From the NCBI GenBank assembly GCA_021234155.1, contig JAJEKV010000125.1:501178-565177 (forward strand): a stretch of DNA of 64,000 nucleotides, written 5' to 3'. The notes below the pieces were generated by a model. The model worked only from the letters and a program-made list of their open reading frames with translations. It had not been told where the DNA came from and ran no database searches. A program made the position numbers and the translations under genes. This document shows positions 1-64,000 of this stretch, one piece after another. Every line of letters starts with the position of its first letter. Position 1 is the stretch's first letter. The DNA comes from Isoetes taiwanensis. Lineage: Eukaryota > Streptophyta > Lycopodiopsida > Isoetales > Isoetaceae.

Positions 1-2283
1 GAGATGTTGCTAGGAAGTCTTCCCGAAATGGTGGATGCCTTGGATTAGGTGAAGGCTTTGAATATGTAGCATTATAACAGGGGGTTTTTTTTCTAGTTTT
101 GTACGTTTTTTCCTATGGTTTTACTATGATTTGAAAGGCGTATTCCATGAGGTCTACTAATCAGTACAAATAGAGTGCGCACCTTATTTTCTTTGGCTTC
201 TTCTTTTTTTTCATCAGTTTTTTAATGGTCTAGTTAGGTATGTAGACATCATCCCATGCAAACATCGCCCGTTCTGTTTTAGGGCAACAAAAAGGGCTGC
301 CGAATTCATCTGTCTCTCTGTTGGGGTCGTTGGCACGATCGGCTGTTGGATGGTTGGAACTGAGGCGGTCTAGTATTGAGATCATTGGAATTGAAGGCGG
401 TCTAGTATGGTAGTAAGCAGATTATTTATGCTTTATCTCTATTCATTGCTTTATTACTGGCATCCGCAGTGATTTTGATTGTGTTGCAGTTTGCAGACGC
501 ATATAAGACTCATAGGGTCTCAAACCTGGTGTTCTATCTTCATACCAAAGTATCAACACCCAACGAGACCTCTCGAGTGGTGGCCAGTGCAGACAGGGAC
601 TTTGCTACGAGCACCAAGTGGGGAAATGTTGCAGTCGGTGACATTCTGCTTGAGGCATTTGTTGCAACAGGAGTTTCTTCTGCAAGTTCTTTCAGGCTCT
701 ACTATTTGCTTGTAATTCCTCTCCAACTCTGCTATTACTCTCACAATCTGTGGCAGTGGAGCAGTACACAGGAAGGCTTTGCTATCTGTAAAAGGTCGGC
801 AGGTCCTTTGGGTGCCATCTCCTTTTGACAGTGTGTATCAGAATTAGGTTATTTGTCCTCGGCAGTTTCTCTAGGCAGTGGCCTTTATTTGCAGCAGAAT
901 GCTAGAGCAAGACTTTTCATCCCAGGTTTTCTTCCATTTCATCTCCAAGTTTCTATCTTTCTAGTTTCACTTCATTCTTTATATTATGCCTAGACTTTCT
1001 TCTGCTAAGGTTGCGACTGCTAAGGCTGCAAAGGGATTGTTCGTCAACAAGGATGTTGGGAACAACAAGCCCATATTCTCTTTCCCAAACAAGGAAACTC
1101 ACTTACAGGATGGTCATTATATAACATTTGGGACCTCTAATGCGACATTCAGGTTAATGCATCTTATATTCATGATGTCACATTAGTAATTTGATAATGT
1201 CCATGTGGGGTGTTGGCAGGTGCATAATCTCTTCAGTACATACTCCACTCCATATCCAAGGATAGTGAATGGCATGAAAGAGAATCGAGATTTACCCATA
1301 TGCTGCTATATGGATGACCATGTGCATAACAGTCATCTCTGGTTCTGCTAAAATATGGAGTCCCTATGCTTGTTGAAGTCCCTATTGCTTGAGCAGCCCA
1401 TGTTCTGAACGTTTGATATGAAAGAGTTTGATACAAAAGAATTGGCAGTTTTCTTGTTTGGGTGGGGGGTTGGGGGTGTGTAGAGACTGATTATAATGTC
1501 CAGCTTAGTGAGCCCTTAGATTTGTTAGCCATGTTATTATCACGGGTTCGTATGTGTCAATCAACAGCCTTTCTCAAATGTGCATTACGAGAAGTGTCTG
1601 TGGAACTGTAATGCATCCTGCTTAGGAGGCTTGATAGAGAGCAAAGGGGCCTAATTGCAATATTAAGCTATGCACAGTGGCCAGAAATGGCAAATAGGAC
1701 ACCACCACCAAGTTGAACACATTTGAGACTGTCTTTTGATAAGTTCTCTTGCAGTAGAACTTTGCAATAATGTTTAGAAGGCTGGCTTCTACAACTGCTG
1801 CTCTCAGTAAGTGAATAACTATATTTATGTCAGGAAGAGACTGAAGCATTTCTTGTGGGAAGTACAAGCTTATGTGCAAAGCCATCAAAGCCATGAAGAT
1901 GCTTTGTTTTCCAAGCGGTATCTTTAGTACATATTGTCTTGGGTAACCAATTGTATCCAGTATATGGAATATGTAGCTTGAAGAAGGTAGGTATCAGTTA
2001 TTGTGATTTGACTTCCCGGGTGGTTCATTTTATAGGCAAAAACTTTACAGAAATAGAAATTTTCATGATGGTCGTCTTGTCATTGTTAGCATGTTTCTAA
2101 ATTCTTAGTTTTGTTGCTGCTGGTCTTGAACTGATGTTTTCTGTTTTTTAAATGTGTTACCATTTGTCTATTATCTATCATGATATTATGTCACTGTAAC
2201 GTCTTGTTGTTAGCTCTACTACTATTTTCTATTATGATTCATATGCACTAAGGAATCTCCATGCACAGATATTATATGCACAA
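1..2283. other. Intergenic or unrecognised stretch
   Basis: I see no recognisable gene here. The first 48 bases read as an open frame ending in TAG on the plus strand and could be the last codons of a gene lying to the left, but this is too short to judge. A short open frame at 986-1186 (plus) begins with a lysine- and alanine-rich stretch and could be a first exon, with GT following at 1152. It matches no family I know. The rest is AT-rich with T-runs. A 15-base GC-rich palindrome lies near 2312-2326, just before the foldback element. Confidence 0.3.
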
Positions 2284-2340
2284 TATTACATGCACCCCTA
2301 CACCATCTTTAAGGCCCCGAAGGGGCCAAAAATTTTTTTA

Positions 2341-2801
2341 GTTAACACAAACCATTAACACACAACTATCATTAATATTATCAACACAAACCATTGCATT
2401 TGACACATTTAAATTAAAATCCCCCTTAAACCCCCTTTGGTTTGGGTGCATATTCACACGGGGGGTTACTCCGGGCAACGAGAGCTGTCGGATGGGCATA
2501 TTTGCCCTTTATTGCAAGATCTGGACCGTACGTAGCGATCCTCGTTTGTGGGGTATACAAGTACAAGTTTTTGTATACTGTATATTAAGGTTTGCAAAAT
2601 ACTATAAGGTTTGAGAGATTGTACTTAATGGTGTTAATTTTGTACATGTATTGTAAATTTTTTAGGGCTGCCCTACGTAACCCCCGTGTGAATATGCACC
2701 CAAACCAAATGGGGTTTAAGGGGGATTTTAATTTAAATGTGTCAAATGCAATGGTTTGTGTTGATAATATTAATGATAGTTGTGTGTTAATGGTTTGTGT
2801 T
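2341..2801. mobile_element. Foldback/MITE-like element with ~125-bp inverted arms
   Basis: The segment 2341-2468 and the segment 2677-2801 are near-perfect reverse complements over about 125 bases. The arm begins GTTAACACAAACCATTAACA and ends in the G-run followed by TTAC. About 208 bases of unrelated AT-rich DNA lie between the arms. There is no transposase, so this is a non-autonomous DNA transposon of foldback or MITE type. I could not define a target-site duplication. The open frame over the right arm is incidental. Confidence 0.75.
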
Positions 2802-2983
2802 GCAGTGCTTTGTATTGTGTTACTTTTTGAATTGAATTGAATTTGCAGTGGTTTGTACTGTGTGAACTACCTGGTTTGTAAAATATAGCATGGAACATGT
2901 TGAAGTTCAAATTGTAGACAAGTGCAAAAGGTACACATAATTATATTTCTGGAGCAAATAGTACAGTGTACACACTTAATAAT

Positions 2984-4204
2984 TTAAGAAGCAGGCCTAA
3001 TCACTATGTCATTTGGAACATAATATCTCAGTACTATTGCATCATGCACGCCTTTCTTCCAACGGTTTTCAGGATTTACATGTGCTACAGCAGTAGCACT
3101 TGATGTTGGGCATTCTCTGGCTATTGGAAGGCTGGTCCACCCTATTGGCTGATCAACTACTTCTGCAAAGGATGGTCTCCCCCAAGGATTATGTAGTAAA
3201 CCTTGGACTGCAAGTAGATTTAGCAAATTGCTTCGAGTATCTGAATCACTGATTCTCTCAACCATTTCTCAAAGCTCAGGAAGCATGGTATTCGACCTTG
3301 GATTAGTCCCCCGGCCAGCATATTGGGAACTTAGATTTGTTTCTTCTATATCAGTTGGTTGAACATCTACTTCAGCTGGTTGAAGTATTTGACACTTGTT
3401 TTGTAGATCATTCCTTACACCTACAATGCATACAAAATTATTAGTATATCATGTGAAAGCTTAACTGTATTACCTAAGTTATGTACATACAGCCTGTATT
3501 GCAAAAGCTCTACAACATACAACATCTAAGCATAATTGTATTACCTAAGTTAGATACATACACGAAGATGTGTCCGTGTCCTCGACTTGTTTGCTATCTG
3601 ATGTACCAGCATACTCATCTTGTACCCCACCTTCATCATCTTCACTAGATTCTTCTATTATTGTGAATCTCTTCACTGTGATGCTAGGCTTCTTAATTTG
3701 CAAGCAACCTCTATTGCAAAAGCTCCATAAACTATCAATGTCTTCACCATATTGAGATTTTATGCATTTCACTACTGTGTCATTGTATGCACGAGAAGTA
3801 TCAAATTGATGCTCTTGGATATAAGTGGTAAAGTCATTTGCATTCTTCAAGCCTACAAACCAGTCAAATAGCCAACACAAATCTTTGTCTTCACCAGTTA
3901 GCCTGGGATGCCATACTGGTATGCAGCAAGAGCAACCCTCATTGAAGATACATTTGAAAGGAAGGTCAAGAATCATAACACATCTATTTCCCAGATTCGA
4001 TACTTGAGGAGTGGAATATCCAAAGGGAAAAGAAATATGTCCGTCTCCATCATTGACCTCTAAGAAGAGGGTCCAACATCTATTGCCACCATAAATGAAT
4101 TTAAATCTTGGTATGCCTTGCTCATACAACTTGTCTACAATGGTCGCCGAACATCCAAGGGAAGATCTCACCAAATGCCCAAATCCCAATAGTTGGAACA
4201 CCAA
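2984..4204 (-). pseudogene. Decayed two-exon gene of unknown function
   Basis: Two coding-like segments lie on the minus strand. The first runs from about 4204 (upstream limit unresolved; no ATG in frame, and an in-frame TGA lies just before it) to a donor of GTATGT type near 3558. It is rich in Cys and Trp and ends in an acidic Glu/Asp/Ser tail. The second starts after an acceptor near 3427 and ends with a stop at 2984. Joining them keeps a sensible frame, but the second exon has an in-frame TGA near 3267 where a CGA arginine codon would fit. I recognise no domain. It lies directly downstream of the Ulp1-like pseudogene in the same orientation and may be part of the same mobile or captured block. 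Confidence 0.4.
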
Positions 4205-4516
4205 GACAACAATGATTTCGACAATGGACGATAAAAAAAGAAGACTCCATCAGGTAATTGGATTAATTGAGGATTATGGCTGATTTAATAGCTAAAATGC
4301 CTTGAGATCAAATATAATAAGCCCCGTAAGTAATCCAGGCAGTTAGGTTAGCCATACATCTAACCCGACCAAGCCTAAGGATAAGATGAAAAAGTCTAAA
4401 CTAATTCTAGTTTTTAACCCTTGATAGAAATTAAAGGGTTGCAAACAATTTCTTATTCAAATAAATTTCAAAGTACAATAGTCAATTAGCTTTAAATTCC
4501 ATAAGTTGGAATGAGT

Positions 4517-7500
4517 TTAACTACCACTCTTCTGCCCAGGCCCAGTGACAACTTGTTTTGTCTCATCTCTTCTTCTCAAACCATATTCAATCATGGCTTT
4601 TATTAATACATTTCTTCTGCCAAGTGCAAAATCCTTGTCGAACCATGTTGATGAAAACTGCAACAAACACAAGAATTAAGATCCGCTATAATAAAACATC
4701 CCAAAAGATTTATGTGAAATATAAGAACAACTCACCATGCTTTTAGAATTCACTTGGGCATCCACAAAAGCTTGCATAAAGGCCATCACATAAAGACCGC
4801 AGCTTACATTATCTAGTTGTTGTGGAACCTCTGGAATAGTTTCCTTCTTCACTGCATTCTTCACATATAATTCAACTCTACGTGAGCTAGAGTTGGTTAG
4901 ATATGTGATGACATCCTTATGAAGCCTGCACACACAAATGAGAACATGCAACTAAGATTTAAGCAAGCAGCAGTGGTACATATACTGAAAGAAAATGCTC
5001 ACATATTTAGGAGTTTGTCTGTCCCTTTGTTATACCGGTCATGGAGTTCAACACAATAATTGCAGGGAGAAGCCATTGAGGTGGTACCGCAATTTTTGCG
5101 AACTCTAAAACAAAAATCACCAAAACATGATGGGCAGGGTCCTCAACTTGAACTGGAACCATAATATACTGGCATTTACTAACAACAATGCCTTGTAGCC
5201 CTTTCTCAACTGCACTTCTGCCTGACTGTCCCATACTATTAGCATCTAGGGCTAATCTTTTAAATGCTACCCGATAAGTCAAAAAGTTTTCTGAAGGGAA
5301 GAAAAAGAAGACATCTCGCCATTTGGATGTCAATGTACTGCTCACATACCTTCCGAATATGTCTAAATGTCTGTTAGACATGTGCCTATCTTTAAACAAT
5401 GTCTCCACACAATATTTCGTGACCTTAATCAGAGGTTCAGCTTGGAACGGATAGAATGGAACCATTGTCTGAAGGTTATCCATGTCACTGCAAACCAAGC
5501 ATCAATGGTAACTAGCATAAAACACATATTTACTAATCCAATTACACTTACAGTTGCTCAACTGATGTCTGGCTTCTAGTTCTCTTAGCTGGCCGCGACA
5601 CCTTTGTATCTTTTCTTTTTCTTGACTCTTTCTCGTTCACACCACTATCTGTATCTGTTCTATCCTCAGATTCCTCCTTCTCTTGCTTCACCACAACCAC
5701 CTGCTTCATATCTGTAGCCACATTCTCCACTAAAATTTCTTCAGTACCAGTTGTATATGTTCCTGTCTTACATGATTCTTCAATCTTTTCGATTGTAGTT
5801 CCAACTAAGGCCATAGATCCACTAGTTTCATCATTTTCGCGAATAATAAAATGTATGAACATGCAATAACTAAATGCAATAAGTAGTTTTGACTTACCAC
5901 TTGAAAAACAAAGATTTCAAGTTCGGTCCGATGATGTGGCATTGGCTTTAGAATTGGTACCTTCAAGATCTTGTCTCAGAATCGTTTTCTTTGGAGTGTC
6001 AAGACCTCTACAATAATATCTTTTTTCTTTAGAGTGTCGAGGAGACGGCTTCATTGTTCTCCTCGTCATTTGGTTCCAAAGACTACAAGATAACTCATTG
6101 TCAACAACAGCATAAACATCAAGAAAATGTAGAAATTAAACTAATATGGACACACACCTGTGTTGCCACATTCAGCCCTTTGCTTCAGGAGCTCAATTTG
6201 TTGTGCATATGAAGCTACAATTGTAGCTTTGCTTGTGACAATCAGATCTGTTATTAAAAAATGAGCTCAATTTGCTTCCTTATAAAATCCAAGCAAATTC
6301 ATTTAAAACTAATTACTTACTTGATGTTCCTTTTCCTCCTCTCTCATGCTCGCTACAAATGTGTTCAATGTGTTGAGGTGACCTAGATGTGGAGGGGTTA
6401 ACTTATCATGCTTCCCTCCATAATAATCATCTACACAACTTGAAAAATCAAGTGTCTTTTTGGGAGGATCTACTCTGTTCTTGCCGCAGATCCGCATAAC
6501 GAGGTGAAATTGAAATACATATGAAAATACCATAACCACATATCACATACCTTTTCCGGCTTCTTTATACTACCCATGTCACCTGCAAGAATGAAAGCAT
6601 TACCAATAATAACTAGATGATCGAAAGAAATGTACAATCCGAGAAAAAGCAATGTACAATCCAATTCCAAATGTACTCCATGTATCTCAGATTGCGTAAC
6701 TATGTACAGTTTTATGTACCCACATCCAAATGTAGAAAGCTTCCTAGAAAAAAGAATTCATAAATGCATTCCATGTAGCTGTATTAGATATATTAGATAT
6801 ATGTATTTGGAGCCAAGTGTAGAAAAGCTTACTGGAAAATTGTAATTGCATTAAAATGTATCATAGAGTACAGCATGTATCAAAATGTCCCCCAGTAGAA
6901 GACCACATGTTATACAAATGTACACACAGGCAGTTACCTACTTATCCTATTTTCTTAGTACATAAAAGTAACTCCTCAATAATATCTGGCAACACTGTAC
7001 ATCATGCACATTAATAATATGCATGTACTAACATGATGTTTACACCAGCCTAGAAAAGCAAAACGATCCAACCCTACAAATCTTCATTTCAACCTACATT
7101 TTAAAACCCAAATGTAATTAATATACTACAGAACAATTAATGCACAACCAATGCACAACTTCTAACTAATATCCATCTACCAATCTTACACCTGAACTAA
7201 TAAAGAAAGACATGAAAGAAATCGATTATGCATGCTTACCTTTTCCAATCAGCCCCAATGCACGAGGTAGATTCACATCCCATGTGCAGCCTGGTACCGC
7301 GCAGTTGTTCCTTGTGCTAGCAAGATAGGAGATACATAATAGGCGATGGGATGTGCGCAAGATGCCAATACCATCGGGAGGAACCAAAACTGCGCCGCAA
7401 TTTGTGCAGGATCGAAAATCAAGATTTGGCTGCTCTGCAACTGAAACCAAAGAAAGAGGAGGAGGCTGCAAGCTAAGGACCGAGGAGTGATCTAAGAACT

Positions 7501-8447
7501 CCCTCAACTCCAAAATCTTTGTGCCCCCCTCCTCAATTGCTCTCTTTTTTGAAGACCTTAAATTGAGTGAGGAATCTAATCTAGCCTCAACTCCGGATGC
7601 TTTTTGCTTCCACTTCCTTGCTAAGCTCGGCTAGATCCCCGCCCCCCGCTTGCTCTTCAAGCAATTGCATCCTCCACCTTCCATTTTATGTGCTCAAACT
7701 TCATAGCACTACCGTCACTTCCATCCATCTCTTTGTTGAAATGCCTCCAACTCGACATCGATTCAAGTAATTAGTCTCGGCCTCATGGACTAGCTTAGAA
7801 TATACTGCCCTTTCCCCTTCCCTATGCTTCAAAGTCTCGTATAGCTGCAGTCTCGTCTCCTGTAAATTCTGCATCTCCTTACATATGCTTTCCTTCAAAG
7901 AGGATCTGCTCTCAAGAAATACATTCAAACTGTCCAGATCCTCTTTTTTGTAGAAAGTATCATAGGACTTGTGGCCCTTGGCATTGCTGGACTTGACTGT
8001 TACAACTTCAGTCAAAACCTCGGATTCTTTGACCTTGCTTTTAGCTGTGGCTGTTTTTTTAACATCATCCCAATCAACTGATTCACCTTTTAAGTGTAAG
8101 GCAAATGCTCTAGCAAAATACAGGGGAACATAGTGATTCTGTACATCTTTCCTACCGAATGCAAACTCATACCACTTAAAAAATTCTGCCTGGTCTTCCA
8201 ACTTCACCAGCTCATCCTTGTACCCGTACCTGGTAGGTTCCTTAGATCCCCAAACTTCTGTCACTAAAGAGTTGTACTCTGCAAATTTTTCCTTGAATTT
8301 CATATTCGCCAGATCCCTTGCAGAAAATACTGTGTCCTCCTTGCTGCAGCCAGGACTTCCAGACTTCAAATGTGTCCCTGCTTTGGAAGCCCTGGGAGAT
8401 TTTCGGACTGATGCAGGGGCAGCACTCTTCTTTGGTGTCTTTGCCAT
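4517..8447 (-). pseudogene. Ulp1/C48-type cysteine protease gene, frameshifted
   Basis: This is a multi-exon minus-strand gene starting at ATG 8447 and ending with TAA at 4517-4519. Its N-terminal part is Lys-rich and Ser/Pro-rich. A Cys-containing segment lies near 7226-7513, and a basic nuclear-localisation-like stretch near 5560-5640. The protease core has the HHVLV histidine region and the QLDNVSCGLYV region with the Gln and nucleophile Cys typical of Ulp1 proteases. The expected catalytic Asp position reads Asn (VLNSM). Splice junctions 5552/5487, 5003/4925 and 4736/4657 all keep frame. Breaks are a frameshift just after VLNSM (about 5040), another near 7730 and more towards 7640. Ulp1 domains are common in plant Mutator-like and CACTA elements, but I see no transposase here. 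I conclude it is a decayed transposon-associated or captured gene. Confidence 0.6.
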
Positions 8448-9047
8448 TGTCTATACCTGCAATGCAACAAGAAATATCTTTTAATTGTCCTAAAGGTGCA
8501 ACAATCTGAGCTTGCACATGTAAACAAAAACCTAAAGTAATAAATTAAAAGCAGAATGAAAAAAACTAGGGAAGAAGACGATTGTACCTTTGATTTGTTG
8601 AGAATGGCCAAGCGACTTCGGAAGAGTGTGCTTTAGTCGCTTGCAAGAGATCGAGGTGCCGGATCGCAGGGTAAAAGCAGAGAGATCAAAGGACAAAGAA
8701 ACAAGAACGGGGAAGAAAGAATTGGAGGGAATTTTCGATATGCCTATTTTCGGTCGGAAAAAAAAACCAAAATTCACGGTAATTATTATACATTTCTAAA
8801 AATGTATATGTATTAAAATGACCCAATATTTTATCACCCTAACGTGCTTTTACCCCCACATCATCAACTTCTTATACCAACCATTATGATGTTGATCTTG
8901 GGATTCCATCAATGTTTGGACGGAAAGGCGATTTGAATCCATGCCTGCACCCGTTGCAAATAAGTTAGGGTTTAGATGAGAGCTTCCACTTCCAAAGGAT
9001 ATAAACCTATTTCAGCCAACAATATCTTATAAGATGTTTGGATTTTC
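8448..9047. other. Upstream region of the Ulp1-like pseudogene
   Basis: This stretch has no supported gene. It would hold the 5' leader and promoter of the minus-strand Ulp1-like pseudogene. It becomes AT-rich towards 8760-8830 and then plain unique sequence up to the poly-T that marks the 3' end of the neighbouring L1. I see nothing else in it. Confidence 0.4.
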
Positions 9048-10610
9048 TTTTTTTTTTTTTTATTGAAGGCGTATTTATATATTAATTATAAAGTATAAGT
9101 TAACAAAAAGTACTTTTTGAAGAGAAGTATAACCCTAGTGGTAAAGCCAAAAGCACTGTTGGAAAATAATAATAAAGAAGTTAAGGCAAAGTTTGAGCTA
9201 GATGCGAAACCCTGTGTCGAATATGAAGCCTGATGTGATCTAGAAATATGATCTGAGGTTAATATTGGTAGATTTCCTGCCTCTGCCTCTGACCATGACT
9301 GAGAGCACACAGAAGGCACACATGCATGATTCCGCTTTGGCCATATTGAGCCGGCCTTTACTATCTTTTGCTTCACAAAGCATTCCTCTTCTTGCATCAT
9401 AATTCTGGTCACAGCAGCAGTTGCAGAGGCAAGGTTCGTCATGACCATAGATATTGGAGGACCGAACACTTTGATCCATTGTTGATTAGCCACTGGATCG
9501 ATTCTTTTCCACTTAAGCTTGTGCACCAGTACAAAAATGATCCCTGAAATATCAAAAAGAAAGAAGTCAGACTCATATTTAAACCTATATAACAGCAGTA
9601 ATCCATTTGATGTCATATTCAGCTTGCTTGATGATAGCCTCAGAATGAGTAATATCACAATTGAAAATGAAGTTATTTCTTCCCTTCCAAATCCGCCACA
9701 GAAGGATATAAATCCTCCAATCATTGGGGTTATTTGGCAAAAAGAACTCCAGCAGGTCAAGCGAATTGAGATCATATCCAAAAATGGTAGAAGCTAGATC
9801 CTGGACCCATTCCGATCAGATGCACGATTTGAATAAGTGCTCCTCGTCTTCCCTAGAATTGAGGCACCTAGGACAGACATCCGAATCTGACATATGGATC
9901 CTGTGTCTTTTATGGTTAGTGGCCAAAGCTCTGTGCCAAAGCTGCCACATGAAAGATTTCACTTTAGGGGGGATGGGGCTCGACCACATGAACAGAAATA
10001 CTATGGATTATGGTCAGAAATCGCAGTATTCAACATGTTCTCACGATGAAAAGCAGGCAACAAGATGGCTACCAGAGCATTATAGTAGCCTCTATCATGT
10101 CTTGCATATGCTCTACCACCACCCAACCATCCATTACACCAAGTAAAACTTGAAGTCACAATCTTGCATTAAGCGGTGCCATTGCTCCCGTTCAAAGCCC
10201 TGCACTATCTCTACACCTCTGCCACATCTGTCTTGCTCAAGCTCGACCATGTTAAAATCACCCGTCATGATCCATGCAACAGGGGAGCCTAACCTCAGCA
10301 ATTTGGAACGCAAAGAAGCCCATAATGCGCCTCTCTGACGTGGTCGATTATGCGCATATACGTTAACCAATCCCCATTCTTGCCCCTTATCAAACCACTT
10401 GATTATGATCCACCGGCCAAATCTACCAACCTGAGTAAATGACACTGTAATAGTCCTCCTCCATGCGGTAAGGACACCAGCCTTTGTCGAGTCTGCGTCC
10501 ACTAGTTTATCAACAGCAATAGGCGACCCGAACATCACTAAGAAATAATTGTTTTGCCTATCCAAAACTTTCAGGGACTCATGCGGAGGCAATCCCAACA
10601 TGGAATAATT
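9048..10610 (-). mobile_element. L1-type LINE with the reverse transcriptase deleted
   Basis: A poly-T run at about 9048-9061 is the poly-A tail of a minus-strand LINE. Reading from the high end, 10601 to about 10010 encodes most of an apurinic-type endonuclease, including the GDFNMVE motif and the SDHNP motif near its end. Immediately after, from about 10000 down to 9600, the frame encodes the Cys/His zinc-binding C-terminal region of plant L1 ORF2 (zf-RVT), with CPRC and a downstream His/Cys. The whole reverse transcriptase, roughly 2.5-3 kb in a full element, is missing between them. The 5' part, including ORF1, is also absent. Confidence 0.75.
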
Positions 10611-10922
10611 TAAGGGCTAAACTTAGCTATTTGGCGATTTTTTAGCACATTTTCGAAAAAAATTGGCTAAAGTAAATGAAAAAAAATTGAGAAAAAAAAA
10701 TAATTTTAGCTTAACTTTTTTTGGGACTGCACCAACCCTGGAGCTCTTTAGCCAAACGCTAGAAAGTAAGAGAGTGGAATGTTGTATTGTTTAGCTAAAC
10801 CATAGAAACTTTTAGAATAAATTTCAGACTAGTTTAGCTAATATGATTCCAGTTTATAATAAATATATGATTCGTAGTTTAGTTTCTAGCATATTATAAA
10901 TAAATTTGAGTCCTAGACATTG
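10611..10922. other. AT-rich spacer between two L1 copies
   Basis: About 310 bases of AT-rich DNA lie between the 5' limit of one L1 remnant and the 3' limit of the next. The sequence GTTTAGCTAAAC-like occurs imperfectly several times. I find no gene, no poly-A tail and no clear target-site duplication. Confidence 0.35.
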
Positions 10923-13900
10923 CTAGTTAGCATTATTGAATGTTTTCACAAAGAAAATAATTAAAATAAATGGAAATCTTTCCTCCTCAGTTTGCCATTT
11001 GATGTGAAAGGAAAGCCTTTGACCTCTCATCAGATATTTGTAAGCTGTTTTAACCTTGAAACCATCAATTCCATTATGTCCAGTTTTGGTCATCATCATC
11101 ATTCCATCTTCCTTGAGAGAGCACCCGGTATCGATTCCTTCTCCTGCCAAAGCTGAATGTTGAAAAGGGATAATCCCGTGGTCATTGAACATATCTCTGA
11201 TGAAGATAATATCTTTGCTTCCCCATAACCTTGCCTGCTCCGGGAACTGACATGCTAAACATAAGGAAGAATCATTAGTCAGGAGTCCCGGGTTCCAAAA
11301 GATGGATTGGTCCATGGAGAGGCCCTCTTTCCAAGTAAACATCCCCTTGACTGAGTTCTAGGCTTTTATCCATTTCTTAATAAGGCCAGGGACAGAGTTA
11401 GGAACTGTGAAAGGAAAGTGAATTGAATGGGGGAGAATCAGGTTTAACTTCCTCCAGCCATAGGAGAGACATTTACTTAGATAATGCCTAATAATAATGG
11501 AGACTGGGTGACTAATCTTGTTATAAGCTGCCTTATACAGATATTTAGCAGCAAGGGCTATCCCCTGCTTCTCAATATTAATCACTCCGAGCCCCCCGAG
11601 ACTTTTGCTTTTGCAACATTCTTCCATGGCCACTGGAGTCCAGCATCTTCTATTCTGTCCACAGGATATAAATCTCCCAATTATGCTCTGTAATTTGGAG
11701 GTCACTTTCTTCGGAGCAAGAGTGACAGAGGACTGATAGACATGGGACGAGGAAATAACAAAATTAGCAATAATGGCTCTCCCCTGCTTAGAAATATACT
11801 TGGAGTTTAGACTATCCACCTTTTTCTGGAATTTCTCAATGATATCAGACCAGATATCAGAGGGAGTGCCTTTCAGGGCTAAGGGGATACCTAAAACCTT
11901 AGAGGAGGTGGTAGGGAGGATATACTTACAACTCAGGAGAGCAGCCGTTTGCTCTCCTTTTACCTGATCTCTGGCCACCACTTTCGATTTGATGGGGTTG
12001 ATCTTACAGCCCGAGGCTTCTCCAAAATTCTCCAGAACAATTTGGGTATTGGTAATAGATCTGTTGTCCATCGAAACTAGCAGGAATGTGTCATCTGCAA
12101 AATGACCATTTAAGATTTGATCCATTTCTCCATTGTTGGGAAGGGTAAGACCTTGGATCACATTAGTCCTTTTCGCCTCTTCCAATTTACCATGAAGGGC
12201 CTCCATTATAATGAGAAATAGAAATGGGACTAGTGGACAGCCCTGCTTCACTCCTCTTTGCAAGGGGAAGAAGGGGCCACATTCACCATTAATTAAAACA
12301 GAAGATCTAGAATTGGAGAGAATTGCTCTAAATATAAGAATTACCTCATCCGAGAATCCCAGGGCTTTGCAACATTTGAATAAGAAGTCCCAACTTACCG
12401 TGTCGAAGGCTTTGGTGATATCCAGCTTAATTAGTGCAATATCCTGGTTGGAATCTTTAGCCCAATTAAGCCCCAATATAGCTGTGACTACATTGTCCAG
12501 GATGAACCTGTCTTTCAGGTATGCAGCTTGGGATGTGCTGATAATACTTTCTAAAACTTTCCTGAGTCTTTTGGCAATTGTACCTGAAATTATCTTATAA
12601 ATAATATTGGTTAGCGAAATAGGCCTGCAATCTAATAGCGTGGCCGGCATATTAGTTTTGGGAATGAGGGTGATAAAGCTGGTATTGATCCTCGCATCCA
12701 GGCATTTAATGGTTCTGAACTCGTTTGCTAGATTCACAAAGCTATCCCCTAAGATGGGCCATACTTTGATGAAGAATTCGACCGGGAGTCCATCAGGGCC
12801 GGGACTCTTTCCCTTCTCCATTTCTTTTGCAATTTGAAAGAGCTCCTCTTTGGAGAAAGGCATTTCAATACTTAAATTATCCTCCATACTAACCTTTGGT
12901 TGGAGATTGATGAACCTGTTCATGGTATCCTTCGGCCTGTTCTCTTGTCATCTTTAATCTCCCTTATCTTTGCCTTAAGCTTCCATCCTTCAGCTATCCT
13001 GATTTCTTCCTTCTCAATTTCCACTTTGATATTATCCTTTTCCCTTCAGGAGCATTAGGAAGACTATCTCTCAGATTCTGGAGGGAGGATAACTTACTGA
13101 GATGAACTTTTCTCCCCCATTCCTTAAGCCACTTCTTTATTGCCTTTGCAACTTGGATCCACCAGAACATCCATCCAGAATGTCCATTAGGCTTGGGGAA
13201 ATTGTGTAATACTTCCTGAAGCTTATCCATGAAATCTTCATGATCTAGAAGACTGGTGTTGAGCTTGAAGTAGGTTTTCCTCTTCTTTTTAGACTGGTTG
13301 GTAGGCATAATTCTCAACTGTTGAGGAAAATGATCTGAAAGGGTGTACCCCTCCAAGTTGTTGACTCTGCTGCTGTGGTTCCAGAGATTTTAAGAAAGGT
13401 AATACACAAGGTGGGATCTACCCTCTTGTCAGTCCAGCTATAGGAATTAGGCTTGGTTCTGGCTAAAGTTAGGTTGTGGCTTCTAGTGAGCTCCAGCCAA
13501 GCGTCCTTCTCATTCCTGCCAAGAGGCCTGAAATTCTTATTTTTCATAAAACTGTTAGTAACCATGTTTAGATCACCTCCTAAGATACATTCATCAAACT
13601 CCAGATTATCTAAACTATTCTTCACCTTCTTCCAAATATCCACTCTCTCTACTGGATTATTGAAAGCATAAATATTTACAAGGGCAAGCCTAATTCTAAA
13701 AATGGTACATAGAAGAATCTGCCACCTGCCATCCCTACTATTAATCATATAAATATCAGAAATGTTTAGATAATTTCTCCAAGCTATCGCAATACCTGCA
13801 GAAGATTCGTTAGCAGGGATAGACCATATACTATAATTGGGGGGAAGAGTTCTACTTATAGTTCTCTCATGATCAGAGTCATGCAATTTGTGTTCCTGTA

Positions 13901-14012
13901 GGAAGAGAAAATCAGGGTTGAGGGATGAGAGGCAAACCTTCAGTCTTTCTCTTTTAATGATGTTATTGATTCCCTGGAGATTCCAGGTAACACAATTGAT
14001 CTCTTTATCCAT
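10923..14012 (-). pseudogene. L1 ORF2: endonuclease and reverse transcriptase, broken
   Basis: ATG 14012 opens an endonuclease domain with the pattern TWNLQG, then FLQEHKL, GGDLNMV and a late SDHFP segment. A frameshift near 13330 and another between 12990 and 12920 lead into the reverse transcriptase (12923-11358). This shows KGKSPGPDGLP, LIPK, RPISL, KLDITKAFD, GVKQGCPL and the catalytic FADD box, where most L1s have YADD. A further segment at 11342-10923 holds the start of the C-terminal domain. ORF2 normally nicks the target and reverse-transcribes the element RNA. The frameshifts rule out function here. Confidence 0.8.
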
Positions 14013-14014
14013 TA
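14010..14014 (-). promoter_or_regulatory. TAATG stop-start overlap between L1 ORF1 and ORF2
   Basis: On the minus strand the ORF1 stop TAA occupies 14014-14012 and the ORF2 ATG occupies 14012-14010, so they share one A. Overlapping stop-start signals of this form are known to couple translation by termination and reinitiation in the silkworm SART1 LINE. Here the arrangement is seen directly, but its use in this element is inference. Confidence 0.6.
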
Positions 14015-15867
14015 ATACCTATATTTTCCTAAGACCATCCCTGCTTGGATAGTCTGTTTCCTTGGGCTTGATCTGCTAGGGCCAAAATAAAGTTTCTTCT
14101 TACCCCTGCCCTTTTTTCTGTTAACAATATTCCAGCCTGTGTCTTCCATGTCAGGATCATTTCTTTGGGTTTCCCAATGAGTGTCAGCATCATTTTCCTG
14201 TTGTGCGGACTCATAATTCTTAGGAAAAGTGAAAATTAAGTCTCCTGTGTCAATTCTCACTGATAGGTTGATGTTTTTGATGAGAACAACCATGTCATCT
14301 TGAATTTCCATCTTTGAAGAGAGATCATCAAAATGCTCTCTTTGATCAGGGATGATCTGAGTTTGTATGGTATCAGATTTTTCCTCGACCCTATTTGACT
14401 CTGTATTATCTTTTTTATTGGCCTTCGGGATCCAAACCTGTTTAGGATTATCATGGTTCGAAACTGACTCAGGTATTTGGATCGGCCATTTAGAATAATT
14501 GATAGTGAGATCCAGGAACTCATCGGCCTTGACTCTGATCTTGATCTTCCTCTTCTACTCGGAATTAATTTTCTTAGATATGCAGACAGAAGGGAAGTTA
14601 GTTTGGGGAATGATGATTTCAAGGACCTCCCCTAAAGATTCACACAGGGCGTTCAGATGAGATCGGGTCCAGAATGCGGGGGGGGAGATTCGGGAAAGAC
14701 AACCAAGTAGAAGTTTGGATCTCCTCCTTCATGCCTGGAATAAAATTGGGGGACCAGTTCATTATGCAGAAGGGAGCATTGTTAATGAAATCCAGCTTCC
14801 TCCTTAGAATTTGCTTGACACAAATCTCATCTCTACAAACAATTTGGAATGTCTTCTTATCCAGCTTAAGAATAGAGAGGATCGGGATATGCTGGGATTT
14901 TGTGATCCAATTCTTGATTTCCCCTTGATTAGGGCATATGCGCGGGAAGTGTACAAGAATAGCATTCCTGGAAAACATGTCAGTGGCAGAAGAGTCCAAA
15001 ACACCAAACAGATCTATAAGAAAGATTATCATTCATAAGAATATTTTTATAAGAGGGGATAGAAGGTGGACCTTTGATTTTGTCGTTCTTGCCGATTATG
15101 GGGATGGAGTTGCTAATTTTGTTTTCTCCAATCTTCGTTTTCGGCACATTTAGCGCAGATAGCCTGATTTCCTCACAGTTCCCACAATTGCACGAGTTCA
15201 CCTCTTCCGGATTAAAGAATCCGTTTGAATCCTTGATTTTGCATGCTTTCGCTGTTTTTTTGCCTCTTAACTGATAGACCTCAAGGGATGTTGAAACTTC
15301 TTCCAATGGTTCATTCAACACTAGACCTTGCCTAAAGATTTTCCTGTGCCTTTCAATAACATTGTCTTCGGCTTCTTCCCATCTCTTTATGAGCCTGATA
15401 CTGGCATTTGAAGTTTCTCTTAATCCATCCCATTGAATGATCAGGTTTTTAACCTTTGCAAGCATCTCATCCATGTAAGCCCTGAAGATACTGTTCTTGA
15501 GGCTACATCAGTCCGTTTTAGTGTGCCCCTGTTTAACCGTGATTAGCTTGTAAAGGGTATTGTCGAGTTCTTGCATGTATCCGAATGTGTTCCACACCTA
15601 GTCCCTGTCATTGGCTCTTCCATTCATATAATCTTTATCAATGGTCTCCAATTTTTCCTTGCAAGCCAGTATGCCAATTTCTTCATGCACTCCCATGCGA
15701 ATCTCGCCGCTTTTCCTGGCTGATCTTTTATAACTTCTAACCCCATATCTGACTCTTTTCGGGGATCCCCAAGCCTTATCGTTCTTGCTGTCCAACCAAA
15801 AAATCTGGTTCCATTCGTCATCTTCCTTACTGCTACGCGGAACTGAGGTACTTGCCTTGGTCCTCAT
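14012..15867 (-). pseudogene. L1 ORF1 (Gag-like, DUF4283-type), broken
   Basis: The frame opens at ATG 15867 with a charged, Trp-containing N-terminus. It has a Cys-rich cluster CNCGNC near 15180-15200 and, further on, a DUF4283-like segment (14640-15030) ending in the pattern LPPRILD. The C-terminal tail at 14012-14300 is Lys/Arg-rich, as expected for an RNA-binding ORF1 protein. The frame is interrupted by shifts near 15500 and 15000 and by in-frame stops, including a TAG near 14560. ORF1 proteins of plant L1 elements bind the element RNA. This copy would not make an intact protein. Its TAA stop overlaps the ORF2 start. Confidence 0.6.
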
Positions 15868-15990
15868 GCTTGAAGCTTTCCAGAGACAAAGAGTTTTCTG
15901 CCCAGAAAAGAAAGCAACCGTTATCGGAGGCGTCGGACCTTTCCCCTTCGCTTTTTCCCTCCAGAAAGGGAGATAACTGCCAATGATAAC

Positions 15991-16329
15991 TCCCTCCCTC
16001 TCCTAAGAAGAATTTCGCCTAAGATTTGACAGACCGTACACAGAAGCTACAGAAGATGCAGATCCTATAAGTTTAAACCTGACCCTACCCTGACAGGCCC
16101 CCTAGATCTGGCTCGAGGCCCAACAAAAACACTAATTGGAGACTAAAAACCTCCACACCACCGTGTCAAGATCATTGATGTGTTGGGATGGCTGGAGGTC
16201 GAAAAATGTCGCCCAGTGGAATATTGGTTCGATCCCGAAATCAATAGGGGCGCTCATGGTGAATAGATTTCGTTTAAATCTGTTGCCCAGGGCTAGGTAC
16301 GGCTAAGAATTGTGAGCTGCAACTCTTAA
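15991..16329. other. Spacer between LINE copies
   Basis: About 340 bases show no coding signal and no repeat that I can recognise. The 5' boundary of the L1 on the left and the 3' boundary of the LINE fragment on the right are not sharply marked. No poly-A or simple-sequence tail is visible. Confidence 0.3.
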
Positions 16330-17760
16330 AGAACCTGATTTATCAAAACAAAGAATACACAAGAAAAAAGAACTAAGGCCGAATCTGCAAAAGCCTATTC
16401 TAGATTGAGAATTTACTACATTGGAAATCAAATTTTCTACATCAACTACGGCATCCTGAAGTTCCAGGGGGATGTTAGTAATTTCCAACCCCTGGAGAAC
16501 AGCTTCAAGCAAAGCCTCATCCATCGGGGTTGGGAGGTTCTCCCTGGAGCCAGGCGCTCGGTTCAAGGCGCTCAACGTACATTTTTTTCCGTTTTTGGTC
16601 TTATCTCACTTGGATTTTCACACCCATTTCCTCTATGAGAAACCATTTTTGTACTTGTTCCAGCTTTTTCCATTCGCCCTTAGCCAGCTCGGGTGCCCAT
16701 GTTGGACATCCATATAATACAACTGTTTGGACCATGACTTTGTACATAAGATGATGCAACCCTCATTGTTGGATATGAGCCCTTCTCCAAATGCTCAATG
16801 CATAATAGAGCACCGTCAGGACCCCGGATATTGTTTTGCTAACTCATAGTTATAATCATTAGTAAATTCAATGCCAAGATACTTATATTGCTTAGTTTGT
16901 TCTAGAACCTCATCTTCAAATCGCATGCCTATACTGTCTCGAGATCCAATTACCATCACTTACATTTTACTACGATTCACTTTCGTTTTCGTGGCTTGGC
17001 AAAACTCTTCTACCCTAAATAATAACTGCTGCAACCCATCAGCAGTCTTTGAAACAAGCACTACATCATCTGCATAAAGAAGGAGTTGCACTACATAGGA
17101 GCCTACCCAAACACCAGCATTCTCTCTCAATAACCATTCTTCTAATTCATCAATGAAAAGAGTCCACCTATAATCATTAGTAAATTCAATGCCAAGATAC
17201 TTATATTGCTTAGTTTCTTCTAGAATCTCGTCTTCAAATCGCATGCCCATACAGTCTCGGGATCCAATTACCATCACTTCCATTTTACTACGATTCACTT
17301 TCATCTCCGTGGCTTGGCAAAACTCTTCTAGTCTAAATAATAACTATTGCAACCCATCAGTAGTCTTTGAAACATGCACTACGTCATCTGCATAAAGAAG
17401 GAGTTGCACTACATAGGAGCCTACCCGAACACCAACATTCTCTCTCATTAACCATTCTTCTAATTCATCAATGAAAAGACCAAATAACATTGGAGAAAGA
17501 GGACAACCCTGCTTTACTCAGATGCTACTAAGAATCTTATCAGGTCCTTCCATAAGAAAAGACAGCTCCACCAGAACCCGCTTATATAATCTTGCCACTG
17601 CTTTACGTACTGCCTGGAGGACTCCCAACCGAGCTAACCTGTGTCCTGACTTTCTCCATGATACTCGATCAAAGGCTTTTACAAAATCTACAAAGCAATA
17701 ATATAAGGCTCTTCTTGGTCCCTTAGCTCCTTCAGTCTTATACCTTTGACATCTAGATTC
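16330..17760 (-). mobile_element. Non-L1 LINE fragment (reverse transcriptase)
   Basis: Read on the minus strand from 17760, the order is CFVDFVKAFD, then VKQGCPLSP.LFGLFIDELEE, then the catalytic box LLLYADDVV, then KVNRSKMEVMVIG, KYLGIEF and, after 16860, a VVLYG.PTW segment and a Trp/Lys-rich stretch. This is the order of motifs in LINE reverse transcriptases and their thumb region. It resembles the LINE at 47.1-48.9 kb more than the L1 copies. There are stops and shifts, and part is duplicated. I find no 3' hairpin or tail on this copy. No 5' endonuclease is present, so it is a truncated fragment. Confidence 0.7.
16851..17486 (-). repeat. 318-bp tandem duplication inside the LINE reverse transcriptase
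   Basis: The block starting TATAATCATTAG at 16851 recurs at 17169, giving two copies of 318 bases each that differ at only a few positions. Each copy carries the YADD catalytic box and the following KVNRSKM segment, so the fragment contains the palm motif twice. Confidence 0.85.
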
Positions 17761-17900
17761 CCATATAGAAATTTAATGACCTTGCCTAAAGGAGAATACA
17801 CAGATTATCATGGAGGGTGGTGATGATAATATTGCCATTTAAATGGTGGGGCCAAATATCGCAAGGAGTCCAGCAACAGTTGAGTCTGCACCAAAATCAA

Positions 17901-20900
17901 ATTTTTTTTTTTTTTGAAGAACTGTGTCATCAATATATTAAAAGAATGGTAATGTTACAAAGCAAGTGAGGAGGAAGGAGAACTGCCCCAAAGAGACAGT
18001 GATACCTCGACACTCCACAACAAACTCACAGAAAAATTGCAACTCTACTGCTGTACAAACCGACCATCACCATCTACAATACCCAAGAAGTCCCGCCAAA
18101 TGGCAAACTTCTGCTCTACTAATCCCGGGGACACCAGAAAGCTTTGAAATAGCTTGTACCTGAGTCGAGGAATCAGAGAGGCTGCAGGCTGATGAATCCC
18201 CTGAAAGATCCACAACCGCCGCCGCTTCCAAATCAGCCACACCAACCAAGTCACGCACAGATGTAAGGCTTGCTGCCGCAAGAGCGGCCAAGCACCAGGA
18301 TACACATGAAGCAGCAACTGCTGGCTAGTCAATCTCACCTGAAACAGAGCCCTATCGCAATCCCAGGCAGCCTGCAAGTGAGGGCATAAAACTAGACAAT
18401 GCTCTACAATCTCATGATGAAGGCACAACAAGGGCAGAGAGGGCTCACACCCGGCCTAAACTGACTCACAAGGGCATTCACCCTGATACAACGATGCACC
18501 ACCTGCCACAGAAGCACCCTAACCTTCAGTGGGGGAAGTGAGCTCCATGTCCACGTCCAAACCGAGCGCCATCGAGAACCCGGAAGCTGCAGAGACCACT
18601 TGCCTGAAGGGGGCAGTGTGTCATGAATAGCCAGCACCCGGTAACAAGACCGCACAAAACAAGAAGACACAACATCCGGATGAACCTTCCAAACCTGCAC
18701 CACCACATCATCCTGAGGGACTATAGGTATGTGTAGTGGAATACTCTCCGCCACTTGTTCCCAGATAGCCCGGTCACTGCCCCTCAGGCGAAAGCGAGCT
18801 CGAAAGAACTCCCACGAAGCTAGCTGACCATCCCAATACCAATCCTCCAAGGTGAGCACAGCAGCTCGCCTCCAACGGGCCTGTGTCCGAGCATGCACGG
18901 TGGCAGCCAAGGACAAGTGCGCAGGGGGTAGAGGAACCCATAGAAAAAGGAGAAGAGTGGTGATAAACTGAGGCATAATCTAGCTGGAAGAGCACACGCA
19001 CATGATCCCAAGCCCGCAACACCCCCCTGAGAAAAGGGGATGCATGTGGGAAAGGCCGGAGACCATACAACAGTGCCCAGGGCAACTCCACATGCACAGA
19101 CGGCTTTCCAAACGCCACACAATGGCGAAGAGACTGCAACAACAGCGCCGCACCAGGAGAAGATGCTCCATCCTGCTGAATGCTCCAAACAAACTTGGAG
19201 ACCAACACCTTACTATGCAGTGCCAAATCCAGAATGGCCAAGCCCCCATCCTCCCGGGGGCGGAGACACTTCCACCAAGTGACTTTAACAACCGCCCCTT
19301 CATCATCCCGCCCCACACAAAATTTTGAACATCTTATCCAAAGCCTGTATCTTATCCTCAGGAGCTAACATCGCAGATGCTGTATACACATGAGTGCTAC
19401 AAAGTACTGACTTGGCAATAGTGATCCTACCTGCCATGGACAACTTGCTACCCTTCCATCAATTGAGGTGTTTCTGCAACCCCTGCAAAATCTCATCCCA
19501 CACCCTCCCCATGGAAACATCCCCTCCAAAGGGAATACCCAACAGCTTAGTACACACATTACCTGGAAGCACCTTCCAAGGGAATAGAGCCAAACAAGGG
19601 GGAGGCGGAGTCAGCTGGGCCCATAATGCAGAGCACTTACCCCAATTCAGAAGAATGCCCGAGGCCAAGGAGAAAGTATCCAGCAAACCCTTCACATTCC
19701 GCAAATTCCTCTCTTCTGCCACCAAGAAGAGGAAAGTGTCATCGGCAAACTGGTTAGGCTACCATCCTGCATCCGAAGCCCATCCACCACCCCCTCCTCC
19801 ACTGCAGCCAAAAACAACTGAGACAATGCCTCCGCCACAATCGTAAACAAAAACGGCGCCAAAGGGCACCCCTGACGCACCCCTCTGCCTAAGGAGAAAA
19901 AGGCGGAGGGTTCACCCTGGCACACCATCGTAGCCCGTGCTGACCTATGCAGCTTCATGACTGTCTCTGTAACGCGTGGACCACAGCCCAACGCTAACAT
20001 CATGGCAGACAAGAACTCCCAACGGACACTATCGTAAGCTTTAGCAAAGTCAAGCTTAAGATAGGCAATGCCTTGACCTGTTCTCCTTGCCCAATAAAGG
20101 CCCTCATAAGCTGCGACAACATTAGTCAAAATGTTCCTCCCAGGGACAAACCCAGACTGCACCTTACTAATGGAAGAAGTCAACACCGGCTTCAACTTCT
20201 CTGCCAGGGCTTTTGCAATAATCTTATACACAGAGGACAACAAGGAGATAGGCCTCCAATCATTAATAGTAGAAGGCTGCTTAATCTTAGGAATCAAGGA
20301 AATGCATGCGGTATTCAAGATCCTATCCATTTGAGAAGACTGCAGCAACTCAAGATACACCTGGTACACAGACTCACCAGCCCACTCCCAATAAGTCTAA
20401 AAAAACTCCACAGGGATGCCATCCAGCCCAAGACATTTATCCTTGGCCATGCACATACATGCCTCCGCTAAATCCTCTCTGGAGAGCTCCTGCTCCAAGC
20501 TCTCACGCCGATGAGGCAGAATAGATGGCTTAACAGCCCCCAAAACAAGCTCCTGCATCTCCTGCTCATATGGAAGAGTGCGCTGTGCGAAAAACCCTGA
20601 GAAATGAGCATGCATATACCTCTGCAAATCAGCGGGATCCTCCAAAGTCCGGCCATCAGGCAAAGCAAGGGATGCCATAGATGCTGCATATCGCCGCTGC
20701 CTAGCTGCTCTGAAGAACACCGACGAACTTGTGTCCCCCTCCTTCAACCAGGCCGCCTTCACACGCGCCTCTACACTTTAACCTGCTCTAGAGCAACAAT
20801 ACGCTGCAACACTGCATTCTCCCTAATGCCATCAGAAGGCTGCGCTTGAATCTTCTCCAACTCCTGATAGAGACTATCCAACTCCTGCCGCTCCTGCTGC

Positions 20901-20977
20901 ACACGCTGCCTACCAAATATTTGTCCCAAGAAGTGCAAGAGGAACGAAAGACTTCCAAGAAAAAAGTACAAGAGATA
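17901..20977 (-). mobile_element. 5'-truncated L1-type LINE
   Basis: A poly-T run at about 17901-17915 marks the 3' poly-A tail of a minus-strand L1. From the 5' side it has an N-terminal reverse-transcriptase segment with WLKEGDTSS and KCLGLDGIP (20762-20397). The core at 20369-19692 shows LIPKI, RPISLLSSVYKI, KLDFAKAYD and GVRQGCPLAPFLF. The thumb follows at 19725-18774 and the zf-RVT region with Cys/His at 18976-18045. There are several frameshifts. The YADD box reads through a shift near 19750. Endonuclease and ORF1 are absent, as in typical 5'-truncated LINE insertions. Base composition is clearly more GC-rich than the L1 at 11-16 kb, so this is a different L1 lineage. It abuts, and may have inserted into, the gypsy gag to its right. 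Confidence 0.8.
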
Positions 20978-21041
20978 GGAAATAGAAGATGTGTGTAATT
21001 TACAAATTAGGAAATAGAAGATGTGTGTAATTTACAAATTG
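20978..21041. repeat. Perfect 32-bp tandem duplication at the L1/gypsy junction
   Basis: A 32-base unit beginning AGGAAATAGAAGATG occupies 20978-21009 and is repeated without change at 21010-21041. It lies exactly between the 5' limit of the truncated L1 and the gypsy gag remnant. It may be a by-product of the L1 insertion. No matching copy is seen beyond the L1 poly-A end. Confidence 0.85.
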
Positions 21042-21417
21042 CTCCGATGTCTCCAAAGCATGCCTCGAGCTCTGCAGTGAAAGCAGCAACAAAGGAACAA
21101 ACCAAGTTAGAACTGGCCCTCTGAGGAGAGAACCAATCAGCCCAACTTGTTCCTGGGCTATGGGATATCTATGAGGGTGGAGCTGGATCACAAGTCTGAT
21201 TTGATTCAAAAAACCATGAAGCTTGGACCGAGTGCCGTCAAACTTCTCTGGCAGGCTAATCTTAGGCTCTGATAGCCTCAATCCAGAGCTAGAAGCGGAT
21301 TCATGTGAAGCAACACGTTCCTGAAGCTCTTTATTGTCCAACTGCAACTGCTGGCATACTTGAACAAGCTGCTGGACCTGCTGTAATAAAGTCAAAACCT
21401 CCTCCATAGATATAAAA
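21042..21417 (-). pseudogene. Ty3/gypsy Gag N-terminal remnant
   Basis: ATG 21417 opens a frame with a Gln/Leu-rich coiled-coil-like stretch, followed by PEKFDGTRSKLHGFLNQ and GLIGSLLRGPVLTWF. These are hallmarks of the capsid region of plant Ty3/gypsy Gag proteins. A frameshift near 21100 then moves the expected FTAELEACFGD segment into another frame. After this the gene is cut by the 32-bp repeat and the L1. No protease or polymerase follows. The matching promoter region lies just upstream at 21690-21790. Confidence 0.7.
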
Positions 21418-21692
21418 TCACCAAATATGAGCAAAAAATGCTTAGGATCAGAGCAGACAAGAACCGGTAAGGGATTCTGGTTCAAACTATCATGAACCTC
21501 ATGAAAACATGGAAGATACGTGGAAAATACGCAAAAAGTACGGAAGAAATATGCCAAGATCGGCAAAGAATCTGATATATGAACAGGAATCAAGAGCACA
21601 ATGGTTGAAGGCAAGCAGGACACGAGACAGATGCCTAGAAGGCTCAAGACTGGCGTTGAACCGGAATGGTTAGACAAGAAGGAGGTGCCTCC

Positions 21693-21788
21693 TTATATAT
21701 CTAGGCCAACGGTCAAGATTGCGCCACTCTAATGGATGAGATCATGCCAAGTGTCGCGCATGCATCTAGGTTCTAGAATATTCTAGAA
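21693..21788 (-). promoter_or_regulatory. Candidate gypsy LTR promoter with HSE and TATA box
   Basis: On the minus strand, TTCtaGAAtaTTCtaGAA-type pentamers in perfect 5-base register occupy 21788-21771. About 70 bases further downstream is a TATATAAGG box (about 21700-21691). The gag ATG follows about 275 bases later. Four alternating GAA/TTC units are a complete heat-shock element. Distal HSE, then TATA, then leader, then gag is the order expected of a heat-inducible LTR promoter. I did not delimit the LTR ends. Confidence 0.5.
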
Positions 21789-21844
21789 TCTCCTAAAAAC
21801 AGCCCCGCATATAAGAAAGATATGAAGGACTGTTTTTAACAAAT

Positions 21845-21925
21845 ATTGGTAGTGCACTTGGCAAAGGTATGTGATTCGCAACTGAAGGTTGTGAGTTCAC
21901 CCTTATCTTGTGTAACTACCCTTTT
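21845..21925 (+). mobile_element. Possible tRNA-derived SINE head
   Basis: The stretch TTGGTAGTGCACTTGG resembles a tRNA D-arm with a pol III A box. About 35 bases on, GGTTGTGAGTTCACCC resembles a degenerate B box and T-arm. No poly-A tail or target-site duplication is clear, and it could be chance or a decayed tRNA-like relic. Confidence 0.3.
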
Positions 21926-21931
21926 GCATCC

Positions 21932-21999
21932 ATGTGACGACCATTTGTACATACGAGTATAATGTTCATATAATACGAATATCCGTATGGTCGTCACAT
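21932..21999. repeat. 68-bp foldback with 13-bp perfect arms
   Basis: ATGTGACGACCAT at 21932-21944 is the exact reverse complement of 21987-21999. The loop of about 42 bases is AT-rich and itself partly self-complementary. It could be a tiny foldback element or a decayed hairpin terminus. Confidence 0.6.
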
Positions 22000-22520
22000 A
22001 AGCCATTTATAAAGTAGTCAAAATACTAATAACGGAGAAAGAAGACGAGGATGGCTTCTACTTGAGATTAACTGCTTTTGAGAAGAATATATTCTAAAAG
22101 TACTCCTATCATTATCGAGTAAAAAATTGCAAAATATACGGTTCGAGAGTCTATGTATGATAATAAAAAAACAAGATAGACTACACACAAACCAGCAGTG
22201 ATTAGATCCTTCCCCAAATAACTTTAAATGCAATGCGTTTGTGACTTGAGACCTAATTTTAATCTAAAATTCAGGCAGTTTATCTAATTATCATAGCCTT
22301 AAATCACAGATCTCAAAGATTATTCAAATCCCACCATTTCTATCCGTTAGATTTAGAGCAGATAAAACCAAGAACATAATGGAGCATCACAATAATCCGC
22401 ATAAGATTATCACGATTGCATCTTGAATTGCACATGGCTGTTGATGCTGAACTGAAGAGGGGTAATCCTGCTTCTCGAGCAGGTTTCTGAACTGTAAGAG
22501 GGGTAATCCTCTCCTCGAGA

Positions 22521-22554
22521 AGGTTATGCCTGATAATCCGCTCAGGCATAACCT
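22521..22554. repeat. 13-bp stem hairpin in otherwise unremarkable DNA
   Basis: AGGTTATGCCTGA at 22521-22533 pairs perfectly with 22542-22554 across an 8-base loop. Nearby, GGGGTAATCCT-like motifs recur at about 22460 and 22501, and GGGTTAACCCC lies at about 22567. The rest of 22000-22640 shows no gene. Confidence 0.6.
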
Positions 22555-22640
22555 ACGCAAGGGGAGGGTTAACCCCCTCTTAAGCAGGTTATTGTGACAA
22601 TCGAATCCTCCAAGAATACTTGATCCAACCTTGATAAATT

Positions 22641-23097
22641 GGGAAAAACTCTGAAATACCCTTATGTTTTGCTAAAATTGACAAAACGCCCCTGGTTTTG
22701 GGGGTATTTTTATGGAAATGACCATAACGTTTTTGTGATAATCCAAATGGGAATGAGTCTTTTAAATCTATTGTAAAGGAGAATGAGATCTTTCTATCAA
22801 ATGTAAGATCACATAAATCGGAGTCTTAAATCACAAGTTATGTTATTTTTAATACACAAGAAAATTGTAGAAATTTCAAAGGGATTTACGAGACCATAAC
22901 TTGAGATTTCGGAATCTGATTCAGGAGATCTTAACTTTCATGAAAAGGTCTCATCTTCTTCTACAATATATCTGAAAGACACCACATCATTTGGATTAGG
23001 TAAAAAAAGTTACGGTCATTTCCATAAAAATACCCCCAAAACCAGGGGCGTTTTGTCAATTTAAGCAAAACATAAGGGTATTTGAGAGTTTTTTCCC
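22641..23097. mobile_element. Foldback/MITE-like element with ~95-bp terminal inverted repeats
   Basis: The arm 22641-22735 starts GGGAAAAACTCTGAAATACC. It is matched in reverse complement by 23003-23097 with only a few differences, including the shared GCCCCTGGTTTTGGGGG segment. The centre, about 270 bases, is AT-rich and non-coding. This fits a non-autonomous DNA transposon. The flanks are AT-rich (AAATT on the left, TAATT on the right) and no exact target-site duplication could be fixed. Confidence 0.75.
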
Positions 23098-23601
23098 TAA
23101 TTAATTTAATATGGCCTAAGGTAATCTACAAGGGATATATGAATGCCCCTTAACTGGCAGATCCTCGCAGATTTTCAATCGAGATCGTTCTTTTCAGATG
23201 CATTATTAGCCGTAATTGCCATCTACCATGTGATAAACATGCTACAAACAGTTTGTCATGATAAATAGTTTGCAGACCATTTACCAGAAGCAGAAGCTCC
23301 GATATCTGATATTCTAGCTTTGAAGATTGTTCCACTGCCAAATCTCACCATATTCCAAAATTTGACGAAGATCTGCCGGCCGTAAAAGAAGATTTTGCAG
23401 CGGCCTTATACCAAAAAGCCCGAATCTTTGAAAACCCGCCTTCTAAGCCTTAGGGATCAGTCAGTTAGAAAGATTTTTTTTTTCCTTCCGAATCAAAGAG
23501 AAGCTCTCTGCCATGGTTCCGTGCCAACGCTTCTCTGCCATAGTGGAAGTGAAAAATCTGCTCGGACCTCTCAATTAAAGGGGTCAAATGCCTGTCCACG
23601 C

Positions 23602-23675
23602 CCATTACGGCAAAAATAAATGGGCTCATTTATTTTGCCGTAATGCGAGCCCATTTATTTTGCCATAATGGGCTC
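23602..23675. repeat. Nested inverted repeats, GCCCATTA...TAATGGGC type
   Basis: The string CCCATTACGGC is followed by an A/T stretch, GGGCTCATTTATTTTGCCGTAATG, and then a further GAGCCCATTTATTTTGCCATAATGGGC-like copy. The two versions can pair with each other in two ways. This stretch is upstream of the Helitron array. The rest of 23098-23714 has no supported gene. Confidence 0.5.
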
Positions 23676-23714
23676 TTACACGGGTTTAACCCCTTCATAA
23701 TGACTAAGCGCTAA

Positions 23715-23749
23715 TCCACACTCTTTCCTTTTATTCTTATATTATATAA
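23715..23749 (-). mobile_element. Remnant 5' end of a third Helitron-like unit
   Basis: Directly after the CTAG terminus of the next unit, the minus strand reads TTATATAATATAAG, an AAAGGAAAGAGTG stretch following. This closely resembles the 5' end of the adjacent unit (TCTAATTATAATAAG, then AGGAAAGAGTG), except that the initial TC has become TT. It suggests that the array once continued to the left. Confidence 0.4.
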
Positions 23750-23849
23750 CTAGAAAAGGGCCCGGCCTGATGGCCGGGCCCTTTTCTTTTGTTCCTTTCC
23801 TCGGCTCGGCCGGCCTCGCCTCGGTTTGGCTCCACCCACGTGCCCTATC

Positions 23850-25000
23850 TCCCTCTCTCCTCTCTCTCCTCTCTGTCTTCTCTCTCTTCTCTCTCCTATC
23901 TCTTCCCTCTCTCTCCCATGTCCCTTCGCTCTCTCTCTCTCTCTCCCCTCTCTCTCTTCTCTCTCTCCTTTCCCTCTTCTCTCTCCTATCTCTTCTCTCC
24001 CTTCTCCCTTTTTTCTCCTCTCTCCTTTCCTTTCTCTCTTCCCTCATCTCTCTCTCCTCTCTCTATCTCTCTATCTCTATCTCTATCTCTCTCCTTTCTT
24101 TTCTTTATCTCTCTCTCTCTCTATCTCTCTCTCTCTCTCTCTATCTTTCTCCTTTCTTTTCTCTCTCTCTATCTCTCTCTGTCTCCCTCTTTTCTGTCTT
24201 CTCTTCTCTCTCTCCCCTCTCTTTCCCCTGTCTCTCATCTTTCTCTCTCCTCTTTTTTCCTTCTCTCTCCCCTCTCTCTTCTCTCTCTTCTCCCTCCTCT
24301 CTATTCTCTCTCCTTTCTCTCTCTTCTTTCTTCCTTGTCTCCTTTCTCTCTTTCTCTCTCTCTCTCTCTCCTCTCTCCTCTCTCCTCTCTTTCCTCTCTC
24401 CACTTTCTCTTCTCTTTTCTGTCTCTCTGCTCTCTCTATATGTCTCCCCTCTCTCTCTACCGTTCTGTCTCTCTCTGTCTCTCTGTCTTCCCTCTCTCTC
24501 TTCCCTCTCTCTCATCTCTCTTCTCCCTCCTCTCTCTTCTCTCCCCTCTCTCTCTCCCCCCCTCTCTCTTCCCGGAGGCCGGCCGAGCCTCGATTTGGAC
24601 CCCATTAACACTTTTGACTGAGCCCCTTCCCTTTTCTAGCATCTCTCTCTCCTCTCTCTCCTTTCTCTGGTCTCTCTCCCCTTCTCTCATATTCTCCCTC
24701 CTCTCGCTCCTCTCTCTTCTCTCTCCTCCCTTTCTTGTCCCTCCTCTCTCCCTTTGCATCTCTTCTCCCACTCTCTCTTCTCTTTCTCCTCTCTCTTCTC
24801 TCTCCTCTCTTTCTTCTCTCTTCTCTCTTTTCTCTCTCTTCTCTCTCCCTCCTCTCTCCCATCTCTCTCTTCTCTCTCTCCTCTCTCTGCTCCCCTTCTC
24901 CCTTTCTCTCTATACTCTCTATTCTCTCTTCTCTCTCTTCTCTATCTCCTCCTCCTCTCTCTCTCCTCCCCTCTCTCTTCTCTCTCTTCCCTCTCTGTAA
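23850..25000. repeat. 1.15-kb CT-rich microsatellite tract
   Basis: The plus strand is almost wholly pyrimidine, made of CTCTCT, CCTCTCTC and TTCTCTCTC runs. It is broken by a few purine-containing words and by one GC-rich insert near 24570-24610 (GGCCGGCCGAGCCTCGATTTGG-like). Long open frames on either strand (Ser/Leu/Pro or Arg/Glu repeats) are artefacts of the repeat. Confidence 0.95.
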
Positions 25001-25002
25001 AG

Positions 25003-26290
25003 TATTATCCATAAGGAGCCTACTTACACCTACTACCATGCAAGTCCATATACACACATGCCCTACTACCAATTCTAAAGTATCACTCATGAGAAGAACA
25101 CTACCAATTCCAAAGTATCACCTATGAGGATCTTACTCACATCTACTGCACTCCATGGTATTACACAGTCTTATTCACACATACTGCTCAACCCTCTATT
25201 CCATTACCAACAAAGTATCATTCATGAGTAACATACTCACACATGCCCATGAGGCCACATCTACTACCTCTGCTACCAATTCTAAAGTATGTCAATTCTA
25301 AAGTATCGCCCATGTGAAGCTTACACACACCCATCATACCCATCATACTTACTACCAATTCCAAAGTATCAGCTCCAGAATATTCTATTTTGAGCATTTG
25401 CAAGGTTTCAAGAAACTTTCTACTTTTAGACTGAGGTGCTTCTAGAGCATAGATGGTTGCCCTATAGCATCTAGAACACTCTAGAACATTCTATTTTGAG
25501 TTTTTACAAAGTTTTAGCAAACTTTTCTGTTTTTAGACTACCGTACTTTCTATTTTTAGACTGAGATGCTTACCCTAGAGCATCTGAAACATTCTAGGAC
25601 ATTCTATTAATGTTTTTACAAAGTTTAAGCAAACTTTCTATTTTTTAGACTAAAACTTTCTATTTTTAGATTGACGTGCTTACCCTTGAACGTCTGCAAC
25701 ATTCCAGAAAATTCTTATTTTGAGCATTTGCAAAGTTTCCAAAAACTTTCTATTTTTGGATTGAGGTGCTTACCCATGAGCATCTGCAACATTCCATAAC
25801 ATTCTATGTTGAGCATTTGCAAAGTTTCAAAAAACTTTCTATTTTTAGATTGAAACTTTCTATTTCTAGACTGAGGTGCTTGCCCATGAGCATCTGGAAC
25901 ATTTCAGAACATTCTATTTTGAGCATTTGCAAAGTTTCAAAAAACTTTCTATTTTTAATTTTGAAACTTTCTATTTTTAGATTGAGGTGCTTGCCCATGG
26001 CTGGAACATTCCACGACATTCTATTTTGAGCATTTGCAAAGTTTCAAAAACTTCTATTTTTTGAAACTTTCTATTTTTTTAGACTTTCTATTTTGAGGTG
26101 CTTACCCATGAGCATCTGGAACATTCCACAACATTCTATTTTGAGCATTTGCAAAGTTTCAAAAAAACTTCTATTTTTAGACTGAGACTTTCTATTTTTA
26201 GACTGAGGTGCTTACTCATGAGCATCTGGAACATTCTAGGACATTCCAAGAGATTCTAGAACATTCTAGAACTATCCTTGAATTAATTAG
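25003..26290. repeat. Satellite-like region of unit 1 with HSE-bearing monomers
   Basis: After a 450-base non-tandem part shared with 30662-31110, degenerate monomers of roughly 110-125 bases follow. Each contains CTTTCTATTTTTAGA, GAGGTGCTTACCCATGAGCA and then a GAACATTCCAGAACATTC-type word. In that last word the GAA and TTC triplets alternate every five bases, for example at 25702-25714 and 25897-25914. No protein is encoded. Confidence 0.85.
26229..26271. promoter_or_regulatory. Nine-unit HSE-like pentamer array in unit 1
   Basis: Triplets at 26229, 26234, 26239 and so on to 26269 read GAA, TTC, GGA, TTC, AGA, TTC, GAA, TTC, GAA. Seven of nine match the alternating nGAAn/nTTCn rule in unbroken 5-base register. 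The array sits at the satellite end nearest the Helitron 5' terminus. Confidence 0.55.
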
Positions 26291-26334
26291 GCCCCAGCCT
26301 TAACTAAGCATGGACTTCATATTATTTCAAGAAA

Positions 26335-26520
26335 AGACTGGTTGGTCTAGTGGTAAGGGTGGGGGTTTGGGGGCAATGTCGGGGTTGAGTCCGTGGTAAA
26401 CCAAAAAAATTTTGTCCACCAAACTTGGGAGCTGAGAGGCCAAGGCCCACGGACGACCCAGATCGCGCCACGTGGCGCCTCCTCCACCGTTGGATGGGCG
26501 TGGGTTTCACTAACACTCAC
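26335..26520 (+). mobile_element. tRNA-derived SINE-like segment, copy 1
   Basis: An exact A box TGGTCTAGTGG lies at 26343-26353. A degenerate B box, GGGGTTGAGTCC with one C lost, lies at 26381-26392. The body downstream (CCACCAAACTTGGGAGCT, then GCGCCACGTGGCGCC) is shared with copy 2 at 32468-32650. It lies just inside the 5' end of Helitron-like unit 1. Confidence 0.65.
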
Positions 26521-26639
26521 TCTTTCCTATTTTCTTATTATAATTAGACTAGAAAACGGGCCCGTTCTATCTTCCTTTTTTCCTCCTTTCTATTTTCTCG
26601 TTGGCCCTCGGCCGGCCTCGCCTCGGTTTGGGCCCACCC

Positions 26640-27672
26640 ATGTGCCCTATCTCCTATCTCCTATCTCTTCCCTCTCTTCTCTCTCCTCTCTCCTCTCTCT
26701 TCCCTCATCTCCCTTTCTCTCTCTCTTTTTTTCTCTTTTCTCTATCCCTCTCCCTGTCTCTCTTCTCTCCCTTTTTTGCTCTTTTCTCTCTCATCTTTCC
26801 TCTCTCTCCTAATCCGCCTCAGTTTGGGCCCTCTTCTTCCCTATGTCCCTCTCTTGTCTCTCTCTTCTCTCTCTCCTCTCTCCTCTCTCTTCCCTCATCT
26901 CCCTTTCTCTCTCTCTTTTCTCTTCTCTCTATGGGAGTCTCTCTTCTCTCTCCCTCTCTCTTCTTTTTTCTTTCTCCCTCTCTTCTCTCTCTCTCCTCTC
27001 TTCCTCTCTTTCTCCCTCTCTCTTCTCTTCTCTTTGTCTTTCTCCCTCTCTCCTCTCTCCCTCTCTTCTCTCTCTCTCTCTCTTTTCTCTCTCCTCTCTC
27101 TCTATTTCTCCCTCTCTCTATCTCCCTTTGTCTCTATTCTCTCTCCTCTCTCTTCTTTGTCTCTCCTCTCTCCTTGCTCTCTCTCTCCTCTCTCTTCCTC
27201 CTTCTTCTCTCTCTCCTCTCCCTCCCATGCTCCCTCTCTCTCTCTCTCTCTTTCTCTCTCCTCTCTCTTCTCTCTCTCTCTCTCTCTTCTCTCCCTCTTC
27301 CCTCTCTCTTCTCTCTCCTCCTCTCTCTTTCTCTCTCTCTCTCTCCTCTCTCTTCCCTCTCCTCTTCCCTTTTCTTTTTGTTCCTCTCCCTCTCTCCTCT
27401 TTCTCCTCTCTCTCCCCCTCTCTTTGGGCCCACCCGTGCCCCCTCTCCCTCTCTTTCTCTCTCTTCTCTCTGGCTTCTCTCTCTCTCCTCTCCTCTCTCC
27501 CTCTCTCTTCCCTCATCTCCCTTTCTCTCTCTCTCTCTTTTCTCTTCTCTCTATCCCTCTCCCTCTTGTCTCTCTTCTCTCTCCTCTCTCTTCTTTTCTC
27601 TCTCCCTCTCTTCTCTCTCTTCTCTCTCTCCTCTCTTTCTCCCTCCTCTCTCTTCTCTTCTCTCTCTCTCTT

Positions 27673-27728
<56 letters not shown>

Positions 27729-29120
27729 CTCTTCTCCTTTTCTCCCCCCTCTCTCTCTCTCCCTTCTCTCTGCTTTCTCTCTCCTCTCTCTTCTTTGTCT
27801 CTCCTCTCTCTCCTTCTCTCTCTCTCCTCTCTCTTCTTCCATCCTTCTTCTCTCTCTTCTCTCTCCTCTCCCTTGCTCCCTTCTCTCTCTCTCTATCTTT
27901 CTCTCTCTCTTGTCTTTTCTCTCTCTCTCTCTTCAAGGTTCTCTTCCCTCTCTCTTCTCTCTCCTCTCTCTCTCCTCTCTCCTCATCTCTCTTCTTTCTC
28001 CCCTCCCTCTCCTCTCTCTCCCCTCTTCCCTTTCTCTCTTCTCTCTCCTCTCTCTTCCCTCCTCTTCTCTCTTCTCTCTCTCTCTCTCTCTTCTCCCTCT
28101 CTCCTCCCTCTCTCTCTCTCTCGAAATCTCCTCTCTCTCCTCTCTCTCTCCTATCTCTCTCCTCTAAAAAAATTTTCTCCCCTCTCTCTATCTCTCTCTC
28201 TCTCCTCTCTCTCTTTTCTATTTCTCTATCTCCTCTTTCTCTCTTCTCTCTCCTCTCTCTTCCTCTCCTCTCTTCTCTCTCTCTCTCTCTCCCTCTCTCC
28301 TCTCCTCTCTCTTCTCTCTTCCTCTCTTCTCTCTCTCCTCTCTCCTCTCTCTTTCCCATTCTCTCTCTCTCTCCTCTCTCTCTATTTCTCCCCTCTCTCC
28401 TCTCTCTCTCTCTCTCCTCTCTCTCTATCTCCTTCCTCTCTTCTCCTATTTCTCTCCTCTCTCTATTTCTCTCCTCTCTCTCTACCTTTCTCTCTCTTTT
28501 TCTCTTTCTCTCTCTCATCTCTCTTCTTTCCCCCCTCTCTCCTCTCTCTTCCCTCTTTCTTCTCTCTCTTCTCTCTCTCCCTCCTCTCTTTTCTCTCCTC
28601 TCTCTCTTTCCTTTCTCTCTCTCTTCTCTCTCTCTCCTCTCTCTCTCTCTCTATTCTCTCTCCTCTCTCTTCTTTGTCTCTCTCTCTCCTCTCCTCTCTC
28701 TCTCCTCTCTCTTCCTCCTCTCTCCTCTCTCTTCTCTCTCCTCCCATTCTCCTTCTCTCTCTCTCTCTATCTTTTTCTCTCTCTCTCTCTTTTCTCTCTC
28801 TCTCTCTCTCTCTTCTCTTCTCCTCTCTTCCCTCTCTCTTTCTCTCTCTCTCTCTCTCCTCTCCTCTCTCTCTCTCTTCTCTCTCCTCTCTCTCCCTCTC
28901 TTTCAAAGTCTTCCTTTCCTCTCTTCTCTCTCTCTCTCTCTTCCCTCTTCTCCCTCTCCTCTCTCTCTCTTCTCTCTCTCCTCTCTCTATTTTCTCTCCT
29001 CCCTCTCTCCTCTCTCTTTCTCTCTCTCCTCTCTCTCCTCTTTCCTCTCTCTTCTCTCCTCTCTCTCTCCTATCTCTCTCCCTCTCTCTCTTTCTTTCTC
29101 CCTCTCTCTCTCATCTCCTA

Positions 29121-29160
<40 letters not shown>

Positions 29161-29700
29161 CTTTCTCTCCCTCTTCCCTCTCTCTTCTCTCTCTCCTCTT
29201 TCTCTCTCATCTCTCTCTTTCTTTCTCCTCTCTCTCCCTCTCAAACTTTCCCTTTTAGTTTCTCTTCTTTCTCTCTCTCTCTTCCCTCCCTCTCCTCTCT
29301 CCTCTTTCTCTCTCTCTCCTCTCTCTCTCTCTCCTCTCTCCTCTCTTCTATTCTCTCTCCTCTCTCTCTCTCCTCTCTCTCTAGAACATTCTCTCTCTTT
29401 CTCTTTCTCCTTCTGGATCTCTCTATCTCTCTCTCCTCTCTCTATCTCCCTATTTCTCTCCTCTCTCTCTATTTCTCCCCCTCTCTCTCTATTATTTTCT
29501 CTCTCTTTTCAATTTCTCTCTCTCCTCTCTCCTCTCTCTCTCTCCTCCTCTCTCTCCTCCCCTCCTCTCTCCTCTCTTTTGAGGGTTCTCCTCTCCTCTC
29601 TCTCCTCTCTCTCCTCTCTCTTTCTCTACCTCTCTCTCTACCTTTCTCTCTCTTTTCTATTTCTCTCTCTCCCTCTTCTCCCTCCTCTCTCTTCTCTTTC
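26640..29700. repeat. 3-kb CT-rich microsatellite tract
   Basis: About 3 kb of nearly pure pyrimidine lies on the plus strand, mainly (CT)n with CCT and TTC variants. There is a pure run of about 25 CT units near 27670-27725. GC-rich GGGCCCACCC-type words interrupt it near 26820 and 27425. It occupies the same place in unit 2 as the shorter tract does in unit 1, next to the Helitron 3' hairpin. Confidence 0.95.
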
Positions 29701-30090
29701 CTAATTTCAGGGTTTCAAAAAAAGGCTATTTTTAGACTCTCCCTTTCTATTTTTGCATCCATTCCTCGGCTCGGCCCCTCTCTCCTTTTCCTTCTATTTT
29801 GAGCCCACCCATCGACCTTTTCATTTGCATCCTTCCTCATTTCGGCCCCTCAGGAGCCTCGCCTCGATTTGGGCATGCTTGGGATTATTCTCGGCTCGGC
29901 CTCGGCCTTGGTAGAGACCTCTCCTCGATTTGGGCTCACCCATGTAGTCTACATAGAGGAACTTAGTCACATCTACTACAAATTTCAAAGTATCATTCCT
30001 ACTATCAACTCCAAAGTCTCAAATATCATTCCTCGGCGAGGCCCCGGACTCCGGGGCTTCGCCTCGGTTTGGGCCCATCCACTATCATAT
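29700..30090. repeat. Recurrent GC-rich boundary motif region
   Basis: Between the pyrimidine tract and the satellites, a motif of the form CTCGGC..CGCCTCGGTTTGGGCCCACCCA occurs several times (about 29765, 29850, 29890, 30030-30075). The same motif appears at the edges of, or inside, the pyrimidine tracts near 23800, 24570, 26600 and 26815. It may be an older repeat unit in which the CT runs expanded. No gene is seen. Confidence 0.6.
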
Positions 30091-30661
30091 ATTGGGAGCT
30101 TAGTACATCTACTATGAATTTTAAAGTACAACCCCTATATGTTCAAGAAGCTTTCCCTGTTACTTAACATCCATTGAACAACCACCCATGAGGAGCTTAC
30201 TCATGCCTATTACTAATTCCAAAGTATCATCTATGCATGAGGAGTTTACTCACACATATTACTATTTCTAAAGTACTATCCATAAGGAGCCTACTTATAC
30301 CTACTACTACTTTCAAAGTATTACCTATTGGGAGCTTAGTACATCTACTATGAATTTTAAAGTACAACCCCTATATGTTCAAGAAGCTTTCCCTGTTACT
30401 TAACATCCATTGAACAACCACCCATGAGGAGCTTACTCATGCCTATTAATAATTCCAAAGTATCAACTATGCATGAGGAGTTTTATCCACTTTCAAAGTA
30501 TTACCTATTGGGAGCTTAGTACATCTACTATGAATTTTAAAGTACAACCCCTATATGTTCAAGAAGCTTTCCCTGTTACTTAACATCCATTGAACAACCA
30601 CCCATGAGGAGCTTACTCATGCCTATTATTAATTCCAAAGTATCACCTATGCATGAGGAGT
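30091..30661. repeat. Three copies of a ~180-bp repeat
   Basis: The unit starting ATTGGGAGCTTAGTACATC begins at 30091, 30327 and 30507. Each copy continues through TTTCCCTGTTACTTAACATC and a CCCATGAGGAGCTTACTC stretch. The spacing is 236 and then 180 bases because the first copy carries an insertion. The copies are nearly identical. Confidence 0.9.
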
Positions 30662-32410
30662 TTTATCCATAAGGAGCCTACTTATACCTACTACCATGCA
30701 AGTCCATATACACACATGACTTACCACCAATTCTAAAGTATCACTCATAAGGAGAACACTACCAATTCCAAAGTATCACCTATGAGGATCTTACTCACAC
30801 CTACTGGACTCCAGGGCATTTCACAGTCTTATTCACACATACTACTCAACCCTCTATTCCATTACCAATAAAGTATCATTCATGAGTAGCATACTGACAC
30901 ATGCTCATGAGGCCACATCTCTACTACCTCTACTACCAATTCTAAAGTATGTCAATTCTAAAGTATCATCCATGTGAAGCTTACACACACCCATCATACC
31001 CATCACACTTACTACCAATTCCAAAATATCACCTCCAGAATATTCTATTTTGAGTATTTGCAAGGTTTCAAGAAACTTTCTACTTTTAGACTGAGGTCTT
31101 ATTCACACATAATGCTCAACCCTCTATTCCATTACCAATAAAGTATCTTTCATGAGTAACATACTCACACATGCCCATGAGGCCACATCTACTACCTCTA
31201 CTACCAATTCTAAAGTATGTCAATTCTAAACTATCACCCATGTAAAGTATCACCTCCAGAATATTCTATTTTGAGCATTTGCAAGGAGACTGAGGTGCTT
31301 CTAGAGCATAGGTGGTTGCCCTATAGCATCTGGAACACTCTAGAACATTCTATTTTGAGTTTTTGCAAAGTTTTAACAAACTTTTCTGTTCTTAGACTAC
31401 CGTACTTTCTATTTTTAGGCTGAGATGCTTACCCTAGAGCATCTGAAACACTCTAGGACATTCTATTTGAGTTTTTACAAAGTTTAAGCAAACTTTCTAT
31501 TTTTAGACTGAAACTTTCTATTTTTAGACTGAGGTGCTTACCTTTGAGTATTTGCAACATTCCAGAACATTCTACTTTGAGCATTTGCAAAGTTTCAAAA
31601 AACATTCTATTTTTGGATTGCGGTGTTTACCCATGAGCACCTGGAACATTCCACAACATTCTATTTTGAGCATTTACAAAGTTTCAAAAAACTTTCTATT
31701 TTTAGACTGAAACTTTCTATTTTTAGATTGAGGTGCTTACCCATGAGCATCTGGAACATTCCAGAACATTCTATTTTGAGCATTTTTTAGCTGAGATGCT
31801 TACCCTAGAGCATCTGAAACACTCTAGGACATTCTATTTGAGTTTTTACAAAGTTTAAGCAAACTTTCTATTTTTAGACTGAAACTTTCTATTTTTAGAC
31901 TGAGGTGCTTACCTTTGAGTATTTGCAACATTCCAGAACATTCTACTTTGAGCATTTGCAAAGTTTCAAAAAACATTCTATTTTTGGATTGCGGTGTTTA
32001 CCCATGAGCACCTGGAACATTCCACAACATTCTATTTTGAGCATTTACAAAGTTTCAAAAAACTTTCTATTTTTAGACTGAAACTTTCTATTTTTAGATT
32101 GAGGTGCTTACCCATGAGCATCTGGAACATTCAAGAACATTCTATTTTGAGCATTTGCAAAGTTTCAAAAACTTTCTATTTTTAGACTGAAACTTTCTAT
32201 TTTTAGATTGAGGTGCTTACCCATGAGCACGGAACATTCCACAACATTCTATTTTGAGCATTTGCAAAGTTTCAAAAAAAATTTCTATTTTTAGACTGAA
32301 AGTTTCTATTTTTAGACTGAGGTGCTTATTCATGAGCATCTGGAACATTCTAGGACATTCCAAGAGATTCTAGAAGATTCTAGAACATTCTAGAACATCC
32401 TAGAGTATCC
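30662..32410. repeat. Satellite-like region of unit 2, including a recent 371-bp duplication
   Basis: This is the counterpart of 25003-26290. Around 31100-31300 part of the left block is repeated. From 31419 a 371-base block is followed at 31790 by a nearly identical copy (to about 32160). The monomers carry perfect four-unit GAAcaTTCcaGAAcaTTC words, for example at 31754-31771 and 32125-32142. Confidence 0.85.
32343..32410. promoter_or_regulatory. HSE array upstream of the aminotransferase-like gene
   Basis: Triplets in exact 5-base register start at 32343: GAA, TTC, GGA, TTC, AGA, TTC, GAA, TTC, GAA, TTC, GAA, then TCC, GAG, TCC. The six from 32368 to 32395 are perfect. Heat-shock factors bind as trimers to at least three such units, so this could bind several trimers. 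It lies about 545 bases upstream of the start codon at 32954, inside the 5' part of Helitron-like unit 2. Confidence 0.6.
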
Positions 32411-32467
32411 TTGAATTAATTAGGCCCCAGCCTTAACTATGCATGGACTTCCTATTATTTCAAGAAA

Positions 32468-32650
32468 AGACTGGTTGGTCTAGTGGTAAGGGTGGGGGGT
32501 TTGGGGGGCAATGTCCAGGGTTCGAGTCCCTGGTAAAGCAAAAAAATTTTGTCCACCAAACTTGGGAGCTTTTGAGGGGCCAAGGCCCACGGACGGCCGA
32601 GATCGCGCCACGTGGCGCCTCCTGGACCGTCGGATGGGCCGTGGAATACT
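32468..32650 (+). mobile_element. tRNA-derived SINE-like segment, copy 2
   Basis: The A box TGGTCTAGTGG (32476-32486) and B box GGTTCGAGTCC (32519-32529) both fit the pol III consensus and are 43 bases apart. The T-arm CCAGG...CCTGG can pair over five bases (32515-32533). The rest does not fold as a full tRNA, so this is a SINE head, not a tRNA gene. The body ends near the Helitron 5' terminus. Confidence 0.7.
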
Positions 32651-32731
32651 CACAGACTCACGGACAGACTCACGGACGCTATTTCTTTATTATATAGGAT
32701 TAGATAATAATAAGAGGTACAATGCTTCCTT

Positions 32732-32778
32732 TTATTCTCCTCATCTTATCTATTTATTCTCCTCATCTTATCTATAAA
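32732..32778 (+). promoter_or_regulatory. Proximal promoter: 22-bp direct repeat and TATA-like box
   Basis: A 22-base pyrimidine-rich unit (starting TTATTCTCCTCATC) is perfectly repeated at 32732-32753 and 32754-32775. It runs directly into TATAAA at 32773-32778. The box lies about 175 bases upstream of the start codon at 32954, a plausible place for a plant core promoter. Use is inferred. Confidence 0.45.
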
Positions 32779-32953
32779 GGAAATGAGTTGACAATTGTAG
32801 CTTTGATCTGCATTTCTAAAAGTAACATAAAATAAACATATTTACATGACGTCTAGAAGTAGATAAACATAAGATATTACATGACAATGTACAGTGGAAA
32901 TTGGCAACGTTGAAAACTTATTTCTTCCTGCTGGACGACGGAGTGTTTGTGCT

Positions 32954-35900
32954 ATGGGGGCTGTGGCAAATGGAGATGGTTTTGGGGCTGGACATGAGGT
33001 CATTAACCTCTGGTCTGGCCCCCGGTCTCTCAGTACTAGCCTCATGTATTCTTTTGCTCAGGTGCGTTTGATATGTTATTAGAGATCAATTAATTTAGAG
33101 TGGGTTTTCCACTCTTCTATTGTTTCAATTTTGCTGGAGTGGTATAGGAAACGGATTTTCTTCTATGCAAAGAGTTTTGCATTTGTAAAAATGCGGAATT
33201 TTCATGGTGCCCAGATTTGTGAGATCCGGTAAATTTTTCTTTATAGACAGTGGTATTTAGCAGCGGCTCTTTAAATCCCTTAATCATTCAGAAATATGCC
33301 GATTAAAGGTGGTGGTCGCCTTGGCACTGTTGTATCCAATCAGACCACCTTTACTAGTTTTTGGGCATCATATATTGTACATTGTAACTTCTTTTTCTTC
33401 TCCTTCTCCACTTTGCAACATCAAAATCTCGGCGGGTTTGATGATTATCTGAAGTACATCCTGATTTTGTCGTCATAATTCATTGTGAATGCAAGAAAAA
33501 TGATATTCGATAAAAGACAAAATGCTAATAAAACGTTGTGCTTTGCTACTGCATCGCCATGCAGTAAATCTGTTTTTGATTGGATGAAATGGGAACTTTT
33601 ATGCAGAGAGATGATACAGAAGTTGTTGACGAACCTCTGTATGCGCATTATCTTAAGAATACTTGTGCAGAAAGACCATATCGTGAAGAATTATTATCTC
33701 AGATGGTAACATTCTGTCAACTTTCTAAGATTAGCAATTAAGTAGTTCTCAGTAAAGTTCTAAAGTCTTTCCGTGTCAGCATAGGAATCAGATGGGAACA
33801 AGGTAGTTCATGAGCTCATTCATGGTCACTGCACAAAACGTTATCGGTTTTGCAAGGTAATTTTTATGTTCTTATTGTTGTATGTGGGCTGAAGCTTGAC
33901 ATTGTGTTCTCTAGCTAACTGCTGGCTCCTCATTTGTGGTTGTTGATTTTTAACAGCACATGGCCAAACAGCGGACAGCATTGCTGACAGATGAAATTTT
34001 GCTTAAGGGAAAACATATCATTCTTATAAGAGATCCTCTCGAATTTCTTGTAAGATCAACCTTTGCATCATTTGATTTGGAAAATGGCACGATTACCTTT
34101 CTTATGGCCTTTTCATTTGGTTATGTAGTTTATGTTCAGGCAACAAATATTTACATGTTAACAGGACATGCTTGAAAATCTGGAAATTCTTCATTCAGGG
34201 AGCGAACTAAGTCTAACATATCAAATTGCTTAGATAATTCTTCAGCTGGCATGGGACAGGGAACCCTGATGGTAGAAAAATGTCGGTCTAGATTGTATAA
34301 TAATTGACAAAGAAGACTCTAGTTCTTGTGGAAAAGCAACTGGAAAGACACCCTGTGGTCCTAATACCTTTGATTTATATAATGTCCACTCACTAGGCAT
34401 ATACTACATATAAATGTGTTGCTAGAACTTATCTAACGGTGCAATATTTAATGGCAGCCATCATTTGACGCAGTGATACCGGCATCACTCCATGAGCTTG
34501 AATTGTCACATCTGGTAGCTATCTACAGTGAACTACATAGATTGGGCCGTGCACCACCAATAGTTGATGCCTCTACACTTCGCCAAAATCCAGAGGTCTA
34601 TTTTTCTACTATTATATGTTGCTATTATCATACTAGCGTAAAATTTATCTCAACCTATGAACTTTCATGCTCAGATTCGCCACATAAGATATCAAAAAAT
34701 GCCTTGACAGCCAACTGACTGACTGCCAACTCATCCAATACTGACATGTACGAGTTAGCTTTCTTAGCATTTTTGAATTAACAGACTTATATCTACAGCT
34801 AGACACTTAATCTGATTATCCTGGTCTGGTCAGTCATGACAGCTACCCTTATCTGAAGTGCGACTCACTGTTTCTGGGGCAGGTCCCTTAACTGGGAGAA
34901 GTACTTGAAGAAAGCTGCTGTTTCTTTGGTCTTGAAGTAAGACCCACATCTGCTGTTGGACATTCCAGTAGGTTCATTGGATTGCAGACTATCTCAATGG
35001 AAAAATAAACGAAGATGTGCTGTAAAAAGGTCAAAGGAAATGGCCTTGGACTTGAAGTTTACAACAAGGTATATCCCCTGATCAGGTGAACGTGTGCTTG
35101 CACGGGCTTCTAAAAAGTAGGCTACTGTTAGCCTTAACACTACAGAGGTTGAACCTAAAAGGCATGCACTGGAACTCAGTCAGGAATATTGTGAACCACA
35201 TAGTAGTTACATCAGCTTGATTAAATGTTATCAATGTTGGAGCAGTGCACTGGAACTCAGTTATGTGAACCACATAGTAGTTACATCAGCTTGATTAAAT
35301 GTTATCAGTGTTGGAGCAGGGGCAGAGTAAGGATGCCAGACTGGGTAAGCATGCATACTCGCCCCCTGCCATGACCAAGCATTTGTACGTTCTCATCTCC
35401 TACAACTCCTACACTTAACTCTCAGTTATGGCATGCATGTGCCGGATTTGGTGTTTGAAAGCCTACCTGAAGAGCGATGAATGAAGCGAGCATGCACCAT
35501 GTCATTCAGGTGCGTGCTGGAAGGGACCTCCCAAAAATATAAGATCTGTTTCATACAGGAGCAGATCAATAGGGTGTCTTTAGATCCTCAAATTGCATAA
35601 GTGGCAGATGGTTCAACGAAGCCATCGGCAGGATTGAAATTTAAAGATAATCAGAAGCATATTGGGGATCATGGTAGAGGACATAGCTACATCTATTTAG
35701 CTTCATATGCTTATTTGAGGTTTAATCTCTCAAGGAGTATTAGTGTGTATTTGGAACTGACTCAACATACTTAACAGACATGAGCGGCTGTGATCATGCC
35801 ATCACATCCACCATTGGCTTCATGTAGGGGGTCATTGTATAATTTTCCTAGCCACGTGCTTTATGATCTTTCTTGTTTATCATCTATTCATTGTTGTGAT

Positions 35901-38900
35901 TATTCCTTGACACTATCATTAACTCATGAGTCAATGGCAGGATAATATCATCATTGTTAATCAAGTATATGATGTATTAGTTCAGCCTTAATAATAGAAG
36001 CTTGCCACCTTGCTTTGGCTTCAGGTTCTTATCCTTTTTTGCTTTTGCTTCAGGGCATGTTGCGAGCTTTATGCACGTCACTTGGAATTGGATTTCAATC
36101 CACCATGTTAGAGTATGTTTTGTACTATTTGGTTCATAGGAGTTATCAATCGAAGTTTTTGTAACACATTTTTTTTTTCATTCAAACTTGCGTAAATCTG
36201 AAGTCCATCTGATGGTCTTGGAATAGCTATGCTCAATTTTGATAGGGATAACTACATGTTTGTCTGAAGCTTCTTGTGACAATGGTAGGTGGAAAGCAGG
36301 TCCAAGAAAAGAGGATGGGATCTGGGCTCCATGGTGGTATGGTCAAGTTCATAAATCGACTAAATTTGAACCATTGCCAGCTTATCCTAGAAAGGTCTAT
36401 ACTAAGCACTTCATGGGAAAATAATCGTGGGCAAATAGCGTTCTTTCATGTTGCCATTTATAGGGAACGAACTGAAGTCTACTAATTAGATATCTTCCTG
36501 CCTTACGTAGTTTTTGTAGGAAGGATAAAGAAGATTCCTAGTTTAGCTTCATATGACTGTGTACGTTCTAAGATTCTCTGGTTATGCGTTGACAGTAAAT
36601 TTATTGTTCTTTGAGATTGCACCTGTGTCGTCATGTTAGCATTCAAGGATCATGGTTGGACTTTTGAGCTTTCTTGTATTGCATCAATCTAAATGCAATT
36701 AAAATTCGACCTTTTTAAGTTTATTGAGTTGTTGGTGTTCAGAAGAATTAGTTTACACTTCTGTGAAGTTTCTCCTTTTGCATGTCTGCCAAACCCTTAA
36801 GCATGGATGGGGAGAGAGATTGAAAGAGATACAAGGGAAGACTCTGTACATAAAATCTCTTCAAATTAGCCAGCGGCTCGCAAAAGTTCTGGAGAATATA
36901 ATAGGATAGTAGTGAGATTTTTGGTGCCAGTTGAAGGCTTTTCTATTCTCTTTTCTGGTATGGTTTCACTTCCTCTTTGACCCTTAATGATGCGTTTCTT
37001 TTTGGGTCTTAAAATACTGGAAAAAGGTACGATAATACCCCAACTTCTTACACAGCACCCTACCTTCTTAGGATTATTTCTCAGGGTGATTGATATGTAT
37101 GGCTATCAAAATTTCCATAGACATTTAATGGCTGAGTGTGTGTTGTGAAGGCATATCCCCAAGACATCTTAAAATGTTGGGGGTGGCAGACATTTTTTTT
37201 AGAAGCTAAATTTGAAATGACCTTTACTCTCTCTTAAACCTTTATGTATAAGGATATATGCTCTTATCTTTTCTTCCAGCTTGTTCATTCCAAAATTACT
37301 GATTGCCTATCAGTTAAACCTGAAATATTCATGAAATTTCCGAGAGTTGCATTTTCAACATTAAACCACAGAAGGTCATGCTGGTGAACTGACACGCCCT
37401 CTGCTGCAATAGACCAAGCTTTCTCAATTGACCTGATGGGAACATGTTTCAGGAAGGGAAATATGATTAGTATTTATGCATGCATCTGATAGTCTTAATT
37501 CCCTCTAAGGAATAGTTTAGTGAGGTCTACAAGAAATTAAAAGAGCATCTGGTACAAGAATAGTATCTTTTAAGCTTCCATTTCATACTTTTGTTTTACT
37601 TAATTAAAAAACGTTATATTCTAGGCACTAGCTATATCACATCAATAAAAAAGGATCACCTCGTTTTATTTACAACTGGCTTCACATATCCATTGAGCAG
37701 GAAAAAATAGGACATTAATATTTGATTTTGCAGGCATTTGATGGCAAATTATTTGGATTGTTGGAGGAATGTCGACCATTTTACAACATGTTAAAACGTC
37801 GAGCCTTGAAGCCTGCTATCTGTGAAACCAATCAGAACCCCTCACCAACTATTTGCTTGCCAGTGCCAGCAAATGCGAATACCTTAATCTGGGTTGGTGA
37901 GGAACTTGTTCCTCGTGAAGAAGCAAAGGTGATCCATAGCATTTCTATTTCATTTATGACACTCAATTATTCTTTATATAATCGAGTCATAGACATACTC
38001 GTCGTAGTATAAGAAGATTCTAATGTGAATAGAAATGAAATGAGATCTTATGTTTGTGAGACCATCAGGTATAGACAGACAGGCTGATGTATTTGTGCAT
38101 GCATATCATGGGCTGGTATTTGCCTCTGCAAGGCCTTGTGGAACATCTTGCTTTATTACATCATCCAAACACGCAGAGACATTATGAAGTTTAACTTTTA
38201 CACTCATTGTCTGGTGCTTGATTATTATATGCTTAATCTTATGTCTCCTCGGTCACAAATTGTGTGGGGGTGACCTTGTTCTCTGTAATGGTTTTGTGAA
38301 CTTCTAGGAAAAACAGAAATAGATATAAAGCATACTTTATATAAACTGAGAAATGAAATGTCTTGGAGTTAAAGTGAAAGCCTTTTTCCCTCTCTTTATT
38401 AATAGTTCTAAGAGTATTTTAGGTGTCCGTTTTTGATTCCATTGTCCAAGGTGGGGATGGTGTTTGGGAGGGCCTGCGGGTCTATGATGGGAAAGTATTT
38501 AAGCTGGAAGAGCATCTTGATAGGTATTTCTCATTCCAGGGATTTAACATTATTCAATCAACCTTCTGATTGATACAAGTTTACATCCACAAACAGGTTG
38601 TTTGACTCAGCAAAAGCATTGGCCTTTCATAATGTTCCTAGTCGTGAAACTGTAAGTCTGAATTTAGGGAACACTAAAATCCGTTATTTAGCTAAAGGTT
38701 AGAAGTGATTTAACATGCAATTGGAAGGGACTAGATTACATGCGTAGGTGGCATATTAGGACCACACCCTATCTTCATTTGTTTTGAATAAGTTCGTTTT
38801 CATCTAAGCACATTTTTCCCTTGCTATTTGAACTGTCTAGGTTAAAAAAGCACTCTTTTCAACATTAATTGTGAATGGGATGCGGGATAATGTTCATGTC

Positions 38901-41900
38901 CGCCTTACTTTAACCCGTGGGAAAAAGGTAGGATTTTATCTATTGTTCCATGACTTCTTCAACTCTTGATTTAATTTCGAAGTTTCCATGTGGAATTTAC
39001 TGGATTATCAATTGAAAAAAAGCAAGGTTATAATAAAGAAAATGTCATGTATTTTATTTTTCAATCAATATAAAATAATGCTTTTCATGCTGTATTTAGG
39101 CTTACTAGATGTTGTATGAATGATTTAATAACCTAAAGGAAATAAGACAATTCCACTGTGAAGGGCCCATGAGGCAAAGTAGTTGAATTTTTCCATATCT
39201 TAGCATATCAATCAATTGCATGTGAATATTTTAGAGGACAAACACATGCATCTAAGTACTATGCTGATTCAAAATGCGGTTTCCATTTTCTGTATATTTC
39301 AATGAAAGTCTGATAGCGATTGCCACCTAGCACTGGGGTTGGAAAATAGCTTTCAGGGATCAATTCCTTCATTCATAATTGAAGAATAACCAGTTGAAAA
39401 ACCGCTATCACAGCGTGGCCTAGTATAGATTTGAGCAAGTTGATGCAAGATTTCATCCTAATATCAAATCTAAGTTGCCCTTTTTTTTTTTTTTTTTTTG
39501 GTTTGAAGGCATGGTTGGTGAGCCAGTGGGTTTTGAACCCTGGTGGGGATCACCCCAATCCAAGGCCTTACCACTAGACCACCACCGCAATGGGTAAATC
39601 TAAGTTGTCTAACCTATATTCCTTTTAGGTTCTGACCCAGTCTTGATTCAAGGTATTTCTAGACAATTCAAGCTTCTTCCTGGATTAAACTTATCTACTT
39701 TCTGCAACTCTTTCGAAGCTAGCCTGATTGCACTAATTGGAGGCTTCAGACTGTTCTCCCCAAGTCCCTGATGTTTTTTTTGGAGTTTAGTAAATCTGCT
39801 ACAAGCTTAATTGGATATTACAGTTCTTCAAAAAGATCTGGCTAGGCAATCCTCACATTTTCTCACTCCAGAAATAATCATAGATCGCGCTAACACCATT
39901 TTAACGATACAATGCATTGCTCCCCTGAGATGAAAAACCACAAATGAAACTAGAAAGCACGTGCTAACTCAACCTAACAGAAATATGGTCTTTCATTTGA
40001 GCATAATGATGTGGCACAATAATAGCCCCCCAGCTCCAATTGTACAAATTTGACACTAGAACACACATGTACTAATAGCAATTATCCCTTCATGTCATAT
40101 GTCGGTTGTTTTTCCAGTTTCATCAGTACGTCTTTGCTTTTTAATATACACCAATTCCTTTGACAGGTGACATCTGGAATGAGCCCAGCTTTCAATTTAT
40201 ATGGTTGTACGCTCTTAGGTATGGGAGTGACATTTTGAAATAGAATCTGCCAAGATGCGATTTGTGTAATTATTGACAAGCATTAGTTATGTTTTTAGTT
40301 GTTCCTGAATGGAAAGCACCTGTTTATAATAATAATGATGGTATACGACTTATCACAGCAGCAACGCGCCGGAATTCGCCAAATGTACTGTTTTCGAGTT
40401 TATTTTTCCATGCCAGCTGGTATATTGCAGAAATTGACAAGAAATTACTCTTTTGATTGCCAGAGTCTGGATTCTAAGATACATCACAACAATCTCATCA
40501 ATAACATCCTAGCAAAGGTGGAATATTATTTAGGGGAAGTGTGTTACAATTATGTACAGTTTGGCTTAGAAACTAGGGAGAAAGATTTATTAATGCTATG
40601 GAAGTATAAACAGCTCGGAGAACATAATGCACATTTTAGTAACATGTAACCTAGGTACTAAATGAAATTTGAAAATTAAAGTAAGTTAGGTGTTGTTAGC
40701 TGCTGAGAGGAGACTCTAAACTGTCCCATAATAGACCCCATTTTATGTGGCAAATGGATATCCAAATATGAATAAAACCCTCATCAGTGGTATTGAGGAA
40801 ATGATCTTTGTAAAACTGCATTTTTGTGGGAATCGTTCTTCGAATTCTTGGTCAAGATCATGCCGGCTAAGCTGATTTATCTCTTTTCTAAAAATATCAA
40901 GTGATTGCATTGTAACTGATATTGGTAAGGGTTAACTGTCCCAAATTAAGCCGTAATAAGGTAGCCCAATGTGAATCTTTAGATACCAACATTTCTTTAT
41001 GTTCTTCGTCACCCAAGTCTGTTGAAGATTTGAGAGCCAGCCATTGTCTACCACATTGAGAGTTTTCTAACTGATGCATCCTGTGGGATAAGTGTTACTA
41101 CTTGAAATGCTTGTCTAGCTGCAAGAGAGAAGTTGCAAATTCTGCTAGGTGAATTGGATGTTGCAAATTCTCCTAGCTTAATTGGATGTGGGACTGAAGC
41201 GTCACCTTTGCCTAGAAATTTATTTGAAGTCTCTCTATTTGTGTCTGCAATTCGGAATCTTTTATTGGGATTCTAACATCCATTCTAACAATCTGATGAA
41301 TAGAATAGGTGGAATAACATTTTGGAGAAAGTGTTACAACTATCTGCAGTTCAGCTTATGAAATAGAGAAATAGTTATAAAGGTCAACATGTGAATCTTT
41401 AACAGGATCTATGAACGTCAGGATTTTCTTGACAACTTGTGAAGGATGAAGCCCTAACATTGGTTTACTAATTTTCTTAGTATTATTTGTTGCATAGGTA
41501 GAAAGTAACTTTGCTGGAGCAGATGATGCAGTAATGCTTGACTGTGATGGATTTGTATCAGAAACGAATGCGACCAATATAGTGAGTGGGTGCTAAATTT
41601 TCTTATTTCATGTGTCTTTTTCTATCCTTTGTCGCATATCAAGATTCTTCATTCTTCATATGGACTTTCCTTTGTCTACATTAAACATACCATGTCATCA
41701 TCATTGAGACCACAGAATTATTTAATGGTCTTGTAGACATCAAAAAATGAATTTGTACAAGAACTATTCTTTGTTTTCCATTTTGTAGGTTTTGATGATT
41801 TTGTTTGTGCTTTGTTAAGTTTATGGTGAAGAAAGGCCGCGTTTTTACACCTCTTGCGGACTTCTGTCTCCCAGGGATAACAAGGCAGACGGTAAGTTTT

Positions 41901-43664
41901 GCTTACACTTTGAAGAAACACTTCACATGTAATGAAGTTACAGTGGTATATCTCTAACTTCATATTAATAATGGTTAAACTGGGCCTGTGTGTCCAAAAC
42001 CACCTTATCTCTATATCCTAATTCAGGGGGGTTTTACTGTCATTGTGCTTATGCTTTAGTCAGATTTCCACTTTCACCCATAGTAGAGAACTTTAAACCT
42101 CAAAGAGGTGATTTGATTTGATTTTTGTGTAAATGTACATTACTTCTTTAATAATGCCATTTATAGGTCATTGACCTTGTGAAGAGAGAAGGAATTCCAA
42201 TGGAGGAACGACGTATTACCATCAGTGAAGTACATACTTCAGATGAGGTAAAGTGTGGTTAGGTGGTTTTTGTTCAGTTTTGCCTCTAAGCTCTTTGGTA
42301 GAAGGTTTGCTCTCTTCTGTAAGTTGCCTGCTCACAAAGGGCTTAAGAATACTGCACCATGATATCCTTTTTTCCCTCAACTAATCAGGCTCTCAGTTAG
42401 ATTAACATGATACTATGAAATGGGAATCGTGTTATCAACACACACACCACAAGATAGAAGGAGAACAATATCTGTTGCACTGATATAAGCAGTCTTTTGC
42501 ATGGAGAAGAGGTGTTTCCGTAGTGGATTGTGGATGGGATTTGCCAAAATAGTGAGAACTCTTTCTCTCCTAAGAACATTATAAAACCCTGGAATTATTC
42601 ACACATTTGGTATTCTCTGATCAGATAGCGTTTAACTTTGTGCACCCTTTTGCCTACTAAGGATCTTTCACAAGCTTGACAAAGAAGCCTTACAGATTTG
42701 CAAACAGAAGCTTCGGTCAATAAACCTAGAGCAGAGCATTAGAAACACCTACATATGTCGTTAATGATTGTAACATAATGGTTTCTCCTCAAAATCCAGG
42801 CCACAAGACTGTTTACGGCTCGAAATCATTGACTTTTTGTGGGCATGTGACGTTTGACAAATGCTATGCACAAAAATGCCTCTGAGAAACAGAAAGGAAG
42901 GCCAAAACGTCTCCATATTAGATAACATTTTGTGTCATATTGCAGCCATGGAAGCTCTAATATTAATGTCCTTTTTGCCAATAGTCATATTGATTTTTTG
43001 ATATGTGTTGTTGAAAATGCAACTTTGCAGGTCTGGACAACAGGTACAATGGGAGAGTTGACACCGGTTAGTACCAGCATCCAAATCTTTATTCATAAAT
43101 TGTATCACTATAATTTTAAGCCGTTTTTTTTAACTATGTGATAAGTAACTAGAATTGGCCATATTCGAATTTGATCTGGCAATGCCCAGATGTAGTTCTT
43201 GATGATCCAGGTTTTCTGCAAGAGCCCTGAGGTTTTGCATTAACTTAACATAACCAAAGTGCTTGACGACTCAAGAATCTTATTCCTGAATTTATTGGGG
43301 CAACCAAGGTGCTTGGCAACTCAAAAATCTGATTCCTGAATCGCGATGTGATGTTTGTTGCTCATTCCTCTTATACTCATTCCAATGTGTATTAACAAGA
43401 AGATGATAAGACCTTGTTTTTGTTCACCAATGTTTGCCTCCTTACCAAAGAGCATGCTCATTTACGACGCATGCTAATTTAAGAAGTTATCCTAGTCTGG
43501 TGTTACTTCTTGTTCTTCAATTCCTCTTATTATGGTCTTTACTTGTCCAGGTGATAGAGGTTGATGGTCGTAAGATAGGGAGCTCATGTGCAGGTCCTAT
43601 TACACGGCAATTGCAATTGGCTTATGCCACTCTTACAAAAGCAGAAGGGGTGCCAATCCCTTAG
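32954..43664 (+). CDS. Branched-chain aminotransferase-like protein: P-loop domain fused to class IV aminotransferase (19 exons)
   Basis: Exons: 32954-33061, 33607-33705, 33785-33856, 33957-34049, 34458-34595, 36054-36112, 36289-36394, 37734-37928, 38423-38523, 38597-38651, 38841-38927, 40167-40218, 40299-40384, 40464-40517, 41498-41581, 41820-41891, 42167-42247, 43031-43066 and 43551-43664. All introns are GT-AG and all phases agree, giving 563 residues. Start: first ATG after the in-frame TGA at 32882. Residues 1-240 resemble a sulfotransferase-type P-loop domain (SGPRSLST at 21-28, LIRDP at 116-120). The rest is a PLP-dependent class IV aminotransferase: VWEGLR about 304-309, catalytic Lys422 in SKIHHNN, Glu457 in [14 protein letters not shown] 480-485, TTGTMGEL about 517-524. 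It matches, by memory, the Arabidopsis BCAL family (At3g54970, At5g27410). No transit peptide is evident. The substrate is unproven. Ile-Pro C-terminus. Confidence 0.9.
35165..35320. repeat. 81-bp tandem duplication in intron 5
   Basis: The unit starting TGCACTGGAACTCAGT at 35165 recurs at 35246 with a small deletion in the second copy. Both copies end with GTTGGAGCAG. It lies in the 1.46-kb intron 5 of the aminotransferase-like gene and shows no coding sense. Confidence 0.85.
39478..39595 (-). mobile_element. tRNA-derived SINE in intron 11, with 12-bp target-site duplication
   Basis: On the minus strand a short element has the A box TGGTCTAGTGG (39581-39571), the B box GGTTCAAAACC (39539-39529) and a 19-base poly-A tail (the T-run at 39481-39499). 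It is flanked by a perfect 12-base direct repeat AAATCTAAGTTG at 39466-39477 and 39596-39607. Head, tail and target-site duplication together prove a retroposed SINE. Its A/B spacing matches the SINE heads at 26.3 and 32.5 kb, so they likely share a tRNA ancestor. It lies well away from the exon edges. Confidence 0.92.
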
Positions 43665-44146
43665 GTTGGATCCACTGTCTTTTGATAGTGGTTCTGGCAG
43701 TCCTTTTTTATCATTGGACATTATAAGGTACATGATCGTGTACCTGATATTCCACTTGCATTAATGAGAGGTACATAATTCATGTACCAAAACATGTATT
43801 TGCTAGCATTATGACATTTGATGATTAATATGAATGTAATGGGCTGTTATCTTGACGATTAATATCAATTTAATGGCCGTTTCTGGTACATAATTCTTGT
43901 ACTAGAAACAAATATATGTATATATGAACGGATGAGGGAAGTACCATCATTATGACATTGATAATTAATATCAGTGTAATGGCTATTGGTATTAATTTGA
44001 TGGCTGTTTTTGGTACATAACTCATGTGCCAGAAACATGTATTGCAAAATAAAATTTTATTCTTTGCAAAACAGCCTACACCCAAGGATCCCTTGCTTGC
44101 TATAATCCTATGCTGGTGTCATTGGCAAGTTCATGGGACCAAAAGT
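43665..44146. other. 3' flank of the aminotransferase-like gene with a short duplicated block
   Basis: This is the expected place of the 3' UTR and polyadenylation signals. From about 43790 to 44045 a block with ATTATGACATT, GATTAATAT and GGTACATAA motifs occurs about twice with changes, so an imperfect duplication of roughly 120-150 bases is present. No gene is seen. Confidence 0.4.
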
Positions 44147-44280
44147 ACTCTAAATGAATAGAGTAGAATAAAGATTTTAACGCCACAAAAGACCATGGGA
44201 CTCCTAGCCCTTACTACTAAGATAAAAAAACCCTTGCTTTTAAAGGTTTTCAAGGGAAATTTTTTTGCAGCAATGATGAT
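44147..44280 (-). mobile_element. 3'-end fragment of the non-L1 LINE
   Basis: On the minus strand the segment reads TTTCCCTTGAAAACC, then AAGGGTTTTTTTATC, AGTAGTAAGG, and further on GGCGTTAAAATC and a short TTCTACTCTATTC tail. The order and words match the hairpin-plus-tail 3' ends of the LINEs at 48.75-48.90 kb and 57.94-58.13 kb. One arm of the outer stem has decayed. It is a heavily 5'-truncated copy with no coding part. Confidence 0.5.
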
Positions 44281-45575
44281 ATTAGACAAATGATGATATT
44301 AGATAATCTGTAATAAATAAAGTTTGTACATGTTGACCGTTGATGGCTCAACAATTGAAGGTGCACATTTAGTATCTAAATATCTCAAGTATGTATTGCG
44401 AAGTCATACATAAATGGTCCTGAGAAGTTGTAGAAGCGTGGAATGTAATACTAATGTCAAATAAGATTTTTAATCACCACAAAAACAGGACATCTTAGAA
44501 GTGTATGATTTTCATCGTCAATAATTTGTAATTGTTGTGATTGGCAACATGCACATAATCTTGCTTCTCGTGGCAATTGCGGCCGCTCTAACTACCTGTT
44601 TCAATTCGTAGCTTGTAAGAATTGCGCCCGCTTCCACCTCCATGTTTCAATCCATAGCTTGTGGCCCAAGAACTATAAGATTTCTCATTTTATTTGTCAA
44701 ATACACTCCGGCTAGATCTTCACTAATTCCAATGCTGCAAGACAAGAAAGTAGTGCAACATGTTTTGGAGCACTTGTATTCTAGTAACACTGGCTTATAT
44801 AGATTACATGCAAGCCTGCATCCTTAGTGCTTTTTTCCTTGGAACCAATTTCATGGAAAGACATAATAAATAAATCTACCTCCTACTAAATAAATTTACC
44901 TCCTACTGCAGCCCCTATCAAAGGGATGGTTTCTGCAATGTAGGCAATTACCACCACGTTATTGATGTCCTGCCCAGCAAAACTTGTACTCACTTGATTC
45001 TGCCAGTGCAGCACCAGAGCTGGAGGCAGCTAGTATCCCTATTAGAAGCGCTATCATGCTTCTCTTTACAAGCCGCCCAAGATCTAACTCAATTCCATCA
45101 TAAGCTTCAAGGAGTAGGGCAAAAAGATCAAATCACTTGTCCAATGTGTGAAGATCCAGAATGTTGTCCAGTGTGGGCTAATCTATTTGTATGCATCTAG
45201 CAAGTAAATGCATTATGTAAGAACACAAAGAAACATTCGAAAGACAAATAAAATGCCTTCCATTTCTATTTCTTATGTAATCTCTCCAATTTAGCTTTTC
45301 TTTCAAACACACAAAAACATGTTTAGAATGCTTGGAAATGTTAATCCAATGAACCTTCTTGATTTGATGCTCTACTAACAACAGCGTTAACAAAGAACAA
45401 ACATAAAACCTCGCTTCATTATTACCAGCTTTGTCATATTCACTAAACATTGGCAATGGCATTGTTTATTGAATAAGAGAATATGTCATATAGTATTCTT
45501 TTAAAATACAAATGCCAGAAGCTTTCTGAGCTCCTTTTCTTAAAATTAAGAGGAGAAAGCTCCAAAGAATCAAAA
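44281..45575. other. Intergenic, nothing recognised
   Basis: About 1.3 kb lies between the LINE 3' fragment and the pyrophosphatase gene. Short open frames occur on both strands but none shows a family motif. A small direct repeat CTACCTCCTACTAAATAAAT lies near 44876-44912. The region just left of 45575 would hold the pyrophosphatase 3' UTR. No poly-T run is visible there. Confidence 0.4.
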
Positions 45576-46520
45576 TCACTGCAACGACAGATCTCCTGCT
45601 GGAATAGACCTGGTTACAAGCTTAGCCCATGAAGCATGAGTCTCTGCAATCACTTTAAGGGCTTGTGCCTTACTTGCAGCTTTGTTTCCCAATCCAAACT
45701 TGTTAGCAGGCTTCCCATCAGGTATCTTATAATCCCTAAACCAATCCCTTACAGCAGTAAGGGTTCCTGGAAAATGTATCTCCACATCTTCTACGTCATT
45801 CACAAGAGATGCTTTAGGATCATCAATGCTAATTGCAATCACCTTCCAGTCTAATTCACCTTCATCAATCATGGCCAAAACTCCCAAAGGTTTCACCTTT
45901 AAAACCTCTCCCATGCGCCCCTTGCGCTGACCAATTTCTACAACATCTACTGGATCATTATCCCCAAAAGCCCCCTCTACCTCCAAATTTGCATGGTTAG
46001 GATCTTCCCATGTCTGTGGCAACAAACCATAATTCCAGTTAATGTTATAAGGGTAGTTTCTCAACTTGCCCTTCTTTGTATCCTGTTTTATGGGGGTATA
46101 CCTCTCCTCTGTTGCAATCTCCATCTTCGCGCTTGTTTCTTTGGGAATCTCAACCACAAAATGAAATAACCCATCTCCTACACTCAAAGGAATATCGTGC
46201 CAAGGAGAGACCGGCTTACCTTCCTCCCCAATGAAAAAAATACGGTAATCCAGGGTACCAAAATCTCCATCTTCCTTAACTTCATAAGGAACTTCCTCCT
46301 TTGTTTTCTGCAAGGCTTTCCAGACTAAAGCTCCATTTCCATTCTTTGCCCTCAAGCTGGCACAGAATGGCGCTCTCAAAAGCAGGGGTTTGCCAAAAAA
46401 ACCATGACCGAGTGTATTTTTAAAGTTACAGCGAGAGGGCTTACATGCTAAGGCTGGTTTGGGGATAAACCCGACGCCATAGCTGACGGCTCTGGATCCT
46501 CCTACTGCTGCCGCCGCCAT
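45576..46520 (-). CDS. Soluble inorganic pyrophosphatase, plastid type, intronless
   Basis: This 314-residue family I pyrophosphatase hydrolyses pyrophosphate to two phosphates with Mg2+ and pulls plastid biosynthesis forward. Residues 1 to about 65 are Ala/Ser/Arg/Lys-rich with few acids, as in a chloroplast transit peptide. The catalytic core keeps Glu124 (VVEIPK), Lys132 and Glu134 (AKMEI), Tyr164 (NYGLLPQTWEDP), the metal-binding Asp187/Asp189/Asp192 in GDNDPVD, Asp219, Asp224 and Lys226 (AMIDEGELDWK), and Tyr264/Lys265 (RDYK). It resembles Arabidopsis PPA6 in layout and length. The whole gene is one uninterrupted frame, whereas I recall PPA6 having several introns, so a retrocopy is possible. 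ATG at 46520 is the only reasonable start. A TATATCAC word lies about 30 bases upstream. Confidence 0.93.
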   Translation of the reverse strand: MAAAAVGGSRAVSYGVGFIPKPALACKPSRCNFKNTLGHGFFGKPLLLRAPFCASLRAKNGNGALVWKALQKTKEEVPYEVKEDGDFGTLDYRIFFIGEEGKPVSPWHDIPLSVGDGLFHFVVEIPKETSAKMEIATEERYTPIKQDTKKGKLRNYPYNINWNYGLLPQTWEDPNHANLEVEGAFGDNDPVDVVEIGQRKGRMGEVLKVKPLGVLAMIDEGELDWKVIAISIDDPKASLVNDVEDVEIHFPGTLTAVRDWFRDYKIPDGKPANKFGLGNKAASKAQALKVIAETHASWAKLVTRSIPAGDLSLQ

Positions 46521-47116
46521 CGCTGCCAGGCTCCAAAAAGCATGTGGAGTGATATAGGGGGGGTTTAACGTATCAGCTGATTTCTGTGGTCAAGAATTTA
46601 GAACATTTTTGCAGCGAATCTCTGGATATTCATAGCCAATCCCGATTTTTTTAATATTGTCGGATCATTTTTTCTATCTTATAATTTTGTATCTTTGAAT
46701 GTGATCCCTACATGCATATGTGGTGCCTGAGGTTGTATCTTTTTGGGCTTTTCAACATACATTATTGAAGATATTGGAATATAGTGGTGTACTATTGGGT
46801 AACTCAAGTTGATGAAGACATTTTTGGCGCATTGTTTGTCTTTGTATTTGTTTGAAAGCCCTTGATGGTAATTATGAGACTCTAGAAATCGGATGGGCCT
46901 CAAGATATTAGGAGTAATACAGAGCAAGAAATTTATTGCGGCATCAAACATTTCTTTGGTTGGACCCACTATTAATGTTCAATGACTGATACCTCGAAAT
47001 ATTTTTGAGTTCCGCCAGCAGTATATTTGTAAGACTTTCTACTTAGCTTTTTATATGTTTTTTGCAATATGTTTAGCATGCTATACTCTTTGTATTTCTA
47101 GAGCATACCAATTTCT
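46521..47116. other. Upstream region of the pyrophosphatase gene
   Basis: The first 150 bases would hold the minus-strand promoter and a short leader. The rest, up to the LINE at 47117, has no recognisable coding or repeat structure. Minor open frames carry no family motif. Confidence 0.4.
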
Positions 47117-48905
47117 GTGCACATTTCTATAGTTTGGCATAATACATTCTTCACATTGCGAGCTCTGGTTGAAGACAGCAGGAACCGCCGTCAGGATCTA
47201 TATTGTTGCTTCGTGGATTTTGCAAAGGCATTTGACACTGTGCCTCGGGAAAAACTATGGGCAAGATTGCGACAGCTGGGGGTTCCGGTAGATTTGCAGA
47301 ATGCAGTGTACAGGCTTTATGAAAAATGCTCGGGTCGGTTGCAGCCGACAAGCCAACCATTTGATAGTAGTATCGGGGTTCGCCAGGGATGCCCTCTCTC
47401 CCCAACATTGTTTGGGCTTTACATTGATCAATTGGAGAGTCGGGTTTGGCGATAATGGGGGCGACGGGGCTCACCTTCTCTACCGGATCATCAAGCGGTT
47501 AATATATGCCGATGATGTGGACCTCTAGCTTACACACCAGCGGACATGCAACGACATCTCGATGCCCGGACACATTTTGTCAAGCGACCGATATGCGCGT
47601 CAACTTGGCCAAGACTAAGGTGGTTTTCATATCATCTTCACGGCGGTAGAGGATCCCTCCTTCCGATTCGAGGACGGAATGTGGAAGTAGCATCCACATA
47701 CAAATATTTGGGAGTGGAGTTTCCGTCTACTATGCCTTTGGGACACATCCATACCGCCTACGAAGTTACTGGGCCGGAAAGCACTATATGCAATGCAAAA
47801 CAATAGTCATAGAGCGGAGTTGTATGATTGGACCCATCATCCACACCTGTTCAAAGTCTTAGTGGAGCTGTCGCCCTTTTATACGGGGTTGAAGTATGGG
47901 GCCCAGTAGTATCCCTCGCTACTTGGAATGACTTGGAGGCAGTGAAAGCCTTCTTGGTACGAGCACTAGGGGGTGAAGTCCACGGTCCCATATCAAATTC
48001 TCTTGCAGAAAACAGATTCTTGCCTCTTCGTCAGAGGGCGGCCCTTGATCGCCACATTGTCTATTTTCGGAAGGTGGTCAACATGGACGATGCTCGTCTC
48101 CCAAAACTAGCTTATATCATGGCAATGGGGCCACAACGCCTCAAGGCCCTGCTGGGGGAAAAAGAGAGCTCAATGGATGGCTAGATGGAATGTGCGAGAG
48201 CACAGGTGCATACATGTGCAAACAGAGGCGATCGCCATAGCTTGAGGCAATATCTTGACGCTTGCTTCATCGCAAGCTTTGGGATGCCGCCCTTGAGCAG
48301 TCAAGACAAAGACACTACTACCGCCACATAAATCCCACATTGGAACGAGGCCCACAATGCTACCTGCGCACCCACTTGCCCATGAAAAGACGCAGACTCA
48401 TTGCCTCCATTCGCCGCGGGGGCACATCATCTTCGAATTGAGACAGTGGATGGATTGGTGAGCCACGTCGGGGCGTGCTCGTCAATGCCGCCAAATGGGA
48501 GTCATTGAGGATGAATCTCATACCCTTCAAAGTTGCCCAAAGATATGATCAAACCGGGGACGCGCTATGCCGAGTTGGTGGTCGCCCGCCAACCGCTACA
48601 TGTGACATTGAGCACGGCATCCGTACGGATGCTAGGATCATACCTTCAGGAGGTCATGGACATGCGAGATCAGCTATGTCCTCGGGCACGCACTTGACAT
48701 GTACATACACATTTATTTCATGATGATGTATACTTGTACAGTTTGACAGCATTCTTATTACTGCCACGGTTTTTCCCTCGAAAACCCTTCGGGCGGGGGT
48801 TTTTTAACCCGGACAGTAATAAGTTTGCTGCGCTCCTTCTGGGTCCCATAGGCCGATTGGTCTCAGTGGACGATAAAAAAACTATTCTATTCTATTCTAT
48901 TATAT
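47117..48905 (+). mobile_element. Non-L1 LINE, 5'-truncated and broken, with hairpin 3' end
   Basis: The plus strand encodes LYCCFVDFAKAFDTVPREK, then GVRQGCPLSPTLFGLYIDQLE, and after a shift LIYADDVDL near 47500. A thumb-like part with KYLGVEF follows near 47700. Past 47880 comes GVEVWGP and finally a C-terminal piece near 48370-48440 with MKRRR and ASIRRG. The C-terminal piece matches that of the LINE at 58 kb. Multiple frameshifts break it. The 3' end is a stem-loop (48754-48823), a GGACGATAAAA word and a (CTATT)n tail at about 48882-48902, instead of poly-A. No endonuclease is present, so the 5' part is lost. Confidence 0.8.
48754..48823 (+). other. 3'-terminal stem-loop of the LINE
   Basis: CTTATTACTG (48754-48763) pairs perfectly with CAGTAATAAG (48814-48823). 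Inside, GGTTTTTCCCTCG and CGGGCGGGGGTTTTTTAACC form the loop region, in which AACCCTTCGGGC can fold further. It resembles a terminator but lies in a LINE 3' UTR and is conserved in position in two other copies. Confidence 0.65.
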
Positions 48906-49929
48906 TTTTGGCATATTAAATATATTTGAAGATAAAAGGCATAGATTTTTTAAGGTCTCTAGCCAGATTTTTGCTAAGGAATCCCAATATGCCGAATGTT
49001 GAGTTGTACTCTTATAAATCATCATTTACTTCGTCTCCTATTCTTCTTCCTAATTGATCTTTCGACCAAATTGCTAAGATGACACTCTCACACGGGGTCC
49101 CACTAAGGACATCCCTAAGGTAGCCCTTAAGGATGAAAGTTCGTCAAAAGGCTATTTTTTAAGGGTATCGAAACATTTCGACACTATAGTTTAGTAGCAC
49201 CCGTTATTAGATAAAAAAAATAAAATTAGCCAACTTTTCTATAAACAAATCTCACTCCACTTGAAAATATGCCATATCCACTAAGCGGCATAATTGTAGA
49301 TTCGTCCTATCTTCTACCCTTCTTTTAGAAGCTTTCTCAAGGAATCGCGTAATATTCTAGATTTTCTCCACAACCTAATCTATTCACCATATCCATCTAG
49401 TCACACATGATAATTTTAAGAGCTACTTTTTGTGGTTATTGTAGAGCAAATTAAGCTCTAAGGATTCATTGGAGAGGATTCTATTTATAGGCCTCCCTTT
49501 TAATAGATTTGTTTTATCTACAAGCCACATTCTTACTTGCAAACCGTTAAATTGTCATATTGCATCATGCAACTATAGTTGTAATGTGTTTGTGCCCTTG
49601 ATTAAAAGTAAGTGAACAAAATTTCCTTGCAAAAATTGCACTTGGGAAAAAAAGGACACTTAAATTTTGACGAAATAATACTGGCCATGATTCGCCTAGA
49701 TTTCTATAAAAAATGACGTTCGACAAGATAACTAATCTTGTAACTCTATTATTCGCCCGATCTTCTAAATTATGGTTAGAAATGTTTGGCCTTAAGGACA
49801 ACCCTGGACATCCCTGAGTGTTGTCAATCTAAGACACTAGGGTTCTCAAATATATATATGAGCAATGGCAACAGACCTGCAGCATTAAGCAAGTTAATTC
49901 TACTATATAGAGGCATTATCATAACAATA
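48906..49929. other. Intergenic, nothing recognised
   Basis: About 1 kb of AT-rich DNA follows the LINE tail. I see no gene, no tandem repeat and no terminal repeat until the CTAG-plus-hairpin sequence at 49930 that marks the candidate Helitron end. Confidence 0.35.
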
Positions 49930-50920
49930 CTAGTTACAGTGCCCGGCGTTGCCGGGCTTCAGCAAAAATGGATCTTGGTTGTTCTTTTTGTTTAGGGATG
50001 GAGCTTGTTATTGAAGTTGTGGCTTTTTGAACTTAATGTATTGTGCAATTGACAAAGTTGAGAATCAGTGTAACAATGTAATATTAGCTAATGTCATGGA
50101 GAAAGAGCTAATTACCTTCAAAGGTGGGATCATCATGTGACATGTGGAGTGTTATTTAATACAAATATGTTACGCTTGGATGTTGGATATGGATGAGTGC
50201 AGTTATATAGGACAATAACTTCTGCTTTGAAAAGGCCTTATAATAAGGCATACAATGTGAAGTCTATGTAGTTGGATATGGATGAGTGTAGTTATATAGT
50301 TGGATATGGTCTTCTAAAGTTGATGTAATAGATAAAAGCAAGCAATTTGGTTTATCGGCAATGCGTGAAAGATGCAAAACACTAAGGCACAAATTGTGCT
50401 ACAAATTCTGATGCAGATGCATTGCTTATACTAATTCCATCCTGGTTGCACTTAGCAATGGTTTTTCATGGAGATGCAAAAGGGAGCACAATAGTTGTAA
50501 TTAATTTGTTTGCTCCGTGAAGAACCACTTATCCTTAATACAGAATCTATACACTACCCAATGCTTAATAATAAAAAAAAGGATGTATTTTGGAATTAAA
50601 CCCAATAAATCCCTGGTAACTTATTAAAACATACAGCACATGCTAAACCTTGCAACATAGAAGGGAATGTGTCCTTAATTATATTGCAACCAATTAATAT
50701 TGCCACATAAATTATCCTCAGTTGTATTTGGTTGCCATATAAATCCTCTTTACTTAGGAAGCGAAAGCAAGTCCAAAGTCACTTTCTATAATTTCTAGTA
50801 AAAAGGATATTATGATGGCTTTATTGCTTTACTTGTCTTTCTAGACATGCTTTACCTGTCTTTCTAGACATGCAGTCAGTATGTATATTATCTATAAGAT
50901 GAAAACGTGCATCCAACATT

Positions 50921-51358
50921 TATAATCGAATTGGATATTTAGTAGCATCTAGAAGTTTAGATACTATTTTGCCAATGTCATGGGCCTGAGATGCACAGCA
51001 TTAGATGTATTAGATTACTTGCTTGGGTTAATATTTAGCATTGCACCCTCCAGAACACCTGCAAATATTTCACCTTCACCTGGATCCATGCTGCAAAGCA
51101 ACTCCAGCAGTCTTAGACAAATCACTTCTTGTTTATGTTTATAATTGAATTGGATATTCAGTAGCACCAAGAAGTTTAGATGCTATTTTGCCAATGTCAT
51201 GGGCCTGAGATGCATAGCATTAGATGTATTAAATTACTTGCTTGGGTTAATATTTAGCGTTGCACACTCCAGAACACCTGCAAATGTTTCATCTTCACCT
51301 GGGTCCATGCTGCAAAGCAACTCCAGCAGTCTTAGACAAATCACTTCTTGCTAAGCTC
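50921..51358. repeat. 219-bp tandem duplication
   Basis: The block starting TATAATCGAATTGG at 50921 is repeated at 51140 with about 5% change. It includes GCCAATGTCATGGGCCTGAG and ends in CTCCAGCAGTCTTAG. A third partial copy of its last part lies near 51825-51905. Confidence 0.9.
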
Positions 51359-52318
51359 TCAGAAACAAAAATGTCCTAAAGGCAAACATACAGAATATGG
51401 TTTTCAAAATTCTCCTTACATGTATTTTGTTGCCGATGAATATCTAGGATATAGAAAGAAGGTATGAATTTGTTGTGGTCATCAGAGTAACGATCTGCAT
51501 GGAGAGAATGCCCATAGGAACTCACAGGGTTTGTAACAAAGCGTGCAATTTAGCTTCCATTACTGCGCATTCCAAGTGCAGCAATTACACAGAAGAACAT
51601 TAAACAACAGAGCCTGATGCTGACATAATTGTAGACTCTGCAGGTAAAAAAAGCACTGTTATGGAACTATGAGATCTGAAATGTGAATTAGGAAATTCAT
51701 GGATGCTGTATATATTCCATATTACTGGAGAAGTTCAAGATTGTATAGTTCATTATTGACCAACCTCACTTAGAAATTCTAGCATTCGTATGCTATCTGA
51801 AAAAAAAACCATATGTGTGCACTTCAGAACACCTGCAAATGTTTCACCTGAGTCCATGATGCAAAGCAACTCCAGGCTCTAGCAATCTAGACAAATCACC
51901 TCTTGCTTAGCTCTCAAAAACAAAAATCTCCTAAAAAGCAAACATACAGAATATGGTTTTTAAAATCGCTTACCTGTATTTTGTTTCCTATGAATCTCTA
52001 GGGTATTGAAAGGAATGAATCTCTAGGGTATTGAAAGAAGGTATGAATTTGTTGTGGTCATCAGAGTAATGGTCTGCATGCGAGAATGCCCATAGGAAGC
52101 CACAGGGTTTGTAATGTCAAAGCTTGCAATTTCGCTTCCATCACTGTGCATTTCAAATGTAGCAATTACACAAAAGAATATTAAACAACAGAGCCTGATG
52201 CTGACATAATTGTAGACTTTGCAGATAAAAGAAAGCACTATTATGGAAGTATGAGATCTGACCTCTGAATTAGCTCTGCGAAATTCATGGTTGCTGTATA
52301 TATTCCATATTACTGGAG
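51270..52318. repeat. ~555-bp tandem duplication
   Basis: The region from about 51270 to 51772 is repeated at about 51825-52318, an offset of about 555 bases. Both copies carry CCAGAACACCTGCAAATG, AACATACAGAATATGG, AAGGTATGAATTTGTTGTGG and GCCTGATGCTGACATAATTG. No coding sense is seen. Together with the 219-bp repeat it shows repeated local duplication. Confidence 0.88.
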
Positions 52319-52329
52319 GGCCTTCAATG

Positions 52330-54385
52330 TCGTTCAAACTTAAATTGTTCGTCTAGTAAGCCTGAACAACAAAGCCTACAAAGCATGTGTGGTTGAAATT
52401 TATTCTACCTTGCTTTATGGGGAATGTGTGAAAGATGCCTAAGAGGAAGGGAAAATTATACTACAGTTTCCCATGTAGCTGCATTATGTTGTCCACTATC
52501 TCAGCTGGATGGAAGAGATGTAAAGGCCAAATAAGATGTGCTTGGTCATTCTATCTTGCAAGGTCCAATGCACAGCCACAACATATAGCTTTTATCAGCA
52601 GTATGCATAGCCACATCGCTTAAGGTGTCACAGCCACACTTGGCTTTAAGGTTCTAAGACAGTGCATATTTGTTGCAATCACACAATGGAGGCATTTGCA
52701 TGGCATCTAAACTTTAAACATGGATAAAGAGAGGGGTAGCCAAAGTGGTGCTAGTTCCATATCCTGCACTCAGGTAATGTACATTACCTTGTTTTCCACT
52801 TGAATTAGATGCATGGCACAGAATGGCATCTCAAACCACAAAATTAACGTCTTGGATCCATCCAACCATTGGATCAAATAAAATGCAACCATATACCTCT
52901 TCAATTTAATTGCTCCGAGATGCAGGAAGAGAAAAGATAAAAATTATCCAAAGCAATAGTAGCATCAAAAAGAATTTGGAAAAGCAAAATTACCTGGCTA
53001 GGCAACATCTATTGTTGCCATCAGAGCTTGGAAATGTAAAATGTCACTTTCCATGCTCGGCCTACTGTGTTTAATGCAAACAGCTTGGCCAAGGACATTT
53101 GGGCAACGAAATTGCTACATTAACAAATTGTTTTTCTCACATAAAGAGAGAGCATTCTTGCTAGCAAGGACTATCTACCTTACCATTGCCCATACAGAGA
53201 CATTCACTCAATTTGTGATGGCAACTTCTGATCAAACTTTAGCTATGACTTGCATGAAGATGAGTATACAGATTCAAAGTATTGAAACTTGCATATCTCA
53301 ACACAAAATTATAGTGTTCAAAATACATTTCATACTTTCTGCATAATGAGCTCATAGAACCTTGGACTACATACCTTATATCTCAAATCGTGCTGTCGAT
53401 GTGACCCTTTAGGTCTTCAGAAAAAATAATCTAGTTGTATCACTTGCAAGTATACAGATATGCAGCGTGATCACATCGTATAAATTGAAATTCATAGGTA
53501 GATGGAGAAACTAAGGTCTATGGAGCTGGGCTGCCACAATATGCACTAATGAAATGTGCCTAACACAGCAAAGTGCTGTAGATCCTACTTGCAACAAAAT
53601 AATAAACGAAATAAAGGAATGCATAATAATAAAGATTTGATATTGTTACGCCTGTATAGGCTAAAAATTGCAGCAGAAATTGTTGGTCTTTTATGAAATG
53701 GGAATGCAAGATTTCTCAGACTACAACTGAATTGCAAAATGACCAAATTGCATCGCATATAAGGGAGAATGGAGCTTCACCAATACAATGAAGAATCTGA
53801 CCCTAAATTCCTTTGCTGGAAGCAATACACAAGAACTAAACTGCACCAGAACTTGCAAATCTGAGCTTCAATTTGAATCATCACTTACTATTTATATTGA
53901 AATCGGAAAAGAAATGAGCATAAGGATTTTTTGTGAAGGCTAGACTAGCAGACATAACAAATTTATAATACATACCTTATCACCTAGGCAAGGTGGAAGC
54001 ATGCTATGCCCATCTAAACAGGAGAAAGAGAGCAAAAAGTACGCACCTGCATATGACTAGGAGAGATGGATGTTGTGTTTTAGGAAATAGGTCCAGCACA
54101 TGGACATAAAAATTCTTTGCTCAAGATCTCTAGACATCGAAATTGTAGGTTAGGGACCTTAGAAACTAATAACAAATGGCTCAGCTTCAACAAAGTCACT
54201 CACCTATGTAATTTGGGTTGCAGACCTCTTAGAAGCCCAGGAGACGAAACCCCAAGCCTGCTACAAAACCCAAAACAAAAAGGGGGCTCCAGAGCAGCAA
54301 TCTTAGTGCTGAAAGAGGTTATTGAACCTGTGCCTACTCCCTTCTACTACAGAATTATGAGAAATCATGATGCCACCAATTTGAT
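52330..54385. other. Unrecognised region within the candidate Helitron
   Basis: About 2 kb has only short open frames, none with a family motif. It is AT-rich with scattered A-runs and no tandem array. I cannot say whether it is captured host DNA or transposon filler. Confidence 0.3.
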
Positions 54386-54537
54386 AATGAGATTATCATG
54401 ATTCAAGCAACCAAAACGTCCCAGCAAGCCATCAAACAATACCAAAAGTAGGTTTCCAAATAATGAAATTATCATGATTCAAGCAACAAAAACGTCCCAG
54501 TAAACCATCAAACATTACCAAGAGTAGGTTTCAGGAT
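54386..54537. repeat. 76-bp tandem duplication
   Basis: The unit ATTATCATGATTCAAGCAA at 54392 recurs at 54468. Both copies run through AACGTCCCAG, CCATCAAACA and AGTAGGTTTC. The two copies differ at a few bases. Confidence 0.85.
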
Positions 54538-55074
54538 TTTAGATTACTTGGCAACCACTAAATCGTGAGAAGAACATGAGAGCATGCAGTCCAGCTATGA
54601 AAGAAACATCTGAAGCTCTGCATGCAACCAAATAGTATCTAGATTCTGCATCCGTCGAACATAGAGATGGCTCGACCAATTTGCAGCATGTTGTGTCTTC
54701 CTGTTCCTTTTTCTACCGGATTTGCCCCAAATTTCCCATCCCTAAATTCGGCCCCTTCTCTTCCTTCTTTTCATCTGATTTACAGCGGTTTCTCCTATTG
54801 TGGAATCCAGGAAATCAGATTCCGTGGCCTGCATGCTGAATCCGCCAAGGCCTTCAAACGCGGATGAATAACCCAAAATCTAAATTTCTAAATCATAAGA
54901 AAAATGCAAACCCGATTTTTGGATGCCGTAAACTTTTTCCAGCAGCTAAAATCCTTAAAACCTTTGAAAACCAACCTGAAAAAAAAATCCAAAAAGTTTT
55001 CCACTTGACGGAAAAATCGAATTTAAACAATAGGATATGGGATCTAACACAAAAAGATCTCATATATTAGCTGC
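54538..55074. other. Unrecognised stretch
   Basis: About 540 bases without a supported gene lie downstream (minus-strand sense) of the ParB-like ORF. AT-rich from about 54860 with A-runs near 54978. Nothing else is seen. Confidence 0.3.
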
Positions 55075-55583
55075 TCAAAAGTTTTCTTTATAATTATTAC
55101 AAGAGGGCCTCACGAGAGGTTGACATATGAAGCTAATCTTGTGGACGAAGCTCATTTTCAATTTGTACTCGTTGTCAACATTGTGACTATTGGAAACAAT
55201 TTTTGCTTCTTTATCTGTCAAGCCATAATAAACAGCACAGATGACCGGAAAACACCTCGGGCTCTTCTTTTCTTTGTAGAGCTGCCTCCTTGCCTTAAAA
55301 CTGTGATTGCCATCCAGAACGTAATGCATGTAGGTATCTGCATTTTCTCTATTGTATGTATGGGGGCCATGCACTGTGTTGGGTCAACAAGGATGACATT
55401 AGGAGCCACATGAGCATTGGGGTTGCCCCTCATTCTATCCCCCAGGTTCCTCAAATGATCTGTGTAAATTTTACGAACCTGAAGTGGCCTCTCACCAGCT
55501 TCATTTTTGGGGGGCAACCTCATGCTTGTAACTGGCAAGTACAAAACCCCTGGCACAAATTGATCATTGTTTATTTGCTCCAT
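55075..55583 (-). pseudogene. ParB/sulfiredoxin-fold-like ORF, one frameshift
   Basis: ATG 55583 opens a frame with PGVLYLPVTSMRLPP, then an IYTDHLRNLGDRM segment and APNVILVDP. After a frameshift near 55365 it continues with YVLDGNHSFKARRQL, FPVICAVYYGLTDKEAK and NSHNVDNEYK. Order and spacing match the ParB-N fold: an effective-address strand, then D/G-N-H-S in place of DG-x-HR, then the Pro-Val strand and a helix after LTDEEA. The frame may extend upstream to about 55650 through a Lys-rich stretch, and coding-like minus-strand fragments continue to about 56690 without a family I know. ParB-like domains occur in plasmid partition proteins, nucleases and some eukaryotic mobile elements. The assignment is by pattern and is tentative. 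Confidence 0.4.
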
Positions 55584-55649
55584 TCTTTCGGAGGTCCCTG
55601 GGGCTTTTCCTTTGCCTTTTCTTTTCTTGGAGCTTTCTTCTGGCTGTAT

Positions 55650-56690
55650 GAAAAGTCCTCACTAAGACTGGAATAAATTTTTTGTATGATGGCACAAAAG
55701 CTTCCTTTGTTTCTGTGGTGTGCTAATGTACTTGTAGAGTGGATCTGGTTGTACCCTAACAAGTCCAAAAAATGCCATGTCCGCAACTATGAAGCCTTGG
55801 GACGTTTTGAAAGACAACCTTCCCACTTGTACAGACTGCTCAGCCATCTCCGTAACCTACTTGATAGTGCCCATGCATTCAAATTCGCTGTCGTCATAAT
55901 GCTTTTGCTCGGGGCTTTTGCAAATATGCAGAAAAGTCAAGGTGTTGTACATTCCTCCAGTTCCTCTTGTGGTAAGCCACTGGGTTTGTAGAGTCTCGTA
56001 TATTGCAGGCTCAGCACAGTCCTGGGGCTTTCCTTGTAGGTTGGGCTTTCCTTGTAGGTTAGGCTTTTTCACAATCTTCAATGTTCTCTTTGTAACCTCC
56101 TTGGATGCATCTTGCCTGTAAGTGAAAATAATTTGAAGAAAAGACGTCAAGCAAGCAAAATTACCACCACCCTTTCTTGTCTCTAGTTCCTCAAGTTCGG
56201 AGGAAACACTTGGCCAACATATATTTTCTGTGAATGCCTATCCTTCTCCGTCTCCCACCTCAACAAGATCCTTGTTGAGAACAGGCTACCCACACCATTT
56301 GTAGTTTTTTCTACTTCAAATAGAAGCATAAGGATTGCAGCATGCTTAGAAGAATGCGAGATTCTCCACAACTTCTCTCACCATGACTTCACTACAAATG
56401 AGGATGACGTTGCAGCATTCACACCTCTTCAAACAACTGTTGTGACACATGGATTTGCAGAATTTCGAACAACAATAACAGATATCTTTGCAAGAACTCC
56501 TCAACAAGACGATGCCACAACTTCTGCTGCCACAACATCCTATGGCCCATCACCGACATTGAACATTGTGCCTCCGACTTTTCTAGGTATAGCTTCACGT
56601 GTCTATTTTCCTCTAGAAACACACCTCGGAGAGCAGAGGAGGTCACTTCTTGAGTGGAACTCTCCTCAGAAGATGAAGATACCAACGAGA
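55650..56690 (-). pseudogene. Coding-like fragments upstream of the ParB-like ORF
   Basis: Several minus-strand open segments (56685-56419, 56371-56183, 56150-55857, 55786-55571) each look more coding-like than random, with mixed hydrophobic and charged composition. They lie in line with the ParB-like ORF. I cannot join them with confidence and no domain is recognisable. They may be exons or a frameshifted N-terminal part. A small direct repeat encodes NLQGKP twice near 56035-56060. Confidence 0.25.
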
Positions 56691-57938
56691 AGCAATGAGA
56701 TTACATGTTCTCCAGCCAATCTTCCAAGAAATACAAGGTGGATTTTAGCTTGAGAGCATGCTCTTCTGTAAGAAGAAGAAACTTATGGACAAACAAAAAA
56801 TGAGGAGATTTCTAAGAACTAGTGCATGCTGCTCATTGGGTTGCATCAACATGCTAAACTTCGTGCAGTTAGAGAAAACTAAAGTTCTATGACATTAGCA
56901 GACCAGAATGCCTATTTGGCTTATCATATAAGACCAGACCGCCACACCTTCTTGTATTACATTAATCGTGAACATGTGTGCTATATGCTTTATGGTTGTG
57001 CACTGTTTAGGGTCTGTTAGAATGTCTCGAATTAAAAGACTGGATAAAAACCCAGCAAGTGATGATCATTGTGGGCCAAGAAAAGTTGTAACAATGCACG
57101 CTCTAGCTGCTGTGTCATGGATGGAGAAATATTTTAAAGAAACATGTGAAACGTTGCATGACAACAACATGTATCATTTGACTGACAATTCATAAAGGCC
57201 TGCGAAAGATACTTTTAACAGAATGGAAAAATTAATATAATCTGGTGCTGAGCTATGAGCTTTAGCTGCAAGAAGTTCCAACTGTGCAACTTACATTACC
57301 CCTTCATAGCCAATCTCCATGAGATAGAACAAACATTTTGGCTGCAAGAAGTTGAAATTGTGCAACTTACATTGCTCTTTTGTACTTAATCTCTATGACC
57401 TTATGTCTATGACATCAAAATCTAGATAAACAGATAGATAGAAGCAAAGCTAGGAAATCAACTACCAAATGAAATAAAACTATACAACTAAAGCCACATT
57501 ACCTGGAAGGAAATGCAAGTGAAAAACTGCCAAAAGTTCTCACATGGCCAGCTCTAACTAAATTGGAGTAGGATCATCTGATTATAGGTTTTCAATTTAG
57601 ATGAAGTGGACAAAAAACTTAAAATAAAGTGTATAGGAAACGAAGCCCACATCTCTGCAATCTTTGATGATGGAATTGAGATTCATCAAAACGAAATCGG
57701 AGCACCTCAAATCCCCTGAAATGGGCTCTGAATTCCTGCTTAAACCTCAGTTGGTACTTCAAAGAAAATGATAAATCCAAAAAATTCTAAAGGTTAAAAC
57801 ATACCGTTGTCGTTTGCTCGCTGCCAGCACCTCGATCATAAAGTGATTATCTGGTGTAAGAGAATCAGGAAATACCTAGACTGGCTTACTTCTATATTAC
57901 AATAACTCAAGATGCATCTGGACATCTGCAACTACGAA
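56691..57938. other. Unrecognised region
   Basis: About 1.25 kb has no supported gene. Two related short blocks (GCAAGAAGTT near 57270 and 57341, each followed by GTGCAACTTACATT and a repeat of the TCTCCATGAGATAGAAC kind) form an imperfect duplication at 57240-57400. The rest is unique AT-rich sequence. Confidence 0.35.
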
Positions 57939-58640
57939 ATGGAAGGAAGGAAGGAAGGAAGGAAGTATATTTTAACGTCCGCGGAGGCCAAACTTGACCT
58001 ATGAGACGGTACATGCAGTACACAAAGCAGATAAAACCACACCAAAAAGACAAATGCTACTATACAATGTGTCCCTACTACTGGGATGAAAAAACCCCCC
58101 ACATGGGAGGAAAAATCCTGGTAGTAGGCTCTCAGATCCCTTGTCCTGTAAGGGATTCTCTAACGGTAGAGACTTGCAAAATGTAGGATGCGAGACGTGC
58201 AACCATTGGCGATGCCAGCAATTGATGCAGCGGTGCCTCAGAGCATCTAAGATCAGCATGTGTTGCTCGGATATGCGTATATGCCGGACACTCTTGCAGA
58301 GCATGGTGCTCATCCTCTACTGTCCGGATGTGGCAACACTGGCATATTCTCTCATGCCGGGGGATTCTCTGCCCTCCATCTGTAGTCCAACGACCTGTTT
58401 CAATTCTGAGATGATGGGACCCCGTCCTCACGGAGGCAATAGCTCTCCGTTTCTTCATAGATATATGCGCTTTCAAGTACTGGTGTGGGCCATGTTCCAG
58501 TGTTGGATTAACTTGCGTGTGGTAGTGCTCTGTTTTAGGCTTTGCACGAGTGGTTGCATCCCACAGAGTGGTGGAAGGGAGACGTCTTGGGAAATAAAAA
58601 CCACAAAGATATATAAAAAAAATCACAGACCTTACTTTGT
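57939..58640 (-). mobile_element. Non-L1 LINE C-terminal fragment with hairpin 3' end
   Basis: On the minus strand from about 58600 the frame encodes MKKRRAIASVRTGSHHLRIE, then a Cys/His cluster ICQCCHIRTVEDEHHALQEC, then a short helix-rich tail and a stop near 58132. This is the C-terminal zinc-binding part of the same LINE family as at 47-49 kb. After the stop comes a stem-loop whose outer stem is GTAGTAGG with CCTACTAC (58128-58121 with 58081-58074), then GGACGTTAAAAT and a (TTCC)n tail at about 57964-57939. 5' truncation removed the reverse transcriptase. The coding frame is nearly clean, so this copy is fairly young. Confidence 0.75.
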
Positions 58641-59745
58641 TTGTAACCTGGGCAAAATCAACAAATTAGGCTCTGTAAGCCAGGGAGTGGCCGCAACTGT
58701 CTTCTGGAGCCAGATCTATGCATTCCGAAATGAAGGCCCAGACATAGTATCCGAGCACACTAGATATGGATGCTGAGGCTTCATGGCATGCATGCCCAAA
58801 CCAAACCGAAGAAACCAAATAAACGCGCTCTCATAATCATAATAAAAATAATTTCCTACGATTTTTTGAACATCGAAATTTTTTGCCGGTATTCAAATTC
58901 CTCAAAACCTTGGGAAAATAATTTAAAAATAATTCCAAAAAGTTTTTATCAAACCTGAAAATTTCAAATTAAAAGGGTTGATAATAATTACCAACACTTT
59001 CCCTCAAAATAAACCCTTCACTTTTATTTCAATCAACAGTACAACTAAGAAATATTCACCTAAACTTCAATGAAGCTTAAACTACAAAACAACAAAAGAA
59101 ATACCGCTAAATGAAGATCTGCATCACTCCAACAATATTCAAAACTTTGCAACATCCCTTAAACTCTGAATGAATGATTCACAAGTAAACCATCCACGAA
59201 TCATGTCTTCAGTTCTGCTACAATTTGCCAACATTTGAAAGATATTCAAACCTGTGCCATCCCAAGTTCTGCAACGCACTTAAGAAATTTCTTCTTCCCT
59301 AAAGCTTTAGTAAAAACATCTGTAGTCATTCTGTCAGTTCTTAAATGCTGAATGGCAACATGTCCTTGAGTGACCTTTTCTCATGTAAAATCGAATTATA
59401 CCTCAATATCCTTTGCTTTTGAGAAGTTTGTCGAATTCTTTGCTAAAGATACTACAATAGAATTATCATTATGTATAACAGTAGCCTTAGCCTGGATCAC
59501 ATTAATTTCTTTAAGCAACCCCCTGAGAAAAATACATTCCTTAGTTGCACTGCATAATGCCATATACTCAGACTCGTATGTAGATGCAGCAGTCACCTTT
59601 TATTTCCTGCTGCACCAATCGATTGCTCCCCCGTGCAGAAGGAAACAAAAGCCAGTTCTAGATTTTCTATCTACTGAATCATATAGGGTACAAATCATTT
59701 GCATGTACTTCCAATCCTTGCAAATTTGTTAAATCCCCAGCAGAA
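58641..59745 (-). mobile_element. Ty1/copia remnant: RNase H end of Pol and start of 3' LTR
   Basis: Minus-strand frames at 59740-59390 show DRKSRTGFCF, HGGAIDW, then YESEYMALCSATKE and NDNSIVVSLAKN. These are hallmarks of the copia RNase H. After a break near 59395, VTQGHVAIQHLRTDRMTTD and VFTKALGKKKF lead to a stop at 59246. Downstream a purine-rich GAGGGAAAG is followed by TGTTGG at 58996, a typical polypurine tract and LTR start. The LTR body would run left to about 58640, where the LINE begins. Integrase and Gag are missing, as is the 5' LTR. Confidence 0.75.
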
Positions 59746-59918
59746 TGAACCCAAACATTTTTGGACATGAGCTACTTTAATGTTTCTGATGTACTCTGTT
59801 GTTGTTTAGTGGAGATGCCCAGATGTGGCTTATCTTTCAGCTCTCTCTTTAGTTAGTTGCTAGCTGTTTTTGAGAATTAAATTTATCTTCGTATCACGAT
59901 AAGAAGATAAATGGTATA

Positions 59919-59941
59919 AGTCGTATTTAATTAAAGTGGGA
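59919..59941. repeat. 23-bp exact inverted match to 63605-63627
   Basis: AGTCGTATTTAATTAAAGTG (first 20 of 23 bases) occurs here and in exact reverse complement at 63605-63627. The flanking TTTTGAGAAT also matches, but here about 36 bases containing an ATTTATCTTC/GAAGATAAAT palindrome interrupt it. The pair probably reflects two copies of one dispersed repeat. Confidence 0.6.
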
Positions 59942-60010
59942 CAAATCTCGAATTTTGGGACTCAGACTGAAAATGAGACTCATACTGACAAATTTTTTTT
60001 CATTGAATCG

Positions 60011-60355
60011 TTGTTAGATCAGGGGGAGGGGAAGGGGAAGGGGAGAAGTTGGGGGAGAAGTTGAGAGAAGTAAGGAAGGGGTTAAGTTAGAAGAAGGGGA
60101 GGGAGGAAGTTCAAAAGGGGGTGAGAGAAGAGTGGGCAAGGGGAGGTGAGAGGAGGGTGCAAGGGGAGGTGAGTTCGAAAAAGGGGAGAAGAGGGGGCAA
60201 AGGGAGGGTGAGAGGAGGGTGCAAGGGGAGGTGAGTTCGGAAGGGGGGTGAGAAGAGGGGCAAGGGAGGGGGGAGGGAAGGGGCAAGGGAGGGAGAGCAA
60301 GGGGAGGGGAGGGAAGTGGGGAGGGGAGGGAAGTGGTAAGGGGAGTCTCCCCCAC
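60011..60355. repeat. Purine-rich (GGGGA/GGGAG)n tract
   Basis: The plus strand is nearly all G and A, with many runs of four or five G. Three copies of a TGAGAGGAGGGTGCAAGGGG-like unit occur near 60147-60235. It could form G-quadruplexes on the plus strand. Pro/Ser/Leu-rich open frames on the minus strand are repeat artefacts. Confidence 0.85.
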
Positions 60356-61762
60356 CCCCTCCAAAATAAAAATAATAATACAATATTCATAATATAAATA
60401 AATAAATAAATTACAAATTAATTAATTAGAGTTGTCAATGTAATTAAATATATAAATTAGAGAAACATTTACGAGTCAATATATACAATTAATTAATTTA
60501 GCCTTAGACCATTTGTCGCCTCGCAAGGCGAGAATGTGCATGGACTGAAGCCAAGCCGCGAATGTGCATGGACTGCATGTGCATGTTGAATTGTAAACAT
60601 CATTTTCTCCCCTCTCATGATGTGAAGTGGATGTAAAATGATGACTAACTTAAATAATAATCGTTGGCATGCCCAAATACACAACTAAGCCCAAATAACA
60701 CAAGTGCCTCCATTCTCGACTCGGTAATCGAGAATGAAGCATCCCTTCATCAATAGGAAGAAATGGTCATGCAGTTGCTCTGGGGTTTTTTCAGAAACAA
60801 AGACCCCTGCAGTCTTCCCCTTTGTGATCCCTGCTGTGATTCGAGCTTGCAGTGCAGACAGCAAGTCCGCCAAAAGTGAGAGCATTCAGAAGCTTGTATG
60901 CATAGCAAGAAGCGGCGAATCGGAGCGTTTGGCCGGGGTGTTGTGGCGAGCAGGGGAGGTGTTTTTGAGCGATGCTAAGGCATCTGGACGGGCGGGAACT
61001 TGAAAACGGTGTCATCTGCGTGCCCATATCTCGATGCAACACCGCCGGTATCACGTCAGTGCACGCATCCTTCAGCATCGACCTATGCTTCGGAGTATGC
61101 ACCAAAAACTTATCCTTGTTTCGCACCACCGTGTCAGCATATTTATCTGCTCACACTCAAAAAATTCAAATCGGACAAAATGAGGAATTGGTAATGCAAA
61201 AACACAGAACCAAACCTGTGGGGTATAGCTCCGTCGAGGATCCCAAGAGACAATCTGTCGAAGCTCGAGGACTGGTGCTGCATTTCTCCGCCGGAATGCC
61301 GTGCTCTTTGGAAGAATCCCCATGTATGGGGCTTTGGCTTGGGCTTTGGCTTGGCTTGGGCTTTGTATGGGCCCGGTGCTTCTTTATTCATTTTTTTCCA
61401 TTCTTTTCTTTGCCTCTCCCGGCAGCGGCAACAAGGCGCAGGCGCAAGAAACAACGGAAGAAACAGCATGAATGACGACTAGCAAAAGAAATGACGGCCA
61501 TACCTTATAAAAAGATCTGCCATAGCCTTCTTGCTCCCGATCTTTCCTATTCTTTTTGTGCATGTATGCCCGTTTCTTGCTCCAACTCTTTTCGATTTTT
61601 TTTTGCATAGCCACGATTTTCGGCGTACACGATTTTCGGCGTAAGTGTTGCTTAATCTGCCAAGCCGAAATTGATTAGCAAGCCGGTGGGAGCTATGGCG
61701 TTGGGGAGCTTCTTCCAAGTGGTACAAAGGAACTTCTGTCTCAAAGGTATGTACCAAAGTTT
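60356..61762. other. No gene recognised
   Basis: AT-rich DNA to about 60480 is followed by more balanced sequence. A GTGCATGGACTG word recurs near 60535 and 60563. A TTGGGCTTTGGCTT repeat lies near 61330-61365. Open frames of up to about 167 codons on the plus strand (60972-61475) show no family motif, and I do not call them genes. Confidence 0.3.
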
Positions 61763-61950
61763 AAAATTCAACCATGGGCGGGAAAAAAAAAGCGGGGTAT
61801 TAAAAAAAAGGGGGTAAAATAATACGTTGAAAAAGAAAGTAAAATAAATGATTTTAAAATTCAAGCATGGGCGGGAAAAAAAGGCGGGGAATTAGAAAAA
61901 AAAGGGTAAAATAATACGTTGAAAAAGAAAGTGTAAAATAAATGCTAATA
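61763..61950. repeat. 93-bp tandem duplication next to the candidate Helitron 5' end
   Basis: The block starting AAAATTCAACCATGGGCGGG at 61763 recurs at 61856 with AAAATTCAAGCATGGGCGGG. Both contain GGGTAAAATAATACGTTG and end in AAATAAATG. The second copy runs up to the TC-type terminus at 61958. Confidence 0.85.
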
Positions 61951-61958
61951 ATATAGGA

Positions 61959-62504
61959 TTATATTTTGACGTGTCCCCATATTTTGCCATGGTGCACGTT
62001 TTCTAGAAATATATTCTTATTCTAAGGTAAAAATTTAACTGCGAAGATCATGATATAATTTACACCTTATTTAACCCATTTTGAAGGTTCGAGACACAAA
62101 ATGGGGACAATGCATAGGTCTAATAGGCTCTCATAGGTTATAATGTGCATTATAGGTGCATATGTTGCTATTTACATGTGCATTAGGCATTACTCTTTAC
62201 ATAGCTAAATATGAGCCCAATGGTCCCGTCTTCATATAGCTATATGGTATGGTCCATTAGAAAGGGGGAGGGTCCATTGGATATGTGTCCATTAGATAAT
62301 ACATGGGGAGGTCTATTTTTCATGGAAAATACGTAGGAAATTTATGGAGAGGGTATTTTTTCATAGAAAATACATAGGATGTTTGAAGGTTATTCATTTT
62401 CGACCTTCTCGGACTCTGAGCTTTGAAATTGCCCTTTTTTACTCCGAAATGCTTTGTTTTCGACTCCTGGATCGAGAAAGGCCCTCAAACTTGCATTTTT
62501 CGCT
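61959..62504. other. Unique sequence, nothing recognised
   Basis: About 550 bases of AT-rich DNA with no gene. A near repeat of CATGGAAAATACGTAGGA lies at 62318 and, as CATAGAAAATACATAGGA, at 62352. The palindromic array follows. Confidence 0.35.
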
Positions 62505-62935
62505 TTGAGCTGCCTTTCTCAACTTGCGAGTCGAGAAAGGCCTTCTGACCCCTAAAATCTGCGTTTCTGGCTTTGAACTGGCTTTCTCGACTCGCGAGTC
62601 GAGAAAGGCCTTCTGACCCCTAAAACCTGCGTTTCTGGCTTTGAACTGCCTTTCTCGACTCGCGAGTCGAGAAAGGCCTTCTGATCCCTAAAACCTGTGT
62701 TTTTAAGCTTTGTTTGCCTTTCTCGACTTCATGAGTTTTGTTTTTGCTTTGAGCCTTTCTCGACTTTCTGAGAAAGGCCTTCTGACCCCTAAAACCTGGG
62801 TTTTTCGCTTTGAGCTGCCTTTCTCGACTCGCGAGTCGAGAAAGGCCTTCTGACCCCTAAAACCTGCGTTTTTCGCTTTGAGTCGCCTTTTCGATTTCTG
62901 AAGTCGAGAAAGGCTCTCGTGCCTCAGATCTTCCA
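62505..62935. repeat. Tandem array of ~67-bp units, each with a perfect ~28-bp palindrome
   Basis: About six units contain TTTCTCGACTCGCGAGTCGA or a decayed form, then GGCCTTCTGACCCCTAAAAC and a TTTGAACTGCC or TTTGAGCTGCC linker. Intact 26-28-base palindromes occur at 62582-62607, 62649-62676 and 62818-62845. The first two are 67 bases apart. Mutated units lie between them. No gene is present, and the open frame across it is a repeat artefact. Confidence 0.88.
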
Positions 62936-63810
62936 AAATGGCCCTAAGAACTGTGTTTTATTTTAATTTTTTTGCCTCTAGCATCACTTGACTAACTTGA
63001 TTTTGTCTTCTGTAATCCTTATCTCGACCAGATAGTACATGCTTGGGAGCAATGAAAAGACCAGTTCATTGAAGAAAGATGTCGAGAAGAGGGTGGTGAC
63101 ATCAGTTCGACATACAAGCACGTGGCCTATGAAGGAACTCCGTGACTTGGACAGAGCTCCACCCGCCGTTTGCACTAGGTGGTTCATGTGTGAAGAGGGT
63201 GTAATCATTGTGATAATACGACCACTATGGTCGCTTCACCCATTGTAATATATATTGTAATGAGCCCATTTATAAATATAAGGTATCTCAAAACTAGTAT
63301 TTTTTGGTAATTAAGTAAACAATTTGCTTATTTTTTGTTGGAATTTGTGATCTCTTGTCTACCCACCTAAGAAAATAGAGCCAAAATGTAATGGTAAAGG
63401 AATTCACCCTCACGCGAAAAACTCTTATTTTGGATGACAAATAAGCCCCAAAACAGGGACTCGACTCGTTATCCGACAAAAACTGGGAGAAAGCTTGGAT
63501 GCATAGTAACAGTCAAAAATTTGAATTAAGGACAGTTTTCGGGTCGGGGTGCTCCTACTTGTGTAAAATAACAGAGTTCCGAAAAAAAGTGGGAATGGAA
63601 TGAGTCCCACTTTAATTAAATACGACTTGTATTCTCAAAACCATTGCCACATAGATCTTGAGTTAGTTAGGGTTTCATCCCTTTATACACCCTTCTTCTC
63701 ATCATTTTTCCTTCATCAGCTCATCTGCATCTCCTTGACCACTAGTTTTACTCTTGATCTTCACACACACCCACCCACCCAACATTGTTGTTTTGTCCTT
63801 TGGATATGAG
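62936..63810. other. No firm gene; one short open frame
   Basis: A 69-codon plus-strand frame at 63039-63248 has a mixed, protein-like composition but no motif I know. It may be part of an exon. At 63605-63627 lies the partner of the inverted match at 59919-59941. The word GAGCTACTTTAATGTTTCT at about 63808-63826 also occurs near 59768. The remainder is unique AT-rich DNA. Confidence 0.3.
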
Positions 63811-64000
63811 CTACTTTAATGTTTCTTGGAGAAGAGATGGTATTCTGCCCAGAAACTTGATCCTCAAGGTAATCTCGACGTTCTGAATCCATTGGCAGAG
63901 CCAATTCGCAGTTCTAGGGTGAGGTAATTGCCCATCATAGAACCTTAAGAAGAGGACTTTTTGGGCAAACTGCTTTCGAGGGGTTTTAAGGGTCCATCTT
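63811..64000 (-). CDS. Partial open frame running off the right edge
   Basis: The minus strand is open from the window edge to a TAG at 63813-63811. Its composition is protein-like, with VLFLRFYDGQLP, TANWLCQWIQ and KFLGRIPSLLQET. The pattern (basic start, LP turn, W..W.Q, then a hydrophobic strand) is somewhat like the DUF4283 segment of L1 ORF1. That is a weak resemblance, and it may be an L1 fragment or an unrelated exon. Confidence 0.25.
   Translation of the reverse strand, partial: RWTLKTPRKQFAQKVLFLRFYDGQLPHPRTANWLCQWIQNVEITLRIKFLGRIPSLLQETLK

Follow-up and report, generated by a model that had tools for sequence, protein, structure and literature searches.

We analyzed a window of 64,000 nucleotides from the Isoetes taiwanensis genome (contig JAJEKV010000125.1, forward-strand positions 501,178 to 565,177), in which two non-autonomous Helitrons lie head to tail on the minus strand. 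Helitron B (26549..32704) has its TC 5' end at 32704 and its CTAG 3' end at 26549-26552, and Helitron A (23750..26548) finishes in a 3' hairpin (GGGCCCGGCC/GGCCGGGCCC) with CTAG at 23750-23753. TCTAAT and a stretch of ATAATAA mark the start of both elements, and CTAG marks their end. The G+C-rich hairpin ahead of CTAG is found in A and in an autonomous relative elsewhere in the genome, L059, with only a 12-bp palindrome (AACGGGCCCGTT) in B. The interiors of A and B consist of ~110-bp repeats and long pyrimidine tracts. In B the repeats (31319..32350) contain 3- and 4-unit heat-shock elements (HSEs) at 31560, 31754, 31931 and 32125, and a counterpart set occupies 25451..26236 in A. No Rep frame was seen by eye among the window's open reading frames of at least 110 amino acids, and Rfam returned no window match at the gathering threshold. 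As separate observations, near-pure TC-type pyrimidine tract runs for kilobases on one strand within the Helitrons (23848-24996 and 26664-29697), with GC skew to -0.87. The motif CTAWWWWTAG, which we take to be the MADS N10 CArG type, occurs 21 times in the window, 20 of them inside the two Helitrons and 19 of those in the 110-bp repeats (25550-32306).

Next to the 5' end of Helitron B, a gene on the plus strand spans 32954..43530, its exons picked by eye and its 3' limit approximate. Exons from 32954 match Sulfotransfer_5 (E 2.8e-39), and further frames to ~43.5 kb match Aminotran_4 more weakly (E 3.6e-11), which fits a two-domain gene. Its ATG at 32954 lies 249 bp past the end of the Helitron and 538 bp from the end of an HSE array inside the element. 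An earlier sequence-only reading had placed such an array 0.55 kb upstream of an intact metabolic gene. The distance is correct, and the gene, with its exons pieced together, looks real on the strength of its domain matches and is at most putatively intact.

The array itself (32342..32416) lies beside the 110-bp repeats of B and is built of 15 in-register pentamers, 10 of them perfect: GGAAC ATTCT AGGAC ATTCC AAGAG ATTCT AGAAG ATTCT AGAAC ATTCT AGAAC ATCCT AGAGT ATCCT TGAAT. The sequence-only reading had counted 11 triplets at exact 5-base spacing, six of them perfect in a row, followed by degenerate units to a fourteenth and an end at 32410. The phase holds, as does the longest perfect stretch of six, which starts at 32368; the 11 units are made up of nine perfect cores, one with a single mismatch (AGGAC) and one with two (AAGAG). 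The continuation is also present, but the end is not where it had been put: units 12, 13 and 14 have one mismatch apiece, and the array stops at 32416 with a perfect unit 15. In Tandem Repeats Finder (TRF) the array appears as 6.6 copies of a 10-bp repeat, TCTAGAACAT; TRF also detects its sister, a homologous array in Helitron A (26225..26281; TRF 26225-26272) with four consecutive perfect units from 26254. The definition of an HSE by sequence, at least three alternating nGAAn units in 5-bp phase, fits the window array.

Runs of this kind are far more frequent than base composition predicts. Five runs of at least four units were observed in the window versus 0.02 per shuffle in 200 dinucleotide shuffles, of which four contained a run of four or five and none a run of six. 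Across the 32 triplet/reverse-complement pairs compared, GAA/TTC was the sole pair with runs of at least four. Genome-wide (1,658,258,908 bases in 1,110 contigs), the five-unit pattern GAAnnTTCnnGAAnnTTCnnGAA gave 3,620 + 3,718 matches, a total of 7,338 that counts long runs repeatedly, the number of arrays being smaller. Control patterns gave 63 + 45 matches when reversed, 2 + 4 with the core shifted to AGA/TCT and 5 + 5 with a spacing of six bases instead of five. The shuffles, the other triplet pairs and the reversed, shifted and widened control patterns together rule out a chance origin of the array.

Heat-shock-factor sites prefer AGAAn, with the fifth base free, and the arrays in this genome have that same preference. 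We compared 20 regions (L039-L058), hand-picked from the first 100 of the 7,338 matches, all on contigs C1-C24. Of the 69 TTC-nn-GAA spacers in the 33 distinct runs of at least four units found there, 50 are TA and 64 have A as their second base, and the spacer of GAA-nn-TTC takes 14 different dinucleotides. Units flanking 30 runs were perfect in 80 of 300 cases when in register, compared with 6, 1, 9 and 2 of 300 out of register; the in-register flanking units, which had not been used in finding the runs, again read A-G-A-A with a free fifth base. The exact 5-bp phase and the AGAAn spacer rule support the original identification of the motif as a heat-shock element. Isolated two-unit pairs at the same loci have TA in 32 of 84 TTC-nn-GAA spacers, a weaker preference, so the spacer bias extends beyond the long arrays.

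Evidence that the array belongs to the element comes from its copies. We fetched 30 loci (L009-L038), the best window matches among 1,847 first-look candidates for the 421-bp end region of the window element, a choice that biases conservation upward. With the window's own sequence counted among 30 copies and diversity taken in 25-base blocks, diversity is at most 0.26 per site over 32000-32699 and 0.71 in the next block, a jump that places the element's end there; the flanking sequence is not common to the copies, varying from one to another. The TC 5' end is present in most fetched copies and changed in a few, the motif leaving 4 of 30 unscored. Helitrons insert between A and T with no target duplication; the base before the TC end is A in the window and in several copies and other bases in others, tandem neighbors masking the other flank. 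In 10 of 30 copies a Helitron 3' end lies immediately ahead of the 5' end by a strict test that left 4 of 30 unscored. CTAG likewise abuts the following 5' end in the window (23750-32704) and on either side of L059 (1-110 and 8400-8460), an arrangement suggestive of concatemers forming or of insertions at Helitron ends.

The same copies bear on whether the array is a neutral minisatellite, a 10-bp TTCTAGAAnn unit grown by slippage and carried along in Helitrons, with a functionless match to the HSE. Its 10-bp period is as expected of such a unit, and copies differ in length by single units: the extra 10-base unit of the window array is absent from 26 of 30 copies, and the longest perfect run is six units in 4 copies, four in 21, three in 4 and two in 1. 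Nucleotide diversity (pi) in these close copies is 0.048 in the core and 0.010 in the spacer, much of the core variation falling at already degenerate units. The core being the more variable, purifying selection on it is not seen among recent copies, and the repeat may have grown neutrally. The TA preference of isolated pairs and the further tandem repeats in the same element (110 bp, TC tracts) point the same way. Set against this are a fifth base that varies while AGAA is kept, in units conditioned on run finding and in unconditioned ones alike, the retention of a run of at least three in 29 of 30 copies, and the presence of the motif upstream of a TATA box in the Ty3-like long terminal repeat (LTR) described below. 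Nor is a duplication origin an argument against function, since the ONSEN site too arose by duplication, of nTTCnnGAAn, according to the available text of the study describing it (PMC5059998). We regard a purely neutral array as unlikely.

The autonomous relative L059, read whole, has the same layout. In order, it presents the 3' end of its neighbor, a TC end at 104, a G-box, an antisense tRNA-like box (by eye), an HSE array at ~405-460, 110-bp repeats, a second HSE array at ~1840-1990 with seven perfect units at 1942, and an open reading frame at 3207-7745. The frame encodes 1,512 amino acids with matches to Helitron_like_N (PF14214; 1.2e-58), PIF1 (4e-54) and Pif1_2B. At the 3' end a hairpin with 16-bp perfect arms runs into CTAG, and the next Helitron, with an array of its own, follows directly. 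The first array, whose longest perfect runs are three units, is located 0.3-0.35 kb in from the 5' end. Transcription of the Rep/helicase gene would come from the array's side of the frame; the distance between the two, about 2.7-2.75 kb, counts against a promoter role. The second array lies ~1.2 kb before the frame.

Linkage between such 5' ends and Rep domains is not confined to L059. The end region of L059 gave 1,381 first-look candidates; for it and for the window end region 40 each were scored, the other candidates being unscored and giving no copy number. Helitron_like_N gave 1,813 first-look candidates, and all 150 that were scored exceeded the cut-off. The 150 scored Rep matches were set against 61 distinct 5' ends, drawn from 42 of 175 window-end matches and 41 of 44 L059-end matches (40 candidates scored per search; short fragments and repeat-unit matches left out). 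A Rep domain lies on the same strand 4.0-9.2 kb downstream of 7 of the 61 ends, compared with 0.028 expected within 10 kb under random placement (contigs C224, C1107, C1078, C1036, C564, C960 and C1025). One further Rep lies at 11.8 kb, none is antisense downstream within 15 kb, and one is upstream. At three of the seven linked loci the frame exceeds 1,500 amino acids (1,512, 1,516 and 2,964). This linkage covers only the copies with the top scores in each search, and for the majority of the 61 ends no scored Rep domain is nearby.

The Helitron context proposed in the sequence-only reading is thus upheld by the sharp boundary at the TC 5' ends, by CTAG and hairpin in A and L059, and by relatives encoding Rep/PIF1; the 5' TC, the 3' hairpin with CTRR and the Rep/PIF1 of autonomous members are all found in the family. 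HSE arrays near the 5' ends of these plant Helitrons are a real, non-random and family-wide feature. That reading had missed that the array is common to the whole element family, and a role in serving the element is the more direct interpretation. It had also left unmentioned the sister array in Helitron A, the 3- and 4-unit sites in the 110-bp repeats of B and a 4-unit LTR site at 21771.

The motif also occurs outside Helitrons. Sorted by similarity, the 20 hand-picked regions comprise ten of a second family, family II, five assigned to family I or to relatives of it (by BLAST for L056, by eye for L042 and L049-L051), two of a Ty3-like LTR family, a pair similar over short stretches to family II arrays, and one without a match among the fetched loci. 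Family II (L040, L041, L043-L046, L048, L052, L053 and L057) is ~1.25 kb long and TA-flanked, with long HSE arrays and, in most copies, a tRNA-like box. It was rejected as a canonical Helitron, with no hairpin and no CTRR end seen by eye.

The LTR family is represented in the window by an LTR-like copy on the minus strand (21486..21998), in which a 4-unit HSE at 21771 stands upstream, on that strand, of a TATATAAGG box (TATA by eye). This stretch is an ~85% copy of the LTR of L055, whose repeats at 1714-2235 and 7165-7687 are 93.8% identical with one HSE in each; a 261-bp probe gave 2,211 first-look candidates, of which 40 were scored. Retrotrans_gag, RVT_1 and RT_RNaseH_2 are matched in L055 or L054, and in L055 the matches are located between the two repeats. 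The RT_RNaseH_2 match, the gag-RT-RNase H order and an integrase-like frame after it (by eye) point to Ty3 as the affiliation of the family. For the gag-like frame in the window itself nothing matches at 0.01, and a shortened version yields only sub-cut-off matches, the best to DUF4939 (E 0.0043). An HSE in the LTR upstream of TATA, with gag and RT in relatives, is the layout expected of a heat-responsive, ONSEN-like LTR retrotransposon.

These other carriers bear on a further alternative, that the TTCTAGAA palindromes function in transposition, for instance as a Rep or replication structure near the 5' end, and are not a transcription-factor site. The arrays are indeed self-complementary, and in the aligned copies they hold a fixed position near the Helitron 5' end. 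An LTR retrotransposon and a TA-flanked family without recognized Helitron ends nonetheless contain the motif in the identical 5-bp phase, and a free GAA-TTC spacer is not expected of a palindrome. We consider such a signal very improbable.

Between the window array and the Helitron 5' end lie tRNA-like Pol III motifs on the plus strand (32476..32529), an A box TGGTCTAGTGG at 32476-32486 and a B box GGTTCGAGTCC at 32519-32529. The A box and B core are present in 30 of 30 fetched copies, with a diversity of 0.008 at 32475-32499, and a G-box (CACGTG, 32609..32614) is present in 29 of 30. Among the 20 hand-picked regions, 13 have a tRNA-like A/B box (at most two and at most one mismatches, respectively) within 400 bp of a run of at least five; of 19 box matches of this kind, 18 have the array on the A-box side, and, by eye, the second array of L059 is on the opposite side. 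The boxes adjoining the array are possibly a TFIIIC site or an insulator. A tRNA-derived SINE was rejected: ARAGORN found no tRNA in the window, fold z-scores of 0.47 and 1.96 were no better than those of shuffles, and the repeated unit continues well past the A box on its upstream side.

Heat-shock factor binds repeats in human satellite III, the DNA of nuclear stress bodies, to which the arrays here bear a likeness as predicted binding sites, the difference being that satellite III forms satellite blocks rather than dispersed, probable transposon promoters. The closest parallel is in Caenorhabditis, where, in the available text, Helitron HSEs are bound by HSF-1, nearby genes are heat responsive, and five full-length autonomous Helitrons are among the genes concerned (PMC6927752). 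As with the Hac-HSEs of that study, clustered tandem HSEs are found here in autonomous and many non-autonomous Helitrons, which supply many HSEs to the genome (PMC6927752). The host here, in contrast, is a lycophyte plant, and binding and heat response, demonstrated in Caenorhabditis, are in our case predicted from sequence. In the part of the article at hand, the authors report the enrichment as absent from the other metazoan genomes examined and possibly restricted to Caenorhabditis (PMC6927752).

Among plant elements, Brassicaceae COPIA elements with at least four adjacent nGAAn units (the 4P type) are associated, in the text available, with up to thousand-fold transcript accumulation (PMC5059998). 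ONSEN/COPIA78 and other heat-responsive Brassicaceae COPIA elements have at least four adjacent units in a transposon promoter, as the Isoetes elements do in a probable one, and in the window's Ty3-like LTR the site is likewise upstream of TATA (PMC5059998). ONSEN, however, is a Copia LTR element; the array here belongs to a Helitron, and gag, RT and RNase H matches mark the LTR family here as Ty3-like. The heat-shock-factor motif has also been reported in Arabidopsis Gypsy elements near proteotoxic-stress genes, a plant Ty3/Gypsy case as here; the portion of that report at hand describes motif matches near stress genes, not in-register arrays, and the elements are not Helitrons (PMC8725346). 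The sequence-only reading knew of no plant Helitron with such arrays, and the open-licence literature, outside which most subscription papers fall, yielded no description of one. One review notes in passing that, in wheat, an influence of Helitrons on where HSEs lie could matter (PMC12390881).

Taken together, these comparisons and the sequence features make it probable that the array is a heat-shock-factor binding array, or promoter, of a high-copy Helitron family, as in the Caenorhabditis Helitrons and ONSEN. Upon heat, heat-shock-factor trimers would bind the alternating AGAAn units, and the bound factor would raise transposase transcription in autonomous elements. Non-autonomous copies, both of those in the window included, keep that 5' end and would be mobilized in trans. 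A by-product would be many strong HSEs scattered across the genome, including the one that lies 0.54 kb upstream of the sulfotransferase/aminotransferase gene. We infer factor binding, heat induction and mobilization from this layout: the array in the window element and a complete enzyme-encoding relative of equal layout suggest that heat may wake these Helitrons, and it may also switch on adjoining genes. In the literature searched, HSE-loaded Helitrons are otherwise described only in Caenorhabditis, and an independent plant case would suggest that uptake of a heat-shock switch by Helitrons can recur. The predicted autonomous family makes heat-induced Helitron transposition directly testable.

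Compatible with a promoter of the element is the more specific proposal that the gene at 32954 uses the window array as its heat enhancer, the array being retained for this function. The proximity of the ATG, 538 bp from the array and 249 bp from the Helitron end, is suggestive, and the run of six perfect units is longer than the four of the strongest type in the available text on COPIA elements (PMC5059998). The heat response of Caenorhabditis genes near Helitron HSEs, as given in the text at hand, is a further precedent (PMC6927752). A 97% identical copy over 396 bp elsewhere in the genome implies, however, that the insertion may be young, and transposon silencing could mute the array. Heat induction of the sulfotransferase/aminotransferase gene is possible on this reading of the sequence; that the array has been kept for it we hold doubtful. 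The many copies of the array, the gene-proximal one included, are material for testing whether transposons rewire a lycophyte's heat response.

A broader and equally tentative proposal is that one promoter cassette, a long AGAAn array with a tRNA-like A/B box, is common to the autonomous Helitrons, the Ty3-like LTR and the TA-flanked family. If so, heat would free all of the carrier transposons together, and the array copies would serve both as a heat-shock-factor sink and as a pool of ready-made heat enhancers.

Two further repeat structures were noted in the window. A fold-back element lies at 22641-23096, with two 226-nt arms that are 79% complementary and separated by 4 nt, and at 62482-62914 a 68-bp unit containing a TCGACTCGCGAGTCGA palindrome is tandemly repeated.
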